From: Sphaerochaeta associata | Lineage (GTDB): Bacteria; Spirochaetota; Spirochaetia; Sphaerochaetales; Sphaerochaetaceae | Direction of reading: 5' to 3' | Assembly: GCF_022869165.1 (NCBI RefSeq) | Contig: NZ_CP094929.1 | Span: 62,001-126,000 of the forward strand | DNA: 64,000 nt | In this document: in pieces, positions 1 through 64,000 of the stretch | Numbering within the stretch: position 1 is the first letter of the stretch | Layout of the letters: every line of letters begins with the position of its first letter | Program-made: the position numbers and the translations under genes | Notes under the pieces: generated by a model | Databases searched by the model: none | What the model was told of the DNA's origin: nothing | The model's input: only the letters and a program-made list of their open reading frames with translations

Positions 1-746
1 GCGGCCTCCTTCCTTATATATGTACCTATGCTGGGTTTCTGACGATGAGAGCCTGCGAGCAGATGCGCACCTTCGTCTCTTATCCGAACCTCAAGGTTCG
101 GTTTGTCGGAGCCAACGGAGGTCTGCACGGGGGCAACCGTGAAGGGGTTTCCCATCAGTTCATCGAGGATGTAGGCATTCTCAGGGGTATGCCGAACTTC
201 ACCATCCTCTGTCCGGCCGACGGAGGACAGGTGTATGAGGCGATGCTGGCAAGTGCCGATATCGACGGGCCTGTCTACATTCGCATCGGCAGCGGCCGTG
301 AGGACAAGGTGTTCCCCGACGGAACCCCGTTCCCTATGGGAAAAATCCGCACCCTCGTAGATGAAGGAAACGATGTAGCCCTGCTTGCCCATGGGTTTGT
401 GCTGGGTCGCGTCCTTGAGGCCGCCAAGAAGCTCAAGGAGGAAGGCATCAAGGCCAAGGTGGTTGAGGTGGCTACGATCAAGCCGTTGGACAAGGAAGGA
501 CTTGCAGAAGTCCTGAACGCCACCGGTTGTGCGGTGACTGTGGAGGACCATACGATCATCAACGGTCTCGGTAGTGCCGTCGCCGAGGTGATCGCAGAGG
601 GAGCCCCGGCACACCTGATCCGTCTTGGACTGCAGGATGTCTACGGGGAGTCCGGGTTCCCCGAGGAGCTGCTTGATGCCTATGGCATGCGCGTTGAAGA
701 TATTGTCAGCGCAGCCAAAAAGGCCATGTCACGGAAAAAACTGTAA
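1..746 (+). CDS. Transketolase, C-terminal subunit (5' end outside window)
   Basis: The frame is open to the left edge, so the start lies outside; about 247 residues are visible. Residues such as TYAGFLTMRACEQMRT and GGLHGGNREGVSHQFIED belong to the pyrimidine-binding domain of transketolase, and the last ~120 residues (ILAHGFVLG-like segment, VEVATIKPLD, VEDHTIINGLGSAV) form the transketolase C-terminal domain. In many bacteria transketolase is split into N and C subunits; the length to the stop fits the C subunit (about 310 aa), so the N subunit should lie just upstream. The enzyme is a cytoplasmic TPP-dependent two-carbon transferase. The downstream TRAP transporter and transaldolase, on the same strand, suggest a dedicated catabolic operon rather than only housekeeping pentose-phosphate chemistry; the true substrate is not visible. 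Confidence 0.9.
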   Translation, partial: GLLPYICTYAGFLTMRACEQMRTFVSYPNLKVRFVGANGGLHGGNREGVSHQFIEDVGILRGMPNFTILCPADGGQVYEAMLASADIDGPVYIRIGSGREDKVFPDGTPFPMGKIRTLVDEGNDVALLAHGFVLGRVLEAAKKLKEEGIKAKVVEVATIKPLDKEGLAEVLNATGCAVTVEDHTIINGLGSAVAEVIAEGAPAHLIRLGLQDVYGESGFPEELLDAYGMRVEDIVSAAKKAMSRKKL

Positions 747-793
747 CGGTTTCCGGGTATACCGGAGTTCGTATAAAAAAGGAGAACATTGTT

Positions 794-1816
794 ATGAAGA
801 AAAGGATTATCGCATTACTGCTCGTTGTTTCCTTGGTTGGTGTGCTGTTTGCCGCAGGGCAGGCTGAAGCTAGCGGACCTACCGCCGCCAAACCCTTGGT
901 GCTCCGGTATGCGCACATGAACCCCGCTTCCAGCCCGAATGGACTGCAGGCAACCTACTTTGCCGACAAGATCGCCGAGAAGACCGGCGGCGCCATCAAG
1001 ATCGAGGTGTATCCTGCAAGCCAGCTTGGTTCCATTTCTGAAATGGCCGAGGCTGTATCCATGGGCTCGATCGCCATGCACCACAACACCTACGGAGGTC
1101 TTCAGCCCCTGCTCAACGACCTGGGCCTGTTTGACACCCCGTATCTGTATCGTGACGTCGACCACCTCTTGAAGGCCACCGATCCCGAGACCTCTCCGGC
1201 CTTGAAGGAACTGAACCAGAAGCTCATCGACACCAGAGGAGTGAGAATCCTTTACTCCTTCTATTTCGGTACCCGTGAGCTTACTGCAAACCACGCTGTC
1301 TACTCCCCCAAGGATTTGGCAGGCAAGAAAATCCGTGCCATTCCCTCTCCCATTTATCTGGCAGCGGTCGAAGGCATGGGTGCAGTAGCAGTGCCCATCG
1401 ACTGGGCTGAAGTCCCCGTGGCTCTTTCCACCGGCGTAGCCGACGGACAGGAGAACCCGGTAAGCACCTTGGTCACCAGCAATATCTACGAAGTGCAGAA
1501 GTTTGCCATGATGACCGACCATATCATGGGTTCCGAACCTGTGGTTATCAACGAGAAGGTCTGGCAGGGCTTGAGTGCCGAGCATAAGAAGATTTTTACC
1601 GAAGTGGCACGCGAGACCCGCGATTGGGCTTCCAACTATGTGCTGCAGAATGAGGCCAAGGATGTGCAGACCCTCAAGGACAAGGGCATGAAGATCATCA
1701 CCAAGGCAGACGGGCTGAAGGTTGATGAGTTCCGCGCCTCTGTTTCAAAAGTGGTGAATGATCGCTTCGGCGCTGCCTGGGGCAAGTACTATGAGATGAT
1801 TGCCGCTGTTAAGTAA
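794..1816 (+). CDS. TRAP transporter substrate-binding protein (DctP family)
   Basis: A 340-residue periplasmic solute receptor. It has an N-terminal signal peptide (KKR, hydrophobic core, then LFAAGQAEASG), followed by a DctP fold: LRYAHMNP near the mature N-terminus, KTGGAIKIEVYPASQLG, and the conserved segment ending in PVALSTGVADGQENP, typical of TRAP receptors that bind organic acids or sugar acids. A ribosome-binding site (AAAGGAG, about 780) precedes the ATG. The next two genes are the DctQ and DctM membrane subunits, so the three form a complete TRAP transporter. A perfect 12-bp hairpin follows the stop codon. The ligand cannot be read from the sequence; the neighbouring transketolase and transaldolase suggest a sugar or sugar-derived acid. 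Confidence 0.93.
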   Translation: MKKRIIALLLVVSLVGVLFAAGQAEASGPTAAKPLVLRYAHMNPASSPNGLQATYFADKIAEKTGGAIKIEVYPASQLGSISEMAEAVSMGSIAMHHNTYGGLQPLLNDLGLFDTPYLYRDVDHLLKATDPETSPALKELNQKLIDTRGVRILYSFYFGTRELTANHAVYSPKDLAGKKIRAIPSPIYLAAVEGMGAVAVPIDWAEVPVALSTGVADGQENPVSTLVTSNIYEVQKFAMMTDHIMGSEPVVINEKVWQGLSAEHKKIFTEVARETRDWASNYVLQNEAKDVQTLKDKGMKIITKADGLKVDEFRASVSKVVNDRFGAAWGKYYEMIAAVK

Positions 1817-1832
1817 GTATAAGTAACTGGTG

Positions 1833-1860
1833 GTGGATGGAAAGAAATCTTTCCATCCAC
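1833..1860 (+). other. Intercistronic hairpin after dctP
   Basis: A perfect 12-bp stem (GTGGATGGAAAG / CTTTCCATCCAC) with an AAAT loop lies 16 nt after the DctP stop. No T-run follows, so it is more likely a 3'-stabilising or partial-attenuation element, raising binding-protein mRNA over the permease mRNA, than a full terminator. Confidence 0.7.
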
Positions 1861-1892
1861 GCTCGCCCCTTCTATGAGCAAGGAACAATCCT

Positions 1893-2369
1893 ATGAACAA
1901 CCTCGCAAAAAAGGTGACCAAGGGATATCAGGCGGTGGCAGTGGTTTTCCTGCTGGTACTGTTTCTTTCGGTCTTCATCCAGATTATCATGCGCAACGTA
2001 TTCCATGCAGGCTCTATTCAGCTGGAGGAACTTGCCCGGGTTTCTTTGGTCTCCTTGGTATTTCTCATGATTCCTGTTCTCACCTTTGAAAAGAAGCACA
2101 TCATCGTCGATATCGTGCTCCTCTATCTACCCAAGCAGGCAAAGAAGTGGGTTGGTGTGGTCACCCAACTTCTGGTCATGTGCTTCGGCATCTACGTACT
2201 GTGGGCGATTGCAACCATCATGGAGCGCAACTGGAGTGTCAGGACTCCTGCGCTGAATATGCCCAACGTTGTATTCTACATTCCCATCACCTTGGGGATT
2301 TTCGCAATGACAGTCCTCTCCCTTCTGGGAGTCTGGATGTCTATCAGTGGAAAGGAGGAAGAGGTATGA
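1893..2369 (+). CDS. TRAP transporter small permease (DctQ family)
   Basis: A 158-residue membrane protein with four predicted transmembrane segments (about residues 12-35, 48-65, 85-110 and 125-148). The pattern QIIMRNVFHAGSIQLEELARVS matches the conserved DctQ region around the first cytoplasmic loop, and the length is typical. Its TGA overlaps the ATG of the next gene (2366-2369), implying translational coupling with the large permease. It forms the membrane complex with DctM and works with the DctP receptor, driven by an ion gradient rather than ATP. Confidence 0.9.
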   Translation: MNNLAKKVTKGYQAVAVVFLLVLFLSVFIQIIMRNVFHAGSIQLEELARVSLVSLVFLMIPVLTFEKKHIIVDIVLLYLPKQAKKWVGVVTQLLVMCFGIYVLWAIATIMERNWSVRTPALNMPNVVFYIPITLGIFAMTVLSLLGVWMSISGKEEEV

Positions 2370-3652
2370 GCGGTTCCTTGGTGATTATTCTTTTTCTCTT
2401 TCTGCTTGCCACCGGACTTCCCATCGCCGTAAGCATGGGCATTCCCTCGGCTCTCTATCTGATGATGGCAAACATCCCTCCAAGCCAGCTGATCCAGCGC
2501 ATGGTTACCAGTCTCAACTCCTTTCCAATGCTTGCCGTTCCCTTGTTCATCCTTGCCGCCGGCATGATGAACAGCTCGGGGATCACCGAGCGTCTGTTTG
2601 AATTTGCCAAGCTGTTGGTCGGTAGGATGAAGGGAGGCTTGGCCCAGGTCAACATTGTCGCCTCCTTGATCTTCAGCGGCATCAGCGGTGCGGCCCTGGC
2701 CGACGTAGGCGGGCTTGGAAACATCGAGATCGAGGCGATGGACAAGCAGAACTATCCCCGCACCCACTCAGCGGCCATTACGGCAGCCTCTGCAGTAATC
2801 GGTCCGATCTTCCCTCCTTCCATCCCTCTTATCATCTATGGAGCAGCCGCCGAAACCTCCTCGATGCGCCTGCTGATCGCCGGGGTTCTTCCCGCCCTGG
2901 TCATTGCCATGGCATTGATGATACAGGTAGCTTTCTTCGCCCGCAAATTCAATTACCCCCGTGGTGTGGACCGTAAATTTTCTTTCTCTGAGATCAAAGC
3001 AATCACCAAGCGCGGCCTTCCCTCCATGTTGATGCCTGTCATCATGATGGGCGGCATGCTTTCAGGCTGGTTCAGTCCGACCGAGGTTGCTGCCATTGCA
3101 GTGGCTTACGCCATCGTGCTGAGCCTGGCTTACAAAGAGCTGACGTTTGCTTCGTTTATCAATAACTGTATTGAAACACTGCGATCGACGGCGAGCGTCT
3201 TGTTCATCGTCGCCTCGGCAGCCATATTCGCCTGGGTTCTCACCGTAGAGCAGATGCCTCAGCAGGTTTCGGCGCTCATGCTCAGCATCTCTGACAATCC
3301 GATCATCCTGCTCATGCTCGCCAATGTGATTCTCCTGATCGCCGGCATGTTCCTTGAGTCCACCGCCGCCATCATGATCCTGACCCCGATCCTGCTGCCT
3401 CCTTTGGTGGCTGCAGGGGTGGATCCGGTTCACTTCGGCCTGGTGATGGTGTTCAACCTGATGATCGGCATGATCACCCCGCCGGTGGGTATGAGCGTAT
3501 ACATGCTCAGTCCCATCGTGGACCTGCCTGTAGGGAAGGTGTTCAAGGCGGTTCTTCCGTACTTGGCTTCATTGCTGGCCGCCTTGGTTATCCTGACGTA
3601 TGTTCCGCAGATTTCCCTGTGGCTCCCCAATCTTGTTTTCGCTTCGAGGTAA
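2366..3652 (+). CDS. TRAP transporter large permease (DctM family)
   Basis: 428 residues with about 12 hydrophobic segments. The open frame extends upstream, but the ATG at 2366 overlaps the DctQ stop (ATGA), is preceded by AAAGGAGGAAGAG, and gives the usual DctM length and N-terminus (MSGSLVIILFLFLLATGLPI). Conserved DctM segments are visible: PMLAVPLFILAAGMMN, the glycine-rich IFSGISGAALADVGGLG, PPSIPLIIYG, and MITPPVGMSVYML near the C-terminus. It is the translocation subunit of the TRAP system encoded with the preceding two genes. Confidence 0.93.
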   Translation: MSGSLVIILFLFLLATGLPIAVSMGIPSALYLMMANIPPSQLIQRMVTSLNSFPMLAVPLFILAAGMMNSSGITERLFEFAKLLVGRMKGGLAQVNIVASLIFSGISGAALADVGGLGNIEIEAMDKQNYPRTHSAAITAASAVIGPIFPPSIPLIIYGAAAETSSMRLLIAGVLPALVIAMALMIQVAFFARKFNYPRGVDRKFSFSEIKAITKRGLPSMLMPVIMMGGMLSGWFSPTEVAAIAVAYAIVLSLAYKELTFASFINNCIETLRSTASVLFIVASAAIFAWVLTVEQMPQQVSALMLSISDNPIILLMLANVILLIAGMFLESTAAIMILTPILLPPLVAAGVDPVHFGLVMVFNLMIGMITPPVGMSVYMLSPIVDLPVGKVFKAVLPYLASLLAALVILTYVPQISLWLPNLVFASR

Positions 3653-3655
3653 TCT

Positions 3656-4708
3656 ATGAGCAAATCTTATTTTCACCGTGTACATGAACAGACTCGCACC
3701 CGGTTTTGGATCAATAATCCAACCCTTGAGCAGGCAAGGCTTGCCATCGAGGCCGGAGCGATTGGGTGTACCACCAATCCAAGCTATGTCTCCAAGCTCT
3801 TCAGTAGTGAAGAGGATTTGAGAGTGGTGAACAGGGCGATCGACTTGCTGCTCCCCTATGAGAAGAACGACTCGATTGTAGCGTCGAAGGTGCAGCAGAT
3901 GATGGTAGCCCGGCTTGCGGATGTGTTTCTTCCGCTCTATACAAGAAGCGGGGGCAAGGAAGGGTTGGTAACCATCCAAGGCGATCCGTTTGCCGAGACC
4001 GATACCTCCCTCATCATTGAGGAAGGTCTTGAGAATCGAAAAATCGGAGAGAATGTCTGCATCAAGATTCCGGTGACCACCTGGGGCATCGAGGCCATCA
4101 GTGCAATGGTTGAGCGCGATATTCCCACCATGGCCACCGAGGTGATGGGGCTCTCCCAGGCTGTCTCGATTTGCGAGGAGTACCAAAGGGTGAGCAGAAA
4201 GAGCGGTAAAACGCCTCCGTTCTTTGTTACGCATATCACCGGCATCCTGGATGACCACTTCAAGCGGGTCATCAAGGCGAACAATCTGAAACTCGATGAA
4301 AAGCTGGTAAAATATGCAGGGCTCTCCATTGCCAAGAAAGAGTATGAGCTGCTCAAGAGCCGTAACTACCCCGGCATCATGATTGGAGGCGGGGCACGCA
4401 AGCTGGAGGACTTCACCGAACTGGTCGGCGGGGACCTGCACATCACCATCAACTGGACGGGAACCGCCGAGACGCTCATTGAAGCGGATATGCAGGCTGT
4501 CAGTCGTATCGAGGAGAATTTGAGCGATGATGAGATGCAGCTTCTCAAGGATCAACTTCCCGACTATGGGCGGGCCTTGGACGTCGATGGGATGCAGGTG
4601 GATGAGTACTACGACTACGGCGGTGTCGAGCTGTTCAGGACTTCCTTCCAGAAGGGATGGAATGAGTTGCTTGCCTTGATCGCTCAACGCAGGAGAAATG
4701 CAGAATAA
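3656..4708 (+). CDS. Transaldolase family protein
   Basis: 350 residues. The motif GAIGCTTNPS near residue 37 matches the transaldolase TTNP signature, and NVCIKIPVTTWGIEAI near residue 130 carries the KIPVT lysine that forms the Schiff base in class I transaldolases and fructose-6-phosphate aldolases. Length is close to classical transaldolases rather than the 220-residue FSA type, but the body diverges from TalB as I know it, so the exact substrate is open. It starts 3 nt after the DctM stop with a GAGG ribosome-binding site, and shares one base with the next start (TAATG). With the upstream transketolase it would handle C3/C2 transfer from the imported compound. Confidence 0.85.
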   Translation: MSKSYFHRVHEQTRTRFWINNPTLEQARLAIEAGAIGCTTNPSYVSKLFSSEEDLRVVNRAIDLLLPYEKNDSIVASKVQQMMVARLADVFLPLYTRSGGKEGLVTIQGDPFAETDTSLIIEEGLENRKIGENVCIKIPVTTWGIEAISAMVERDIPTMATEVMGLSQAVSICEEYQRVSRKSGKTPPFFVTHITGILDDHFKRVIKANNLKLDEKLVKYAGLSIAKKEYELLKSRNYPGIMIGGGARKLEDFTELVGGDLHITINWTGTAETLIEADMQAVSRIEENLSDDEMQLLKDQLPDYGRALDVDGMQVDEYYDYGGVELFRTSFQKGWNELLALIAQRRRNAE

Positions 4709-5046
4709 TGGATGCAAAACATCGGGGAAGCCTCACTACGGATAAACGGGTCAGCAGGGCGAAGGGGATCGATCGAGTAACCCTTACCTACGACAAGGAC
4801 AATATGATGTGTTACTTCTACCTTGAGAAGGGTTCGAAGCTTGAGATGCATACTCATGTACAGAGCCAAAGCGGTATTGTCATCAAGGGACATATTCACT
4901 TCATCAAAGGGGATGGACAGATCCTTGACCTGCATGCCGGTGATGCCTACTACTTTGCCTCCAACGACCCCCACGGTTCGAACATCCTCGAGGATACCGA
5001 GCTGATCGAGTGTTTTGCTCCCTCACGGGACGATTACAAGGACTGA
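4708..5046 (+). CDS. Cupin-domain protein
   Basis: 112 residues forming one cupin barrel: motif 1 is around MHTHVQSQSGIVIKGHIHF (two His as possible metal ligands) and motif 2 around LHAGDAYYFASNDPHGS. The ATG overlaps the transaldolase stop by one base, so it is the last gene of the TRAP/transaldolase operon. Small cupins in such operons are often sugar isomerases, mutarotases or sensors; nothing here separates these. No signal peptide, so cytoplasmic. Confidence 0.8.
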   Translation: MDAKHRGSLTTDKRVSRAKGIDRVTLTYDKDNMMCYFYLEKGSKLEMHTHVQSQSGIVIKGHIHFIKGDGQILDLHAGDAYYFASNDPHGSNILEDTELIECFAPSRDDYKD

Positions 5047-5058
5047 GTACAACCTTTC

Positions 5059-5087
5059 TTGCTTTCGGAACAAGGTGTTGGTATGAT
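5059..5087 (+). promoter_or_regulatory. Sigma-70 type promoter for the GntR gene
   Basis: TTGCTT (5059-5064), 17-bp spacer, TATGAT (5082-5087), with expected transcription start near 5094 and an AGGGGGGTG ribosome-binding region before the ATG at 5120. It indicates that the regulator is also transcribed separately from the upstream operon. Confidence 0.6.
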
Positions 5088-5119
5088 AGGTGTGCTAATC
5101 TTTAGGGGGGTGCTTTCTC

Positions 5120-5824
5120 ATGGAAGACATATTCGCAGTCCGCGAGGCTCGGCCTTCAGCGGTTGAAGGGGTGATTGAGAAGATCAAGGCCCTGTTGATC
5201 GAACAAAAACTCTCCCCCGGGGATATGATTCCCAATGAGATCTCCCTTGCAGAAAGCCTGAAGGTTGGAAGGGGTACGGTGCGTGAGGCACTGAAGATTC
5301 TTTCCGCCTACGGGGTGGTGGAAATCAAGCAGGGGTATGGTACCTACGTCTCCAGTGCCTCGAACAAGCGGCTCTTCGACCCCCAGCTCTTTCAGATTCT
5401 GGTCCAGGACAGGGACTACAAGTCCCTCACCCAGGTCAGGCAGCTGCTTGAGGAAGGCATTGTGAAGCTTGTCATTGAGAGCGCAAGCGATGAGGAGCTT
5501 GTCCTGCTCGATCAGACGATGCAGAAGTTCCAGACCGAGCTGGCAAAACCCGATGCCTCGGCCCAGCATGCGGGCTCGCTGGATTTACGCTATCACCGCC
5601 TGCTTGCACGCTTTTCGCACAACAGCATTGTGGAGAACATCTATAACTTCGTCATCGAGCTCTTCACCAAGACAATCAATCCGATTCATATCGGTGTCGA
5701 TGAGGTTCACCAGCGCCTGCATCAAGCAATCATAGACCGAAATACGGACAAGGCGGTAGAGGCTGTCAGGGAGCACACCGCCATCTGGATTTCCGGCTAC
5801 GAGGCGGCGCATAAAGTCGTCTAA
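5120..5824 (+). CDS. GntR family regulator, FCD (FadR) subfamily
   Basis: 234 residues. The N-terminal winged helix is clear: LSPGDMIPNEISLAESLKVG followed by RGTVREALKILSAYGVVEIK and GYGTYV (residues ~30-77). The C-terminal ~140 residues are an all-helical FCD ligand domain with the D...H...H pattern expected for metal-assisted acid binding (LDLRYHRLLARFSHN, then HQRLHQAI and REHTAIW). Its position after the TRAP/transaldolase operon suggests it represses that operon in response to the imported acid or an intermediate; this is inference. The 3' end overlaps by two bases the convergent gene that stops at 5821. Confidence 0.9.
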   Translation: MEDIFAVREARPSAVEGVIEKIKALLIEQKLSPGDMIPNEISLAESLKVGRGTVREALKILSAYGVVEIKQGYGTYVSSASNKRLFDPQLFQILVQDRDYKSLTQVRQLLEEGIVKLVIESASDEELVLLDQTMQKFQTELAKPDASAQHAGSLDLRYHRLLARFSHNSIVENIYNFVIELFTKTINPIHIGVDEVHQRLHQAIIDRNTDKAVEAVREHTAIWISGYEAAHKVV

Positions 5825-8760
5825 GGCAACAGTACCACCCCTTCTCCCTTGAAACCGTTCACCTTGATGGTGAGGTTCTCACTGCTTCGGGCATGGATGA
5901 AGTGCTCGGTCTCGTCATATATGTCCAATTGCTTCAACTTCTCAAGCTCAAGTCTACCCGAGCGGTGGTCAGGATTGATGGTCAGGTACATACAGCCCAG
6001 GCTGGTCATGTTCTGGAAGAAGTGCGTTCCCTGGCTGGGTTCGACTTGAAAGCCTCTGAGTCCGGTTTCGATGATTACCTTGGACCTTGAGATCTGCGAC
6101 CAGGTTACCGGGATTCCCAGCCACGGGTCGCAGCTGCCCAGCCTGCCTGCCACCAAGAGCGCATAATCTTTTTCAGCAAGCACCATCTGGGCGTTGAGCT
6201 TGTCCAACTCCTTTGCCATATCCTTCATGTGCGAGGCATCGAAGCGGTCGACCTTAAGATAGATCAAATCCTGGATGTCCTCGATTTTCCCGTTTCCCAT
6301 CACGACCGTCGAGTAGATGGCTGCCGCTTCCTTTTCCTGATCGGTAATGGAGACGTCGCTCTCTTCGTTTCCTGCTGCGATGGGTCTGATTTGCAGCAGG
6401 CTGAACTCCTGTTTCTTGGGAGCCTTTCGGTTGAGGTTGACGGCGAACTCGATTTCAACAGGCTTGCCCATCGCCTGTGTCCCCAGGGTCAGTACATCCT
6501 TGACGATGCTTGCCAGGGGGAAAGCGTCATACTTGAGCACCCCGTTGAAGGTGATGACCTTCTGGCCTTCGGCCCGGACCGACTCGCTGAGCGTTCCGTT
6601 TTGCATATCGAAGGTGCTTGCGATGTATTTCAGTGCCTCAGGATGCTTTTGCGCCTCTTCGAGTTCGAGAAGTTCCAGATTCTCCAGCCCTCCCACGTCC
6701 AAGGGATGGTAACCGTGTTCCAGGTTCAGTGCATAGAACGTATGCTGGCTGCTTGTCTGGTCTCCGCCCAGAAATTGTGCGGGCCGCTTCGGATGGGTGG
6801 GAGAGAAACGCAAGGACGAGCCGTTGTCCACCACCGACTTGCCGAAGCCGAAGCTCAGCATTGCCACCCCGTCCTCGGGCTTTTCCCCGCCAAGTGGATA
6901 GTAGTTCAAGGACCGGGCGACTCCGCTGATGTTTGGATACCAGTATGAGCCGTGCTCGCTGCCGATGACCTGCTGGATGATGACTGCCATTTTCTCATCC
7001 TCCAACATATGTTCGGTGGCTTTCAGGTACTCTTTTGCACTTCTGAAATAGGTGGAAGCCCATACAGCACGGACTGCGTCACACAACTCCTCGAGCCTCT
7101 TTTGGTCATCACCCACATTGGGAAGCATGCAGGTCTCATAGACTCCGGCAAAGGGTTGGTAGTGGGAGTCCTCCAAAAGACTGGATGAACGTACGCAAAT
7201 CGGTTGGTGGATGACCTGGATGATCTCTGCAAAATTGAGCACCAGATCTGGCTGCAGGGGCTTGGAGAGGAATACTTTCAAAAGCGTTTCATCCGGCAAA
7301 TCCGCTGTGGTGATGTCCTTGAGGTTGTTTTCCTCGATGAACTGGGTGAATTGGTCGGTGGTGACCACGACGGTGCGGGGGATGGAAAGGTAGACTTCAG
7401 GGTATTTGGCTTGGAGCTTCGCCGCTCTGAGGACCATGTCTATGAAGGCAAGACCTCGGCCTTTACCTCCAAGAGAACCTCCTCCGATCCGGCTGAAAAA
7501 GAGGGTCTCGTCGTAGTTGTTCCTGCTGAACTGGGCGATGACGCCTTTGGTTCTCTCGCTCCGATAGGTCCTGATGATTTCGATGAGTTCCTGCTGCACC
7601 TTCTTTGCACTTCCGTGCCGGGGTATCTGTAAATCCTTGATTCTTGCCGCCAGGGTATAGAGGCTCTGGGCCCTGAGCCAGCGGGAGAACTCATTGCGGC
7701 GACAGTGGTAGTCGAAACTCTCCTCGGGAATGGAGGGAAGGAGCCGCTGCAGGTCCCGCATGGTTTCGGCTCGGGCGATCTCCTCCATGGTCTTTGGGTC
7801 GCGGAAGATGAAAGGCCCGAAGCCATAGTGACTGGTCATGAATCTGTTTAATTCAAACAACAGGGAGGAGCTGTTCTTCCAGATGAAGTTGGCGCCGCTG
7901 TCCTCGGCCATATCGCGGGAGTTTGCATCGCTGCTTTGTATCAGGATTGGGATTTCAGGATCCTGCTTGAGGACCAGCTGCGTCAGCTCAAGACCGGCAT
8001 ACTTGTCCTGTTCCCCGCTTTTAAGGTAGGACATGTCGGTGATGACTCCCAAAATGTTGTGCCGATAGGTGGTGTACAGCCCGATCGCCTCTTCAAAGGT
8101 CCTTGCAAGCACGATTTTGGGTCGACCGCGCATTCGCAGCGTCTTGCCCCAGTTATTCAGCGCTTCCAAAATGGCTGAACGGTTCTGCTGGATGAGGCAG
8201 GTGTACATCATGGGCAGGTAGGAGGAGTAGAAGCGGATCGAATCCTCGACAAGAATGATGACTTGGACATCGGCTTCCTTGGTGTCGTGGTCGAGGTTCA
8301 TCCGGTCCTCCACCAACTTGATCATGGCCAGGAATATGGTGGGATCGCCCTGCCAATAGAAGAAATAGTCGATGTCCTTGCAGTCCGAACCCTTGATGAG
8401 CTTGTTGCGCCGGTGGCTTGATGAGGGGGAGAGGGCGATGACCGGCATGTCTTTATCCAACGCCTTGATGGAGGAGGCCAGCTGTTCCACCGACTCCGGA
8501 CCGAGGTCGAGCATGGTGATGACAAGCTCGAACTTGCGCTCGGCGATGAGCTTGAGTGCCTCTTCCCCGGTGCTTGTGTGGGTGATTTTCGGAGGGTTGT
8601 TCAAGCCGAGCTGGGTGTACTCCAGATACAGCTCCTCTTCCACCCGTCCGTCCTCCTCAAGCAGGAAGCGGTCGTAGTCATTGCAGATGAGCAATACGTT
8701 GTAGATATGTTTCAGCATCAGGTTGCTGAAGGGCAGCCAGGTTGGGTCGAGGGTATACAT
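5821..8760 (-). CDS. Receiver-like/PEP-synthase ATP-grasp domain protein
   Basis: About 979 residues from the ATG at 8760; an in-frame TTG at 8805 is possible, but neither start has a good ribosome-binding site. Residues ~20-140 (YNVLLICNDYDRFLLEEDGR..., ELVITMLDLG, MPVIALSPSS) and ~165-320 (VIILVEDSIRFYSSYLPMMY..., GVITDMSYLKSG, PILIQSS) look like two receiver-fold modules. Residues ~430-900 resemble the ATP-binding domain of PEP synthase/PPDK (GGGSLGGKGRGLAFID, ICVRSSSLLEDSHYQPFAGVYET). The swivelling phosphohistidine domain and PEP/pyruvate barrel are absent, so it should not make PEP. Such proteins are known as 'PEP/pyruvate-binding domain' proteins in Bacteroidetes and spirochaetes; the function is undefined. 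Cytoplasmic, monocistronic, convergent with the GntR gene. Confidence 0.8.
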   Translation of the reverse strand: MYTLDPTWLPFSNLMLKHIYNVLLICNDYDRFLLEEDGRVEEELYLEYTQLGLNNPPKITHTSTGEEALKLIAERKFELVITMLDLGPESVEQLASSIKALDKDMPVIALSPSSSHRRNKLIKGSDCKDIDYFFYWQGDPTIFLAMIKLVEDRMNLDHDTKEADVQVIILVEDSIRFYSSYLPMMYTCLIQQNRSAILEALNNWGKTLRMRGRPKIVLARTFEEAIGLYTTYRHNILGVITDMSYLKSGEQDKYAGLELTQLVLKQDPEIPILIQSSDANSRDMAEDSGANFIWKNSSSLLFELNRFMTSHYGFGPFIFRDPKTMEEIARAETMRDLQRLLPSIPEESFDYHCRRNEFSRWLRAQSLYTLAARIKDLQIPRHGSAKKVQQELIEIIRTYRSERTKGVIAQFSRNNYDETLFFSRIGGGSLGGKGRGLAFIDMVLRAAKLQAKYPEVYLSIPRTVVVTTDQFTQFIEENNLKDITTADLPDETLLKVFLSKPLQPDLVLNFAEIIQVIHQPICVRSSSLLEDSHYQPFAGVYETCMLPNVGDDQKRLEELCDAVRAVWASTYFRSAKEYLKATEHMLEDEKMAVIIQQVIGSEHGSYWYPNISGVARSLNYYPLGGEKPEDGVAMLSFGFGKSVVDNGSSLRFSPTHPKRPAQFLGGDQTSSQHTFYALNLEHGYHPLDVGGLENLELLELEEAQKHPEALKYIASTFDMQNGTLSESVRAEGQKVITFNGVLKYDAFPLASIVKDVLTLGTQAMGKPVEIEFAVNLNRKAPKKQEFSLLQIRPIAAGNEESDVSITDQEKEAAAIYSTVVMGNGKIEDIQDLIYLKVDRFDASHMKDMAKELDKLNAQMVLAEKDYALLVAGRLGSCDPWLGIPVTWSQISRSKVIIETGLRGFQVEPSQGTHFFQNMTSLGCMYLTINPDHRSGRLELEKLKQLDIYDETEHFIHARSSENLTIKVNGFKGEGVVLLP

Positions 8761-8903
8761 AGCAAGTAGTGTAGCATGAGCGCCTGGTTTTGGATAGAAT
8801 TTCAAAGTCTGCTGAAAGTTGATTAAAAATTCAAAATATATACATTAATTTGAACAATCAAGTAATATAAAATTAAATACTAACGTTTAACTCAATTTAA
8901 AGA

Positions 8904-8932
8904 TTGACAGATTGAAATGGCGGGTTTAGTCT
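8904..8932 (+). promoter_or_regulatory. Promoter of gdhA
   Basis: A consensus TTGACA (8904-8909), 17-bp spacer, TAGTCT (8927-8932). Transcription should begin near 8939, directly before a small stem-loop (AGCTAC/GTAGCT, 8942-8960), which would sit at the 5' end of the mRNA. The AT-rich stretch 8815-8900 upstream could act as an UP element. Confidence 0.7.
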
Positions 8933-8984
8933 TTTTAGACAAGCTACGTGTGTTGTAGCTGAGTTGAAGGAGATAAACCCAAGT

Positions 8985-10322
8985 ATGTATAGCCTTGATG
9001 CATTGATGGAAGAACTGGAGCGGAGGAATCCCGCCCAACCTGAGTTTATTCAGGCGGTGAGAGAGGTCCTGGAGAGCGTCATCGACGTGGTCAATGACAA
9101 TCCAGTCTATGAGAAACATCGGATTCTGGAACGTATGACCGAACCTGACCGTATCTACTCGTTTCGCGTTGAGTGGGAGGATGATGAGGGTAATCTGCAG
9201 GTCAACCGAGGCTATCGGGTACAGTTCAACAATGCAATCGGACCGTATAAAGGCGGGCTTAGATTCCATTCCAGCGTAACGCTTGGCTCGCTTAAGTTCC
9301 TTGGGTTTGAGCAGACATTGAAGAACAGTCTTACAACGCTGCCGATGGGCGGTGGCAAGGGTGGAAGCGATTTCAACCCACGCGGCAAGAGTGATGCAGA
9401 GATTCTGCGCTTCTGCCGTTCGTTCATGACCGAACTGCAGAAGTATATCGGTCCTGATACCGACGTTCCCGCCGGTGACATCGGCGTTGGGGCGAGGGAG
9501 ATCGGCTTCCTGTATGGACAGTACAAACGCATCAGAGGCGAGAATACCGGCGTGTTGACCGGCAAGGGTCTGGGCTACGGAGGCTCGTTGGTTCGTCCCG
9601 AGGCCACCGGATACGGGACGATGTACTTTGCAAAGGCAATGCTTGAGGCGAAGGGCGAGAGCATGAAGGGAAAGACAGTCTCCCTCAGCGGCTTCGGCAA
9701 CGTGGCCTGGGGGGCTGCGGTGAAGGCGACCCAGCTGGGTGCGAAAGTGGTGACCATCAGCGGTCCCGATGGCTACATCTACGACAAGGATGGAGTGGGA
9801 ACCCCCGAGAAGTGGGCGTATATGAACAACCTGCGCACTTCAAACAACGATGTGGTTGCTCCCTATGCAAAGAAATTCGGTGCTCAGTTCGTTGCAGGCA
9901 AGAAGCCTTGGGAGGTGCCTGTGGATCTTGCTTTCCCCTGCGCCATCCAAAATGAGCTGAATCTTGAGGATGCCAAGACACTCGTTACCAACGGCGTCAA
10001 ATATGTGATTGAGACTTCCAACATGGGTTGTACAGCCGATGCTGTGACCTACTTCATCCACAGCCGCATCCCCTTTGCCCCGGGCAAGGCCGCCAATGCC
10101 GGCGGAGTCGCCGTTTCGGGTCTTGAAATGAGCCAGAATGCCATGCACCTCAGCTGGAGTGCCGAGGAGGTGGATGAGAAACTGTACTCGATCATGGTAA
10201 AAATCCATCAAGCGTGTATTGCCGAGGGTAAACAAGCCGATGGGTATGTGAACTACGTGAAGGGTGCAAACATTGCAGGTTTCAAGAAGGTAGCCGATAC
10301 CATGGTGCAACTGGGCTATTAG
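8985..10322 (+). CDS. gdhA: Glutamate dehydrogenase, NADP-type hexameric
   Basis: 445 residues from the ATG at 8985; an in-frame TTG at 8964 overlaps the ribosome-binding site AAGGAG and is rejected. The N-terminus (MYSLDALMEELERRNP.QPEFIQAVREV) aligns by eye with E. coli GdhA. Key segments: RVQFNNAIGPYKGGLRFH, LPMGGGKGGSDF with the substrate lysine, PAGDIGVGAREIGFLYGQYK, the Rossmann motif GFGNVAWGA, and GKAANAGGVAVSGLEMSQN. Family knowledge: reversible reductive amination of 2-oxoglutarate with NAD(P)H, the assimilatory ammonia route in anaerobes. Monocistronic, with its own promoter and terminator. Confidence 0.97.
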   Translation: MYSLDALMEELERRNPAQPEFIQAVREVLESVIDVVNDNPVYEKHRILERMTEPDRIYSFRVEWEDDEGNLQVNRGYRVQFNNAIGPYKGGLRFHSSVTLGSLKFLGFEQTLKNSLTTLPMGGGKGGSDFNPRGKSDAEILRFCRSFMTELQKYIGPDTDVPAGDIGVGAREIGFLYGQYKRIRGENTGVLTGKGLGYGGSLVRPEATGYGTMYFAKAMLEAKGESMKGKTVSLSGFGNVAWGAAVKATQLGAKVVTISGPDGYIYDKDGVGTPEKWAYMNNLRTSNNDVVAPYAKKFGAQFVAGKKPWEVPVDLAFPCAIQNELNLEDAKTLVTNGVKYVIETSNMGCTADAVTYFIHSRIPFAPGKAANAGGVAVSGLEMSQNAMHLSWSAEEVDEKLYSIMVKIHQACIAEGKQADGYVNYVKGANIAGFKKVADTMVQLGY

Positions 10323-10353
10323 GAGAAAATATTCCTTCGGGATTGTGTATCAA

Positions 10354-10385
10354 GAGAGTCTTCCAGTTTGGAAGGCTCTCTTTTT
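10354..10385 (+). terminator. Rho-independent terminator of gdhA
   Basis: Stem GAGAG-CTTCC / GGAAG-CTCTC (with a T/G mismatch between blocks), loop AGTTT, then TTTTT at 10381-10385, 31 nt after the gdhA stop. Confidence 0.88.
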
Positions 10386-10543
10386 AACCACTAGAGACGC
10401 GACAGATTTCGACGGTTGTAGGTCTCCTGTCCCTGGGATTTTCTGACGAGCAAGCTTCTGCTAGCAAGGGGAAAACGTACCGCAATACCAAAGAGTCTTG
10501 GGTATAGCCAGCAAGGAATTGAAGTAAGTTTTCTTGTTCTGGT
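10386..10543. other. Gene-free stretch upstream of the nrdJ promoters
   Basis: No convincing reading frame. It holds potential local stems, for example AGCA-AGCTTC-TGCT near 10451 and a bulged ATACC/GGTAT pair near 10491-10507. I tested it by eye against tmRNA, RNase P RNA, SRP RNA and the cobalamin riboswitch and found no match. A structured RNA or upstream regulatory DNA cannot be excluded. Confidence 0.4.
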
Positions 10544-10572
10544 TTGACCCTTTCCGACCTTTTCGATACACT
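10544..10572 (+). promoter_or_regulatory. Upstream promoter candidate for nrdJ (P1)
   Basis: TTGACC (10544-10549), 17-bp spacer, TACACT (10567-10572). It would give a long leader that includes the NrdR-type boxes and P2. Confidence 0.5.
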
Positions 10573-10613
10573 TTTTTCAAGAGACGATAGCTAAGTGCTA
10601 TGAAACCTATATA

Positions 10614-10650
10614 ACACTATATATAGCGTTATTCAACTTTATATAGCACC
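10614..10650 (+). promoter_or_regulatory. Pair of NrdR-box-like sites
   Basis: Box 1 ACACTATATATAGCGT (10614-10629) and box 2 AACTTTATATAGCACC (10635-10650) resemble the NrdR consensus (roughly acaCTATATATTGTgt). Their centres are 21 bp apart, two helical turns, and a weaker TATATA half-site at 10608-10613 lies one turn further upstream. NrdR is the known repressor of ribonucleotide reductase genes and binds such phased pairs. Position between P1 and P2 fits control of both. Confidence 0.7.
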
Positions 10651-10670
10651 ATAAATGCTGTAATCCTGTC

Positions 10671-10699
10671 TTGCCAACTTTGCTTCTCCATGCTATGGT
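10671..10699 (+). promoter_or_regulatory. Proximal promoter candidate for nrdJ (P2)
   Basis: TTGCCA (10671-10676), 17-bp spacer ending in TGC (extended -10), TATGGT (10694-10699). The predicted start at about 10706 is the first base of a strong hairpin (10706-10725). Confidence 0.55.
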
Positions 10700-10705
10700 G
10701 AATGG

Positions 10706-10750
10706 GGGTCGACGCTGGTCGACCCTTTAGCTTGACCTCTGAAAAGAGGT
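10706..10750 (+). other. Two 5'-leader hairpins of nrdJ
   Basis: Hairpin 1: GGGTCGAC, loop GCTG, GTCGACCC (10706-10725). Hairpin 2: ACCTCT, GAAA tetraloop, AGAGGT (10735-10750). Both are perfect stems in the predicted P2 leader, about 50 nt before the start codon. Likely mRNA-stabilising or regulatory; no known riboswitch class recognised. Confidence 0.55.
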
Positions 10751-10798
10751 TGTGGAGAAAGAAATTTTTCTTATAAGTTTAATATATAGAGGGATTAC

Positions 10799-13309
10799 AT
10801 GAGCTCTGCAAAGAATGAATTGAGTGCATTGGGTCGCAAGATTTTTCTTGACCGGTATGCGTTGAAAGATGTTAGGAAAGAGACGCTGAAAGTTGGGGAC
10901 GTCGTGGTTGCCGTAAGCAATCCCAAGACCGGACAGCGTGAGATCGGTGTGGTCACCGAGCTGAAAGCCGCCGATGGGATTACCGTCAAGCTCGACGATG
11001 GTATTGTCCTGCACGTAAAGCGCGAGGATGTCGACAAGCCGCTTGAGATCGAACCTGCACAGATGCTGGCCCGTGTAGCAAAGGGGATTGCTTCCATCGA
11101 GAAGCAGGAGGTTCGAACGCAATGGGAAACAGAATTCAATTGGCTTCTGGAGGACTGGAAGTTCGTCCCTGGAGGCAGGATTCTTACCGGAGCCGGAACG
11201 GATCAGAATCTGACCTATTTCAACTGTTACGTGATCCCTTCCCCGAAGGACAGTCGTGGTGGCATCATTGCCTCATTGGGACAGATGACCGAGATCATGA
11301 GCCGCGGCGGCGGTGTTGGAATGAACATCTCCTCTCTCAGACCCCGGCACAGCTACGTCAAAGGCGTCAACGGCCGTTCCAGTGGATCGGTAAGTTGGGG
11401 CGGGCTCTTCAGCTTTGTAACCGGTCTGATTGAGCAAGGCGGTTCACGCCGTGGTGCTTTGATGCTGATTCTCAATGTCTGGCATCCGGATATTCTTGAT
11501 TTCATCAACTCCAAGCGCGAGATGGGCAAGATCACCAATGCCAACATCAGTGTCGGCATCACCGACGACTTCATGGAAGCAGTGCGCAAGGATGGTGACT
11601 GGGAGACCTACTTCCCCGATACCACCGACCCGGCCTACAACACCGATTGGGACGGGGATATCAACAAGTGGAAGTCGAACGGTCACAAGGTCGTGGTGTA
11701 CCAGAAACAGAAAGCCAAGAAGATCTGGGATGCGATTGTCGAAAGTGCATGGGCGAGTGCCGAGCCTGGTGTTTTCTTCATCGACCGCTACAACAAGATG
11801 TCAAACTCCTGGTACTACTCCACCATCCAGAGCACCAACCCCTGTGGAGAACAGGGACTTCCTCCCTGGGGTGTCTGCAACCTTGGCTCGATCAACCTCA
11901 GCCGATTCGTTGAAAACAAGAAGGTGTTGTACAAGGATCTGGGGCGCACCGTGCGCGCCGCCGTTCGCTTCTTGGACAATGTCATCGACGACACTCCCTA
12001 CTTCTTCGAAGAGAACAAGAAGCAGCAGCTCTCCGAGCGGAGAATCGGATTGGGGACGATGGGCCTTGCAGACATGCTGATCAAAATGGAGCTTGCCTAC
12101 GGCAGCGACGAGTCCCTTCTCTTCATCGAGGAGCTGTACAAGTTCATCTGCATCGAGGCTTACGATGAAAGCAGCGATCTTGCAAAGGAGAAGGGCAGTT
12201 TCCCCTATTTTGATGCTGATAAGCTGCTTCAGAGCGGCTTCATGAAGCAGATGCCTCAAGATCTCAGGGAGAAAGTGCGCAAGCAGGGCCTGAGGAACGT
12301 CACCCTCTTGACGCAGGCTCCCACCGGGACGACCGGTACCATGGTCAATACTTCCACCGGCATCGAGCCCTATTACTTCTGGGAATGGGAGAGAACCGGT
12401 CGCATGGGAACGAACATCGAACGGGTGAAGGTCTACGAGGATTGGGTGAAGGCTCATCCGGGTCAGAAGAAGCCCTCCTACTTTGTGTCGGCCATGGATC
12501 TTCCTCCGGAAGGGCATGTGAAGGTGCAGGCCGCCATCCAGAAGTGGGTCGACTCCTCCATCTCCAAGACGGGCAATACTCCCAAGGAGTATACGGTCGA
12601 ACAGACCGGCAAGTTGTACGAGCTGCTGTATGATTTGGGATGCAAGGGCGGTACCACCTACCGCGATGGATCGCGCGATACGCAGGTATTGACGGCCAAG
12701 AAGGAAGAAAAGGAGGAGCCGAAGGTTGAGAAGCCGGTGGTTTCCCGTTCCACCGAGCCCAAGCCGCGGGTGCGCTCTACGGTTTTGCAGGGCACAACCT
12801 ATCGCAAGGCCACCCCGATCGGGACCGCGTACATCACCGTCAACTGCGATGGCCCGAATCCCAGCGACATCTTCGAGGTGTTCATCAATGTGGCCAAGGT
12901 GGGTTCCGATGTGGCCGCCGATGCAGAAGGTCTGGGCAGATTGATCAGCTTGATGCTGCGCATGCCCTCTCCCCTGACTCCTGACCAGCGCGCCCAGGCG
13001 ATCATAGGCCAGCTTTCGGGAATCGGCAGCGGCCGGTCGATGGGATTCGGCAAGAACCGCGTCATGAGTCTGCCCGATGCTGTAGCGCAGGTGCTGCAGC
13101 AGCATATCGGCTCCTCCGACAGCGAACGCGAAGCTTCCCGCCTTCCCGATGAGGATGATGAGGATGAGGATGCCGGTCAGCTCGATCTGGGGCTTCCTTC
13201 CTCCTCGGCCAGCGTAAAGCCGGATATCTGCCCGATTTGTGGAAATGTCACCTTTGTCAACATCGAAGGTTGCAAGAAATGTTTCTCTTGCGGGCATAGC
13301 GAGTGTTGA
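10799..13309 (+). CDS. nrdJ: Class II ribonucleotide reductase (adenosylcobalamin-dependent)
   Basis: 836 residues from an ATG with an AGAGGG site. The catalytic core has NCYVIPSPKDSRGGI, GGGVGMNISSLRP, NPCGEQGLPPWGVCNLGSINLSRF (the active-site CGE loop) and LLTQAPTGTTGTM. A TSCPD-type domain follows (~residues 670-760: RPRVRSTVLQGTTYRK..., RAQAIIGQLSGIGSG). The C-terminus ends in a Cys-rich zinc-ribbon-like tail (CPICG...CKKCFSCGHSEC) that should also hold the redox cysteines. Near residues 23-80 a small inserted module (GDVVVAVSNPKTGQREIGVV...) interrupts the usual N-terminal helix pair. No R2-like radical subunit is nearby, as expected for B12-dependent enzymes. It supplies dNTPs with or without oxygen; the boxes upstream suggest NrdR control. 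Confidence 0.95.
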   Translation: MSSAKNELSALGRKIFLDRYALKDVRKETLKVGDVVVAVSNPKTGQREIGVVTELKAADGITVKLDDGIVLHVKREDVDKPLEIEPAQMLARVAKGIASIEKQEVRTQWETEFNWLLEDWKFVPGGRILTGAGTDQNLTYFNCYVIPSPKDSRGGIIASLGQMTEIMSRGGGVGMNISSLRPRHSYVKGVNGRSSGSVSWGGLFSFVTGLIEQGGSRRGALMLILNVWHPDILDFINSKREMGKITNANISVGITDDFMEAVRKDGDWETYFPDTTDPAYNTDWDGDINKWKSNGHKVVVYQKQKAKKIWDAIVESAWASAEPGVFFIDRYNKMSNSWYYSTIQSTNPCGEQGLPPWGVCNLGSINLSRFVENKKVLYKDLGRTVRAAVRFLDNVIDDTPYFFEENKKQQLSERRIGLGTMGLADMLIKMELAYGSDESLLFIEELYKFICIEAYDESSDLAKEKGSFPYFDADKLLQSGFMKQMPQDLREKVRKQGLRNVTLLTQAPTGTTGTMVNTSTGIEPYYFWEWERTGRMGTNIERVKVYEDWVKAHPGQKKPSYFVSAMDLPPEGHVKVQAAIQKWVDSSISKTGNTPKEYTVEQTGKLYELLYDLGCKGGTTYRDGSRDTQVLTAKKEEKEEPKVEKPVVSRSTEPKPRVRSTVLQGTTYRKATPIGTAYITVNCDGPNPSDIFEVFINVAKVGSDVAADAEGLGRLISLMLRMPSPLTPDQRAQAIIGQLSGIGSGRSMGFGKNRVMSLPDAVAQVLQQHIGSSDSEREASRLPDEDDEDEDAGQLDLGLPSSSASVKPDICPICGNVTFVNIEGCKKCFSCGHSEC

Positions 13310-13353
13310 CCAAAATCTACCCAATCCGTACGCTCTGATTCGGGTAGGGTAGT

Positions 13354-14565
13354 ATGAACAATGTAAGACAACCCCGTCCTTTGTTGGCGGGGTTTTCTGT
13401 TTACAAGGGCTTGGGTTCCAGTATGTATGCGCTGTTTACCATCCGGGTCATCAATCGGTTCGGTGATTTTGTGCAGCTGCTCTTGGTCCTTATCCTGACA
13501 ATCAGGCTCGGACTTTCTCCCAAGGAAGCAGGGATTTTTGTCTCAGCCAGCATCATAGCCACCATGGTCGGGCAGATGTTCATCGGTATGGCGGCCGACC
13601 GTTGGGGCAAGAAGCCGCTGTTGGTGCTCTGTCAGGTGATGGTGAGCCTCTCGTATCTCGCCTGCGCTCTTTCGGTTGTGCTTCGTCCAACCATCATCCC
13701 GTACCTGATTCTTGTCGCCAGCCCGTTTCGCGGCGGCACCGCACCCCTAACCAACACCCTGGTTGCCGACTTCAGTCCCCAAGGAAGGCTCTCCCACTCC
13801 TTCAGTCTGCTGTACCTGGGGACGAATATCGGGGTGGCGCTCGGTCCCATGGTTGCATCGATGCTGTTTGCCCGCTCTCTGTTGCTGCTCTTTGCACTCT
13901 CTGCGGTCCTGCTTTCCTTGTCCACCCTGTTGTTGCTTGCAAAGGTTCCGGACAAGCGTATGCAGGAACAACAAAGCAAGGATGAGCGGAAGACGAATGT
14001 GCGTATTCCCCCGATTCTCTGGTTGTTTTTTGTCTTCGGAGCCCTATATACCCTGACGTATGGACAAAACTCCTTCACGCTCCCGTTGCAGTTCAATTCG
14101 TTGTATGGGGAGGTTGCGGGTGCGAGCCGCTATGCAACGTTGATGATGGTCAATGCCGTGGTGGTGTTGGTGTGCACCACGCTGCTCACCGCCTGGACAC
14201 ATCGCCTGGGACAATTGGTCTCGATGGCCTTGGCTCTGTTCTTATATGTCACAGGGTATTTGGGTTACGCTTTCTGCTCTCATTTCAGCATATTCCTGGT
14301 GGCCACCTGCATCTGGACGCTTGGCGAGATTCTGATGGCGACCAATTCCAATGTGTTTCTCAACGCCTATGCGGATGAGCGCATCCGCTCCCAGTGCAAT
14401 GCCTACATGCACGTATTTTCAAGCCTGGGTCACTCGATATCTCCGACCTTGGGAGGCTTGGTGCTGCTGGCCACCGGCTATCGGGAGCTGTGGTTGCTTG
14501 CCAGTGCGCTCTGTTTTCTGCTTGGGTGCGGTTATATTGCACTAAATAAATACTTGAAGAGTTGA
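13354..14565 (+). CDS. MFS transporter
   Basis: 403 residues with 11-12 hydrophobic segments and an MFS loop 2-3 signature (MAADRWGKKPLLV). The segment YALFTIRVINRFGDFVQLLLVLILT marks the first helix. Substrate unknown. The chosen ATG at 13354 is within the 3' region of nrdJ: a terminator-like palindrome (13371-13395) falls inside the first 15 codons. An ATG at 13422 would avoid it but would cut into helix 1, so I keep 13354 with reservation. No adjacent gene suggests a substrate. Confidence 0.78.
   Translation: MNNVRQPRPLLAGFSVYKGLGSSMYALFTIRVINRFGDFVQLLLVLILTIRLGLSPKEAGIFVSASIIATMVGQMFIGMAADRWGKKPLLVLCQVMVSLSYLACALSVVLRPTIIPYLILVASPFRGGTAPLTNTLVADFSPQGRLSHSFSLLYLGTNIGVALGPMVASMLFARSLLLLFALSAVLLSLSTLLLLAKVPDKRMQEQQSKDERKTNVRIPPILWLFFVFGALYTLTYGQNSFTLPLQFNSLYGEVAGASRYATLMMVNAVVVLVCTTLLTAWTHRLGQLVSMALALFLYVTGYLGYAFCSHFSIFLVATCIWTLGEILMATNSNVFLNAYADERIRSQCNAYMHVFSSLGHSISPTLGGLVLLATGYRELWLLASALCFLLGCGYIALNKYLKS
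13371..13400 (+). terminator. Terminator-like palindrome after nrdJ, inside the MFS start region
   Basis: AACCCCG / CGGGGTT stem with an 11-nt loop followed by TTCTGTTT, about 60 nt after the nrdJ stop. It looks like the nrdJ terminator, yet it overlaps the first codons of the MFS gene as called. Confidence 0.5.
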
Positions 14566-14611
14566 TATACTGCTAAAGGACTACTAATTAAGGAATTCAA
14601 TCTGGACAAGG

Positions 14612-14640
14612 TTGCAATCGAATCCTTATTGGTTTATTAT
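14612..14640 (+). promoter_or_regulatory. Promoter of the PFOR gene
   Basis: TTGCAA (14612-14617), 17-bp spacer, TATTAT (14635-14640). Predicted leader of about 87 nt contains a T9 run near 14666 and a small GACCC/GGGTC hairpin near 14691-14705. Confidence 0.6.
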
Positions 14641-14733
14641 GATTGTTGGGAAAATCTGTAAGGATTTTTTTTTGTGTGTGCAAAGGGTGACCCCTTCAGG
14701 GTCGCATCAAATACTGTTTTATGGAGTGTCAAA

Positions 14734-17700
14734 ATGGGTAACAAAAAAAGGGTTACTATTGACGGAAACACCGCTGCCGCGCATATTGCATATGCCTTCA
14801 GTGAAGTAGCCGCAATCTATCCGATCACCCCCTCCTCTCCGATGGGAGAGTTTGCTGATTCTTGGGCCAGCACCGGCCGTAAGAACCTCTGGGGTAAGAA
14901 GGTGGAGATCATGGAAATGCAGTCCGAGGCTGGTGCGGCTGGTGCCGTTCATGGTGCCCTCTCTGCTGGTGCTTTGACCACCACATTCACTGCTAGTCAG
15001 GGATTGCTCTTGATGATCCCCAACATGCATAAGATTGCTGGCGAAATGATTCCTACCGTTTTCCACGTGTCTGCAAGATCCCTTGCTGCACAGTCTCTCT
15101 CGATTTTCGGTGATCATTCGGACGTCATGTCCTGCCGCAATACCGGCTTTGCCATGACCTGTGCAAACAACGTACAGGAGACCATGGACATGTCCTTGGT
15201 TGCTCATCTGGCAACCCTCGAGGCACAGGTTCCGTTCCTCAGCTTCTTCGACGGCTTCAGGACATCCCATGAGCTGCAGAAGGTCGAGGAGATCACCTAC
15301 GAAGACCTCAAGCCGTTGGTAAACGAAGAGTATGTCCGCCGCTTCCGCGAGCGCGCCATGCGCCCCGAGCACCCGAAGCTGAAGGTAGCCGCCCAGAACG
15401 AGGACGTCTATTTCCAGGGTCGTGAGACCGTCAATCCGTATTATGAAGCTCTTCCTGAGATGGTACAGAAGTATATGGACCAGGTTGCCGCCCTTACCGG
15501 CCGCGCCTACCACCTCTTCGACTATGTCGGTGATCCCAATGCAACCGATATCGTCATCGTCATGGGTAGCGGTGCCGATACCTTTGAATGGGCAAGCGAT
15601 TACCTGAACGAGAAGGGTGGAAAGACCGGTGTGCTGAAGGTACGCCTCTATCGCCCGTTCAGTGCAAAGCACTTTGTACAGGCAATTCCTGCATCGGTTA
15701 AGAGAATCGCAGTACTCGACCGCACCAAGGAACCCGGCTCCCTCGGCGAGCCCCTCTACCAGGATGTCATCACCGCCCTCAGCCAGATGGGCAGAACCGA
15801 CATGAAGGTGATCGGCGGCCGCTTTGGTCTGTCCAGCAAGGACTTCACCCCCAGCCACGCAAAGGCTGTGTATGAGCACCTCGCAGGCAAGGCCTTCAAC
15901 AACTTCACCGTTGGCATCAACGATGACGTAACCAACCGCTCGATTCCCGTCAACGAGACCATCAACGTGTCTCCGAAGGGTGTTGTGTCCTGCATGTTCT
16001 GGGGTCTTGGCTCCGACGGTACCGTTGGTGCGAACAAGAACTCCATCAAGATCATCGGTGACAATACCGATCTCAACGCACAGGCTTACTTCTCCTACGA
16101 CTCCAAGAAGAGTGGTGGTATTACCGTAAGTCACCTGCGCTTCGGCAAGAGCTCGCTGGATATGCCGTGGTTGATCGACCATGCCGACTTTGTCGCCTGT
16201 CACAACCCCGCATACATCGGTCGCTATGACATGCTCGGCCCGCTTAAGAAGGGTGGAGTATTCCTGCTTAACAGTCAGATTCCCTCCGAAGAAGTCTTCG
16301 AGCACCTGACACGTGAGATGCAGGAGCAGATCATCGAGAAGAAGATCCGCTTCTACAACATCAACGCGCTTGAGATTTCCGAGAAGGCCGGACTTGGAAG
16401 CCGCATCAACACCGTTATGCAGGCTGCTTTCTTCAAGATCAGCGAGGTTCTTCCTGAGGCTGAAGCCATCGACTTGGTCAAGCAGTATGTCAAGAAGACC
16501 TTCATCAAGAAGGGCGAAGACATCGTCAAGCAGAACTGGGCGGCCATCGACGGCGCCAGCGATGCCCTGCACCAGGTTGTCATTCCTGCAAAGATCACCA
16601 AGAGCTACGAGCCTGCCCGCCTGATTCCTGCCGATGCCGATGACTTTGCAAAAAATATCATGGAACCCATCATGCACCTGAAGGGCAATGATATTCCCGT
16701 TTCCCAGATGTCGTTCGACGGAAGCCTGCCGACCGCTACTGCAAAATTCGAGAAGCGCGGCGTTGCTCCTTTCGTACCTCATTGGATCGCCGAGAACTGC
16801 ATTCAGTGCAACCAGTGCGTACAGTCCTGCCCGCACGCTGCCATTCGTGCAAAGCAGATCGACCCGAAGGATCTCGAAGGCGCTCCAGAGACTTTCAAGA
16901 CCTTGAAGTCCAACACCAAGAACACCCGTGACCTCCAGTTCAAGATTCAGGTCTACACCGAAGATTGCCAGGGTTGTGGTGTGTGTATCGAAACTTGTCC
17001 TTCCAAGGTCAAGTCCCTCGAGTTCAGCCCGATTGCCACCGAGCGTGAAGCCGGCGAGATCGTAAATGCCGAGTTCTTCGAAGCTCTGCCCTACGATGTG
17101 CTCGACGGTGCTCCCGAGACCTCGATCAAGGGCCTGCAGTTCAAGCAGCCGCTCTTTGAGTTCTCCGGTGCTTGTGCAGGCTGTGGTGAGACCCCGTATG
17201 TGAAGATGGTAAGCCAGATTTGCGGCGACCGCATGATCGTTGCCAACGCAACCGGTTGTTCCTCCATCTACAGCGGCACCTTCCCGACCACTCCCTACAC
17301 TGTCAGACAGAGTGACGGACAGGGTCCGGCTTGGGGCAACAGCCTCTTCGAGGACAACGCTGAGTATGGTTTGGGTATGCGCCTTGCCGTAGATTCCAAC
17401 CGCGAGCAGCTTCGCATCTACATCGACCAGCTTTTCGCCCTTGGTACCACCGAGGCCCTGAAGAGTGCAATCGAGAAGTCGCTTGAGTTGTGGGATGAGT
17501 CTTCCGATGCCGCCAACGCAGCCCAGAAGGCTGTCCAGGCAGCCCTGGGCGAAGCAATGGCTGTTGCCAACGCCGAGCAGAAGGCGGTGCTTGTCAAGAT
17601 TGACGAGCTGAAGGACTACTTTGCAGACAAGGTTGTCTTCATCATCGGTGGTGACGGATGGGCCTATGATATCGGTTACGGTGGTGTCGACCACGTGATT

Positions 17701-18267
17701 GCCTCCGGCAGGAACGTCAACATCCTGGTGCTCGATACCGAGGTGTACTCCAATACCGGTGGACAGGCTTCCAAGGCCACTCCGATCGCAGCCGTTGCAA
17801 AGTTTGCAAACGCTGGCAAGGAACTCGGCAAGAAGAACATGGGCTTCATGTGCATGACTTACGGACATGCCTATGTTGCATCCATCGCCCTCGGTTCCAA
17901 CCGCCTGCATGCCCAGAAGGCTCTGCAGGAAGCTGTAGCTTGGAAGGGTCCCTCGATCATCTTCTGTTATTCCCCGTGTATCAACCACGGCATGAACATG
18001 CGTTTCAGCCAGGTTGAGGAGAAGAAGGCAGTGGAAGCCGGTTACTGGCCGCTCTACCGTTTCAATCCTTCACTCGAGGAAGGCAAGAAATTCAGCTGGG
18101 ATGCCAAGCCGATTTCCGGCTCTTTCCAGGACTTCATCAAGGGCGAGGTCCGCTATACCTCCCTGTACAAGACCAACCCGGAGAATGCCGAGGACTTGTT
18201 CGCAAAGGCTGAGGCCGATGCCCACAAGCGCTGGAGTTTCTTCGAGAAGCTTGGTCCTTTGATGTAA
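14734..18267 (+). CDS. nifJ: Pyruvate:ferredoxin (flavodoxin) oxidoreductase, single chain
   Basis: 1177 residues from the ATG at 14734 (GGAG site 8 nt upstream); an in-frame upstream ATG at 14674 lies in the leader and is rejected. Domains in order: N-terminal pyruvate-binding domain ([30 protein letters not shown]), central transferase/CoA domain (~260-640), 2x[4Fe-4S] ferredoxin domain ([12 protein letters not shown] and [12 protein letters not shown], ~690-780), proximal-cluster Cys (CAGCGETPY), and the TPP-binding domain ([31 protein letters not shown]). It oxidises pyruvate to acetyl-CoA and CO2 with ferredoxin reduction, the core step of anaerobic fermentation. Length and domain set match bacterial NifJ. 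Confidence 0.97.
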   Translation: [1177 protein letters not shown]

Positions 18268-18293
18268 GCTTCATCACTAAATGTTCGTTACGG

Positions 18294-18319
18294 GGGCTGT
18301 CGAAAGACAGCCCTCTTTT
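18294..18319 (+). terminator. Rho-independent terminator of nifJ
   Basis: GGGCTGTC, GAAA tetraloop, GACAGCCC, then TCTTTT, 26 nt after the nifJ stop. Confidence 0.92.
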
Positions 18320-18354
18320 ACATTTATATAGAATGCAAGATGAATCCTTCACGG

Positions 18355-18381
18355 AAAAACCTTGGCTGCGGATAACCAAGG
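18355..18381 (-). terminator. Rho-independent terminator of the glycan operon
   Basis: Read on the minus strand: CCTTGG, 10-nt loop, CCAAGG, then TTTTT (complement of 18355-18359). It closes the operon whose last gene stops at 18414. Confidence 0.82.
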
Positions 18382-18413
18382 TATCGTTGTGAGGACTTCA
18401 GGTATGCTGTTTG

Positions 18414-20333
18414 TTAGAAACGAAACACCTCAGTACGACTTCCCTGGTGTACACATGCCCGTCCATAGGTTTTCAAGGAACCGGCACACAGCAGCTCCAT
18501 GGTTTCCTGATAGCGCAATAGTACCTCGATAGGTTCATCTGATCCTTTCTGAATGCGCCATGCACGTGCTTCCTGCTTGGAATACAACCGATTGCTTCTA
18601 GCTCCATGGACAGGCAGCTCCACAATCGTGCAGGATTTCGGCTGATCCATGGGTTCGGAATGCAGGACGAACAAGGCGCTGTTGGAGCCTTCTGCGTGTC
18701 TTTGCAACTGCACCGATGGTTTTGTCGTAAGGTCGTTGTAATGGGGTGCATAGAGCGTTCTGTTGGATACTGCCTCCATGCCTGGTTCAAAATACAGCGT
18801 GCTGGCAATCCCGGGAGATGAAACATGGATGGCGTTCGTCTCTGTGGTGATGTCCCCTTGATCGGAGAAATGAAAATGCCATGTAAAACTGTGATGTGAA
18901 GAGGTGATCAGGGTATCGTGTATGAGTACTAATGAAGCATCTATCTGCAGGATTTCCCGCTCGATCAGGACAGGGTGTTGCGCACCCATCAGATACCCGA
19001 GATTGTTTGCCTGGGCATAGTTCCAATTGCCTTTGCTGCTGAACATGCGATTGGCGCACAGGGCACGTTTTGCATATGTCCAGGTACTCTCATAGACGGT
19101 TGCATCCTTGCCGTCGACGACAATGGTGTTGTGGCTTGCCTGTTGTTTCAGGATTTTTCGTTCTTCTTTTTCACAGTAGGTGTAACGGCCGCTGTCAACC
19201 AATACATCATGACCATGGGCAACGATATCCACATGCAGAAGGTCGGCATGTCCGTGTCCTCCTCCGATTTGCCCGCAGCGGAAGTGACAGCAACTGTCCT
19301 GCTCGGTCCAGCCGGTACGAAGATAGATATTTCCACTTGCCATTGCTGCGAACGAACAAAAACCAGGTTCTTGGGTGGTTCTCCTGGCAAAGGATTCAAT
19401 CGCTTCCTTGCCTGCAAAGAAGCTGGAATAGGGTTCCAGCTCAGCAAAGCAGCCGACAGCCAAGCTCAGATCCTCCAGTAAGAATGATGCACGGGTCAGA
19501 ACATCACGGATATCCGTATCATCACTGTCGCTTTGCAGGAAGTGGTGTCGATTGGGTTTCATGCTGCCGAGCATGAAGGCAGCCATATCCTTGGCTTTAT
19601 CGGTAATATATGAGTCGAAGGGCCAACCGTACCGTTTTGCAGTTTGAATCATTGAGAGCAGGGCGGAAAGAACCTCTGCATGGTACAGCGGCGATTGTTC
19701 CCATTGCATGCCATCGCTGAGAATCTGGTAGGAAAGTGACTGCGCAACTCTCTGTTGAGCCAGCAAAGCCCGCTTTGTGTCATGCAGAAAAAGACTGCCC
19801 TTGAACAAGCCTGCATTGCCGATGATCCCCCAGTTGGAAAAAAGAAGAAACTCAGAATCCTGGGTTGCAAGATAGTCGGTATGCATTCGCACCCCGGCAA
19901 GAAACTGCTCCGAGTCCTCTTGCTTGAGCAGGAGCATGGCATCTATCCAGTGCATCAGACGCATGGAAGCATCGAGGCTTCGCCAGGTGATTTTTTCTCG
20001 TTCGACGGAATATGGGGCCTGTTTAAGGAAGTCATGGATGTACCAAACGGCTTTCTCTGCATAGCGGGAATCCTGTGTGATGACCCACGCTTGGGCCAGG
20101 TGGAGTACAAAGCCCGATCGGCTGAGCATGAACGTCCACTCGGGATCATCAGCCATCTGGTAATCCCAATCGATGGCCTGTTCGAAGGTATGGCTTACCC
20201 ACGTGGACTCCATGTCCCACGGCATGGAGAATTGGAAACACTGACCAAGGGCTCGATCGGCATGCTCGACCAGTAACTTCAGATAGTTTGGAAAATGGGT
20301 TTCAAGATGGGTTTTCAGATAGTTCATTTTCAC
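18414..20333 (-). CDS. Heparinase II/III family polysaccharide lyase
   Basis: 639 residues. The N-terminal ~350 residues form the helical toroid typical of heparinase II/III-like lyases (WRSLDASMRLMHWIDAM, LLFSNWGIIGNAGLFKGSLFL, LSDGMQWEQSPLYHAEVLSAL). The C-terminal half is the beta-sandwich domain (GHADLLHVDIVAHGHDVLVDSGRYTY, SHNTIVVDGKD). The GGGHGHADLL region carries conserved His. No signal peptide is visible, so it probably acts on imported oligosaccharides in the cytoplasm. Family: beta-elimination at uronates in heparin/heparan, alginate or related glycans; the exact substrate is unknown. The frame starts at GTG 20333 directly after the GH88 stop; an ATG two codons later is equally possible. 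Last gene of the operon. Confidence 0.88.
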   Translation of the reverse strand: MKMNYLKTHLETHFPNYLKLLVEHADRALGQCFQFSMPWDMESTWVSHTFEQAIDWDYQMADDPEWTFMLSRSGFVLHLAQAWVITQDSRYAEKAVWYIHDFLKQAPYSVEREKITWRSLDASMRLMHWIDAMLLLKQEDSEQFLAGVRMHTDYLATQDSEFLLFSNWGIIGNAGLFKGSLFLHDTKRALLAQQRVAQSLSYQILSDGMQWEQSPLYHAEVLSALLSMIQTAKRYGWPFDSYITDKAKDMAAFMLGSMKPNRHHFLQSDSDDTDIRDVLTRASFLLEDLSLAVGCFAELEPYSSFFAGKEAIESFARRTTQEPGFCSFAAMASGNIYLRTGWTEQDSCCHFRCGQIGGGHGHADLLHVDIVAHGHDVLVDSGRYTYCEKEERKILKQQASHNTIVVDGKDATVYESTWTYAKRALCANRMFSSKGNWNYAQANNLGYLMGAQHPVLIEREILQIDASLVLIHDTLITSSHHSFTWHFHFSDQGDITTETNAIHVSSPGIASTLYFEPGMEAVSNRTLYAPHYNDLTTKPSVQLQRHAEGSNSALFVLHSEPMDQPKSCTIVELPVHGARSNRLYSKQEARAWRIQKGSDEPIEVLLRYQETMELLCAGSLKTYGRACVHQGSRTEVFRF

Positions 20334-21488
20334 TTACCAATAGGGATTCCAGCTTGTGTGGCAGCGCAGCAATGCTTCCATATAGAAATAGTCACCCCAC
20401 AGCGAACACTCATCCACACCCCTGTCCTTGCAGGTATTGTACGGAGAACTTTTTGCATAGGTTCCGTGCAACAGCTGGCCGTTGGAACGGGACGGGTCCT
20501 TTACGGCACACGTTCGATACAGAACTCCCAGAAGCCGTTTTGCGGCTTGTCGATAGTACGCGGCCTCTGCTGGTTCCAAATGATCGGCCATCTCCAGCAT
20601 GCCGCAGACTGCTATCGCCGAAGCCGAGGAATCCCTGCTTTCGGTACTCCCGGTGGAGAAATCGAAATCCCAGTAAGGCAGCCAATCATCAGGGAGGTGG
20701 GCGAGGAAGAATTCGGTGACCCGAACAAAGAGTTCCTTGTATTGAGGGTCTTTGGTATATCGGTAGACCAATGCAGTTCCATAGATTCCCCAAGCTTGCC
20801 CTCGTGCCCAGGCAGACCCATCCCGATACCCCTGTGCCGTGACCCCTCGCAGGGGTTCGCCCGTCTTCGGGTCGAAATAGTAGGTATGGTAGGTCGAATT
20901 GTCGTCGCGCAGTACACAGGACATGGCCGTCCTGCTGTGCTCGACGGCTTTTCTTGCATACTTGCTCTCTCCCGTTTCCCGGGAAGCCCAAAACAGAAGG
21001 GGAAGATTCAACAGGCAATCGATGATCAGTCGATAGTTGTTCGGTGCCCCCAAGGGTCCCCATGCCTGGAAGAACTGTCCTTTTTCCTGGAACCTTGCGA
21101 GCAGGTTGTCGGCTGCCAGCAGTGCGGCTTCTTTTCCCGCTTGGCTGCCGACCAGTTTGTATGCCGCCACACACGACAACGAATAGAGAAAACCCATATC
21201 GTGATGTTCTACATCAATTTTCTCCTTGATTCGATAGAGGAAGCTCTGAACCTGCAGCAAGGCGGCCTCCTTGATACGTTCATCCTTGGTGTACTCCCAG
21301 GCCAACCAGAGTTCTCCAGTCCAAAAACCGGTGGTCCACTCCACGTTCTCACTTGGTGCATACCAGTTGTTCTCACTGTGTGAGTATTTGAATGCATGGG
21401 TGAAATCAGGCAGGCAGGCGGCAGTATTGGTGACTGCTGTTTGCAGTGCTTGGGTGAGTTCTTGATGTGTGAGCGGTGAAGTATCCAT
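20334..21488 (-). CDS. Glycoside hydrolase family 88, unsaturated glucuronyl hydrolase
   Basis: 384 residues with the GH88 (alpha/alpha)6-barrel pattern: WTTGFWTGELWLAWEYT near residue 45, VEHHDMGFLYSLSCVAAY near 95, NNYRLIIDCLLNLPLLFWAS near 160 and GSAWARGQAWGIYGTALVYRYT near 225. The HDMGF and IIDCLLNLP regions are where the two conserved Asp of the family lie. GH88 removes the 4,5-unsaturated uronic acid from the non-reducing end of lyase-generated oligosaccharides by vinyl-ether hydration, so it is the expected partner of the adjacent lyase. No signal peptide: cytoplasmic. A good AGGAG site precedes the ATG; it starts 8 nt after the previous gene. Confidence 0.94.
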   Translation of the reverse strand: MDTSPLTHQELTQALQTAVTNTAACLPDFTHAFKYSHSENNWYAPSENVEWTTGFWTGELWLAWEYTKDERIKEAALLQVQSFLYRIKEKIDVEHHDMGFLYSLSCVAAYKLVGSQAGKEAALLAADNLLARFQEKGQFFQAWGPLGAPNNYRLIIDCLLNLPLLFWASRETGESKYARKAVEHSRTAMSCVLRDDNSTYHTYYFDPKTGEPLRGVTAQGYRDGSAWARGQAWGIYGTALVYRYTKDPQYKELFVRVTEFFLAHLPDDWLPYWDFDFSTGSTESRDSSASAIAVCGMLEMADHLEPAEAAYYRQAAKRLLGVLYRTCAVKDPSRSNGQLLHGTYAKSSPYNTCKDRGVDECSLWGDYFYMEALLRCHTSWNPYW

Positions 21489-21496
21489 AATGGCTC

Positions 21497-22642
21497 CTAT
21501 AGGATCAGTGTTTTGGATGCAATTGATGCAAGACGATCGAAATCGAGCTCGATCCCAAAGCCTGATAGCGGTTTCTTTGTTGAAATCAAGCTACCTGATC
21601 GGTTGGTGGATATTGATCGGATGGACGTTTCAAATCCATCGCTGTCCCCATCCTTCTCTATCGCTTCAACCCAGGCTGCCTGCAAGCCGATGGCCACCTG
21701 CTGCCAAATGGTGCATCCCGGACCTATGAGGCTGTCGTCACCGATCATCAAGCCTGCATTGAAGGTCCCCTGTATGGTTCGGGCAAGCTCTATCGCATCA
21801 ATCAGTGAAGCGGCGGAACCGGGATGAATATTGTAGAATTTCCCCATTCCTGCAAGCAGGGTCTTTCTTGCCTGTCTTGCGGGGCGAAGCGGATAATCGG
21901 GAATGAGGGCAAGATTTGGACAGCTTTGTTGCAAGGCAGCCCAACCTTCCATCGTCAGGGCGGCAGGATCTTCGCATGCATCAAGGCCTGCTTGTTCGAG
22001 GTGATGCATCGCAATCTCAATCTCCTGAAGAGGGACATCGAATTCATGCCTGCAGTATCCGCAATTTACATCTCCCAATAGGAACGTCGACTCTCGGGGC
22101 GCATACGTTCTGATAAGGTCGATGATCGAGGTATCCAGGTCGAGGTCCCCGAACAACTTCACCTTCACCACTTGCGCCCGATTGCTTGCGATAGCGGTTT
22201 TAATACTTGCTTCAACCACTTCCAGCTTGTCTGAAAGGATTACATACGCACCGTGAACAGGTTTCTCACCTTCCAGTCCCAACAGGGAGAGGGCAGGAAC
22301 TCCCGCACACTTTCCGGCTAGGTCGAAGAGAGCCATTTCCAACACCTCGGTAAGCCGATCTCTCCAGATTCCCATATGGGAACGTACCTGCAGAAGAGCT
22401 TCTTCCAAGGTAAGGCCCTTGAGTTGCTTGAGTACGGAAATCCAGGAATCGAGGCTCACCTGGGGATTGTTCACTGAGATGATGTTCTCCCCCCAGCCCT
22501 GATGATCCTTGCTTTGCAGGCAGACAAAGACGTGCTGTCTGCTTGTCCAGGTTCCGAAACTGAAGTTTCGAACTGCATGTACCTGCATCAGGTATACATG
22601 GATATTCTCGATTCTGGATGTGTGTCCTTGAAGCTGTATCAT
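21497..22642 (-). CDS. Enolase-superfamily enzyme (mandelate racemase/muconate lactonizing type)
   Basis: 381 residues. A capping N-terminal domain is followed by a barrel with the usual signature: VVKVKLFGD (KxK acid/base lysines), LLGDVNCGYC (first metal Asp), CEDPAAL (Glu), then LALIPDYPLRP, and a C-terminal LSGFGIELDFD of the type seen in this superfamily. Members abstract the alpha-proton of carboxylates (racemases, epimerases, sugar-acid dehydratases). Between GH88 and the sulfatases it plausibly processes the uronic or sugar acid released from the glycan; the specific reaction cannot be read. Its start overlaps the sulfatase stop (ATGA, 22639-22642), so the genes are translationally coupled. 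Confidence 0.82.
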   Translation of the reverse strand: MIQLQGHTSRIENIHVYLMQVHAVRNFSFGTWTSRQHVFVCLQSKDHQGWGENIISVNNPQVSLDSWISVLKQLKGLTLEEALLQVRSHMGIWRDRLTEVLEMALFDLAGKCAGVPALSLLGLEGEKPVHGAYVILSDKLEVVEASIKTAIASNRAQVVKVKLFGDLDLDTSIIDLIRTYAPRESTFLLGDVNCGYCRHEFDVPLQEIEIAMHHLEQAGLDACEDPAALTMEGWAALQQSCPNLALIPDYPLRPARQARKTLLAGMGKFYNIHPGSAASLIDAIELARTIQGTFNAGLMIGDDSLIGPGCTIWQQVAIGLQAAWVEAIEKDGDSDGFETSIRSISTNRSGSLISTKKPLSGFGIELDFDRLASIASKTLIL

Positions 22643-24039
22643 TTGGTTCCCTCCACATGGGTGATGAACGGGTCGTTTGCATCCCTAAGCCACTTTATTA
22701 ATGCGCCCTCCAGCGGATGTGGCTCTGAAAGAAGGAGGGGATTAATTTGCTCTGGATCGGCCTGCAAGTCGTAGAAATACCGACGCAGGCAGGGGGTGGT
22801 TGTATACCCGACTTCCACGACATAGCAGGACTCCTTGGTACGGACAGAGCGCCAGCCAAAGGCTTTCGGGTCGAGGGAGGCGGCTTCGAACTGCCTGAGA
22901 AACACCTCTCTTCCCGGGCAGGCTGCCAGAAAGCATGCTTTCGTCTCATCGGTCATGCCTTTTTCGATCGAGGATGCACAACTGATGCCTTCCATGGAGG
23001 GAGGAATCGGAAGATTCAGCAAATCAAGAATTGTGGGGGCGATGTCGGGACTTCCAATGACTGTTTCCGTTTTCCCTGACGGCAGGCCCATTCCACCAAA
23101 CAGCAAGGGGACCCCGATGGATTCCTCGTACCACACATGCTTGCCTATAAGTTGATGGCTGCCAAGCATGTCCCCATGGTCCGCAGTCAAGACGACAAGC
23201 GTGTCGGAGAGGATGTTGTTTTGTTTCAGATACTCGATCAATCTGCCAAACTGCTCATCAAGACCCGTAATCGCTGCATAATAATCCTTTTGCAATGCAA
23301 TGAAAGCCTCTTCATCGAGATCAAACGATTCAAATGTGTGATGATGGACCGCTCCCAGCTGCACATTCTTCTTTCTGGGCAACTGAAGGTTCTCGTACAG
23401 CTTTTTATACTGCTCGGGGGCGGTATCATACGGACTGTGGGGAGGATTCCATGAAAGAAAGAGTGCGAAAGGAGCATCCTGCTTTCGTGTTTTCAGAAAC
23501 TGCAGGGCCACATCGGTCTCATGGATGGGAGACCAGACATCCTGCTTGATCATCCGGTCGTCGTCCTTCCAATAGTGGGGTGTCGTATGCTCATCACTGG
23601 CGTTGTAGGCGTACCAAAAGTCAAAACCGTGTCGTCTTGGTCCCACAGGGGTATAGGCATCCCAGTTGCGTGCTCCTGAAGGTGGGTTATTCACATGGTT
23701 CACCTCAGGTTCATCCAGATGCCATTTCCCTATGTACCCTGTCTGATACCCTTCTTTTTGCAGCACATCACTGATGCAGATTTCCTCATCCTTCAAACGG
23801 ATGGAAGCACCTGTCTTGCAGTTGGTGAAAACACCGGTTGCAAGCGGGTGTTTTCCGGTCAAAAGACTGGCACGGGCAGGTGAGCAGAGCGGACAGGTGC
23901 TCACGCCGTTGGTACACACGATTGAATCGGCGGCAAATGCATCCATATTGGGTGTTATGACCGGCTCTTGTCCTTCATAACCGACAGCACTTCTTCTCCA
24001 CTGGTCTGCAAACACGAATAGTACGTTCTTCTTCTTCAT
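22639..24039 (-). CDS. Sulfatase, anaerobic Cys-type (1)
   Basis: 466 residues from the ATG at 24039, which overlaps the upstream stop and has an AAGGA site; an in-frame upstream ATG would lie within the previous gene. Sulfatase hallmarks: NVLFVFADQWRRSAVG with the metal Asp, CPLCSPARASLLTGKHP (CxPxR, Cys to become formylglycine), GYIGKWHLDEPEVNH (GKWH), and LTADHGDMLGSH. The C-terminal half follows the choline-sulfatase/iduronate-sulfatase plan. No signal peptide, so cytoplasmic desulfation of imported oligosaccharides. A Cys-type enzyme needs a radical-SAM maturase in an anaerobe; none is encoded in the window. Confidence 0.94.
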   Translation of the reverse strand: MKKKNVLFVFADQWRRSAVGYEGQEPVITPNMDAFAADSIVCTNGVSTCPLCSPARASLLTGKHPLATGVFTNCKTGASIRLKDEEICISDVLQKEGYQTGYIGKWHLDEPEVNHVNNPPSGARNWDAYTPVGPRRHGFDFWYAYNASDEHTTPHYWKDDDRMIKQDVWSPIHETDVALQFLKTRKQDAPFALFLSWNPPHSPYDTAPEQYKKLYENLQLPRKKNVQLGAVHHHTFESFDLDEEAFIALQKDYYAAITGLDEQFGRLIEYLKQNNILSDTLVVLTADHGDMLGSHQLIGKHVWYEESIGVPLLFGGMGLPSGKTETVIGSPDIAPTILDLLNLPIPPSMEGISCASSIEKGMTDETKACFLAACPGREVFLRQFEAASLDPKAFGWRSVRTKESCYVVEVGYTTTPCLRRYFYDLQADPEQINPLLLSEPHPLEGALIKWLRDANDPFITHVEGTK

Positions 24040-25424
24040 GCCCAGGTCCTTGTATAGTCGATCCAATCATTGGATTGCCGTGCCCATGTACTGAGCATGC
24101 GATGCAACTGTTGTTCCCGCTGGCGATACTGATCCAGACCACTGAGGTTGATGCTCTCACCAGGATCCTTTTCCAGATGAAACAATTCCGCCTCCATTCC
24201 ATCCCATACGTATTTCCATCCTTCATGGACGATCATCCTGCGGATGTCCCCGATGGCATGATTGCCGTTGTAGACGGAAAATACTGGCTTTATGGGCGGT
24301 GGTGTCCCTTCCAGGATGGTGTGTGCCAAAGAACTTCCTTCAAAGGACTGTCCGCACGCAACATCCAGCAGATCGAGGATGGTGGGTACAAAATCAAGAT
24401 GAGAGATGGGAGTATTCTGCACCGAAGACGTTGCATCGGTGAGATGGATGACAGCAGGCACTCGTACAGCACTCTCGTACATCTCCATTTTTTGGTACAT
24501 TGCATGCTCCCCCAGCTGTTCCCCATGATCTGCGGTGCAGACAAGCAGGGTATCGTCAAACAAATCCTGTTGCTTGAGTTCCTGCACCAAGCGGTTCAGT
24601 TGGTCGTCGCATAGGCGTGTCAAGGCATAGTGGGCTGCCCAGGCTTTCTTCCACATTGATGGCTCAGTGTTTGCCCCCAGTTGCCTCGCCGCCCCGTTTC
24701 TACGGTTCTGCGGTTCCCTGATGGCCGGGCAGGAGATGGTATCCCCTAAATGAATGTCATCGGGGTTGAACAAGGCCTGATATGCAGGAGGGACCACCAA
24801 AGGAGGATGGGGTGCCCAAAGACAGACAAACAAGGCAAAGGGTTTTGCATGGTCCTTTCTGATGAAAGCAAGCGCCTTGTCGGTGAACCAGACATCCTTG
24901 AAACGGGAAAGGTCGTCGTCAAACGGCCTGACACGAGTATTGGAATACATTCGATTCTCATAGGTTCCATCGCACAACTCACTGACTTGTGAGCGTTGAG
25001 AGGGATGTGCCTTGCAAGAAAAACCTTCTGCTGCGGCGTAGGCCTCATAGCTATGGTCATCCTCCCACGCTGAGAAGGGCAATGATAGTTCAAGCTTCGG
25101 ATCCAGACTGATGTGATTCACTCCGATATGGGCGACATCGTAGCCTGCCTCATACAACATCCTGTGCAGGCTTGTATGAGCTTTTGCAAGCTTACCGGGC
25201 AAATCATTGAGCACCATACCCGTTCTCAATGGATTCATACCAGTGGCCAGTGATGTCCTGGCTGGAACACAGAGCGGGCAGGATGTATAGGTGTTTGAGA
25301 AATAGACTCCATCATTGGCCAACGTATTCCAGGTCGGGGTGACTTCTTGATTACCCACTTTGGCAAACAAGGTGTCGAAGCGTTGCTGGTCGGTCATGAA
25401 GAAAAGCAAGTTTTTTGATGGCAT
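24036..25424 (-). CDS. Sulfatase, anaerobic Cys-type (2)
   Basis: 462 residues. MPSKNLLFFMTDQQRFDTLF carries the metal-binding Asp; TSCPLCVPARTSLATGMNP is the CxPxR formylglycine site; GYDVAHIGVNH replaces the common GKWH; VCTADHGEQLGEH is the C-terminal metal loop. It is a paralogue of the neighbouring sulfatase but clearly diverged, suggesting a different sulfate position on the same glycan. No signal peptide. It follows the binding-protein gene after a strong hairpin (25435-25461) and overlaps the next start by ATGA. Confidence 0.93.
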   Translation of the reverse strand: MPSKNLLFFMTDQQRFDTLFAKVGNQEVTPTWNTLANDGVYFSNTYTSCPLCVPARTSLATGMNPLRTGMVLNDLPGKLAKAHTSLHRMLYEAGYDVAHIGVNHISLDPKLELSLPFSAWEDDHSYEAYAAAEGFSCKAHPSQRSQVSELCDGTYENRMYSNTRVRPFDDDLSRFKDVWFTDKALAFIRKDHAKPFALFVCLWAPHPPLVVPPAYQALFNPDDIHLGDTISCPAIREPQNRRNGAARQLGANTEPSMWKKAWAAHYALTRLCDDQLNRLVQELKQQDLFDDTLLVCTADHGEQLGEHAMYQKMEMYESAVRVPAVIHLTDATSSVQNTPISHLDFVPTILDLLDVACGQSFEGSSLAHTILEGTPPPIKPVFSVYNGNHAIGDIRRMIVHEGWKYVWDGMEAELFHLEKDPGESINLSGLDQYRQREQQLHRMLSTWARQSNDWIDYTRTWA

Positions 25425-25434
25425 TGGTATGATG

Positions 25435-25461
25435 GGCGGCCTGCCTGATCGGCAAGCCGCC
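25435..25461 (-). other. Intercistronic hairpin between binding protein and sulfatase
   Basis: An 11-bp stem (GGCGGCTTGCC / GGCAGGCCGCC on the minus strand, one G-T wobble) with a 5-nt loop lies 19 nt after the binding-protein stop. No T-run follows, so it probably stabilises or attenuates rather than terminates. Confidence 0.7.
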
Positions 25462-25480
25462 GCTCCTTTCTTGTATGTGC

Positions 25481-27070
25481 TTAGAGTGACAGGTAGCGCT
25501 GATAGGCATCAGCATAGATCTTGAGGTAGCGATCGAGGCCCATCTGCTGCAGGCGCTTGAGATAGCCGTCCCAATCCCGTTCAATTCCACCGTTGACGAT
25601 CCAGTTTGCATAGTTCTGGGCGACATAGGCGGTAATGTCGGTTTCCAGGACCGCAATTTGCTCAACTTCATCCACCGTAAAATATACTTCAGGATAGACT
25701 TGGTCGGCAGGTACGTTGTAGGGAGCGAAGAATGCATCAAGTTCGACGCGTTCCTGCAGATTGGCATTCAAGTTGAGCTTTGAGGCGATTTCCATCGTTA
25801 CTGCACCAAGACTGTTGACTCCCGGTGAGTAGTCATGAATCATCTCGGTGAAGCTCTTGCCTGCAGGAATCGGTAGATAGTCATACCGACCCTCTGCATT
25901 GATGGTCAGGGTTCTGCCCAGCAATCCCTGATCGATCTGCAGTGCTGTTTCAGGAACAAAATGCAGGTCGACCCAGCGCATCAAAGCCTCGGGATTCTTG
26001 CAGTCGTTGGTGATGGCAAACGATCCTTTGGCATTGATGTAGGATGTATACGTGTTCCAGATCTGTTTGCCGTCAGCACCCTTGAGCGGGGCAAGAGCCA
26101 CATAATCGGGCTTGTTGGCACCCGCTGCAGAGGAGAGACTCCAGCCGACGAACGATCCGACGATTTTCTCGGGAGACTTTACCTTGGCAATGTAGACGTT
26201 GAAGTCGTGGGTGAAGCCTTCCTTGTCGATCAAGCCCTTCTTGTACAGCTCATTGAAGTACTGGATGGCTTGTTTGTATGGTTCTGTGACTGCGGTATAG
26301 ATGACTTTATTTTCCTTGACAATCAAGTGGTTGAGTCTATCAAGCTGTCCAAAGCTCCCAAACAAGGAGAACAGTCCATTTTCCTTTCGATTGTAGAGGA
26401 ACGAGAAGGGAATCTCATCATCCGTTCTTCCATTTCCATTCATGTCGTTGTTCTTGAATGCAGTCAGCACTGCTTCAAACTCTGCAAGGGTGGTGGGAAT
26501 GCCCAGGCCCAGTTTGTCCAGCCAAGTCTTGTTGATGAACAGCTTGTCATGGGTGACCGGTGAGAGTTCGGTAAGCGAAGGAAGTGCATAGATATGGCCG
26601 TCGGGTGCGGTAAGCAGCTTGCGATACGACTCATTTTCCAACAGCTTCTTCACGTTCGGTGCATACTCATCGATGAGATCCTCCAGAGGAATAAGCAATC
26701 CCTGGGATGCATACTTGATGACATCGATGTCGGTCAGGATTCCTTGTCCGTAGAAGGCATCTGGAAGATCGCCGGCAAAAATAAGTCCCTTTTTCTCACG
26801 CCAGCCATCCTCACTGCTCATATTCCATTCGATATGGATATTGGTTTCCTTCTCGAGGTTCTGGAAAAATTCTAGGTTGGCGAAATTCTTGTTGTGCCTT
26901 GATTTTGCAGCCAGTTCAAAGGTGGTCACCTCGTTGGTGATCGGCATTCCTGTACGATTCACTGCGATTGCAGCTGCGGTTGTCTGTCCTGCGCTCTCCT
27001 TGCTTCCTTGAGCAAAGACACCTGTTGCGATGCATAGCAAACACATGCATACGATTCCTACTCTTCTCAT
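25481..27070 (-). CDS. Extracellular oligosaccharide-binding protein (LipO-type, ABC family 1)
   Basis: 529 residues. A signal peptide ends at GVFAQGSKES, with no lipobox Cys. Features of the large LipO/YtcQ-type binding proteins: NIHIEWNMSSEDGWREKKGL..., LPDAFYGQG near residue 105, ALPSLTELSPVTHDKLFINKTWLDKLGL, then NDMNGNGRTDDEIPF, a calcium-site-like loop, and EALMRWVDLHF. These partner with LplB/LplC-type permeases and carry complex oligosaccharides. Encoded directly after the two permeases in the same operon, so it delivers the substrate that the downstream lyase, GH88 and sulfatases degrade. Confidence 0.92.
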   Translation of the reverse strand: MRRVGIVCMCLLCIATGVFAQGSKESAGQTTAAAIAVNRTGMPITNEVTTFELAAKSRHNKNFANLEFFQNLEKETNIHIEWNMSSEDGWREKKGLIFAGDLPDAFYGQGILTDIDVIKYASQGLLIPLEDLIDEYAPNVKKLLENESYRKLLTAPDGHIYALPSLTELSPVTHDKLFINKTWLDKLGLGIPTTLAEFEAVLTAFKNNDMNGNGRTDDEIPFSFLYNRKENGLFSLFGSFGQLDRLNHLIVKENKVIYTAVTEPYKQAIQYFNELYKKGLIDKEGFTHDFNVYIAKVKSPEKIVGSFVGWSLSSAAGANKPDYVALAPLKGADGKQIWNTYTSYINAKGSFAITNDCKNPEALMRWVDLHFVPETALQIDQGLLGRTLTINAEGRYDYLPIPAGKSFTEMIHDYSPGVNSLGAVTMEIASKLNLNANLQERVELDAFFAPYNVPADQVYPEVYFTVDEVEQIAVLETDITAYVAQNYANWIVNGGIERDWDGYLKRLQQMGLDRYLKIYADAYQRYLSL

Positions 27071-27099
27071 TGCAAACCTCCATGTTGTATATGTGTAGA

Positions 27100-27990
27100 T
27101 CAGCCCTTCACCGAGCCCATCATGACACCTTTGGCAAAATATTTCTGTAAGAACGGATACACCACCAACACCGGCAGCGTGGAAACGATGATCAGGCCGT
27201 ATTTAATAAGTTCAGCTGCCCTCTGTTGCTCCAACAGGCTCTCCACATCGCCCATCATGTCAGCCGATGCCTGATTTTGGATGAGGATGCCCCTGAGTAC
27301 GAGCTGCAAGGGGTACAGTGACTCATCCTTGAGGTAGATCAAACCATTCATGAACTCATTCCAGTGTGCAACTCCATAATAGAGAATCAGGACGGCGATG
27401 ATGGTCTGCGAGAGCGGGAAGACCACCTTGAAAAAGAACGTGAAGTGAGAACAACCGTCGATGGATGCCGCCTCATACAGCTCTTCGGGGATGGAATTCT
27501 TGATGTTGGTCTTTGCGATGATGACATTGAACACATTCAGTGCCGGCAGGAGCACCATGACAAACGGGGTGTTGTACAATCCGAGAGTTCTCATCAGCAG
27601 GTAGGTTGGGATCAAACCGCCTGAAAAGTACATGGTGAACATCATGAAAAACGTAAGGAACTTGCGGGCGAAGAACTCTTTTCTGGAAAGCGGGTAAGCA
27701 AAGAACATGGTCAGCATGATGTTGATGAACGTCCCGAATGCCGTATAGAGAATGGTGTTCCTGTAAGCGGTCCAGATTGATTGCTCGCTGAAGATGCGCT
27801 CGTATCCTGTGGTGTTGAACCCAACAGGGAAAAGCAGGACTTTACCAGTATTGATGGCGTCGGGTTCGGAAAATGAGGCGATGATGATGAAATACAAGGG
27901 ATAGAGAACCAAGAGGGCCACCAGTGCGAGAAGTATGGTGTTTGCTGTATCAAAAATCGTGTCTGCGTGTCTGCTCAATGGATTGTGCAT
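27100..27990 (-). CDS. ABC transporter permease (LplC/YtcP-like)
   Basis: 296 residues, six predicted membrane helices, and the EAA loop EELYEAASIDGCSHFTFFFKVVFPLSQ (residues ~180-207) that docks the ATPase. Ends with QKYFAKGVMMGSVKG, the common tail of MalG/LplC permeases. RBS AAGGAG before the ATG. Second of the two permeases. Confidence 0.94.
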   Translation of the reverse strand: MHNPLSRHADTIFDTANTILLALVALLVLYPLYFIIIASFSEPDAINTGKVLLFPVGFNTTGYERIFSEQSIWTAYRNTILYTAFGTFINIMLTMFFAYPLSRKEFFARKFLTFFMMFTMYFSGGLIPTYLLMRTLGLYNTPFVMVLLPALNVFNVIIAKTNIKNSIPEELYEAASIDGCSHFTFFFKVVFPLSQTIIAVLILYYGVAHWNEFMNGLIYLKDESLYPLQLVLRGILIQNQASADMMGDVESLLEQQRAAELIKYGLIIVSTLPVLVVYPFLQKYFAKGVMMGSVKG

Positions 27991-28003
27991 TCGTTCTCTC
28001 TCC

Positions 28004-28930
28004 TTACCACAGACTGTGTTCGCTGGTTTTCTGTGCCAGTCTGTTTACACTGACGAGCAGGATGATATTGATGATGTTGTTGAAGAGCCCGATGGCTGCA
28101 GAGTAGCTGAACTGGGCGTCGATCAAGCCGACTTTATAGATGTAGGTCGGTATTATCTCACTGGCGCTGATGTTCAGTCCGTTTTGCATGAGATAAGCCT
28201 TTTGGAATCCAATGTTCATGATTTTCCCGATTTCCAGGATGAACATCATGATTGCTGTAGGCAGAATGCCGGGAATGTCGATGTGCCGGATTATTTGAAA
28301 CTTGTTTGCTCCATCTATTTGGGCGGCTTCATATAAATCAGGGCTGATCGCAGCAAGGGCCGCGATGTAGATGATTGCATTCCAGCCGGCATTCTGCCAA
28401 ATGCCTGACAACACAAAAATCGGACGGAACCAAGCCGGGTCACCTAAAAAGAAGATTGTCTCATTTCCAAGGGCTTTCATCAGAAGGTTGACCAGGCCGT
28501 TGCGCGGTGAGAGGAATATATACAGCATGCCGGTCATGACGATGATGGAGATGAAATGAGGACAGTATGTAACGGTCTGGATGAATTTCTTGAATTTGTA
28601 ATGTTTCAATTGATTCAGCATGATGGCCAGGAAAATCGGCACCGGAAAACCGAAGATAAGCTGAGAGAGGCTCAAGGAGAGCGTGTTCTTGATCAGGGGC
28701 CAGAATTGATAGGAGTTGAAGAAGCGCTCAAACTGCTTGAATCCCACCCAGGGACTGCCGGTAATGCCGCGTGCTGCGATGTAATTCTTGAAGGCGATCT
28801 GCACGCCATACATGGGCAGATAGTGAAATATGAGGTAATAGGTGATGGGCAACAGGCACAATACCAAGAGCTGCCAGTCGCGGATCCACATCCTCTTAAG
28901 CGGTTTCATACGTTGATTCTTTACTGTCAT
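28004..28930 (-). CDS. ABC transporter permease (LplB/YteP-like)
   Basis: 308 residues, six membrane helices; N-terminal LLPITYYLIFHYLPMYGVQIAFKNY is typical of LplB permeases, and the EAA loop is SPDLYEAAQIDGANKFQIIRHIDIPG (~195-220). First gene of the operon, with promoter at 28966-28995. The operon encodes no ATPase, so a shared MsmX/MsmK-type ATPase elsewhere is expected, as known for LplB/LplC systems. Confidence 0.93.
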   Translation of the reverse strand: MTVKNQRMKPLKRMWIRDWQLLVLCLLPITYYLIFHYLPMYGVQIAFKNYIAARGITGSPWVGFKQFERFFNSYQFWPLIKNTLSLSLSQLIFGFPVPIFLAIMLNQLKHYKFKKFIQTVTYCPHFISIIVMTGMLYIFLSPRNGLVNLLMKALGNETIFFLGDPAWFRPIFVLSGIWQNAGWNAIIYIAALAAISPDLYEAAQIDGANKFQIIRHIDIPGILPTAIMMFILEIGKIMNIGFQKAYLMQNGLNISASEIIPTYIYKVGLIDAQFSYSAAIGLFNNIINIILLVSVNRLAQKTSEHSLW

Positions 28931-28965
28931 TCCTAACTTCCCCTCATCGATTGGATGGCAGGTTC

Positions 28966-28995
28966 AGTATAGGGATGTACTTTTTTATCACGCAA
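28966..28995 (-). promoter_or_regulatory. Promoter of the glycan operon
   Basis: On the minus strand: TTGCGT (28990-28995), 18-bp spacer, TATACT (28966-28971). A GAGGGGAAG ribosome-binding region precedes the permease ATG at 28930. Confidence 0.6.
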
Positions 28996-29037
28996 TGTCC
29001 GGTTTTTTTTCGAATGTGCAGTTCTTATACCAGGCAC

Positions 29038-29073
29038 TATGCAATTTTTTTTGGAGTATGCAATATTTTGGAG
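29038..29073. promoter_or_regulatory. Tandem direct repeats, candidate AraC-type operator
   Basis: TATGCAATTTTTTTTGGAG (29038-29056) and TATGCAATATTTTGGAG (29057-29073): the same ~18-bp motif twice in tandem, in the gap between the divergent regulator and operon. AraC/XylS proteins usually bind direct repeats of this size upstream of the -35 element, so this is the natural target of the neighbouring regulator. Inference, not demonstrated. Confidence 0.5.
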
Positions 29074-29147
29074 AAGCAGATGAAAAAGATGATAAGTATA
29101 TGCAAATAAGAGAAATGATGCTTGATAACCCGGCAATGCATCACTTC

Positions 29148-29176
29148 GTTGTAGTTTCAGTGAGTGATGCTATACT
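29148..29176 (+). promoter_or_regulatory. Promoter candidate of the AraC-type regulator
   Basis: TTGTAG near 29149, about 16-bp spacer ending TGC, TATACT (29171-29176): an extended -10 promoter. An AGAGGT site precedes the GTG start at 29197. Confidence 0.5.
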
Positions 29177-29196
29177 GGTACGAAAGAGGTACATCA

Positions 29197-31410
29197 GTGA
29201 AGCTCCAGTTCAGGCATAAACGTTGGTTTTATAAACACCTGTTCTCCTACATCCTCCTGCTTGTGGTTCCCTTGGTCATCATCAATGGATGTTTTGGGAA
29301 ACAAATCAACGAAACGTACCAGCAGGAGGTGGTCTCCCGACTCAGGTCGGACATCCATGCGCTCAGGGATACGGTAGACGACGAACTCGAGCTCCTGCTC
29401 AGTACCGTACACCAATTTCAATTGTTGCAGACAGTAAATCGTTATCGGTTTGAAGATGATCCCCTGCAGGCCAACTCCATCAAATCCATGCTGGCCACCT
29501 TTACCATAACCAATCGCTTGCTTGGCGACATAGTCTATCTGCCTTACGGCCAGAACTTTCTTTTTACCAGCTCAACCACCAGCAGGATTGACTTTTTCGC
29601 CCGGGAGATGTACGTGACCGAGGGCCTCGAACCTGAGGAATTTTTATCAGAGCTTTACTCCTTGAAGCACTTGAAAGCGTATTCAGTGGAGCGCTACAAG
29701 AATGAGAAGGGGCTGGTGATTGCCATTCCCCTGGTTTCCGACTACGCAACAGTAAGCGGGGTCTGCCTGTTCTTCATCGCCGATTCCACCCTGGAAGCGA
29801 TGATACACAGCAAGCTTTCCCAATACAGAGCCCGTCTGCAGTTGCATGCCGATGATGATTCCCTCTTATTCCAATCCTCCGCTTCTGATGAGCCAATGCC
29901 TGATCAAGCGATTACCTTCTCTGTGTCATCGAACGTGGCTCCTTGGGCCTATACGGTCCACATTCCCCAAGAACAAGCACTCTTGGATGATTTGAATCGA
30001 CTCTCCGGCTTGCAGCAGACCAGCACCTTGATCGTGGTGCTTGCTGTTTCAGTTCTCATATTCTTTCTCATGTTCATCAACTATACGCCGATCAAGCGAC
30101 TGCAGAAACTTGCGGGAAATCTTGCCGATGCCAACCCTGCCGCCCGAAAGCTTGGTGAGCTGGAGGAGATTGCAAGCACCTTGGATTATCTGAAGAACCA
30201 GAATACCTCGCTTGTGATGAAACTGGAAAAAAGCCGGGAATCAGAACACAACATCGTGTTGCAAAGGTTGTTGAGCGGCAGGTACAAGACCATTAAGGCC
30301 TTTAATGTGGATGCATCCGAGCTGAGTATTGAGTTTCAGTACCCGCAGTTCCTGGTTGCTTGCATCCAACTGCAGGAAACCAACCGGGATAGTGATGAAT
30401 TGGCCCAATTGATGCGTGATGAGCTGCCCGAGGAATTAAACTGCTACTATGTGTTCACCCCGATTCCAGACCGGATCTATTTCATCAATAGTGTAAGGAC
30501 CGAGGATTTCGTATGCATACCCGCCTTCTATGAGGGCATGCGAAAGACCATAGAGGCACAAACCGGATTGAGTCTGACCGTCGGCCTTGGTTCTCTGGTC
30601 GAAGGAGCGATCGATATTCCCCGTTCCTTCCTGGAAGCACGTACGGCATTGGATTATCGGTTTGTCAAAGGGAAGAATACAACCATAATTTTTGACGAGG
30701 TGTGCAAGTCTGTAAGCTATTCGGTATCCTATCCCCACACCCTGTTGGACCAATTGCATGTTTCGCTGAAAGCGCGTAATGAAGAAGCAATTGAGAGCAG
30801 GACGGCTGAACTCATTGCGTTTCTCGTGCAGGATACGATTCCTCTCTTTTTAGCGAAGAGCATCTCCTTTGATATGATCACCCTTTTCTTCGATCATCTG
30901 CCGGCTTCCGTACAATCGGCTGAGGATTCTCAGCGGGAATTCTTCCTGCTCAGCGATATTGACACCATCGATGAAGTGGTGCAAATCGTAGAGTCGGTGA
31001 AGGATAAGCTTTTACATATGGAAAAGCTTGAACATACCGAGGATTCCCAGGCGTTGCTCAAGGATATCACCGAGTACATCAAGGTGCATTGCTTTGAATG
31101 CAACTTCACCATGCTGCAGGTATCGGATGCTTTTTCCATGCAATTGCCCAACCTGAGCCTGTTTTTCAAGGAACATACCCAGCTCAATCTGCTGGATTAC
31201 GTAACCGCACTCCGCATGCATGCAGCCAAGCAGTTGTTGTCGGAAACAGACCTTCCGCTCAAGGATGTCAGTTTGCAAATCGGATACTATAATATCTCAA
31301 GCTTTATTCGTAGATTCAAGCAGCTGAATGGGATAACCCCCGGGGACTATCGCAAGATACATAAGGGGATGCAAAGAAAACCAAAGAGTCCGGATGAGAA
31401 TCTTGTATAG
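29197..31410 (+). CDS. Membrane-anchored AraC family regulator
   Basis: About 737 residues from the GTG at 29197 (AGAGGT 7 nt upstream); an ATG 33 nt upstream overlaps the promoter and is rejected. Helix 1 (FSYILLLVVPLVIING, ~residues 13-28), an extracellular domain to ~270, helix 2 (STLIVVLAVSVLIFFLMFIN), a cytoplasmic linker, and a C-terminal pair of helix-turn-helices of the AraC type (~640-730: LSLFFKEHTQLNLLDYVTALRMHAAKQLL, PLKDVSLQIGYYNISSFIRRFKQLNGITPGDYRK). Such one-component membrane regulators sense an extracellular signal and commonly sit next to LplB/LplC oligosaccharide operons. It is divergent from the glycan operon and likely activates it. Confidence 0.9.
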   Translation: MKLQFRHKRWFYKHLFSYILLLVVPLVIINGCFGKQINETYQQEVVSRLRSDIHALRDTVDDELELLLSTVHQFQLLQTVNRYRFEDDPLQANSIKSMLATFTITNRLLGDIVYLPYGQNFLFTSSTTSRIDFFAREMYVTEGLEPEEFLSELYSLKHLKAYSVERYKNEKGLVIAIPLVSDYATVSGVCLFFIADSTLEAMIHSKLSQYRARLQLHADDDSLLFQSSASDEPMPDQAITFSVSSNVAPWAYTVHIPQEQALLDDLNRLSGLQQTSTLIVVLAVSVLIFFLMFINYTPIKRLQKLAGNLADANPAARKLGELEEIASTLDYLKNQNTSLVMKLEKSRESEHNIVLQRLLSGRYKTIKAFNVDASELSIEFQYPQFLVACIQLQETNRDSDELAQLMRDELPEELNCYYVFTPIPDRIYFINSVRTEDFVCIPAFYEGMRKTIEAQTGLSLTVGLGSLVEGAIDIPRSFLEARTALDYRFVKGKNTTIIFDEVCKSVSYSVSYPHTLLDQLHVSLKARNEEAIESRTAELIAFLVQDTIPLFLAKSISFDMITLFFDHLPASVQSAEDSQREFFLLSDIDTIDEVVQIVESVKDKLLHMEKLEHTEDSQALLKDITEYIKVHCFECNFTMLQVSDAFSMQLPNLSLFFKEHTQLNLLDYVTALRMHAAKQLLSETDLPLKDVSLQIGYYNISSFIRRFKQLNGITPGDYRKIHKGMQRKPKSPDENLV

Positions 31411-31457
31411 AAGTTTTTTCGTGTGAATCGAAAAAAAACCAAGATTGTCAGCAAAAA

Positions 31458-31489
31458 TTTGCATGTACGGCCTCCTATGACCATGCAAA
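31458..31489. promoter_or_regulatory. Inverted repeat upstream of mglB
   Basis: TTTGCATG (31458-31465) and CATGCAAA (31482-31489) form perfect inverted 8-bp half-sites 16 bp apart, 34 bp before the mglB ATG. Either a regulator operator or a stem; no promoter hexamers are clear here. Confidence 0.45.
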
Positions 31490-31523
31490 ACTGGATACAG
31501 AGAAAATCCATTAGGAGGGATCT

Positions 31524-32537
31524 ATGAAAAAGTTAATGGTCGTAATGTGCTTGGCACTCGTCCTCGTTGCTCCTGTCTTCGCCCAAGGGCAAGGTGAGAG
31601 TAAAGGTGTTGAAATCGGATGCGCAATCTACAAGTTCGATGACACCTTCATGACCGGTGTCCGCAATGCCATCACCGCCGCTGCCGCCGAGACTGATGCA
31701 AAGGTTGAGGTCGTCGATTCCATGAACATCCAGGCCACTCAGAATGAGAAGGTCGACCTGTTCATCACCAAGGGAATGAAAGCCATGCAGATCAACCCTG
31801 TCGACCGCACCGCCGCCGGTGTCATCATCGACAAGGCTAAGAAAGCCAACATTCCCGTAGTATTCTTCAACCGTGAACCGCTGGCTGAGGATATGGCAAA
31901 GTGGGACAAGATCTACTACGTTGGGGCTCGTGCTGAAGAGTCCGGTACCATGAGTGGTCAGATCATCGCCGACTATTGGAAGGCCAACAAGTCCATGGAC
32001 AAGAATGGCGACGGCGTTCTGCAGTATGTCATGCTCAAGGGCGAACCCGGCCACCAGGACGCAGAGCTGCGCACTGAATACTCCATCAAGAATCTGCAGG
32101 ACAACGGAATCAAGGTGCAGAAGCTTGCTGAAGACACCGGCATGTGGGATCGTGTAAAGGGCCAGGAAAAGATGGCCGCTTTCATCGCCAGCCAGGGCGA
32201 CAAGATTGAAGCAGTCTTTGCAAACAATGATGACATGGCTCTTGGTGCAATCGAAGCCCTTAAGGCTGCCGGTTACTTCAAGGACGGAAAGTTCATGCCT
32301 GTCGTTGGTGTTGACGCCACCGCTCCTGCTCTCCAGGCTCTCGAAGAAGGCACTCTGCTGGGCACCGTCCTCAACGACGCTGTCAACCAGGGCCGTGCAA
32401 CCTTCATGCTCTCGTATGATTTGGCAAGGGGAATCACCCCCACCGATGCTTCCATCGGCTACAAGATTACTGATGGAAAGTACGTATGGGTTCCCTACCA
32501 GAAGGTCACCAAGGAGAACTACAAGCAGTTCAAATAA
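31524..32537 (+). CDS. mglB: Sugar ABC transporter substrate-binding protein (MglB-like)
   Basis: 337 residues with a signal peptide ending PVFAQGQGES. The mature start EIGCAIYKFDDTFMTGVRNAI is very close to galactose/glucose-binding MglB, and DKNGDGVLQYVMLKGEPGHQDAE contains the calcium-loop-like DKNGDG of MglB proteins. NNDDMALGAIEALKAAG and PVVGVDATAPALQAL are conserved hinge/ligand segments. RBS AGGAGGG. It binds a hexose or pentose in the periplasm and delivers it to the following MglA/MglC. A terminator-like hairpin separates it from mglA, which would lower permease expression relative to the receptor. Confidence 0.92.
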   Translation: MKKLMVVMCLALVLVAPVFAQGQGESKGVEIGCAIYKFDDTFMTGVRNAITAAAAETDAKVEVVDSMNIQATQNEKVDLFITKGMKAMQINPVDRTAAGVIIDKAKKANIPVVFFNREPLAEDMAKWDKIYYVGARAEESGTMSGQIIADYWKANKSMDKNGDGVLQYVMLKGEPGHQDAELRTEYSIKNLQDNGIKVQKLAEDTGMWDRVKGQEKMAAFIASQGDKIEAVFANNDDMALGAIEALKAAGYFKDGKFMPVVGVDATAPALQALEEGTLLGTVLNDAVNQGRATFMLSYDLARGITPTDASIGYKITDGKYVWVPYQKVTKENYKQFK

Positions 32538-32558
32538 CGTTTGAAATGCAGGAATTCC

Positions 32559-32593
32559 CCCTCCGGGTTGCTCGATGATCCGGAGGGTTTTTT
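32559..32593 (+). terminator. Attenuating terminator between mglB and mglA
   Basis: CCCTCCGG, 13-nt loop, CCGGAGGG, then TTTTTT. A second stem (CCCCGG-GAAAG-CCGGGG, about 32605-32621) follows before the mglA ribosome-binding site. Since mglA/mglC lie downstream without a visible promoter, this is likely a partial terminator. Confidence 0.8.
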
Positions 32594-32636
32594 AAAGGGA
32601 CTACACCCCGGGAAAGCCGGGGAGGCGAGGGAAGTC

Positions 32637-34145
32637 ATGTATGTATTAGAAATGAACCATGTTTCCAAGGCGTTCCCCGGCGTAAAGGCTTTGGACGACG
32701 TGAGCTTGAAAGTAAGGCCGGGAACAGTGCATGCCTTGATGGGAGAGAATGGAGCAGGCAAGTCCACCTTGATGAAGTGCCTGTTCGGCTTGTACTCCAT
32801 GGATGAGGGTGATATAGCCTTCAATGGGCAGCCCGTCAACATTGCCAGTGTCAAAGAGGCACTGAACCTGGGAATCTCCATGATTCACCAGGAACTCCAT
32901 CTCATACCCTACCGGTCGGTGATGGAAAATATTTGGCTCGGCCGGTACCCACGTATCGGGGGATCGAAGAGCCCCGTTGTGGATCACAAGAAAATGTACG
33001 AGATGACCGCTTCCTTGTTGAAGGAGCTCAATCTCACCACCATACAGCCGACCGATTTGCTGCGTACGCTCTCCGTCTCCAAGGCCCAGAGTGTCGAGAT
33101 TGCAAAGGCGGTCTCCTATGAATCAAAAATCATCATCATGGATGAACCGAGCTCCTCCCTGACGGAGAATGAGGTTGAACATCTGTTCACCATCATCCGC
33201 TCTCTAAGGGATCGCGGGGTTGCGATCATCTACATTTCCCATAAAATGGAAGAAATCTTGAAGATTTCCGACGAAGTGACCATCATGCGTGACGGCAAAT
33301 ATGTCGGTACCTGGCCCTCCAGCGAACTGACCACCGCCACCATCATCAAGAGAATGGTAGGTCGTGACCTGACTCATCGGTTCCCGTCGGCTGAGAGCAA
33401 CATCGGCTCTGAATTACTCAGGGTTGAAAATTACACCTCGCCGAACCCCAGAAGCTTCAAGGATGTTTCCTTCACCCTGCATAAAGGCGAGATTTTGGGA
33501 ATCGGCGGTTTGGTCGGAGCCCAACGCACCGAAGTCATGGAGGCCGTTTTCGGTTTGAGGCTCCACAGTGAAGGAACGTTGTACCTGAAGGGCAAGCCGG
33601 TGCACTGCAACAATGCCTATGATGCCAAGAGACTGGGGATGGCCCTGCTCACCGAGGAGCGTAGAGCGACGGGAATTTTCCCTGTTCTGTCTGTGCAGGA
33701 GAACTTGGTAATTGCCAACATTGCCTCATATGTGAACAAGAGCGGGCTTCTCAATGCCGCAAAGATGGCTGAGGACACCAAGAAGAGCATCAAGGATTTG
33801 GATATCAAGACGCCGTCGGCGAGAACCTTGATCAAGAGCCTGAGCGGCGGAAACCAGCAGAAAGTGCTTTTTGCCCGTTGGTTGCTCACCACCCCTGAGA
33901 TTCTCATTCTTGACGAACCGACGCGTGGTATCGACGTCGGGGCCAAGTATGAGATTTATGTCATCATGCGAGAGCTTGCAGCACAAGGCAAGGGCGTGAT
34001 TATGATCAGCAGTGAGATGCCGGAACTCTTGGGTATGACCGATCGAATCGTAGTCATGAGTGAAGGTCGTGTGGCGGGTGTCGTGGACAGCAAGAAAACA
34101 AGCCAGGAAGAGATTATGGAACTGGCGACAAAGTACGTCGGGTAG
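32637..34145 (+). CDS. mglA: Sugar ABC transporter ATP-binding protein (MglA-like)
   Basis: 502 residues from the ATG at 32637 (GAGGGA site). Two fused ABC domains: N-terminal Walker A GENGAGKST and signature LRTLSVSKAQ with Walker B IIIMDEPSSSL; the C-terminal domain has GGLVGAQRTEV in place of Walker A, a proper signature SLSGGNQQKVLFAR and LILDEPTRGIDVGAKYEIY. This degenerate second Walker A and the DVGAKYEI tail are typical of RbsA/MglA-class monosaccharide importers. Cytoplasmic, pairs with the MglC-like permease 9 nt downstream. Confidence 0.95.
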   Translation: MYVLEMNHVSKAFPGVKALDDVSLKVRPGTVHALMGENGAGKSTLMKCLFGLYSMDEGDIAFNGQPVNIASVKEALNLGISMIHQELHLIPYRSVMENIWLGRYPRIGGSKSPVVDHKKMYEMTASLLKELNLTTIQPTDLLRTLSVSKAQSVEIAKAVSYESKIIIMDEPSSSLTENEVEHLFTIIRSLRDRGVAIIYISHKMEEILKISDEVTIMRDGKYVGTWPSSELTTATIIKRMVGRDLTHRFPSAESNIGSELLRVENYTSPNPRSFKDVSFTLHKGEILGIGGLVGAQRTEVMEAVFGLRLHSEGTLYLKGKPVHCNNAYDAKRLGMALLTEERRATGIFPVLSVQENLVIANIASYVNKSGLLNAAKMAEDTKKSIKDLDIKTPSARTLIKSLSGGNQQKVLFARWLLTTPEILILDEPTRGIDVGAKYEIYVIMRELAAQGKGVIMISSEMPELLGMTDRIVVMSEGRVAGVVDSKKTSQEEIMELATKYVG

Positions 34146-34154
34146 GGGGAAAGC

Positions 34155-35174
34155 ATGCAAGGCATTGGTAAATCGATATTGAATAAAAAAAGTCTGAAGC
34201 AGTTCGTCATGGACAAGGCAATTTTTCTTGTACTGCTGATGCTGGTCATCGTGATCGCCATCATCAATCCGCGCATCCTGCGCCTTCAGGTGCTTCGGGA
34301 TATCCTGATGATGAGCTCGACGAAAATCATCATGGCCTTGGGCATGATGTTTGTCATCCTTACCGGTGGTGTCGACCTCGGCGGTGGACGTTTGGTCGGT
34401 ATGGCTGCAGTTGTGTCCGCCTCCATGCTGCAGACTGCAGATTACGTCAGGCGTTTTTACCCTGACCTGGGCCAGATTCCCATCATCCTCCCGATTCTGC
34501 TTGCAGTATTTGTTGGAACACTCTTTGGAATGATGAACGGTCTGATTGTTGCAAAATTCAAGGTTCCGGCCTTCATTGCAACCCTCTCCTCGATGTTGAT
34601 CATCTACGGCATCAACTCCATCTACTTCAACATGCCTCCAAACAACAGCCAGCCCATCGGAGGACTGAGGGCCGACTTCACCTACCTTGGCTCAGGTTCC
34701 ATCGGATTTGTTCCTGTCATCGTCATCTTCGCCGCCCTTGTTTCAATCATCGTCTGGTTCGTGTTGAACAAGACTGTTTTCGGCAAGAACGTGTATGCTG
34801 TGGGCGGCAATCCCGAGGCGGCGGCGGTCTCCGGCATCAATATCACCAAGACGCTGGTGGGCCTCTTCGGTGTCTGTGGATTCCTCATCTCCCTCTCCGG
34901 CGTTCTGGAAGCCGCCCGTACGGGAGGAGCGACCAACAACTATGGAAACGGCTATGAGCTCGATGCCATTGCATCCTGCGTCGTGGGTGGTGTTTCCACC
35001 ACCGGTGGCGTGGGGACGGTGAGCGGAGTCATCGCCGGCGTAATCATCTTCAGCTTCATCAACTATGGTCTGACCTTCATCGGGGTGAACCCATACTGGC
35101 AGAACATCATCAAGGGCGTCATCATTGTATCGGCGGTTTCTTTCGATATAAGGAAATACGTCCAGAAGAAGTAG
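34155..35174 (+). CDS. mglC: Sugar ABC transporter permease (MglC-like)
   Basis: 339 residues, 8-10 membrane segments. Conserved features of the RbsC/MglC family: MFVILTGGVDLGGGRLVGMAA, GMMNGLIVAKFKVPAFIATLSSMLIIYGI, GKNVYAVGGNPEAAAVSGI and GYELDAIASCVVGGVSTTGGVGTVSG. YSTGGVG-rich C-terminus contacts the ATPase. Completes the mglBAC-like importer. Confidence 0.95.
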   Translation: MQGIGKSILNKKSLKQFVMDKAIFLVLLMLVIVIAIINPRILRLQVLRDILMMSSTKIIMALGMMFVILTGGVDLGGGRLVGMAAVVSASMLQTADYVRRFYPDLGQIPIILPILLAVFVGTLFGMMNGLIVAKFKVPAFIATLSSMLIIYGINSIYFNMPPNNSQPIGGLRADFTYLGSGSIGFVPVIVIFAALVSIIVWFVLNKTVFGKNVYAVGGNPEAAAVSGINITKTLVGLFGVCGFLISLSGVLEAARTGGATNNYGNGYELDAIASCVVGGVSTTGGVGTVSGVIAGVIIFSFINYGLTFIGVNPYWQNIIKGVIIVSAVSFDIRKYVQKK

Positions 35175-35196
35175 TCATGCATCCCTTCCACGTATT

Positions 35197-35222
35197 GAGG
35201 CAGGAGTAATCCTGCCTCTTTT
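35197..35222 (+). terminator. Rho-independent terminator of mglBAC
   Basis: GAGGCAGGA, loop GTAA, TCCTGCCTC, TTTT. Confidence 0.92.
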
Positions 35223-35299
35223 CATGCATCAAGCACACTGGCAAAAATCAATTGGATTGGGTACCATGGAAGCACTATTGAGCACCGAAAGGAGTACCC

Positions 35300-36007
35300 A
35301 TGAAACCCATAGTAATAAACTCGCCTTCTTTGGCAAACTGCAATCTGTTGGAGTTGAAGGACAACGTCCAGGAACTGGTCGATGCCGGCGTCACCTGGAT
35401 GCATATTGATTTGATGGATGGCCATTATGTGCCGAACCTCTATTTTCCCATCCGTATAGTCTCTGATTTGAAGGCTGCATACCCTCAGCTGACCCTCGAT
35501 GTGCATATGATGGTAACCAATCCGATGGATTACATCCAAAGGCTTGCCGATGCAGGGGCCGACTACCTCAGCTTCCACTCGGACAGCACAAACTTTGTCA
35601 TCAGGACCTTGGAGACGATCCGAAAGAGCGGTATAAAAAGCGGCATCCTGGTAAATCCATCCCAAAGTGTCAGAAGCATCGAGCCGTATGTGGACTTGCT
35701 GGACATGGTCACCCTGATGGCTGTTGAACCCGGTTTTGCAGGACAGCAGTTCATGAGTCGTACACTCAAACGGGTCGAAGGGCTGGCAACGGTGCGTAAA
35801 GAGAGCGGACAGGACTTCTTGATCAACGTGGACGGGGCGATCAACTACCCCAATCTCACTCCCTGCATCGTTCGGGGGGCGAATGTCATCGTCACCGGGA
35901 TTTTCACCATCTTCAAACAGCCTGATGGCATTACTGCAGCATGCAAGCGCTTTGATGCTGAAGTGGCGAACGCCCTGAAGGCCGGTTGGATAGGGGATGC
36001 ATATTAA
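35300..36007 (+). CDS. Ribulose-phosphate/allulose-6-phosphate 3-epimerase family
   Basis: 235 residues with the ribulose-phosphate-binding barrel: SPSLANCNLL, MHIDLMDGHYVPN (metal His and catalytic Asp), LDVHMMVTNP, VEPGFAGQ (flexible loop), and NVDGAINYPN (second catalytic Asp). It resembles AlsE more than housekeeping Rpe by eye (SPSLAN, DGHYVPN..FPIRIVSDLK), so the substrate could be allulose-6-phosphate; uncertain. RBS AAAGGAG. It lies downstream of the mgl terminator on the same strand and probably takes part in metabolism of the sugar imported by mglBAC. Confidence 0.9.
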   Translation: MKPIVINSPSLANCNLLELKDNVQELVDAGVTWMHIDLMDGHYVPNLYFPIRIVSDLKAAYPQLTLDVHMMVTNPMDYIQRLADAGADYLSFHSDSTNFVIRTLETIRKSGIKSGILVNPSQSVRSIEPYVDLLDMVTLMAVEPGFAGQQFMSRTLKRVEGLATVRKESGQDFLINVDGAINYPNLTPCIVRGANVIVTGIFTIFKQPDGITAACKRFDAEVANALKAGWIGDAY

Positions 36008-36019
36008 GAAGAGATGGGT

Positions 36020-36041
36020 GAGGCAGGCTTGATCCTGCCTC
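36020..36041. terminator. Palindrome between convergent operons
   Basis: GAGGCAGG, 6-nt loop, CCTGCCTC without a T-run on either side. Lies between the epimerase stop (36007) and the convergent sensor-operon stop (36049), so it may serve both directions. The stem repeats the one at 35197. Confidence 0.6.
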
Positions 36042-36048
36042 GATATAC

Positions 36049-36996
36049 TCATTGGAATGTCTGGAACAACAACCTCTGATGCTCCTCGCTGAACATCGAC
36101 TCCTTGGTCACCAGGTCGAAGTCGACCAGCTTTCGGGCAGGCTTGTTGCCATTTAGCAAGTCGATGGCTGCCATCACCGAGCGATAGCCGAGGTTGAAGG
36201 AGTTCACCACCACCAAGGCATCGATTACACCCTTCTCCAGAAGCTGGATTTCAAACTGCGTTGTTCCAAATGCAATGAAATGAATATTCGATGAGTCACC
36301 CAGTGCATTGGCCACCCCATGGGCGGTGTACTCCTCCAAGGCAAAGACAAGATTGATTGAAGGATCGCTTAGTAAAGCATTGCGCGTAATGTCACGAGCG
36401 ATTGCTTCATCGGTAAAGCTGTACGTTGCACTGATGATTCTTGCGTTTGCCCGTTCGGAGAATGCTTGCACCAAGGACTCCACCAGATTTGTCATGCTGG
36501 TGGTATTCGGCATGGACCCGATGACCAGGGCATTGATCGGCTCACCCTCGGGAAAATGGGTGAATGCATGTTCGGCCATCGCCTTGCCGATCTGTCGGTA
36601 ATCGGCGGTGATCAGGAAATCCCCGCTCTGGTTGCGCAGCGCGGTATCGGCGAGTACCACCTTGATGCCCGAGCTCCGTGCCTTTGCAACCACATCCTCA
36701 AGCCGGGTATAATGGCTTGGCGAGAGCACTATCGCATCGAATTGTTGGTCTATAGCCCTCTGAACGGCACTGATTTGTCCCTCGTAGTCGGATTCATTTA
36801 CCGGTGCAAGGAACTCAAGGACCGCTCCGGTGGAGCTGCGGGCGCTACGGGCACCGTTCTTCAGGGCCCCCCAGAATTCGCCTCCCTGCATCATGGTAAT
36901 GACGGCAATGCGATAGGAGGTATTGGCTTCACTCTTCTTATTCGAGCAGCCAACCAGAAGAGAAAGGATGATAAGCATCAGGATGCATCGTCTCAT
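36049..36996 (-). CDS. Periplasmic sugar-binding lipoprotein of a three-component sensor
   Basis: 315 residues. LSLLVGCSNKK is a lipobox, so it is anchored at the membrane. The fold is the periplasmic-binding-protein type 1 of ribose/galactose-binding proteins (YRIAVITMMQGGEFWGALKNGA, AIDQQFDAIVLSPSHY, INALVIGSMPN, INLVFALEEYTAHGVANALG). No permease or ATPase is encoded with it: it is the last gene of an operon with a YesM-type kinase and YesN-type regulator. By analogy with the known XylFII-LytS-YesN system, it presumably binds a sugar and signals to the kinase. Its start overlaps the kinase stop (ATGA). Confidence 0.88.
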   Translation of the reverse strand: MRRCILMLIILSLLVGCSNKKSEANTSYRIAVITMMQGGEFWGALKNGARSARSSTGAVLEFLAPVNESDYEGQISAVQRAIDQQFDAIVLSPSHYTRLEDVVAKARSSGIKVVLADTALRNQSGDFLITADYRQIGKAMAEHAFTHFPEGEPINALVIGSMPNTTSMTNLVESLVQAFSERANARIISATYSFTDEAIARDITRNALLSDPSINLVFALEEYTAHGVANALGDSSNIHFIAFGTTQFEIQLLEKGVIDALVVVNSFNLGYRSVMAAIDLLNGNKPARKLVDFDLVTKESMFSEEHQRLLFQTFQ

Positions 36997-38756
36997 GATT
37001 GCACCACCTTGATCGGTTGGATCGGACTCTGTTCGGGAATGACCAGTCTGACCAGCGTCCCCACATCCAGCTCACTGGAAAGCTCCAGGCCGTAATCCGA
37101 ACCATAGTAGAGTTGGATTCGCTGATGGACATTCCTTACCCCGATGCCGACTCCCTTGGGGTGATATCCGTCGAAACTGAGGATGGTGGCCAGCTTCTGT
37201 TCATCCATCCCCACCCCGTTGTCACGCACCTCGATGACCACGGCCCCGGGTTTTCTCTTGAACACCTTGATATCGATATGGCCCATCTCCTGCAGGTACT
37301 TGATCCCATGGTAGATGGCGTTCTCTACGATCGGCTGAATGATGAGCTTGATGGTCGGTAGGTTCTCCATCCCCTCTTCCATGGTGATGGAGAACTCAAA
37401 CTTGTCCTGATAGCGGATCTGCTGGATGATCAAGTAGTTGCGGACATGCTCAAGCTCCTCGGCAAGGGTGATGATGTCCCGTCCCTTGCTGATGGAAATG
37501 CGGAAGAGCTTTGCCAGAGCGGTGATCATGGTGATCACCCCTTCGGTATCGTTCTGTTCGGCCATCCAGACCACCGAATCGAGGGTGTTGTAGAGGAAGT
37601 GGGGATTGATCTTCGCCTGCAGTGCATCCAGCTCGAACTTTCGCTTCATCTCCTGGCTTGTCACAATGTCGTCCATCAGCTCTCGGATGCGTTTGACCAT
37701 CACCGCAAAGGTCTGCGACAGGGCCGCAACCTCCTGGTTTCCTCCCACCGTCGGCGGAGCGGAGAAGTCCCCGCGTTCCACACTGTTCATCAACCTGTCG
37801 AGTTCCCTGATGGGCCGGCTGATATAGGCCGACACCGTACGTGCCAGAATAATGGTGATGACAATGCAGAAACCCAGGACGATGAGCATGACGGTAGTAT
37901 ACTGGTCCAAGCCCGCCATCAGCTCGTCCATGAATGCCACCCCGACAATTCGCCAACGGGCATTGTTCACCGTATCGATGATGACCAGGCGCTGCCTTCC
38001 CTCGAAAGTGTTCGTAAAGGTGCCGAAAATATACTCTTGGGCGGAATCGAGGTCTTCGTTGAATAAGTTGGAGTTGATCAGTTGCTGGTACGGGTGGTAC
38101 ACGATTTTGCCGTTGTTGTCGATGAAATACACGTATCCTGTTGCTCCAAGCTTGGCGCTCTGGCTCAGTTCACTGACCGTCCTGAAGTTCATGTCGATCA
38201 ACAGAAGACCTTGGCTGAGCTCTCCTTCCTCATTGGTGTAGCTGATCTGCTGGCTGTAGGTGATGACCCAAGGATAGCTGGAGGTAAAGAGTTGCTGGAC
38301 ATGAGGACCGGTGAAATAAAAGTTGCCCTCTCCACCCAAAGCCCTGGTGAACCACGTCTGTTTGGCAATCTCAGTCGCATCTCTTCGGGGGGCATCGGTG
38401 GTGGAAAGCAGTACATTGCCCTCCAAGTCGAACAGCAGCAGGCAGACGATGTCCTGGCGGCTGTCGACGATTGAGGAGAGCCTCCTCTCGATCTCGGTCC
38501 GGGAGAGCTCATTGGTCTGCTTGGAAAGATCTCGGGCGTAGCCGGCGATGGTCAGTATATCGTTTGTGTAATAGTTGAGGTTGGCATTTACCTGTCTGAC
38601 GATTTCCCTGGTGGAGACGGTGGCATTCTCGCGGATGGTTGAGGAGAACTGGCTGTACAGGATGGCGGAGATGAGCAGCGTGAAGGAGATGGAAACAAAG
38701 GCGATGGCGAAGGTGAGTATGGTTTTAATGGAGTGAGGATGATTGGGCTTGCTCAT
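36993..38756 (-). CDS. Sensor histidine kinase, YesM/LytS-type (His_kinase family)
   Basis: 587 residues. TM1 ~10-35 (TFAIAFVSISFTLLISAILY), an extracellular Cache-like domain ~40-270 (DIVCLLLFDLEGNVLLST, GYVYFIDNNGKIVYHP), TM2 ~280-303 (VMLIVLGFCIVITIILARTV), HAMP ~300-355, then ALQAKINPHFLYNTLDSVVWM with phosphoacceptor His near residue 386 and an ATPase domain (IIQPIVENAIYHGI, EVRDNGVGMD, GVGIGVRNVHQRI). It phosphorylates the adjacent regulator. Overlaps both neighbours by 4 bp (ATGA), so the three genes are one translationally coupled unit. The binding lipoprotein may provide the ligand specificity. Confidence 0.95.
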   Translation of the reverse strand: MSKPNHPHSIKTILTFAIAFVSISFTLLISAILYSQFSSTIRENATVSTREIVRQVNANLNYYTNDILTIAGYARDLSKQTNELSRTEIERRLSSIVDSRQDIVCLLLFDLEGNVLLSTTDAPRRDATEIAKQTWFTRALGGEGNFYFTGPHVQQLFTSSYPWVITYSQQISYTNEEGELSQGLLLIDMNFRTVSELSQSAKLGATGYVYFIDNNGKIVYHPYQQLINSNLFNEDLDSAQEYIFGTFTNTFEGRQRLVIIDTVNNARWRIVGVAFMDELMAGLDQYTTVMLIVLGFCIVITIILARTVSAYISRPIRELDRLMNSVERGDFSAPPTVGGNQEVAALSQTFAVMVKRIRELMDDIVTSQEMKRKFELDALQAKINPHFLYNTLDSVVWMAEQNDTEGVITMITALAKLFRISISKGRDIITLAEELEHVRNYLIIQQIRYQDKFEFSITMEEGMENLPTIKLIIQPIVENAIYHGIKYLQEMGHIDIKVFKRKPGAVVIEVRDNGVGMDEQKLATILSFDGYHPKGVGIGVRNVHQRIQLYYGSDYGLELSSELDVGTLVRLVIPEQSPIQPIKVVQS

Positions 38757-40360
38757 CGGTTTCCCTGCCGAAATTGGGAGGGAGAGAGACCTACATGCCG
38801 TTTGAAGCAGAAGCTGAAGTAGTTGGGCTCGGCAAAGCCTACCGCTTGTGCTATCTCATAGGTCTTTCCCTCGGTCTTGACGAGCAGCTCTTTCGCCCTG
38901 TCCATTCTCAAGCCAGTCAAATACTGTACAAAGCTGATGCCGACCTCCTTCTTGAAGGTGGAGCTGAAATAGGAAGTGCTCACCCCGATCATTTCACAAA
39001 TCTCTTCCAGCCCGAATCCGGGTTCTGTGAAGTGCTTTGCGATCAAGGCCTTGGCCTGGCCGATGAACTGGATATGAGACTGAGCCCTTTGTCCGGCGAT
39101 CAATTGCCGTACCAAATGGCAAAGGCGGATGAAGTAGCGCCTGGCTTTTCCCAGTGTTGAGAGGGTTGCAAGCTCGGAGAAGAGGTTTCTGCCTTCACCC
39201 TCAACCACTGAAAAGAGGGTATGCCCGTATGAGTGTGTGAGGTCTTGAAGCAGGAAGGCAAGTTCCAACAGCAGTGCCTGCATCTGTTCCAGGCTCAGGG
39301 AGGCAAGCTGCTCTCCGAGCAGTTGGTTCACCGCTTCGGTCACCTGTTCCTCGCTGCCCAATTTAACAGCAACCAGTACGTTGGCCTTCAGCTCTTCCAG
39401 TTGCTGTTGATGCTCCTCGACCGGCAGCTTCTCCAAGTCACTGATGAACAACAGCGATTGCTCGGGGTAACAGGAGCTGTAGTTGAGGGCTGTCAGCGCC
39501 TGATGATACGACTGCTTGATAGCCGAAGGGGAGTGTACGAGGTTTCCCACTCCAAGGACAGCCTGGAAGGAGTACTTCTGCAGGTATGCCTGCAACTGCT
39601 CGGCTTTACGGTAGGTTTGTTTACGGAACACTGAATCGTAATGGTCCTGGCCGTGGCTTTGGGAGCTGAAAATAATGACAATCTGGTTCTCGAATTGGAA
39701 GAGCAATACTCCATCGTCCTTTTTCACTACTTGTTCAACAATCTCAAACATGGCCATCGACTGCAACGGGTCGTCCATCACATGGTCGGTTTCGATGACG
39801 GCTACCATGAATTCATCCTTGCTCAGATTGAATCCATACTCGGCTGCCTTGGACAACAAGGCGGCATCGGAGGATGGGTGTACTGTAGTCAACAATGAAA
39901 CCAGAAACTTCTCCCTGATAAGCGGGAGGGCCTGTTGATACGCCTGATTGAGTCTGTCCTGGTCCTGGATGCGCTTGATCTCCTCATCCAAATGTTTGCC
40001 AAGACGCTTGAGCAGATTGCACAAGTCCTCGACCGAAACAGGTTTGAGTACATATTCACTGACATCGTAACGCATCGCCTGTTGTGCATAGGTGAATTCG
40101 TCATACCCACTGAGGATGACCAATGTCGTCGTCGGATGGGAGATGCGGATCTTCTGGATGAGTTCGATTCCATCGAGGTAGGGCATCCTGATATCGGTGA
40201 TTACGACATCGGGATGCAGCTCCTCGATCAACTCCAAAGCCTCGATGCCGTTTCCGGCCTCGCCCACCACACAGAAATTGTAGCGTTCCCATGGGGTGCG
40301 GCTGCGAATCCCCTCTCGTACTGCTGTCTCATCGTCAACCAAAAGAATCGTATACGCCAT
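38753..40360 (-). CDS. Response regulator with AraC output, YesN-type
   Basis: 535 residues from the ATG at 40360, a fit with MAYTILLVDDETAVREG at the receiver start; an upstream in-frame start would lie over the promoter. Receiver ~3-120 with acidic pocket VDD and phospho-Asp56 (VVITDIRMP), then a long helical linker, then two AraC helix-turn-helices (~430-530: LEEICEMIGVSTSYFSSTFKKEVGISFVQYLT, YEIAQAVGFAEPNYFSFCFKRHVGLSPSQFR). No ribosome-binding site precedes the ATG; a promoter with its -10 only 7 nt upstream suggests a leaderless mRNA. It likely controls the neighbouring mglBAC/epimerase genes. Confidence 0.94.
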   Translation of the reverse strand: MAYTILLVDDETAVREGIRSRTPWERYNFCVVGEAGNGIEALELIEELHPDVVITDIRMPYLDGIELIQKIRISHPTTTLVILSGYDEFTYAQQAMRYDVSEYVLKPVSVEDLCNLLKRLGKHLDEEIKRIQDQDRLNQAYQQALPLIREKFLVSLLTTVHPSSDAALLSKAAEYGFNLSKDEFMVAVIETDHVMDDPLQSMAMFEIVEQVVKKDDGVLLFQFENQIVIIFSSQSHGQDHYDSVFRKQTYRKAEQLQAYLQKYSFQAVLGVGNLVHSPSAIKQSYHQALTALNYSSCYPEQSLLFISDLEKLPVEEHQQQLEELKANVLVAVKLGSEEQVTEAVNQLLGEQLASLSLEQMQALLLELAFLLQDLTHSYGHTLFSVVEGEGRNLFSELATLSTLGKARRYFIRLCHLVRQLIAGQRAQSHIQFIGQAKALIAKHFTEPGFGLEEICEMIGVSTSYFSSTFKKEVGISFVQYLTGLRMDRAKELLVKTEGKTYEIAQAVGFAEPNYFSFCFKRHVGLSPSQFRQGNR

Positions 40361-40367
40361 AGGATAT

Positions 40368-40396
40368 ATGGTAGTGGCAAAGGCCCGGCGACGCAA
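40368..40396 (-). promoter_or_regulatory. Promoter candidate of the sensor operon
   Basis: Minus strand: TTGCGT (40391-40396), 17-bp spacer, TACCAT (40368-40373), 7 nt before the ATG. Confidence 0.5.
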
Positions 40397-40401
40397 GAAA
40401 A

Positions 40402-41187
40402 TTACCCGTTGCACCACCAATCGAACATCACAGAGGTGGAACGGTTCATCTCTTCCATGAAGGCCGAGGTATGTTTTCTGAGGTAGTAGTAATCGGCAAG
40501 GGTTCCCGTGTTTTCGTAGGGAAGCGACCGGCTCCTGCGTCGGTCTTCTTCATGGAGTTCGTACGCTCTTTCCAGCTGCTCGATATGAGGTTCCTCATAA
40601 CGGTCCGTCATGAAGACGGCATCCTGGGGACATCGAGGAGTCAGCTTGACCGGACCTTTGCCCTTGGGATAGCCGAAGATGAGCATGCAGGCTGGAATTG
40701 TGTACTGCCTGAGGTCGAGAAGACTCCTGAGTTGTTCAAAATTCTCGATGACATCGCCGATGTAACACGATCCGATACCCAGGGCTTCTGCACCAACCAC
40801 GGCATTCTGCGCAGCAATGATGGCATCCTGCATGCAAAGATGCAGATCTCCCAGACCCGGTTTTCTATAGGCGGCAAGGCCCGCCTCATCGGCACGCTCT
40901 ACTGCACCGCTCTCATGAAAGTAGTTGACCCACTTCTGCATATCGGCGAGGAACACCCACACCAAAGGAGCTTTCTCGATCATGCTCTGTTCGTCGCAGA
41001 TACGGGCGAGCTGCTCTTTCTTAGAGGGATCCTGGACCTCGACGATGGAATAGAGGGCCATATTGCCTGCTGTAGGAGCACGCAGGGTGGTTTCTTTGAG
41101 AAGGGTGAGCACTTCCGGTTCAATTGCACGGTCTTCAAAGGCGCGTACCGATCGACGGTTGTTCAATAGCTGTAAAGTTTCTTGCAT
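40402..41187 (-). CDS. Nitroreductase family protein (FRP/NfsA-like)
   Basis: About 261 residues from the ATG at 41187; a TTG 18 nt upstream is unlikely. FMN-binding nitroreductase fold: NRRSVRAFEDRAI at the N-terminus, LRAPTAGNMALYSIVEV, LCMQDAIIAAQNAVVGAEALGIGSCYIGDV near residue 130, and IPACMLIFGYPKGKGP. This is the longer, NfsA/FRP-like subtype, normally an NAD(P)H:flavin or quinone/nitro reductase. No ribosome-binding site; TATACT lies 6 nt before the ATG. Stands alone, divergent from an MFS gene. Confidence 0.9.
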   Translation of the reverse strand: MQETLQLLNNRRSVRAFEDRAIEPEVLTLLKETTLRAPTAGNMALYSIVEVQDPSKKEQLARICDEQSMIEKAPLVWVFLADMQKWVNYFHESGAVERADEAGLAAYRKPGLGDLHLCMQDAIIAAQNAVVGAEALGIGSCYIGDVIENFEQLRSLLDLRQYTIPACMLIFGYPKGKGPVKLTPRCPQDAVFMTDRYEEPHIEQLERAYELHEEDRRRSRSLPYENTGTLADYYYLRKHTSAFMEEMNRSTSVMFDWWCNG

Positions 41188-41264
41188 GCGTTGAGTATAG
41201 GACAAAGTATGCCCTTCTTCCAGAGAAGATATACAAATTGCAGAGTATCGGATATCCTAATCCT

Positions 41265-42578
41265 ATGAAGAGCGTGAAAGCCTACCGATATCGATACTTG
41301 ATTCTCCTGTGTCTCGTGCTGCTGATTTTCTCAGTGGAGATACAGTGGTTGAACCTTGCCCCCGTCGGCAGGGTGGCCAATAGTTATTATCAAGGTCAGT
41401 TGTCGTTGCGTTATGCATCTCCGGTGGATTTGCTCTCCTTGACCTTTCTCCTGGTGTTTGTGGTTGCAAGTATCCCATCTTCCTATCTCTTGCACCGCTT
41501 GGGGCTGCGTTGGGCTGTCTGGATTGCGAGCGGGCTTATTGTCTTCGGCTCGCTCACCAAATGGCTCTACATCGCCAGCCTCCCCGCCGTCCTGTTCGGC
41601 CAGTTCATACTGGCTCTTGGCCAGGCTTTGGTGCTGACAAGCATCACTGAAATCGTATCGAGATGGTTTCCCATCCGAGAACGCGGGATGGCAGTCGGCA
41701 TCACCTCGGCAAGCCAATATCTTTCGCTGGCCGCTGTCATGATTCTCTCTCCTTTGTTGGTGGTAACTCGTGCCAATGCTCCTGCCTGGGGGCAGGGGTT
41801 CGAGCGGATGATGGGCGTGTATGCCCTTGCAAGCTCCATCCTGGCCCTTATCCCGGCATTTCTGATGCGTGAGAATCCACCCACGCCTTCCTCCACGCTG
41901 CAGGTGCCCAGAAACCAGAGCTTCAGGACTTCATTCAGGATTATGCATCAGAATCCGTCGCTTCAGGGCCTGATGATCATCTTCTCCATTGGTTGGGGGG
42001 TCTTGATGACACTCTTCATTAAGATCGATGAAATAAGCGAATTGTTGGGCTTCAACGATTCCACCGGTTTCCTTGGCATCGCAATGTTTGCCGGTGGCAT
42101 GGTGGGAGCCATTGTGCTGCCAGCCCTCTCCGACCGCTATCGCAGGCGAAAGCTTTTTTTTGTATTCTGCAACGTCTGCTCGATTCCCGGCATCCTCTTA
42201 TTGGTTTTCTGCCAGCAAGTCGGTGCAGTCCTGCTCGGCAGTGAAGCCATCGCCATGATCGGAGCCTCGATCGTAGGTCTGTCCCTGCTCGCCTCCATAC
42301 CCATCGGCAGTCAGTATGCTGCTGAACTTGGCATCGGCATCAGTGAGGAGGTCATCCAAGGCTTTCTTCTGCTCTTCAGTCAGGCCTCATGTGCCGTAAT
42401 CATGCTGATCAGTCTGGTCTCTACGGACGAGTACTCGCCCATGCTTCTCTCATCCCTTGCCGCCTTATTGGCTGCTTCCATGATAGGAAGCAGCTTTCTC
42501 AAGGAGAGTGAGATGATTGTCACAGAGGAGGAGCGGCTGAAAGATGCGATAGAGCAGGAGATCGTCCATCTGCAGTAA
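41265..42578 (+). CDS. MFS transporter
   Basis: 437 residues from the ATG at 41265 with about 12 membrane helices. Segments LLHRLGLRWAVWIASGLIVFGSLTKW, GQFILALGQALVLTSITEIVSRWFPIRERGMAVGI and LPALSDRYRRRKLFFVFC (MFS loop signature) place it in the major facilitator superfamily, resembling the FLVCR/nitrate-porter-like branch. Substrate unknown. Its N-terminus (MKSVKAYRYRYLILLCL) is a typical positive-inside start; upstream sequence in frame is non-coding. Confidence 0.85.
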   Translation: MKSVKAYRYRYLILLCLVLLIFSVEIQWLNLAPVGRVANSYYQGQLSLRYASPVDLLSLTFLLVFVVASIPSSYLLHRLGLRWAVWIASGLIVFGSLTKWLYIASLPAVLFGQFILALGQALVLTSITEIVSRWFPIRERGMAVGITSASQYLSLAAVMILSPLLVVTRANAPAWGQGFERMMGVYALASSILALIPAFLMRENPPTPSSTLQVPRNQSFRTSFRIMHQNPSLQGLMIIFSIGWGVLMTLFIKIDEISELLGFNDSTGFLGIAMFAGGMVGAIVLPALSDRYRRRKLFFVFCNVCSIPGILLLVFCQQVGAVLLGSEAIAMIGASIVGLSLLASIPIGSQYAAELGIGISEEVIQGFLLLFSQASCAVIMLISLVSTDEYSPMLLSSLAALLAASMIGSSFLKESEMIVTEEERLKDAIEQEIVHLQ

Positions 42579-42591
42579 CAGCCTTTGATAC

Positions 42592-43158
42592 CTACTTTGC
42601 CTGTGGTCTCAGGCTCTCGTCCCATGCGTTGAATGCATGCACTTTCTCCAGCTCCATGCGGATTCGGGTTCCTCTCTCACTCTGTTTGTGCTTCTCGTTC
42701 AGCTCGGAGTCGGAACCAGGATAGCCGAGTACCAGCATGATCATCAGCGTATCGTCTTTGCTGATTCCCAGCACCTTTTTCGCATCGTCGGCATTGAAGC
42801 CTGCGATGGGGTGTACATGCAATCCTTCTGAAACAGCCTGGATTTGATAAGCCATGGTTGCCATTCCCAGTTCAAACGGGGCGAAGTGACGGTCCCCAAG
42901 GGTCATTCCCCAGGCGTTGTTGGTCACCACCGCCACAATCGCGGGGGCCTTCTTCGCCCAGTAATTTCCGGGAGACAGGGTCTCCTTGACGTTGGAAAGC
43001 ATCGTTTCGTCGGTTACGGTGATATACCGCCAAGGTTGGTTGTTCATGGCCGAAGGTGCGGTGTGGGCGGCTTGGGCGAGACGCACCAATACCTCTTGAG
43101 CGATGGGTTTGGTATCGAGGGCGCGATAGGCTCTTCTTTCTTCAATTGCTTGCAACAT
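42592..43158 (-). CDS. Nitroreductase family protein, short type
   Basis: 188 residues with FMN-binding signature: RRAYRALDTKPI, AHTAPSAMNNQPWRYITV, WAKKAPAIVAVVTN, AYQIQAVSEGLHVHPIAGFNADDAKKVLGI, MIMLVLGYPG. Typical length for homodimeric NfnB/RdxA-like enzymes. RBS GGAGGA. Follows the PNPOx-fold gene by 111 nt on the same strand. Confidence 0.92.
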   Translation of the reverse strand: MLQAIEERRAYRALDTKPIAQEVLVRLAQAAHTAPSAMNNQPWRYITVTDETMLSNVKETLSPGNYWAKKAPAIVAVVTNNAWGMTLGDRHFAPFELGMATMAYQIQAVSEGLHVHPIAGFNADDAKKVLGISKDDTLMIMLVLGYPGSDSELNEKHKQSERGTRIRMELEKVHAFNAWDESLRPQAK

Positions 43159-43269
43159 AGCTGGGTAATTCCTCCGTTATGAGGTCAATGTACTATAAAG
43201 TTTTGCAATCGTGTGGAAAAGCATCAATCACTTGGACGCTTTTTATTCTTTGTATGAGAAGATTCTCCA

Positions 43270-43776
43270 TTAGCAGGACAAAGCAGTGTCCGTTTTTGCC
43301 CGCACATACTCGACGGCCTCTTTTCCTGTACAATGCTCGATTTCAATGACAATGATCAGAGCTTGGCTGCAGGTTTCCACCTTTTCGATGCGCTCTGCAA
43401 TCGGCTGGGAGGCACAGTATTTGTCTGCCATGGCAAGGAAGGCATCCTTCCAAGCCCGGCCTTCTGCATGGGAGGCTTTTCCAAAGACAATCACACTTCG
43501 GAAGTAAGAGGTATACTCTTTTCCAATGATGGTATCCTCATCCACAACGGTGAAGCTTACTTTGGGGTGATGGAGAATTGCATCCACCTTATGGCCTTCC
43601 TTGGCTGAGTGGAGAAAAATTTTTCCATCGTAGTATACATAGTTCAGCGGGACTGCATAGGGATAGTCCCCGTCGCCGAGGCAGGCTAGAATCCCGTGGC
43701 TTCCTCGTTTCAGAACCGCTTCACTCTCCTCATGGGAAAGCAGCTGCCTGCTTCTTCTCATTGTCCTGAATTGCAT
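43270..43776 (-). CDS. Pyridoxamine 5'-phosphate oxidase-fold flavoprotein (NimA-like)
   Basis: 168 residues: MRRSRQLLSHEESEAVLKRGSHGILACLGDGDYPYAVPLNYVYYDGKIFLHSAKEGHKVDAILHHPK in order is the N-terminal split-barrel of the Nim/PNPOx-like group, with FMN-contact segments at the HSAKEGHK turn and VDEDTIIGKEYTSYFRSVIVFGKA. Family members are flavin- or heme-binding and often reductive nitro-detoxifying proteins. AAGGAG before the ATG. It lies directly after the rubredoxin terminator, so read-through from rubredoxin may drive it. Confidence 0.88.
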   Translation of the reverse strand: MQFRTMRRSRQLLSHEESEAVLKRGSHGILACLGDGDYPYAVPLNYVYYDGKIFLHSAKEGHKVDAILHHPKVSFTVVDEDTIIGKEYTSYFRSVIVFGKASHAEGRAWKDAFLAMADKYCASQPIAERIEKVETCSQALIIVIEIEHCTGKEAVEYVRAKTDTALSC

Positions 43777-43793
43777 GGGTGCTCCTTGGGCCT

Positions 43794-43822
43794 AAAAAAC
43801 GGGGAGGCCGTGCCATCCCCGT
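43794..43822 (-). terminator. Terminator of rubredoxin gene
   Basis: Minus strand: ACGGGGA, 10-nt loop, TCCCCGT, TTTTT. The next ATG (43776) begins 18 nt later, so the element may also attenuate the downstream PNPOx-fold gene. Confidence 0.85.
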
Positions 43823-43842
43823 CTTGTGAACCGCGACCTTTG

Positions 43843-44004
43843 TCAGTCGCGCGGTGAGAAGTCAGACTTAGGAGCTCCGCAGAGAGGGCATACCCAATCT
43901 TCTGGAAGGTCTTCAAAGGCTGTTCCGGGTTTGATTCCGTTGTCGGGATCACCTACTGTCGGGTCATATACATACCCGCAAAGATCGCATTCATACTCTT
44001 TCAT
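43843..44004 (-). CDS. Rubredoxin
   Basis: 53 residues, read directly: [20 protein letters not shown] ... [20 protein letters not shown]. Both CxxCG loops of rubredoxin are present (CDLCGY and CPLCGAP) with the usual [27 protein letters not shown] core, so it binds one Fe(Cys)4. It transfers electrons, often to rubrerythrin, superoxide reductase or flavodiiron partners in the defence of anaerobes; none of these partners is in the window. RBS AGGAGG. Own promoter at 44027-44055. Confidence 0.97.
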
Positions 44005-44026
44005 TGTCGTTTCCTCCTACATCTGA

Positions 44027-44055
44027 AGCATAGCGATATTCATGCCGAGCGGCAA
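44027..44055 (-). promoter_or_regulatory. Promoter of rubredoxin
   Basis: Minus strand: TTGCCG (44050-44055), 17-bp spacer, TATGCT (44027-44032). Confidence 0.6.
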
Positions 44056-44063
44056 GAAAAATA

Positions 44064-45032
44064 TTATTGGTACAAAGCCAGGATCTTGTTCAGCATTCTG
44101 CAAAACTTCTTTCTGAAGCTCTCAGGACCCAGAATTTCAACTGAATCACCGCATTGGATGATGCGCAGGTACAACTCGATGGAGTTCTCGACATCCATGT
44201 TGCAGATGAGTGTTCCATCACTCTGTTTCTCAAAGACCGGGGTTCCATGCACTACCGACCGAAAGACATTCATCGCCGATCGTTCCTTGAGCCGCAGACT
44301 CAAGGGAATCATGTCGATGCTCTCATAGCGCTCCTCACTCTCGGGGAACTTGAAGGGTTTGAGGTTGTCGGGAATCGTATAGGTCTCGTTGAGAATGGTG
44401 GCACTGGTGATGGTGCTGATGTCGATGGTGACAATTTCGGTGGTGTGCCGCAGGCGACCGGTAACACTGATAGGGTGTCTGCCGCCGGTGTCTTCCTCCC
44501 GAAATCCGATGAAGTAGGGGGCCAGTTCGGTCTCGATCGGGTCGAACCCTTTAAGGCTCTGTACGATGCGTACGATGCGTCCTGACACCCAGCTGTCGAT
44601 GAGCACTTCCAGGATTGCATTGAACTTGCTGCTCTCCTTCTTCTCCTGCAGCTGCTTGTCGATCTGCTCGGCAAGGCCGATGACATTCTCGCTGATCTTC
44701 GGTGCATAGGAGCGCATGTTCATGGCGATTTTTCTCAAGCCTGAAGCGAGGTGGGGGTTCTGAAACTCGGTGCTGTTTGCAAGCATTTCGGCAGAGAGGT
44801 TGAAGGCCAGGCTCTCATAGACGCTGAGGGCGATGCTTTCATCCTCATCGCGGTTCTTGATCTTGATGAGGCTGTTTTCCTCGTAGATGTCAATGTATTG
44901 TTTCAGTTCATCCACATATCTGCTGATGGTAGAGCGATGGACTCCCAATCGACGTGCTATTTCCGCCCTCCTGAGTCCTTCCGGATGGGAGTGCAGCAAC
45001 AGTTCCAGTTGCGCAACGCGTTCACCTTTCAT
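44064..45032 (-). CDS. WYL-domain transcriptional regulator
   Basis: About 322 residues from the ATG at 45032 (AGAGGAA site); the open frame extends further upstream, but without homology. Helix-turn-helix at ~10-45 (HPEGLRRAEIARRLGVHRSTISRYVDEL), then a WYL-type core with SLKGFDPIETELAPYFIGFREEDT and a strand-rich ligand domain, and a C-terminal extension (EILGPESFRKKFCRMLNKILALYQ) typical of WCX. Members bind ligands such as nucleic acid fragments or metabolites; the target is unknown. Same strand as rubredoxin, divergent from slyX. Confidence 0.83.
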   Translation of the reverse strand: MKGERVAQLELLLHSHPEGLRRAEIARRLGVHRSTISRYVDELKQYIDIYEENSLIKIKNRDEDESIALSVYESLAFNLSAEMLANSTEFQNPHLASGLRKIAMNMRSYAPKISENVIGLAEQIDKQLQEKKESSKFNAILEVLIDSWVSGRIVRIVQSLKGFDPIETELAPYFIGFREEDTGGRHPISVTGRLRHTTEIVTIDISTITSATILNETYTIPDNLKPFKFPESEERYESIDMIPLSLRLKERSAMNVFRSVVHGTPVFEKQSDGTLICNMDVENSIELYLRIIQCGDSVEILGPESFRKKFCRMLNKILALYQ

Positions 45033-45149
45033 ACAATTCCTCTTATCTGCACCATTCTGCAACAAAATACATGTCAGTATACCACGCAAAGGCCATCTGG
45101 CAAGTAGAAAATGCACAAATCGGGAAAGCATCCGCAACAATCGGGCGAG

Positions 45150-45178
45150 TTGTCGAGCGTGCTCACCCGTGCTAGGAT
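45150..45178 (+). promoter_or_regulatory. Promoter of slyX
   Basis: TTGTCG (45150-45155), 17-bp spacer ending TGC, TAGGAT (45173-45178); AAGGAG before the ATG at 45205. Confidence 0.6.
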
Positions 45179-45204
45179 ACAGGTACAGACAAGGAGCGAC
45201 TACA

Positions 45205-45408
45205 ATGGATGAACGGCTTACGAAACTTGAGATGAAACTAGCTTATGCAGAAGAGACGATAGTGACTCTCGACCAAATCGTAACTGACCAGGCCAAGGAG
45301 ATCGCACTCTTGACAGCCCGTCTGGAAAAGTTGGAGAAACGGGTGACCGACTTGGCCGAGGAAGATCGGGATGGCATGGTTGAAAACCAGAGGCCACCCC
45401 ACTATTAG
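45205..45408 (+). CDS. slyX: SlyX-like small coiled-coil protein
   Basis: 67 residues from an ATG with AAGGAG 8 nt upstream. Heptad-rich (MDERLTKLEMKLAYAEETI..., LLTARLEKLEKRV) and ends with RPPHY, the conserved SlyX C-terminal PPHY. A cytoplasmic dimer-forming coiled coil; function undefined in the family. The open frame runs upstream, but the promoter and RBS set this start. It converges on the persulfide-protein gene, with 8 bp between the two stops. Confidence 0.88.
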   Translation: MDERLTKLEMKLAYAEETIVTLDQIVTDQAKEIALLTARLEKLEKRVTDLAEEDRDGMVENQRPPHY

Positions 45409-45416
45409 AACCGGAC

Positions 45417-47921
45417 CTAGATGAACAGATTGATCTTGCTCTCGCTGGCGGCTCCCATATAGGTTGCAACGCCTCCGATCTCAACGCCGTCAAGCAGCTC
45501 TTCGGCCTTGATGCCCATGATGTCCATGGACATCTGGCAGGCCACCATGCGAACTCCGCTCCTGCGTGCTTCCTCATACATCTGCTGTACTTGGTCGACA
45601 TGCTTCTTCTTCATGCGGCCCTTCATCATCGCCGCCCCCATCCCTCCCATGTTCATGGACGAGAGGGCGAGCTTGTCCATACCCTTGGGCAGCATGGCTC
45701 CAAACATTGTTCCCATGAAGTCCTTCTTCACTTTGGGTGCATCCTTTTTGCGAAGCACCGACAATCCCCAGAAAGTGAAGAACATCGTCACCGGTTTTCC
45801 GGATGCAGCGGCTCCGTTGGCCAGGACGAATGAAGCAAGTGCCTTGTCCAGGTCGTTGGAGAAGACGATCATGGTAGCACCGTTGTCGGAGTCGCAGATC
45901 GCAGGCTTCTCTCCCACTGAGTCGGGCATGCTGCAGACACTGGCGTTTCCCTTGCCAACCACTGCCTCGATGATGCCGTCGGTGGTCTTGACGGTTATCA
46001 GCTCGTTGCCGGTGAGTTTGCACCACGCCTGGACATCGACGCCGAAGCCGGGGTCGGAGGCCTTGATGACAATCCTGTCCCCTTCCTCAAGGTTGTCAAT
46101 CTCCCGCTTGAGACGGATGATCGGACCCGGGCATTGCAGTCCGCAGGCATCGACGGTGAAAATCTTGTTCTCGGTTCTCTTGCGGAACGACCCGTCCTCA
46201 TGCAGGTGGTTGATGGTTCCACCCTCTCTCTTGACTGAAATCTTATCCTTGTTTTCCAACAGGTACCGTTCACGAACAGCGCTCTCATAGGTCTTGTAGC
46301 CGCCGGTGAGGTTGCGTACGTTTGTATAACCGTTCTGCTTGAGCACCCTTTCGGCGAGGTAGCCCCTGAGGCCGATGGCGCAATAGACGATCACCAACCG
46401 GTCGGTGGGAACCATGAGAAGCTTCTGTCTCAAAACCGTATTCGGAATGTTGACAGATCCTTCAATTGCACCCAGTTCATACTCCTCCTCCGAACGGACA
46501 TCGAGCATGAAGGCCCCATTCTTGCGTTGCTGTTCAGCCTCCTCCCAGCTGATTGTATCGCTGAAGCCTTCCAGGGTGTTGGCGGCAATGAAACCGACCA
46601 TGTTCACCGGGTCCTTGGCACTGGAGAAGGGTGGAGCGTAGGCCTGCTCGAACTCGGCCAGGTCGTACACGGTGCCTTCCTTTCCGATGAAGGCGCTGAT
46701 GACGTCGATCCGCTTGTCCACGCCGTCGTAGCCGACAGCTTGGCCGCCCCAAAGCCTGCCGCTTTCCGGATGATAGAGAATCTTGAGGGTGAGTTGGCGG
46801 CTGTTGGGGTAGTATCCGGCATGGTTGCCTGCATGGGTGACCGCCATCCGATAGGGAAGGCCGGCTGCCTTGAGGCCCTTTTCGGTAAGGCCGGTGGAGG
46901 CTACCGTCATGTCGAAGATTTTGGCGATGCTTGTGGCGATCGTGCCCTCATACGGGCGCTTGTTGCCGTCGATGATGGCATCGGCGCACAGCCGTGCCTG
47001 CTTGTTCGCAGGACCCGCCAAGGGCACGGTGCAAGCAAGCTTGGTCAAAGGGCTGGCGAACTCAATGGCATCACCTACCGCCTTGATGTCCTTGTCGTTG
47101 GTGGTGAAATACGCATCCACCTTGATCGCGCCATTCTTGGCCAACTCGATGCCCGAATCTTTCAGAAAAGCTGTGTCGGGACGAACGCCGATGGAGAGGA
47201 TGACAATGTCTGCATCGATGAGAGTACCCGAGGAGAGACGGACGCTGACGATGCTGTCATGGTCCTCGAAGGCTGAAACCCCATCCTTGAGATAGAGATT
47301 CACTCCCTTCGCCCTCAGGTGTTGCTGCACTTCGGCCGCCAGGTCGTAGTCGATGATGTTCATCACCTGCTCGAGGGCCTCCACTACGCTCACCTCGAGT
47401 CCTCGTTCCTTCAGGTTCTCGGCCATCTCCAGTCCGATGAAGCCGCCGCCTACCACTACTGCACGCTTTGTTGCAGGGCTGTCGATTTTCTCCTTGATGC
47501 TGTCGATGTCGGAGACGGAGCGCAGCGAATAGATGGCCTTGTGCTCGATTCCGGGGATTGGGGGACGTACCGGACTGGCTCCCGGGGAGAGGATGAGGGT
47601 GTCATACCGTTCGTCATATTCGCTGTTGTTCCTCAGGTCCCTGACGCGGATGGTCTTTGCCTCTCGGTTGATCGAGATCACTTCACTTTGCACCCTCGCC
47701 TCAACATTCAAGGACTCCATGAAGCGTTCGGGCGTCATGACAAACAGACGTGAACGCTCGGTGATGACATTGCCTGCATAGTAGGGGAGTCCGCAGTTTG
47801 CGTAGCTGATGTACCGTCCGCGTTCAAACATGATGATTTGGGCGTTTTCGTCCCTTCTTCTGAGTCTGGCGGCAGTACCTGCTCCTCCTGCGACTCCTCC
47901 AACAATGAGATATTTTGCCAT
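45417..47921 (-). CDS. CoA-disulfide reductase/rhodanese/TusA/DsrE four-domain protein
   Basis: 834 residues. (1) ~1-450: FAD/NAD(P)H oxidoreductase, GGVAGGAGTAARLRR dinucleotide fold, ISYANCGLPYYAGN with the single catalytic Cys of CoA-disulfide reductases, VVVGGGFIGLEMAENL. (2) ~460-560: rhodanese, FMLDVRSEEEYELGAIEGSVNIP and VYCAIGLRGY with active Cys. (3) ~605-680: TusA-like, VDACGLQCPGPIIRLKREI with the CPxP motif. (4) ~690-834: DsrE-like (FSNDLDKALASFVLANGAAASGKPVTMFFTFWG..., GVRMVACQMSMDIMG). A chain that can reduce CoA-disulfide/polysulfide and pass persulfide sulfur within one polypeptide. No signal peptide: cytoplasmic. RBS AGGAGG; 8 nt after the MarR gene, so co-transcribed. Confidence 0.93.
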   Translation of the reverse strand: MAKYLIVGGVAGGAGTAARLRRRDENAQIIMFERGRYISYANCGLPYYAGNVITERSRLFVMTPERFMESLNVEARVQSEVISINREAKTIRVRDLRNNSEYDERYDTLILSPGASPVRPPIPGIEHKAIYSLRSVSDIDSIKEKIDSPATKRAVVVGGGFIGLEMAENLKERGLEVSVVEALEQVMNIIDYDLAAEVQQHLRAKGVNLYLKDGVSAFEDHDSIVSVRLSSGTLIDADIVILSIGVRPDTAFLKDSGIELAKNGAIKVDAYFTTNDKDIKAVGDAIEFASPLTKLACTVPLAGPANKQARLCADAIIDGNKRPYEGTIATSIAKIFDMTVASTGLTEKGLKAAGLPYRMAVTHAGNHAGYYPNSRQLTLKILYHPESGRLWGGQAVGYDGVDKRIDVISAFIGKEGTVYDLAEFEQAYAPPFSSAKDPVNMVGFIAANTLEGFSDTISWEEAEQQRKNGAFMLDVRSEEEYELGAIEGSVNIPNTVLRQKLLMVPTDRLVIVYCAIGLRGYLAERVLKQNGYTNVRNLTGGYKTYESAVRERYLLENKDKISVKREGGTINHLHEDGSFRKRTENKIFTVDACGLQCPGPIIRLKREIDNLEEGDRIVIKASDPGFGVDVQAWCKLTGNELITVKTTDGIIEAVVGKGNASVCSMPDSVGEKPAICDSDNGATMIVFSNDLDKALASFVLANGAAASGKPVTMFFTFWGLSVLRKKDAPKVKKDFMGTMFGAMLPKGMDKLALSSMNMGGMGAAMMKGRMKKKHVDQVQQMYEEARRSGVRMVACQMSMDIMGIKAEELLDGVEIGGVATYMGAASESKINLFI

Positions 47922-47929
47922 AAGTCCTC

Positions 47930-48283
47930 CTAGGTGGTGGCTTGTGTGAATAAAAGTTCTTCGGGTATATGAAGTTCGGAACAGCTGTAGGTTTTGACCA
48001 TCTCCCTTCCCGTTTCAGTCAGCGAAACGGTAAGGCTCCTTCGGTCCATGCTGCTCAGCGTCCGTTTGATGAGATTCCTGGTTTCCAGGCTGTCCAGAAT
48101 ACGGGTGAGGCGGGATGGGGAGAGTTCCAGTTCCTTGGCCAGGGCGCTGGGTTCGAAGATTCCTTTGTTTACTGCACACAAGAGCAGTGCATCATTGAAT
48201 GAAAGTCCGGTCTGCTCTTTAAGTTGGTCTTCAAAGTTGCGCAGGGAAGTCTGTAACTTTCGGATGGCGCATAGGTCGATCAT
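47930..48283 (-). CDS. MarR family regulator
   Basis: About 117 residues from the ATG at 48283 (GGAG site). Winged helix: LSFNDALLLCAVNKGIFEPSALAKELELSPSRLTRILDSLETRNLIKRTLSSMDRRSLTVSLTETGREMV, in the MarR order. Two Cys (in CAIRK and LLLCAV) could be redox sensors. It starts the operon with the CoA-disulfide reductase/rhodanese protein and is preceded by a promoter whose start region is occupied by a perfect palindrome, so it likely represses its own operon until oxidants or persulfides are sensed (inference). Confidence 0.88.
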   Translation of the reverse strand: MIDLCAIRKLQTSLRNFEDQLKEQTGLSFNDALLLCAVNKGIFEPSALAKELELSPSRLTRILDSLETRNLIKRTLSSMDRRSLTVSLTETGREMVKTYSCSELHIPEELLFTQATT

Positions 48284-48306
48284 ACAAATCTCCAAATGTT
48301 TAATTG

Positions 48307-48321
48307 TGGCAATAATTGCCA
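48307..48321. promoter_or_regulatory. Palindromic operator of the MarR gene
   Basis: TGGCAAT-A-ATTGCCA, a perfect 15-bp palindrome at the predicted transcription start (~48321) of the MarR promoter; MarR proteins bind such sites and repress. Confidence 0.7.
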
Positions 48322-48327
48322 AACACA

Positions 48328-48356
48328 ACTATAATGCCGGACATCTGTTTCGTCAA
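48328..48356 (-). promoter_or_regulatory. Promoter of the MarR/CoA-disulfide reductase operon
   Basis: Minus strand: TTGACG (48351-48356), 17-bp spacer, TATAGT (48328-48333). Confidence 0.72.
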
Positions 48357-48555
48357 TATGTAGATAAAAAAAGAGTGAATGAACGGATGTGACATAGCTG
48401 ATAGCTTATATTTATTAGGTTTGTAAAAACCTGTAAAATTTCCAAAATTTTCATAAATTGTTCTGACAGAGGTAATTCTTTCTTAAAGAAAAGTAATAAT
48501 ATCGTGCTATGTGAAATCGATAAATTTATATAAGATAATGGTATAAAAGTAGTTC
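48357..48555. other. AT-rich intergenic stretch
   Basis: Visibly richer in A and T than its surroundings. No credible gene or RNA was recognised; the short frames here have no ribosome-binding site. Confidence 0.5.
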
Positions 48556-48557
48556 TA

Positions 48558-48589
48558 TTGACAATATCGGATATTACAGCGTATGCTGT
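48558..48589 (+). promoter_or_regulatory. Promoter candidate of an unassigned short transcript
   Basis: A consensus TTGACA near 48558, 18-bp spacer, TATGCT near 48582-48587. It points to the small frame at 48607 and the terminator at 48768. Confidence 0.5.
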
Positions 48590-48606
48590 AGCCAGGAAGG
48601 GATATG

Positions 48607-48708
48607 ATGAAGAGGAAGACAGAAGTACCACGATTGGGAAGTCTTCACTTCAAACCCACCAGAGTTTCTGCTAGCTATTCTACATCGATGTTGGGTGTTC
48701 TCCTCTGA
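48607..48708 (+). CDS. Candidate 33-residue small protein
   Basis: ATG at 48607 (or the preceding ATG at 48604) with an AAGGG region 6 nt upstream; 33 codons to TGA. The peptide is basic at the start (KRKTEVPRLG) and Ser/Thr-rich at the end (SASYSTSMLGVLL), with no helix or signal pattern I recognise. Promoter and terminator bracket it, but conservation is untested, so it may be the 5' part of an RNA instead. Confidence 0.3.
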   Translation: MKRKTEVPRLGSLHFKPTRVSASYSTSMLGVLL

Positions 48709-48767
48709 ATTGTTGCAATCAATATTGCACCCGGTGTTTCTACGATGTCTGCAACACATCTCCCTTG

Positions 48768-48800
48768 GGCCAGTGATAGTTCCCGATCACTGGCCTTCTT
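48768..48800 (+). terminator. Rho-independent terminator of the short transcript
   Basis: GGCCAGTGAT, 8-nt loop, ATCACTGGCC, then TTCTT. A perfect 10-bp stem. Confidence 0.8.
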
Positions 48801-48943
48801 GCTATTCAAGGACTATCCAATTACTAGTCACTGCAGGTCTTACCTTCTCAGTGGAGATTTTATGAAACTTTGATTGTTCCAATTGTATTTTGTAAAACAA
48901 TATATGTTAAACACTTACCAAAAATGAATAAAAAAATACTTAT

Positions 48944-48972
48944 TTGACATACTAGAATACAAGTGATACTAT
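48944..48972 (+). promoter_or_regulatory. Promoter of the second TRAP operon
   Basis: TTGACA (48944-48949), 17-bp spacer, TACTAT (48967-48972). A short dyad TGATA-CTA-TATCA (48964-48976) lies over the -10, a possible site for the operon's own GntR regulator. Confidence 0.68.
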
Positions 48973-49036
48973 ATCAGTGTACTATGTATTTATTTTCATA
49001 AGATTCAGAGAACGTAACAGGCAAGTGAGGAACAAC

Positions 49037-49552
49037 ATGGCGAGTCTTATCTATACATGGGTGAACAAAATCCGGGCTACACTCATGATCTCGATCACAG
49101 CGTTTACGGTAGTTTTATGTCTATTGCAGGTGGCTTTGCGATACTTCACCTTCATCTCGTTCAGGCCTTTTGCCTGGGGTGATGAAATTGTCCGCCTCTG
49201 CTCCATCTGGGTGATTTTCCTGGGAGTGTCCCTTGGAATCAGGGAGAACAGCCATTTTGCCGTGGATCTCTTTCTGAACAAGATTCGCTCGACCAGGATC
49301 CGCAGTCTTGTCGAACGGGCTCTGGATGTATCGGCGATAGGGGTCTTCATCATCATCGCTTATCAGGGCGTTCGCTACACCAGCACCAACGTAACAAGTT
49401 TGCTTCAGAACATCCATATCTCCATGGCCTGGTTCTATGCGGCGATTCCCGTCGGCTCACTGTTGTGCCTCTTCGAGTATGGATATCGCATGGTCTGGGG
49501 CAAATCGTATAAACAGCGTGTTTTGATCACCAAGAAAGGGGAGCAGAAGTAG
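49037..49552 (+). CDS. TRAP transporter small permease (DctQ family)
   Basis: 171 residues from the ATG at 49037 (GAGGA site); the open frame upstream is the leader. Four membrane segments with the DctQ marks QVALRYFTFISFRPFAWGDEIVRLCSIWVIFLG and REN-HFAVDLF. Begins the second TRAP operon: permeases first, then two dehydrogenases, then the binding protein. Confidence 0.9.
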   Translation: MASLIYTWVNKIRATLMISITAFTVVLCLLQVALRYFTFISFRPFAWGDEIVRLCSIWVIFLGVSLGIRENSHFAVDLFLNKIRSTRIRSLVERALDVSAIGVFIIIAYQGVRYTSTNVTSLLQNIHISMAWFYAAIPVGSLLCLFEYGYRMVWGKSYKQRVLITKKGEQK

Positions 49553-49553
49553 T

Positions 49554-50834
49554 ATGTGGCAAGTATTTTGGGTTTTCGCAGTATTGCTCGTTTTAATTTT
49601 CACCGGTCTTCCCGTCTACCTGGCATTGCTTCTCACCTCTGTCGTATTCATGGTAGGAATGGACCTTCCGCTTAATCTGTTGGTTATTAAAATGTTTGGC
49701 GGGGTGAATTCGTTCTCCCTGATGGCCATTCCCTTCTTCATTATCGCAGGAAACATCATGGCCAAGGCCGATATCACCGACAAGATCATCGACCTTTCCG
49801 ACTCCTTGGTCGGTCAGTTCAAGGGAGGACTGGGCCATGTGAACATTCTTGCTTCCATGTTCTTCGGCGGCATTCAGGGCTCGGGCATCGCCGATGCCTC
49901 GGCCATCGGCGGGATGCTGATTCCTGCGATGGAGAAACAGGGCTATGACAAGGACTATGCGGTGGCTGTTACCGCAGGATCGTCCATGCTCAGTCCCATT
50001 ATTCCCCCCAGCATCGCCATGATCCTCTACTCCTACTATACTGAGATTCCGGTAAGCCGCCTCTTTTTGGGTGGCATCGTCCCGGGTGTCTTGATCGCCT
50101 TGCTGCAGATGGGTGTGAATCGCTATGTCTACGCAAAGCGCAAGTATAATATTCCCACCCGACCATTCTCTCTAAAAAAATTGATTCATTCGCTCTATGG
50201 CTCCATCGGTGCCTTGCTGATGCCCATCATCATCATTGTGGGTATTGTAACCGGTATCGTGACGGCAACAGAGGCGGGCGTCATCGCCATCGGCTACGGC
50301 TTGATCTACGGATTCTGGATTTCGAAGAAACTGAAAATCAAGGATATGCCCGAGATTCTCATTTCCAGCGGCCACACCACCGCCATTGTTATGATTACCA
50401 TTGCCGCGGCTGCAGCTCTTTCCAACGTGTTGGTGCGCATGCGCTTCCAGAACGAGGTCATGAGTTTTGTGGTGAATACCATCGGTAGTCCTGTAGCTGG
50501 AACCTTGTTCCTCATGGTGGTCATCTTCATTCTCGGCATGTTCCTCGATCCCACCGTCCTGATCGCCATGCTTGCCCCTACCGTGCTTGCAATCGGCAAC
50601 TCGTTCGGCTTTGATGCCATCCACTACGGGGTGGTCATGGTCATCCTGATGCAGGTCGGGGCGATCACCCCGCCGGTCGGGTCGTTCCTCTTTGTCTCCT
50701 GCGGTGTGGCGAACCTACCCATCGATAAAGCGGTCAAACCCCTGATTCCCTTTATTGGAACCGTGTTGGTAGTGATACTTCTGAGTTTCTTCATTCCCCC
50801 TATCGTTACTGTGCTTCCGAAAATGATTATCTAG
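49554..50834 (+). CDS. TRAP transporter large permease (DctM family)
   Basis: 426 residues, ~12 helices; SLMAIPFFIIAGNIM, MFFGGIQGSGIADASAIGGMLIP, SPIIPPSIAMILYSY, GAITPPVGSFLFVSC are conserved DctM segments. Starts 1 nt after the DctQ stop. It carries substrate into the cell with the DctQ above and the receptor encoded at 53138. Confidence 0.94.
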   Translation: MWQVFWVFAVLLVLIFTGLPVYLALLLTSVVFMVGMDLPLNLLVIKMFGGVNSFSLMAIPFFIIAGNIMAKADITDKIIDLSDSLVGQFKGGLGHVNILASMFFGGIQGSGIADASAIGGMLIPAMEKQGYDKDYAVAVTAGSSMLSPIIPPSIAMILYSYYTEIPVSRLFLGGIVPGVLIALLQMGVNRYVYAKRKYNIPTRPFSLKKLIHSLYGSIGALLMPIIIIVGIVTGIVTATEAGVIAIGYGLIYGFWISKKLKIKDMPEILISSGHTTAIVMITIAAAAALSNVLVRMRFQNEVMSFVVNTIGSPVAGTLFLMVVIFILGMFLDPTVLIAMLAPTVLAIGNSFGFDAIHYGVVMVILMQVGAITPPVGSFLFVSCGVANLPIDKAVKPLIPFIGTVLVVILLSFFIPPIVTVLPKMII

Positions 50835-50847
50835 GATGGAGGGTGCA

Positions 50848-51933
50848 ATGCAACGAAAAGATGGGCAGATGTATGCTCCAGTAGGAAAATCCCGCCTGGT
50901 TTGCAATCCCGGAGAGTTCACCATCGGGGTGATCGGGCTCGACCATGGTCACATTTATGGCATGTGCAACGGTCTGGTGGAAGCAGGTGCGATGGTCACT
51001 CATGTATGGGATCCTGACCAGAATCGGCTTGCAGCCTTTATCAAGGCCTTCCCTACGGCGAAGGTGGTAAGCAGCGACGCAGCAATCTATGAAAATCCCG
51101 CTGTCGATTTGGTGGCGACAGCCGCCATCCCGTCCGATCGGAGCGGCATCATCACCAAGGCCTTGATGGCGGGCAAGCATGCCTTCTCGGACAAGCCGGC
51201 GATGACCGACCTCAGTCAATTGGAAGCAGTCCGTTCGGCTGTAGAGCTCAGTGGCAAGCGCTTTGGCATCTATTTCAGCGAGCGGTTGCATGTTGAGGCT
51301 GCAAGCTATGCCGACAACCTCATTGCAGAAGGATCCATCGGAAAGGTGGTGCAAACCATCGTTTTGGGCCCTCATAGGTTGAGTAAGAACAGCCGGCCTG
51401 CATGGTTTTTTGATAAGCAGCGCTTCGGTGGCATCCTCACTGATATCGGAAGTCATCAGATCGACCAGATTCTCCACTACGGTAATGCAAAGCATGCCCG
51501 GGTTCTGGCAAGCAAGGTTGCAAACTACAACAATGCCGACTATCCCGGGTTCGAGGACTTTGGTGATGCATCCCTGCTTTGCGATAATGGAAGCACCGGC
51601 TACTTCCGTGTTGATTGGTTCACCCCCGACGGGCTGCGCGCCTGGGGCGATGGAAGAACCATCATATTGGGTACCGAAGGACATATCGAGCTGAGAAAGT
51701 ATGTGGACCTGGCTCGGGCGGATATACCCAACACCGTGTACATGGCCAATGGGAAGGGTGAGTTCAGCTTCGATGCGAACAATACGGTAGGCTTCCCGTT
51801 CTTCGGTCGCTTCATTCGTGACTGCCTTGATGGTACCGAGTTTGCGATTTCCCAAGAGTACACACTGCATGTCATGGAGCTGGCCATCACCGCCCAGAAC
51901 ATGGCGACCAGGATTTCCCAGGAGGTTGTATGA
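50848..51933 (+). CDS. Gfo/Idh/MocA family oxidoreductase (1)
   Basis: 361 residues from the ATG at 50848, whose GGAGGG site lies inside a shorter-spaced upstream ATG (50836). N-terminal Rossmann domain: FTIGVIGLDHGHIYGMCNGL, KAFPTAKVVSSDA, then MAGKHAFSDKPAMTDLSQLEA (EKP variant 'DKP'). C-terminal sheet domain with GGILTDIGSHQIDQILHYGNA, a DxGxHxxD signature that supplies catalytic residues. NAD(P)-dependent oxidation of sugars/polyols. Its stop overlaps the next start (ATGA). Confidence 0.9.
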   Translation: MQRKDGQMYAPVGKSRLVCNPGEFTIGVIGLDHGHIYGMCNGLVEAGAMVTHVWDPDQNRLAAFIKAFPTAKVVSSDAAIYENPAVDLVATAAIPSDRSGIITKALMAGKHAFSDKPAMTDLSQLEAVRSAVELSGKRFGIYFSERLHVEAASYADNLIAEGSIGKVVQTIVLGPHRLSKNSRPAWFFDKQRFGGILTDIGSHQIDQILHYGNAKHARVLASKVANYNNADYPGFEDFGDASLLCDNGSTGYFRVDWFTPDGLRAWGDGRTIILGTEGHIELRKYVDLARADIPNTVYMANGKGEFSFDANNTVGFPFFGRFIRDCLDGTEFAISQEYTLHVMELAITAQNMATRISQEVV

Positions 51934-53084
51934 TTCGTATTGGAATAGTAGGAGCGGGAGCAATCGCCGCAGTTCATATCGATGGTTTTCTTCAGTTCGG
52001 GTCTATGTGCGAGGTCGCGGCTGTCTGCGATACCTATGTCGAGAAGGCCCAGTCCTTGATTACCGAAAAGAATCTCAACGCCAAGGCCTATGCCGATATC
52101 CAGACCATGCTCACCGAAGGAGCTTTGGATGCGATCAGCATCTGCCTGCCGCCTAATCTGCACGCATCGGTGGCGATCCAGGCTCTTGCGGGTAAAAAGC
52201 ATGTCATTGTGGAGAAGCCGATGGCAGGCAGCTTGGAAGAGTGCGACCATATGATTGCAGCAGCCAAAGAAAACAACAGGCTCTTATGTGTGGTCAGCCA
52301 GAACCGTTGGAAGACCCAGCTCGCCAACGTCAAGCGTATTATGGATGAAGGGCTTCTGGGCAAGGTGGTCCATGCCTCCTTTGATTCGCTGTGGTGGCGC
52401 GGCGGCGTGTATTACGACCTATGGTGGCGTGGAACGTGGGAACAGGAAGCAGGTGGTGTGTTCACCAGCCATTCGGTCCACTATTTGGACCTGATGCAGA
52501 TGCTTTTCGGCATGCCAAAGCGGGTGCAGGCGTTCATCGGTAATGTAAACCATACAAACAGCGAGTGCGAGGATATTGGTTTCGCCGTCTTCACCTATGA
52601 GGACAAGGTAATCAACTTCACCTCCTCGCTGGTTTCACACGGGGAGAAGCAGGCCATTGTCATAAACGGAGAGAAGGCAAGCGTAACCATTCCGTTCAGC
52701 GTTTCCGCCTACAACAGCCTGCCCAACGGCTTTCCCGAGCCGAACAAGGAGCTCGAGCAGCAGATCCACAGGCGGTATGAGGAGCTGGGAAATCTTGCAT
52801 TGGAAGGCCATCCGGCACAGCTGTTGAACTTCCTTCTCGCCATCGAGGGCAAGGAAGCACTGGCCCTCGATGGAAATACCGGAAGGCAGACCATAGAGTT
52901 GATTCATGCAGTCTACAAGTCTGCAGTACAACAGCGGCCGGTCGACCTTCCCCTTGAACCTTCAGATCCCTTCTATACCAAGGAAGGGTTGGTCCAGAGC
53001 ATGCCCCGGTTCCATACCAAGGGCAGGAGCGTTGAGAATTTTTCGACTTCCAAGATTAGCTTGGGTCGCGATTTCAACGCATGA
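51930..53084 (+). CDS. Gfo/Idh/MocA family oxidoreductase (2)
   Basis: 384 residues; Rossmann motif IRIGIVGAGAIAAVHIDGF, GKKHVIVEKPMAGSLEECDHM (EKP lysine), and GGVFTSHSVHYLDLMQMLFG (GxxxxxxxHxxD). A paralogue of the previous gene. Two dehydrogenases in one TRAP operon suggest sequential oxidation, or 3-oxo-sugar epimerisation, of the imported compound; which is not readable. A short hairpin and the receptor gene follow. Confidence 0.92.
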   Translation: MIRIGIVGAGAIAAVHIDGFLQFGSMCEVAAVCDTYVEKAQSLITEKNLNAKAYADIQTMLTEGALDAISICLPPNLHASVAIQALAGKKHVIVEKPMAGSLEECDHMIAAAKENNRLLCVVSQNRWKTQLANVKRIMDEGLLGKVVHASFDSLWWRGGVYYDLWWRGTWEQEAGGVFTSHSVHYLDLMQMLFGMPKRVQAFIGNVNHTNSECEDIGFAVFTYEDKVINFTSSLVSHGEKQAIVINGEKASVTIPFSVSAYNSLPNGFPEPNKELEQQIHRRYEELGNLALEGHPAQLLNFLLAIEGKEALALDGNTGRQTIELIHAVYKSAVQQRPVDLPLEPSDPFYTKEGLVQSMPRFHTKGRSVENFSTSKISLGRDFNA

Positions 53085-53096
53085 ACGAGTCACGTG

Positions 53097-53113
53097 ACCC
53101 GAAGTTTTCGGGT
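53097..53113 (+). other. Hairpin before the dctP gene
   Basis: ACCCGAA, loop GTT, TTCGGGT, 15 nt before the receptor's RBS. A likely mRNA-processing or stabilising stem between dehydrogenase and receptor. Confidence 0.5.
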
Positions 53114-53137
53114 AGAGAATACGTAGGAGGATTCGAT

Positions 53138-54133
53138 ATGAAGAAAAGCATGATTTTGGTGCTCGCACTGGTGCTCCTAGTCGGCACGACGTTGGTCGCA
53201 CAAGGTACGAAGGAGGGGGCTGCACAGACGTACAAGCTCAGAGCTTCCACCAACCTCGCAGGTACCGGTACGATCGGTCGTGGATTGACGAAGTTTGTTG
53301 AATTGATCAACGAAAAGAGTGGTGGACGCATCGTCGCTACCGCAAACTATGGATCTGAGCTTGGCAACCAGGCCGAGCAGGTCGAAATGGCCCGCACCGG
53401 GTCGTTGGAGATGGTCGTAGCAGCACCCGGTACCGGTCCCGGCACTTGGGTTCCTCAGCTGATGATGTTCGAGTTCCCGTACATCTTCAAGGACAACGAC
53501 CACTATCGCAGAGTGCTCAAGGGTCTGGAAGGTGAAGTAAGCAAGCTGGTGCAGCCCTATGGTTTCATCGCTCTTGCCGGACAGAGCCAGGGTTCACGGC
53601 ATATGCTGACCAAAAAGCCTGTAACCAAGCTTGAGGATCTGGCAAACATGAAGATGCGCGGCCCCAATGCCGTCTACATCAGCATGTTCAAGCACCTTGG
53701 TGCTGCCGGAACCACGATGGACTGGAACGAGATCTATACCGCTCTGCAGACCGGTGTCGTCGATGGGATGGAAGCCTCCCCGAGCATGATCAACTCGATG
53801 AAGTTCCAGGATGTTGCCAAGAACCTGACCATCACCGACCACATCATCGCCTGCACGTACTACTTCTTCAACGAGAAGTGGTTCAACTCCCTGCCTTCCG
53901 ACCTGCAGGCAGTGGTGCGCGAGGCAGCCGATGAAGCAGCCGCTTATCAGGCCGTCATCGATGATGAGGACCAGAAGGCCTCCTTGGAGAAGATGAGAGC
54001 CGAGGGTGTTGCCATCCATGTTCCCGCCGACCGTGCAAAGTGGGTTGAAGCCTGCAGCCCGATGCTCGCCGAGTATCGTGCGAAGGGTGAAGGCTGGAAC
54101 AGTTTCATCGACAAGATGCTTGCCATCCAGTAA
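53138..54133 (+). CDS. TRAP transporter substrate-binding protein (DctP family)
   Basis: 331 residues from the ATG at 53138 (AGGAGG). Signal peptide ends TTLVAQGTKEG. DctP features: LRASTNLAGTGTIGRGLTKFVELINEKSGGRIVATANYGSELGNQAEQVEMARTG and WNEIYTALQTGVVDGMEASPSMI, the arginine-substrate-loop region. Placed last in the operon after the dehydrogenases, followed by a hairpin. Ligand unknown; the dehydrogenase partners favour a sugar or sugar acid. Confidence 0.92.
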   Translation: MKKSMILVLALVLLVGTTLVAQGTKEGAAQTYKLRASTNLAGTGTIGRGLTKFVELINEKSGGRIVATANYGSELGNQAEQVEMARTGSLEMVVAAPGTGPGTWVPQLMMFEFPYIFKDNDHYRRVLKGLEGEVSKLVQPYGFIALAGQSQGSRHMLTKKPVTKLEDLANMKMRGPNAVYISMFKHLGAAGTTMDWNEIYTALQTGVVDGMEASPSMINSMKFQDVAKNLTITDHIIACTYYFFNEKWFNSLPSDLQAVVREAADEAAAYQAVIDDEDQKASLEKMRAEGVAIHVPADRAKWVEACSPMLAEYRAKGEGWNSFIDKMLAIQ

Positions 54134-54149
54134 TGATTCCCATTGTGTT

Positions 54150-54173
54150 GAGGGTGTCCGTATGGGCACCCTC
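54150..54173 (+). other. Hairpin after the second dctP
   Basis: GAGGGTG(T)CC, loop GTAT, GG(G)CACCCTC, 16 nt after the receptor stop; no T-run. Similar in place to the hairpins after the other binding-protein genes. Confidence 0.65.
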
Positions 54174-54188
54174 ATCGTAGGTGGACTC

Positions 54189-54866
54189 ATGATTATTGAA
54201 ACAAAACAACCAAAGGAAACAGCTGCAGAATATGCCTTGCGTGTACTCAAGGAGAACATAATCTCTTTGGATCTTGCTCCGGGGAGTATGGTCAGCGAGA
54301 ACGAGATAGCAGCCCAGCTGGGTATCTCACGCACTCCTGTGCGGGAAGCCCTGATCGAATTGAGCCGGGTGGGAATCGTTCAGATCATGCCGCAGAAGGG
54401 AAGCCGCATCAATCTCATCGACTACGGGATGGTGGAGGAATCGCGCTTCCTTCGCTTGGTTCTTGAGCGTGAAGTCGTCAAGCTTATCTGTATGAACGAG
54501 ACGAGAGCCGACCTGTCCTCCTTGGAGGAGAATCTTCGGCTGCAGAACTTCTATGTGGAACATGCCAAGCCTGAGAAATTACTTGAGCTGGACAATCAGT
54601 TTCATGCATTGCTGTTTTTACTTGCCGACAAAGTACAGTGCTACGGGTGGATGATGGAGGGCCTTACCATCCATTTCGACCGGGTGCGCAGTATGAGCCT
54701 GAGTGCGGTAAAGGACATCAAGATAGTGGGCGACCACCAAGCGATTGTTCAGGCATTGAACGACCGGGATGCCGAATTGGCACAGCAGCTGATGGAGAAA
54801 CACCTTTCCCGTTACAAGATCGATGAGCAGGCGATCAGGGAATTGTACCCAACCTACTTCTGCTAA
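54189..54866 (+). CDS. GntR family regulator, FCD (FadR) subfamily
   Basis: About 225 residues from the ATG at 54189 (TAGGTGG region); an ATG at 54162 would overlap the hairpin. Winged helix at ~15-75: YALRVLKENIISLDLAPGSMVSENEIAAQLGISRTPVREALIELSRVGIVQIMPQKGSRI, followed by an FCD domain with LLELDNQFHALLFLL and the HQAIVQAL...EKHLSRY metal/ligand pattern. Last gene of the second TRAP operon and probably its regulator. Confidence 0.92.
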   Translation: MIIETKQPKETAAEYALRVLKENIISLDLAPGSMVSENEIAAQLGISRTPVREALIELSRVGIVQIMPQKGSRINLIDYGMVEESRFLRLVLEREVVKLICMNETRADLSSLEENLRLQNFYVEHAKPEKLLELDNQFHALLFLLADKVQCYGWMMEGLTIHFDRVRSMSLSAVKDIKIVGDHQAIVQALNDRDAELAQQLMEKHLSRYKIDEQAIRELYPTYFC

Positions 54867-54886
54867 AAGCCGTCTCTTGCTACACT
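54858..54886 (+). promoter_or_regulatory. Promoter candidate of the SGNH hydrolase gene
   Basis: TTCTGC (54858-54863), 17-bp spacer, extended -10 TGC-TACACT (54881-54886), 6 nt before the ATG; overlaps the GntR stop codon. Confidence 0.45.
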
Positions 54887-54892
54887 CTGAAC

Positions 54893-55603
54893 ATGAATAC
54901 TATTCTCTGTTATGGTGATTCCAATACCTTCGGCACCAACCCCGGCGGGGGAAGGTGGGACATCGATCAGCGCTGGACGGGCCTTCTGTCTGCCATGCTT
55001 GGTCCTTCGTACCGCATCATCGAGGAGGGCCTTGGCGGCCGGACCACGGTCTTTGACGACCCCCTGGAACCCAAACGCAATGGGTTGGAATACCTTCCGG
55101 TCTCCCTGCAAAGTCATCGTCCTTTGGACCTGGTCATACTCAGTCTGGGTACCAATGACTGCAAGAGCCTCAACAATGCCAATGAACGCATCATCGCCAA
55201 GGGTCTGGAAAAATTGGTTGCCATGGTAAGAAACCATCCCTATGGTCCTGGATATCCCATTCCCCAGGTTCTGGTCATCTCCCCGATTCATATCGGAGAC
55301 GACATTGAATCTTCCATCTTTGCCTCATTCGACAAGAGCTCTGCCGCACTCAGCAAGCGTCTTGCCGATCCCATCAGGGTAATGGCAGAACAGCAGCATG
55401 TACATTTCTTCGATGCTGCAACGGTGGCTTCGAGCAGTCCCATCGACCAGCTTCATATGGACAAGGAGAGCCATGCTTCGCTTGCCCAAGCCCTTCTTCC
55501 ACTCATTCTCGCCTGCTTTAGGGAGATGGCAAAACCTCACCTTTTAGGCGAAGGGGAGAAAGAGCTCTCTCGTTCAAAGCTGTTCGGTTTCCTAAGGCGT
55601 TAA
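54893..55603 (+). CDS. SGNH/GDSL hydrolase (arylesterase-like)
   Basis: 236 residues. Block I GDSNTFGTNP (nucleophile Ser), block II G in LGGRTTVF, block III LGTNDCK, and the C-terminal D..H pair near PIDQLHMDKESHASLA. Similar to multi-specific arylesterase/thioesterase. No signal peptide. Lacks a ribosome-binding site: a -10 element ends 6 nt before the ATG, suggesting a leaderless mRNA. Monocistronic; it could deacylate a sugar, but no partner is obvious. Confidence 0.9.
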   Translation: MNTILCYGDSNTFGTNPGGGRWDIDQRWTGLLSAMLGPSYRIIEEGLGGRTTVFDDPLEPKRNGLEYLPVSLQSHRPLDLVILSLGTNDCKSLNNANERIIAKGLEKLVAMVRNHPYGPGYPIPQVLVISPIHIGDDIESSIFASFDKSSAALSKRLADPIRVMAEQQHVHFFDAATVASSSPIDQLHMDKESHASLAQALLPLILACFREMAKPHLLGEGEKELSRSKLFGFLRR

Positions 55604-55604
55604 T

Positions 55605-56678
55605 CTAACCTATCTGTACATCCATATAATGTTTACTCTGCTTCTTAATTTTCTTCAGTTCACGGTTCTGTGAGCGTGCCCATTCTTTACGGCTGATCAA
55701 GGCTACCTGTTCGACCGGCCTTCCTCCGATGAACTGGATGATCGCGCACTCGGTCTCCTCTGTTCCTGTCGCCTTGGGATAGTTTATGAAACCGTGAACG
55801 GTTTTCTTGACCTCCAGGTATTTGACCGGGGTGTCCGCCGAAGCGAGGGCATCGGCATAGAGCATGCCGTCATCGTGCAAGGGGTCGAACTCGGCTCCGA
55901 TGATCAGTGTCTGGGGAAGCCTGCTGTGGTCCTTGCCCAGAAGAGGAGAGAAGCTGGGATTGAGAATGTCCTTCGGTTCGCGCTGGTAGTTGTTGATGAA
56001 GAAGGCCATCTGCTTGTCGGTCAGCGTCGGAGAATCCTTGTACTTTTCGTAGCTCTGGGTGCGCATGCGCCCGTCGGTGACCGGATAGAGAAGGACTTGG
56101 CCTGCGATGGCCGGACCTTTGCGGTCGCGCGCCAATCGGCTTACCACTGCGGCAAGGTTCCCTCCGGCGCTGTCGCCCACCAGATAGATGCGGTCGGGAT
56201 CGGTTTTCCAGTATCTGCATCCCGATGCAGCCCATAGCAGCGTGTCATAACAGTCCTCCACTGCGGTGGGGAACTTGTATTTGGGGGCCAGGCGGTAATC
56301 GACCGAGAGCACTGCCGCCCCGGTTATGTCGGCCAGATGTGCGCAGAGGAAGTTGTACAGGTCCATGTTACCCCAGACCCAGCCCCCGCCGTGGTAGAAG
56401 ATGATCAGGGGGGTCAGGTCGCTGATGCCCCTCGAGCCTTGTCGTTCAAAGAAATATCCTGTGACCATCCCATCGGTGACGGGGATGATGAAGGTTTTGG
56501 TCGCAATGTTTCTCGCACTCTTGCCAAGAAGTTTGCGGATCAGGATATTGTTGGGAATCGATATATCGTTCAGCTCCTCGATGCGTTTGGGAGTCAGCCC
56601 TTCAGGATCGCTAATTGCGACCTTGTTTATCAGGGCGACCAGCCGTTTCATCCTCGGAGACAAGTCATAGTCAGCCAT
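55605..56678 (-). CDS. Alpha/beta hydrolase, HSL (hormone-sensitive lipase) family
   Basis: 357 residues from the ATG at 56678 (a GTG at 56687 is also possible; no clear RBS for either). FYHGGGWVWGNMDLY is the HGGG oxyanion motif, LVGDSAGGNLAAVVS carries the GDSAG nucleophile Ser, and DPLHDDG plus TVHGFINYPKA supply the Asp and His. A cytoplasmic carboxylesterase with unknown substrate. Its 3' end is 1 bp from the convergent SGNH gene. Confidence 0.88.
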   Translation of the reverse strand: MADYDLSPRMKRLVALINKVAISDPEGLTPKRIEELNDISIPNNILIRKLLGKSARNIATKTFIIPVTDGMVTGYFFERQGSRGISDLTPLIIFYHGGGWVWGNMDLYNFLCAHLADITGAAVLSVDYRLAPKYKFPTAVEDCYDTLLWAASGCRYWKTDPDRIYLVGDSAGGNLAAVVSRLARDRKGPAIAGQVLLYPVTDGRMRTQSYEKYKDSPTLTDKQMAFFINNYQREPKDILNPSFSPLLGKDHSRLPQTLIIGAEFDPLHDDGMLYADALASADTPVKYLEVKKTVHGFINYPKATGTEETECAIIQFIGGRPVEQVALISRKEWARSQNRELKKIKKQSKHYMDVQIG

Positions 56679-56911
56679 AGTGGACACATCGTAGTATATC
56701 CAGCTTCAGCGCGCAAGTCGCTTGCAGGGAACCAGCAGTGATTTTTGCATACAGTATGCATCCTTTGGTGCTGCACCTTCCAGCCGGTGGAAGCGTATTT
56801 TCATGGTTTACAAGGAGAAATCAAATATGTTATGTATGAATAAGTCTTGCATACACGAAAAATCCTGTCATGCCGGACCGACTTTTTTCAACGTCGGCTG
56901 GCCTTGATTTC

Positions 56912-56940
56912 TTGTGCAGGAGCATAGGTGTTGCTATACT
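56912..56940 (+). promoter_or_regulatory. Promoter of the DUF4954 gene
   Basis: TTGTGC (56912-56917), 17-bp spacer ending TGC, TATACT (56935-56940), with 6 nt to the ATG at 56947: predicted leaderless. Confidence 0.55.
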
Positions 56941-56946
56941 TATGCA

Positions 56947-59136
56947 ATGAATGACAAAGTAATCACCCTCGACCAAACACGGTTCGGCTACGATTTCATT
57001 ACGGCTCCCTTTCTTCCCGCAGGAAAGGATGAGTACTACATCAGAGACCGACAAAACAAGCGCCTCAGCTCTTCATATCGGAAGCTGACCAAAACAGAAA
57101 TCAAGAGCTTGGAGGAGAACCTCAACTCCTCACCGTGCTGGAACGATGTCCTGGTTACCGACCCCTTCGACCCTTCGTTGATTCGCAACAGCGAGTTCTA
57201 CGGCCTGATCCGTATCGGGAAAATGGATAAGAGCATTGTAAGCTTTCATGATTTCAGTGTGCCGGTCGGTATTGCCAACAGCCGCATCGTCAGTTGCGAT
57301 ATCGGCGACCATTGCGCCATTCTCGATTGTGCCTACCTCAGCCACTACATCATCGACCATCATGTCATTCTCTACCGCATCGGGGAGATGCAGACCACCA
57401 ACCATGCCAAGTTCGGCAGCGGCATTCTCAAGGAAGGCGAGGATGAGGATGTGCGCATCACCATCGATATCATGAATGAGGCGGGAGGCAGGACCATCCG
57501 CCCCTTCGATGGCATTCTTCCTTCCGATGCTTTTTTGTGGGGTACCTACCGTGACGACCAGGCTCTGATGCGCACATTCGAAGAGCTTACCGAGAAAACG
57601 ATGGACAATCGCCGCGGATATTACGGGTATGTGGGGGAGCAGTCGGTCGTCAAGTCCTGCGATACCATCAAGGATGTCTGGATCGGCCCCGGTTCCTATA
57701 TAAAAGGTGCGAATAAACTGAAGAATTTGATGCTGCGCTCCACACTTGCCGAACCGGTACAAATCGGAGAGGGCGTAGAGTTGGTGAACGGAATCATCGG
57801 TTCAGGGTCCCGCATCTTCTACGGTTGCAAGGCGATCCGCTTCATCATGGGGGATAACTGCAACCTCAAGTATGGAGCGCGCTTGATCCACTCCTTCCTT
57901 GGGGACAACTCGACGGTCAGTTGCTGCGAGCTCTTGAGCAATCTGGTGTTCTCCGGCCATGAACAGCACCACAACAACTCCTTCCTCATTGCCAGCCTGA
58001 TTATGGGGCAGTCGAACATGGCCGCCGGGGCAAACATCGGCTCGAACCACAACAGCAGGGGAAACGACGGGGAGATGGTTGCCGGCAGGGGCTTCTGGCC
58101 GGCTCTTTCCAGTACCCTCAAGTACGACTGCAAATTTGCAAGTTATGTCCTGATAACCAAGGGAAACTATCCTCATGAGCTGAATATTGCGCTTCCATTC
58201 AGCCTGCTCAGTGCCGACACCAAGGAGAGCCGCCGCGTCGTGATGCCGGCCTACTGGTGGATGTACAACCTCTATGCCTTGGAGAGAAACAGTTACAAGT
58301 ACCGCAAGCGGGACAAGCGCAAGGTCATCCGCCAGCACATCGAAACCGAGTATCTGGCACCCGATACGGTCAATGAGATCTTCCATGCGTGCGATCTGCT
58401 CTGCCTTTGGGTGGCCCAGAATTTCAACAGGGCCCATGCCTCCAACGAGGAACAGAAGAACCTGATTCGTATGGGAAAGGAGTTGATACTGAACAAAGCC
58501 TCTGAAGTAAGCTCGCTTCATGTCTATGCCTGGGGTCTTGAGAACAGCAATGAACCGGTGGAAATCCTAAAGGTGGTGGAAGCGTATCAAGCCTATCAGG
58601 AGATGTTGCTGTACTACGGGGTGAAGACTCTTTCGGCGTACTGTCTCGCCACAGGGCAAAGCATCGCCTCTTTCCAGGAAAAAGAGTCGATCCGGCGTGA
58701 GGATTGGTTGAATGTAGGCGGCCAGCTTGTTCCTGCAAGCCGGGTGGAGACATTGAAAGCCGACTTGAAAGCCAAGGTCGTCACCAGTTGGGATGAGGTT
58801 CACCAAATCTACGAGACTTGGTTTGCAAGCTATGAAGAGGATCGGGCAATTCATGCGCTGGCTACGCTCTACCAAGCCCTGGGCACGAAGCAGGTCAACA
58901 GCGGGCAGTGGGAGGACTTGGTAGAGGAAGTTGTAAGGATTCGGCTGCATATAGAGAATCAGGTGTTCAAGACCAAGGAGAAGGATTTCAACAATCGCTT
59001 CCGCGAGAGCACCTATCGAAACCTTGCCGAGCGTGATGCCGTCCTTGGCAGCTTGGATGACAATCCATTCATCCAGGAGTCTCGTCAGATCACCGAACAG
59101 GTGCTTTCCCAGATTCGTTCGGTCTCGTTCGCCTGA
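56947..59136 (+). CDS. DUF4954 protein with left-handed beta-helix
   Basis: About 729 residues. Residues ~100-430 contain hexapeptide-like repeats of a left-handed beta-helix (GIANSRIVSCDIGDHCAILDCAYLSH, DVWIGPGSYIKGANKLKNLMLRSTLAEPVQIGEGVELVNGIIGSGSRIFYGC, GDNCNLKYGARLIHSFLGDNSTVSCCELLSNLVF), the fold of acyl/nucleotidyl transferases. The C-terminal ~250 residues are helical. DUF4954 is known from Bacteroidetes and spirochaetes with no assigned reaction; a nucleotide-sugar or acyl transfer role is speculation. The last 47 bp overlap the convergent HAAS gene. Confidence 0.9.
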   Translation: MNDKVITLDQTRFGYDFITAPFLPAGKDEYYIRDRQNKRLSSSYRKLTKTEIKSLEENLNSSPCWNDVLVTDPFDPSLIRNSEFYGLIRIGKMDKSIVSFHDFSVPVGIANSRIVSCDIGDHCAILDCAYLSHYIIDHHVILYRIGEMQTTNHAKFGSGILKEGEDEDVRITIDIMNEAGGRTIRPFDGILPSDAFLWGTYRDDQALMRTFEELTEKTMDNRRGYYGYVGEQSVVKSCDTIKDVWIGPGSYIKGANKLKNLMLRSTLAEPVQIGEGVELVNGIIGSGSRIFYGCKAIRFIMGDNCNLKYGARLIHSFLGDNSTVSCCELLSNLVFSGHEQHHNNSFLIASLIMGQSNMAAGANIGSNHNSRGNDGEMVAGRGFWPALSSTLKYDCKFASYVLITKGNYPHELNIALPFSLLSADTKESRRVVMPAYWWMYNLYALERNSYKYRKRDKRKVIRQHIETEYLAPDTVNEIFHACDLLCLWVAQNFNRAHASNEEQKNLIRMGKELILNKASEVSSLHVYAWGLENSNEPVEILKVVEAYQAYQEMLLYYGVKTLSAYCLATGQSIASFQEKESIRREDWLNVGGQLVPASRVETLKADLKAKVVTSWDEVHQIYETWFASYEEDRAIHALATLYQALGTKQVNSGQWEDLVEEVVRIRLHIENQVFKTKEKDFNNRFRESTYRNLAERDAVLGSLDDNPFIQESRQITEQVLSQIRSVSFA

Positions 59137-60070
59137 AGACGGTATAGGCATCATCGCCGAGGCTGATCAGGGTGAGGATCAGCAGCACGACGCATGCAGC
59201 CTTGACGATGATCTGCCATTGATTGATGTTGCCGGAAAAGAAGGCCAGGAAGTCGGGGTTGTAGATATGCCATCTGGTACTCAGGAAGATGAAGTAGCAT
59301 AGTCCCAAGAGGTCTGCCACTGCACTGATGACGAACAGCTGCGTGCTCCAGACTTTTTTGGCGAACTTGATTACCGCAACGCAGAATGTCAGGATTGTGG
59401 TGATCATCCAACCGATGATATAGGGCTTGAGAGCGGAAGAGACGAAAAGGGGAATGGGGCCTGCTCCCTTGCGATAGATGGCGATAAGATCCGATCGGCT
59501 GTACAACACGATCAAGAGCACGAAGAAAATGGAGAGACCTACCATGTCACCGATGCTGTCGCTCTTCTTGATGCGCCGAGTGGGCGCTTGTTCAAGGGAG
59601 TGCAGGGCTTTGAGGTTCCACTCCTCCAATTCAGTATTGACCTGATAGTAAGACATGATGGCAAAGGTGATCGTGACCCAGAGGAATGCTCCTGAAAGGC
59701 CAGAGAATACCGATGCCAGCACCTTGGATATCATTACTCCGATGGAGGTTGGCTCGGAGGCGAAGAACAGCGAGACAAAGGTGATGACCATGGTGACCAG
59801 AGCGACCACCAGGCTTACAATCTTAAGGACCATAAGGTACAGATCGAAAGTTTCAGGACCGATGAGATAGCGTTCCTTGCCCCGATACTGCCTTGCAAGG
59901 GTTGCAGGAGAGCCGAGAGCGAGCAGTGTTTCTTCGATTTTCCCTGTTGAGTCATCGCCTGCAAGCATATCCTGAATATTCGCTTCAAGTTCCAACGCTA
60001 CGTCTTCCCTCTCTTTGACAGGAAGATGCCGTACTGTTTCCTCTACATATCGTACAATGAGATCATGCAT
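59090..60070 (-). CDS. HAAS-domain multi-pass membrane protein
   Basis: 326 residues from the ATG at 60070 (GAGGAGG). The N-terminal ~70 residues (YVEETVRHLPVKEREDVALELEANIQDML..., LLALGSPATLARQYRG) match the HAAS helical domain; the rest has about 6-7 membrane helices. HAAS proteins are typically paired with PadR regulators, as here, and are thought to connect membrane signalling with the regulator. ATG overlaps the PadR stop region (60063-60070). Its 3' end overlaps the DUF4954 3' end. Confidence 0.85.
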   Translation of the reverse strand: MHDLIVRYVEETVRHLPVKEREDVALELEANIQDMLAGDDSTGKIEETLLALGSPATLARQYRGKERYLIGPETFDLYLMVLKIVSLVVALVTMVITFVSLFFASEPTSIGVMISKVLASVFSGLSGAFLWVTITFAIMSYYQVNTELEEWNLKALHSLEQAPTRRIKKSDSIGDMVGLSIFFVLLIVLYSRSDLIAIYRKGAGPIPLFVSSALKPYIIGWMITTILTFCVAVIKFAKKVWSTQLFVISAVADLLGLCYFIFLSTRWHIYNPDFLAFFSGNINQWQIIVKAACVVLLILTLISLGDDAYTVFRRTRPNESGKAPVR

Positions 60071-60407
60071 GTGATTCCTCCTCAAGTAGTGTGGCGATTT
60101 GTGAAGTCTGCTCCCTCCACGCGGCGGCGAGGTCGCTGAGCAAGGACCTTCCCTTGTCGCTCAATGCGTAGAATTTCCTCGGTCTGGCTTCGCTGGTGTC
60201 CCAGCTGCTTTGCAGAAGGCCTTGGCTTTCCAGCCGGCGAAGCAACGGGTAAAGCGTATTTGCCTCGATGGCAATCTGCTTGTCACAGAGCACCTGCAAC
60301 AACGAATACCCATACTGGGGCTCTGTGAGCTGACTCAGTACACACAATGTCAGCGTTCCTCGCTTCAGTTCGGTGATCAGATTGGTGAGAATCGGGTCTT
60401 CTTTCAT
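60063..60407 (-). CDS. PadR family regulator
   Basis: 114 residues: TELKRGTLTLCVLSQLTEPQYGYSLLQVLCDK, EANTLYPLLRRLESQGLLQSSW, and a C-terminal RPRKFYALSDKGRSLLSDLAAAW: the PadR winged helix and dimer helix. It overlaps the HAAS gene, forming the common PadR-HAAS pair. The 5' region has a strong palindrome and a -35/-10 pair within it, so it likely represses its own operon. No ribosome-binding site before its ATG. Confidence 0.93.
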   Translation of the reverse strand: MKEDPILTNLITELKRGTLTLCVLSQLTEPQYGYSLLQVLCDKQIAIEANTLYPLLRRLESQGLLQSSWDTSEARPRKFYALSDKGRSLLSDLAAAWREQTSQIATLLEEESHA

Positions 60408-60413
60408 AATTCA

Positions 60414-60443
60414 ACAATAATGTATGACACACACTATTGTCAA
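60414..60443 (-). promoter_or_regulatory. PadR promoter and operator
   Basis: Dyad ACAATAATGT (60414-60423) / ACACTATTGT (60431-60440), 9 of 10 bases symmetric, 7-bp spacer. On the minus strand TTGACA (60438-60443), 18-bp spacer, TATTGT (60414-60419), 6 nt before the ATG at 60407. Confidence 0.7.
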
Positions 60444-60473
60444 GAACAAAGCATACCCGACAGAAAGAAAAAA

Positions 60474-60586
60474 TTGACGGGTCCTCCCTTCAGTGGTACG
60501 ATGAGGTTGTGGTGGCGAAGAAGGGGAATAACCGAAGGAAACAACCCTGAGTAGCCAAGGAACCCTCCAGGGCGGAGGGTTTTATT
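60474..60586 (+). ncRNA. Candidate short RNA with own promoter and terminator
   Basis: TTGACG (60474-60479), 17-bp spacer, TACGAT (60497-60502), predicted start about 60509, then a terminator AACCCTCC / GGAGGGTT with TTATT (60561-60586). The ~78-nt RNA would start with a segment that can pair with ACAACC near 60540. A 13-codon GTG frame begins at the predicted +1 (GTG GTG GCG AAG...), so a leaderless peptide is also possible. No known RNA family recognised. Confidence 0.45.
60561..60586 (+). terminator. Terminator of the short RNA
   Basis: AACCCTCC, loop AGGGC, GGAGGGTT, TTATT. Confidence 0.85.
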
Positions 60587-60707
60587 ATGCTTGATGACGT
60601 TTGCAGCAAAAGCTTCATAAAACAAGTACTAAAACATTTGTTGAAATAGAGTAACGGCCTATGATCAAAATCATATGATTGTATTGTGTTTCTCCGCTTG
60701 CTGTATG

Positions 60708-60956
60708 TTGAGATTCCCTTAACCATCCAGGTAGCTACAGGTGACATCGATGAGATGCCCGAGCCTGCCTCAGACGATGTTTTTAATGCACTCTAGCCTG
60801 CGGTTTGGGGTTCCACCAACGATTGGTGCATCCGGATCACCAGAAGCGTGGGGGATGCCTTTGGTGTGCGTATTGCAGCGCTTTCCCATACGTGGGACGA
60901 TGCGGATGCATTGCAAGTCATACAGGACTTCGTGAGCTTAATGAGTAGAAAGTAGC
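60708..60956 (+). pseudogene. Possible decayed coding remnant
   Basis: One frame reads as protein-like for ~80 codons: first half ...VATGDIDEMPEPASDDVFNA, then an in-frame TAG, then ...SVGDAFGVRIAALSHTWDDA...VIQDFVSLMSRK before a stop. The second half is reminiscent of the C-terminus of a PLP-dependent aminotransferase of class V, but not firmly. No start codon or RBS. The rest of 60587-60707 shows nothing. Confidence 0.3.
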
Positions 60957-60967
60957 ACCATACAAGG

Positions 60968-60999
60968 ACACCCGTCTTCCTGATTGGAAAACGGGTGTT
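60968..60999. terminator. Hairpin next to tRNA-Ala
   Basis: ACACCCGTCTTCC / GGAAAACGGGTGT with a 5-nt loop; lies 4 nt from the tRNA 3' end. Only a short T-rich run on the + side, so it could end the tRNA transcript on the minus strand or upstream sequence on the plus strand. Confidence 0.55.
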
Positions 61000-61002
61000 C
61001 TC

Positions 61003-61075
61003 TGGAGCCAAAGGGACTCGAACCCTCCACCTACTGATTGCGAACCAGTCGCTCTACCAGATGAGCTATGGCCCC
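61003..61075 (-). tRNA. tRNA-Ala (anticodon CGC)
   Basis: Folded by eye on the minus strand: acceptor GGGGCCA/TGGCTCC with G3-U70, the alanine identity pair, D arm GCTC...GAGC, anticodon stem ACTGG/TCAGT with loop TTCGCAA (anticodon CGC, reads GCG), variable loop, and T arm GAGGG-TTCGAGT-CCCTT. Length 73, discriminator A, no CCA encoded. Confidence 0.95.
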
Positions 61076-61116
61076 TGGATTTGCATACACAAACCTACAG
61101 CAGAGCGGCAAAACTG

Positions 61117-62721
61117 TCAACTCGTAAGGCCCAGTGAAGAAGCAATGAAAAGACTGAAAAGCGGATGCGGCCTGTTCGGTCGGCTCTTGAATTCCGGATG
61201 ATACTGCACACCAACGAAGAACGGATGGTCTCTCAGTTCCACCGCCTCCACCAGTGTACCATCCGGGCTTGTACCGCTGATGACCAGGCCCTTGTCGGTC
61301 AGGCTTTGGCGGAAGTCGTTGTTGAACTCATAGCGGTGGCGGTGACGCTCAGCGATGATCCGCTCGCTGTGGTAGGCTTTGCTTAGGTTGGTATCATCGG
61401 AAATCACGCAGGGATATGTTCCCAGCCTCATCGTTCCCCCTTTGGGGATGTTTCCGCGTTGGTCGGGCATCAGGGCGATGACCGGATGGGTGGAGGCGGG
61501 ATTGAACTCGCTGGAGTGTGCATCTCTATACCCCAGGATGCTGCGTGCATATTCAATGACCGCAATCTGCATACCTAGACAAATACCCAAATAGGGAATC
61601 TTATGCTCCCTGGCATAGCGGGCGGCAAGAATTTTGCCCTCGATGCCGCGGTCTCCGAATCCTCCGGGAACCAGGATGCCATCGGCCTTTGCAAGGAGGT
61701 CATGTGCCGAGTTTTCGTTGACCAGCTCACTGTCGATCCAGTCGATATGTACCTGGGAGCCCAAGGCCCACGAGGCGTGCTTGAGTGCTTCCATAACTGA
61801 AAGGTAGGCGTCATGCAGTTGGATGTATTTGCCGACCAAAGCAATTCTCACGTGGTTTTTTGCTGCTTTGATGGTAGTAAGCATAGCTTCCCATTCAATC
61901 AGGTCGGGCTCTTTGGTGGTGAGGTTGAGTTCCCTGCAGACAATGGTGTCCAACTGCTCGTCATGGAGCATGAGAGGAGCTTCATAGAGAACCGGAACTG
62001 TCTTGTTTTCGATGACACAGTCACGCTTCACATTGCAAAAGAGGGCGATTTTGTCCTTGATGCTCTGCTCCAACGGCTCATCGGAGCGGGTGACGATGAT
62101 ATCGGGGAAAATACCGGAAGCCATAAGTTCCTTGACCGAATGCTGGGTGGGCTTGCTCTTGTGCTCGGCGCTGCTCTTAAGGAAGGGAACCAAGGTAACG
62201 TGGATGAAGAGGCAGTTCGTACGTCCGACTTCGTGGCCGATCTGCCTGATCGCCTCCAAAAACGGTTGGCTTTCGATGTCACCGGTGGTTCCTCCGATCT
62301 CGGTTATCACCACATCGGCCTCTGTCTTCTTGGCCAATGAGTAGATGGCGTCCTTGATCTCACCGGTTACGTGCGGAATGATCTGCACCGTAGAGCCCAG
62401 GTATGCACCGCTGCGCTCCTTGGTCAAGACATTCCAGTACACCCTGCCGCTGGTCAGGTTGGAGAACTTGTTCAAATCCTCATCGATGAACCGCTCGTAG
62501 TGTCCCAAATCGAGGTCGGTCTCCGACCCGTCCTCGGTGACGAACACCTCCCCGTGCTGGTAGGGACTCATCGTTCCCGGGTCGATATTCATATAGGGAT
62601 CGAGTTTCTGCGCCGCGATTTTCAGTCCCCTTGCCTTGAGCAGCCTTCCTAAGGATGCTGCCGTTATTCCCTTGCCAAGGCCCGAAACGACCCCGCCAGT
62701 CACAAAAACATGTTTGGCCAT
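61117..62721 (-). CDS. pyrG: CTP synthase
   Basis: 534 residues from the ATG at 62721 (GAGGAGAG); an in-frame ATG 15 nt upstream overlaps this site. Amidoligase domain ~1-270: [65 protein letters not shown]. Class I glutaminase domain ~290-534: [22 protein letters not shown] with catalytic Cys, and [11 protein letters not shown] with catalytic His. Converts UTP to CTP with glutamine or ammonia. Essential, cytoplasmic. Encoded 21 nt after the ANTAR gene. Confidence 0.97.
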
Positions 62722-62742
62722 ATGCTCTCTCCTCATACTCTC

Positions 62743-63312
62743 TTACATCTGATACGTTTTCAAAATCAGGGAAGCGACATCATATCTGCTCTTGCGCAGA
62801 TCCATCGCCTGCTTCTCAATGTGGCGGTGCGCCTGATTCTCATCCATTCCCAAGTTCTCGATCAAAGCCCATTTGGCGCGGTCGATGAGCTTGATCTCTT
62901 CAATCTTGCGATGAAGCTTCTCGTTCTCGTTATGCATCGCAGAGATTCGTTTTCGCATTGACATGCCCAGGCTCAGGGCTTGGAAAAACATCTGGCGGAT
63001 GACCGGTTTGGAAACCACCAGAATTCCTTGGTCGCAGTACAGCGATTGTTCCTGTTCAAAATACTCGGCTTTCACCACCAGAATCGAGGTGGCGAGACTC
63101 TGCTGCGTTACCATGACGGCAAGCTCTTCACCCGACTCATCGAGCAGGGGTGCATTGACTATGACCAAGTCCAATTCAGAGTCAAGAATGATGCGCCTCG
63201 CCTGGGATGCACTCTGGCATTTGGTGATGTCGACCCGTCTCTCATGTTCTACGATGAGATTACACAGGGATTCACATCCCTTTTCGGTCGGCGAAACCAC
63301 CAGTACGCGCAT
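62743..63312 (-). CDS. ANTAR-domain response regulator
   Basis: About 189 residues. Receiver-like fold ~1-120 (MRVLVVSPTEKGCESLCNLI..., DLVIVNAPLLDESGEELAV), lacking the usual DD pair, so phosphorylation may be absent. C-terminal ~130-185 (KLHRKIEEIKLIDRAKWALIENLGMDENQAHRHIEKQAMDLRKSRYDVASLIL) is an ANTAR RNA-binding antitermination domain. Adjacent to glutamine synthetase with one strand and spacing of 11 bp, so probably co-transcribed; it may control nitrogen-assimilation genes by antitermination. A GTG 3 nt upstream is an alternative start. Confidence 0.9.
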   Translation of the reverse strand: MRVLVVSPTEKGCESLCNLIVEHERRVDITKCQSASQARRIILDSELDLVIVNAPLLDESGEELAVMVTQQSLATSILVVKAEYFEQEQSLYCDQGILVVSKPVIRQMFFQALSLGMSMRKRISAMHNENEKLHRKIEEIKLIDRAKWALIENLGMDENQAHRHIEKQAMDLRKSRYDVASLILKTYQM

Positions 63313-63323
63313 CACTGAACCCC

Positions 63324-64000
63324 CTAGGTAGTCAAGAAGAAGGGGAAGCGGCTGGCAAGGTTTTTGTCGCCGGCATCCTCGTAAGCACGCCAGTCGGCGA
63401 GCTTGGCCTCCAAGAAATACTCGAGCAGTCGCTTGGGAACAATCGAAGAGACAAACTCGCTGTTCTTTGCCAGTTCGATGGCATCGAACAGCGTCTCCGG
63501 CAGTGTTTTTCCACTCTGTTTCTGATAAGCCGAACCCACATACTCCTCAGAAGGAACCATATGGTTCTGAATCCCTTCCAACGCCGCATTGAGCAGCAAC
63601 GTGATGGCCAGATAGGGATTGCAGGCAGGGTCAGCCGAGCGGACCTCGATTCTCCGATATTCAGGACTTGATTGGGGAAGCCTGATCAGCAGTGAGCGGT
63701 TCGCCCTACCCCAGCCGATATAGCGTGGAGCCTCAAAGCAGCCCAGCCTCTCATATGAGTTGACCAGAGGATTGAGGAACAGGGAAATCTCATTGATGCG
63801 GTTCAGGATGCCGGCGGTCATCTGCTGCTCAAGGACCCTGCTTTGCTTTCCTTCCTGAGTGATGGAGAGATTGATATGCAGTCCGCTGCCGCTCTCTTGG
63901 GCGAGTGGTTTGGGCATGAACGAGGCAAACAACCCGCTTCGGTCGGCGATGGTTTTTACCACCGACTTGAAAGTGATGAAGTTGTCCGCCGCCTCCAAGG
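63324..64000 (-). CDS. Glutamine synthetase (5' end outside window)
   Basis: The frame runs off the right edge; the C-terminal ~225 residues are visible. SFMPKPLAQESGSGLHINLS matches the GSI-type active-site region, NPLVNSYERLG and RRIEVRSADPACNPYLAITLLLNAALEGI are the following conserved glutamate/ATP segments. The C-terminus ends at ...LASRFPFFLTT, short by comparison with GlnA-I, lacking an adenylylation Tyr loop as far as seen, suggesting a type I-alpha or degenerate relation; the class cannot be decided from half a gene. It shares its strand and small spacing with the ANTAR gene. Confidence 0.9.
   Translation of the reverse strand, partial: LEAADNFITFKSVVKTIADRSGLFASFMPKPLAQESGSGLHINLSITQEGKQSRVLEQQMTAGILNRINEISLFLNPLVNSYERLGCFEAPRYIGWGRANRSLLIRLPQSSPEYRRIEVRSADPACNPYLAITLLLNAALEGIQNHMVPSEEYVGSAYQKQSGKTLPETLFDAIELAKNSEFVSSIVPKRLLEYFLEAKLADWRAYEDAGDKNLASRFPFFLTT

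Follow-up and report, generated by a model that had tools for sequence, protein, structure and literature searches.

Two questions are raised by a locus of Sphaerochaeta associata: whether a sulfated uronate glycan can be imported and degraded by an operon that carries neither the ATPase of its transporter nor the maturase of its sulfatases, and what a protein of the enolase superfamily contributes there. The window analyzed is the 64,000-nucleotide stretch C1:62001-126000 of a single-contig genome of 3,554,903 bases. An earlier note on this DNA had proposed cytoplasmic use of such a glycan, and this is well supported by our analysis, in which an ATPase and a maturase were located elsewhere in the genome. 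We think it likely that this operon serves to import and degrade short, sulfated fragments of 1,3-linked glycosaminoglycans (GAGs; chondroitin or dermatan, possibly hyaluronan) by the steps set out below, while extracellular depolymerization would be left to others. That the operon lacks an ATPase is nothing unusual; the surprising part of the locus is its enolase family.

Eight co-directional genes run along the minus strand from 28930 to 18414 (Table 1), with intergenic gaps, in operon order, of 13, 29, 56, -31, -4, 8 and 0 bp. Given gaps within -31 to +56 bp and a hairpin after the last gene, the run is likely to be a single operon, and all the genes that had been named for it are present. 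In a hairpin scan of the region terminator-like sites were not above shuffled expectation, and it is only the position of the site at 18382-18359 that speaks for a terminator. The start listed for the sulfatase S1 gene is a TTG; translation more likely begins at the internal ATG that opens MKKKNVLFVF. The divergent gene encodes the membrane AraC regulator that had been described, with two hydrophobic segments by hydropathy, at residues ~21-48 and 280-311. Neither an ATPase nor a maturase was found in the Pfam search and ORF list of the operon, and there was no SusC/SusD pair among its ORFs, all as the earlier note had stated; a reading as a SusCD-type polysaccharide utilization locus (PUL) was rejected on this gene content. 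Elsewhere in the window, a ribose-type sugar ABC operon (binding protein, double ATPase, permease) was recognized by eye downstream of the regulator gene at 31524-35174, and TRAP-transporter genes with an oxidoreductase gene at 48977-54133.

Table 1. Features of the operon and its divergent regulator, by position in the window.
Feature	Position	Strand	Evidence and remarks
LplB-type ABC permease	28004..28930	-	PF00528, 1.1e-15; orthologues in syntenic L073, L074 and L084
LplC-type ABC permease	27100..27990	-	PF00528, 1.8e-11
Oligosaccharide-binding protein, periplasmic, signal peptide without lipobox Cys	25481..27070	-	PF13416
S1-family sulfatase S2, Cys type (CVPARTSLATG), without signal peptide	24036..25424	-	PF00884, 1.6e-44
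S1-family sulfatase S1, Cys type (CSPARASLLTG)	22639..24066	-	PF00884, 7.9e-50
Enolase-superfamily protein (K160, K162, D191, E224, D249, H273)	21497..22642	-	Profile match to MLE-type enzymes
GH88 unsaturated glucuronyl hydrolase	20334..21488	-	PF07470; 371 bits to 2zzr/3anj
Heparinase II/III (PL12-like) lyase, without signal peptide	18414..20333	-	PF16889 and PF07940
Terminator-like hairpin and T run, 3' of lyase gene	18359..18382	-	Position directly after last gene
AraC-type regulator, membrane-anchored, divergent	29164..31410	+	PF12833, 1e-17; PF17853; orthologues divergent from same operon in L074 and L084

The five enzymes were said to be without signal peptides, and hydropathy bears this out. 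No hydrophobic N-terminus is seen in the first 60 residues of any of them, where the maximum over 15 residues is 0.20 for the lyase, 0.55 for GH88, 0.57 for the enolase protein, 0.80 for S2 and 0.99 for S1, against 2.65 for the binding protein. In both sulfatases the fold begins a few residues past the start codon.

The description of the binding protein as a LipO-like receptor calls for correction. Its signal sequence ends at VFA, followed by QGSKES. The lipobox Cys of a typical lipoprotein is missing there, and the protein is probably a soluble one of the periplasm. Its best solved match is 5g5y at 280 bits, with 94-143 bits to the binders of glycosaminoglycan or alginate 5xs8, 5gub and AlgQ1/AlgQ2. 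As 5g5y outscores 5xs8 and 5gub (~142 bits), the ligand may differ from that of the binding protein of Streptobacillus moniliformis.

The genome contains five MalK-type ATPase sites, identified by the OB_MalK domain, and two further ATPases that adjoin transporters. One ATPase is an orphan, encoded ~1 Mb from the locus at C1:1,065,306-1,066,400 between neighbors that are a ribose-type ABC operon and a transposase, with no adjoining ABC sugar permease of matching kind. It alone exceeds the UgpC subfamily cut-off (502 vs 432 bits), and among named solved structures it matches MsmX best (6yir, 418 bits). Multitask ATPases have a published signature of D77, R104, E110 and K154 (PMC7658222). All four residues are found in the orphan ATPase, where the match of Walker A K43 validates the numbering, and the full set occurs in none of the six other ATPases of the genome. 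The genome search for an MsmX-type ATPase that had been proposed as a check thus returned a candidate. We infer that this protein powers the importer: the periplasmic binding protein and LplB/LplC would carry oligosaccharides over the inner membrane, with the orphan ATPase as motor. MsmX-type shared ATPases are already established (PMC7658222), and the absence of an ATPase from the operon is therefore unremarkable. The candidate resembles them in being an orphan MalK-like protein with the four signature residues, and differs in coming from a spirochaete and in that its multitask role is predicted from sequence. Beside its gene, L037:14544-18344 holds a DDE transposase and a divergent protein with a Hepar_II/III C-terminal domain, a gene content hinting at a rearranged former glycan locus.

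The sulfatases would act on the imported fragments. The best solved matches of S1 are 2qzu (269 bits) and, second, 6j66 (257 bits), a chondroitin/dermatan 4-O-endosulfatase; 6s21 (226 bits), given in the match list as an endo-4-O-sulfatase, is fourth. No substrate is assigned to 2qzu in the output, and we count this top match against a 1,3-linked GAG as substrate. The solved matches of S2 are diverse. In a Hungatella metagenome-assembled genome the orthologues of S2 and S1 are fused in one ORF of 968 residues (L084:7078-9984) with both C-x-P-x-R motifs intact, from which we deduce that the two act in the same place.

All 13 of the S1 orthologues compared are of the Cys type, as are all eight sulfatases found in the genome, two in the locus and six others. 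The latter is expected if a single anaerobic maturase serves them all. A candidate is encoded near another sulfatase gene, at C1:525,908-527,005, so that the second proposed genome search, for an anSME, was also productive. Among all NCBIfam families anSME ranks best for this protein, with scores slightly below the curated cut-offs (332 vs 349.45 and 358 vs 441 bits), and for that reason we term it anSME-like. The motif set of CX3CX2C, SPASM cysteines and Cys-Asp is present, in C19/C23/C26, C254, C260, C275-D276, C279, C316, C319, C325, C329 and C341. The Asp following the SPASM Cys, here D276, is one that we take to be a functional residue of anSMEs. Once activated by this maturase, S1 and S2 would strip sulfates in the cytoplasm, before or together with cleavage by the lyase.

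The gene for an enolase-superfamily enzyme is present as had been reported, but its unusual nature had been missed. The protein has no Pfam match at 1e-3 and belongs to a distinct, uncharacterized family within the superfamily. Its AlphaFold model (pLDDT 93.4) superimposes on 3q45 with a VIA-align Z of 38.0 and an rmsd of 2.6 over 354 residues. The fold and metal ligands are those of the enolase superfamily, with D191, E224 and D249 at the ends of β3, β4 and β5. In the family alignment K160, K162, D191, N193, E224, D249, R35 and R253 are invariant in 20 out of 20 rows, and H273 is present in each of the 19 rows that reach its position. By DSSP the catalytic and ligand residues lie at or just past the ends of β2 to β6, and with their conservation this indicates an intact active site that includes a Lys/His pair. 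H273 aligns with the Lys at the end of β6 in 2p88 and 3q45, and we do not assign the protein to the muconate lactonizing enzyme (MLE) subgroup, since it has K160 and K162 but His in place of Lys at the β6 position. With MLE and dipeptide epimerase type enzymes (2p88, 3q45, 3iji) it shares the fold (Z ~38), the KxK motif and the D/E/D metal ligands; it differs from them by the β6 His and also by a conserved W-x-x-R-Q-H in the capping domain, by an identity of only 15-21%, and by a genomic context that ties it to sulfatases and lyases of glycans. Many enolase subgroups are tied in Z in the Foldseek and VIA-align lists, so the reaction is not assignable from the fold alone.

The family is rare, with 20 loci comprising the present one and 19 among 84,980 species genomes. 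Two of the entries (L089 and L092) were counted once as they are probably pieces of one assembly, and L093, at 26% identity, was left out. In 16 of these loci the enolase gene directly adjoins a sulfatase gene, and in 13 this neighbor is the S1 orthologue. On the opposite side of the pair lies either the LplBC transporter or an unrelated CUT1 set, and from this variation we take the enolase-sulfatase pair to be the constant part. A PL12-like lyase accompanies the enolase in six loci, and GH88 in seven including that of Treponema lecithinolyticum. Among the same-genus genomes searched none has an orthologue, with one containing a 28% paralogue, and just 3 of 394 other genomes of the class have one (47-51% identity). 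The unrelated assembly L073, by contrast, has the same eight genes in identical order, with an enolase 66% identical. This patchy occurrence together with the conserved gene order suggests that the whole eight-gene unit moved by horizontal transfer.

Two neighbors of the pair in other genomes are worth recording. Directly after it in T. lecithinolyticum is the gene for a DUF2264 protein (L080:12595-14652), a domain on which a literature search found nothing. In Vallitalea (L077:11127-13142) a 671-residue protein without a Pfam match is encoded with the enolase gene on one side and two sulfatase genes on the other, and by eye alone it resembles a TIM-barrel type glycosidase.

What reaction might this protein catalyze? 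We tentatively favor 4,5-dehydration or C5-epimerization of a uronate. In this, the weakest of the proposed steps, the enzyme would take the C5 proton of a uronate by way of a Mg-bound enolate, with Lys162 and His273 as an opposed acid-base pair. Most likely this would lead to elimination of the 4-OH from a saturated GlcA or IdoA at the non-reducing end, generating the unsaturated uronide that GH88 needs. If true, it could explain the handling of saturated ends that the classical route of lyase and GH88 cannot use. That the family represents a new activity of GAG catabolism, either 4,5-dehydratase or C5-epimerase, using an unusual Lys/His acid-base pair and accompanying a cytoplasmic sulfatase in Spirochaetes, Firmicutes and Bacteroidota alike, is a proposal that we make tentatively. 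A point against it is that systems containing PL8 need no enolase to explain the fate of the uronate. We had considered that T. lecithinolyticum lacked GH88, so that its enolase must make the substrate of KduI, but this is ruled out by a GH88 gene that its cluster contains ~11 kb upstream. A literature search returned no relevant paper linking the enolase superfamily to glycosaminoglycan breakdown, uronate dehydratase or chondroitin; should the family act on the glycan, its chemistry would be one that GAG breakdown is not known to use.

Epimerization is the main alternative to elimination. A uronate C5-epimerase would convert L-iduronate to D-glucuronate in dermatan-derived disaccharides before their further cleavage. 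The nearest solved relatives include enzymes of 1,1-proton transfer (dipeptide epimerase and N-succinyl amino acid racemase), K162 and H273 would provide the bases on both faces that an epimerase needs, and S1 is related to a dermatan 4-O-sulfatase. However, the second base is His and not the Lys of those epimerases, and the lyase and GH88 remove the C5 difference anyway, just as loss of the 4-OH would make the C5 configuration irrelevant. We consider this unlikely, though a serious contender. It could also be that the operon simply carries along an enzyme of an ordinary kind, such as an acid-sugar dehydratase, a racemase or a cycloisomerase, that acts on an unrelated metabolite. Specificity within the superfamily is broad, and distant members of the family (L086, Polaribacter L087 and Paenibacillus L090) lie outside GAG loci, in the absence of GAG enzymes, from which we conclude that the substrate of the family may be broader than GAG. 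Against this, the gene adjoins a sulfatase in most of its loci in several phyla with differing transporters, so the pair has been kept while the rest changed, and we find a passenger role possible but doubtful. A parallel is 3,6-anhydro-L-galactonate cycloisomerase (5xd8, 5xd9), likewise an enolase-superfamily enzyme recruited to the breakdown of a sulfated polysaccharide and found among the structural neighbors, at an identity of 14-15%. That enzyme differs in serving the agar pathway and in having acid-base residues of the mandelate racemase type.

The nature of the glycan had been left open between heparan-, chondroitin- and ulvan-like, and this can now be narrowed. GH88 aligns over its full length with the unsaturated glucuronyl hydrolase (UGL) of Streptococcus agalactiae, and its closest relative is thus the streptococcal enzyme for hyaluronan and chondroitin disaccharides. 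In T. lecithinolyticum the enolase locus holds a secreted PL8, GH88, GH123, KduI, KduD and sulfatases. Taken with S1, the GH88 and the loci of relatives favor the chondroitin/dermatan/hyaluronan type, and 1,3-linked GAGs are the most likely substrate as judged by these comparisons. The lyase matches 4mmi with 186 bits (family profile), and the best Foldseek matches of its model (pLDDT 81.9) are heparinase III structures, including a fold match to 4mmh. PL12 lyases have catalytic residues N240, Y294 and H424 (PMC12088678, Table 4). N167, Y217 and H360 of the lyase align with these, and are invariant in eight rows. The lyase would cut the remaining oligosaccharides to 4,5-unsaturated disaccharides, from which GH88 would free the unsaturated uronate. 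This would then pass to KduI, which is encoded elsewhere in the genome at C1:1,555,661 (equivalog score 418.6 bits, cut-off 250). A PL8 lyase was not found in the genome by a PF08124 search that was positive in a control genome, and a literature search on Sphaerochaeta and glycosaminoglycan gave nothing relevant.

The kinship of the lyase to heparan lyases keeps heparan oligosaccharides in play as substrate. The operon would then serve heparan sulfate or heparin: the lyase would be of the PL12 heparinase III type, the sulfatases would be N-sulfo or 6-O/2-O enzymes, and GH88 would act on unsaturated disaccharides with a 1,4 linkage. Both sulfatases also reach the SGSH_C Pfam domain, and heparan sulfatases are in the solved-match lists of S1 and S2. 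Yet S1 is far closer to the chondroitin/dermatan 4-O-sulfatase than to the 2-O or 6-O heparan sulfatases, GH88 is nearest to an enzyme for 1,3-linked GAGs, and what the relatives' loci carry is PL8 and GH123 instead of further heparinases. PL12 alone would point to heparan, but a PL12 gene is also part of the S. moniliformis cluster, and the glycans used there are hyaluronan and chondroitin but not heparin (PMC5430744), which favors the 1,3-linked type. On balance we regard heparan as distinctly improbable. Loci for ulvan also contain GH88/GH105, sulfatases and lyases, but an operon directed at ulvan, or at some other sulfated uronate glycan of algae, is very hard to reconcile with a GH88 of UGL type, with GH123 and PL8 in the relatives' loci, and with the absence from the operon, by Pfam search, of any ulvan lyase family or rhamnosidase gene, and it was rejected on gene content.

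With 1,3-linked GAGs as the preferred substrate, the closest known system is the GAG genetic cluster of S. moniliformis, Smon0115-0128, for which ABC import and a cytoplasmic sulfatase and GH88 are known (PMC5430744). The two have in common an ABC importer of LplB/LplC/LipO type (the aldouronate/LplBC kind), the PL12 lyase HepC, and a sulfatase and a GH88 UGL that are cytoplasmic, lacking signal peptides. The present locus differs in having no dedicated ATPase, no PL8 and no kdu/kdg genes (KduI, KduD, KdgA, KdgK) in the cluster, in having two sulfatases rather than one, in a binding protein that is only distantly related, and in the added enolase-superfamily gene. Because it has no dedicated ATPase we call it a variant and not a member of the S. 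moniliformis type. Cytoplasmic GAG systems are already known, and the added part is the enolase-like family, which recurs beside sulfatases. With the Bacteroides chondroitin PUL that has the endo-4-O-sulfatase 6s21, the locus shares an S1-like sulfatase and GH88. The enzymes of that PUL are periplasmic and work with SusCD, whereas here there are cytoplasmic enzymes and an ABC importer. What is predicted is thus a complete cytoplasmic route for sulfated GAG fragments in a spirochaete, drawing on a shared ATPase and a maturase scattered over the genome.

A second locus of the same genome, at C1:1,075-1,080 kb, pairs GH88 with a Hepar_II/III protein (L038:5025-8180; C1:1,077,024-1,080,179), with a binding protein and permeases and without sulfatase or ATPase. 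This locus probably serves unsulfated fragments. Its GH88 is 54% identical to that of the operon.
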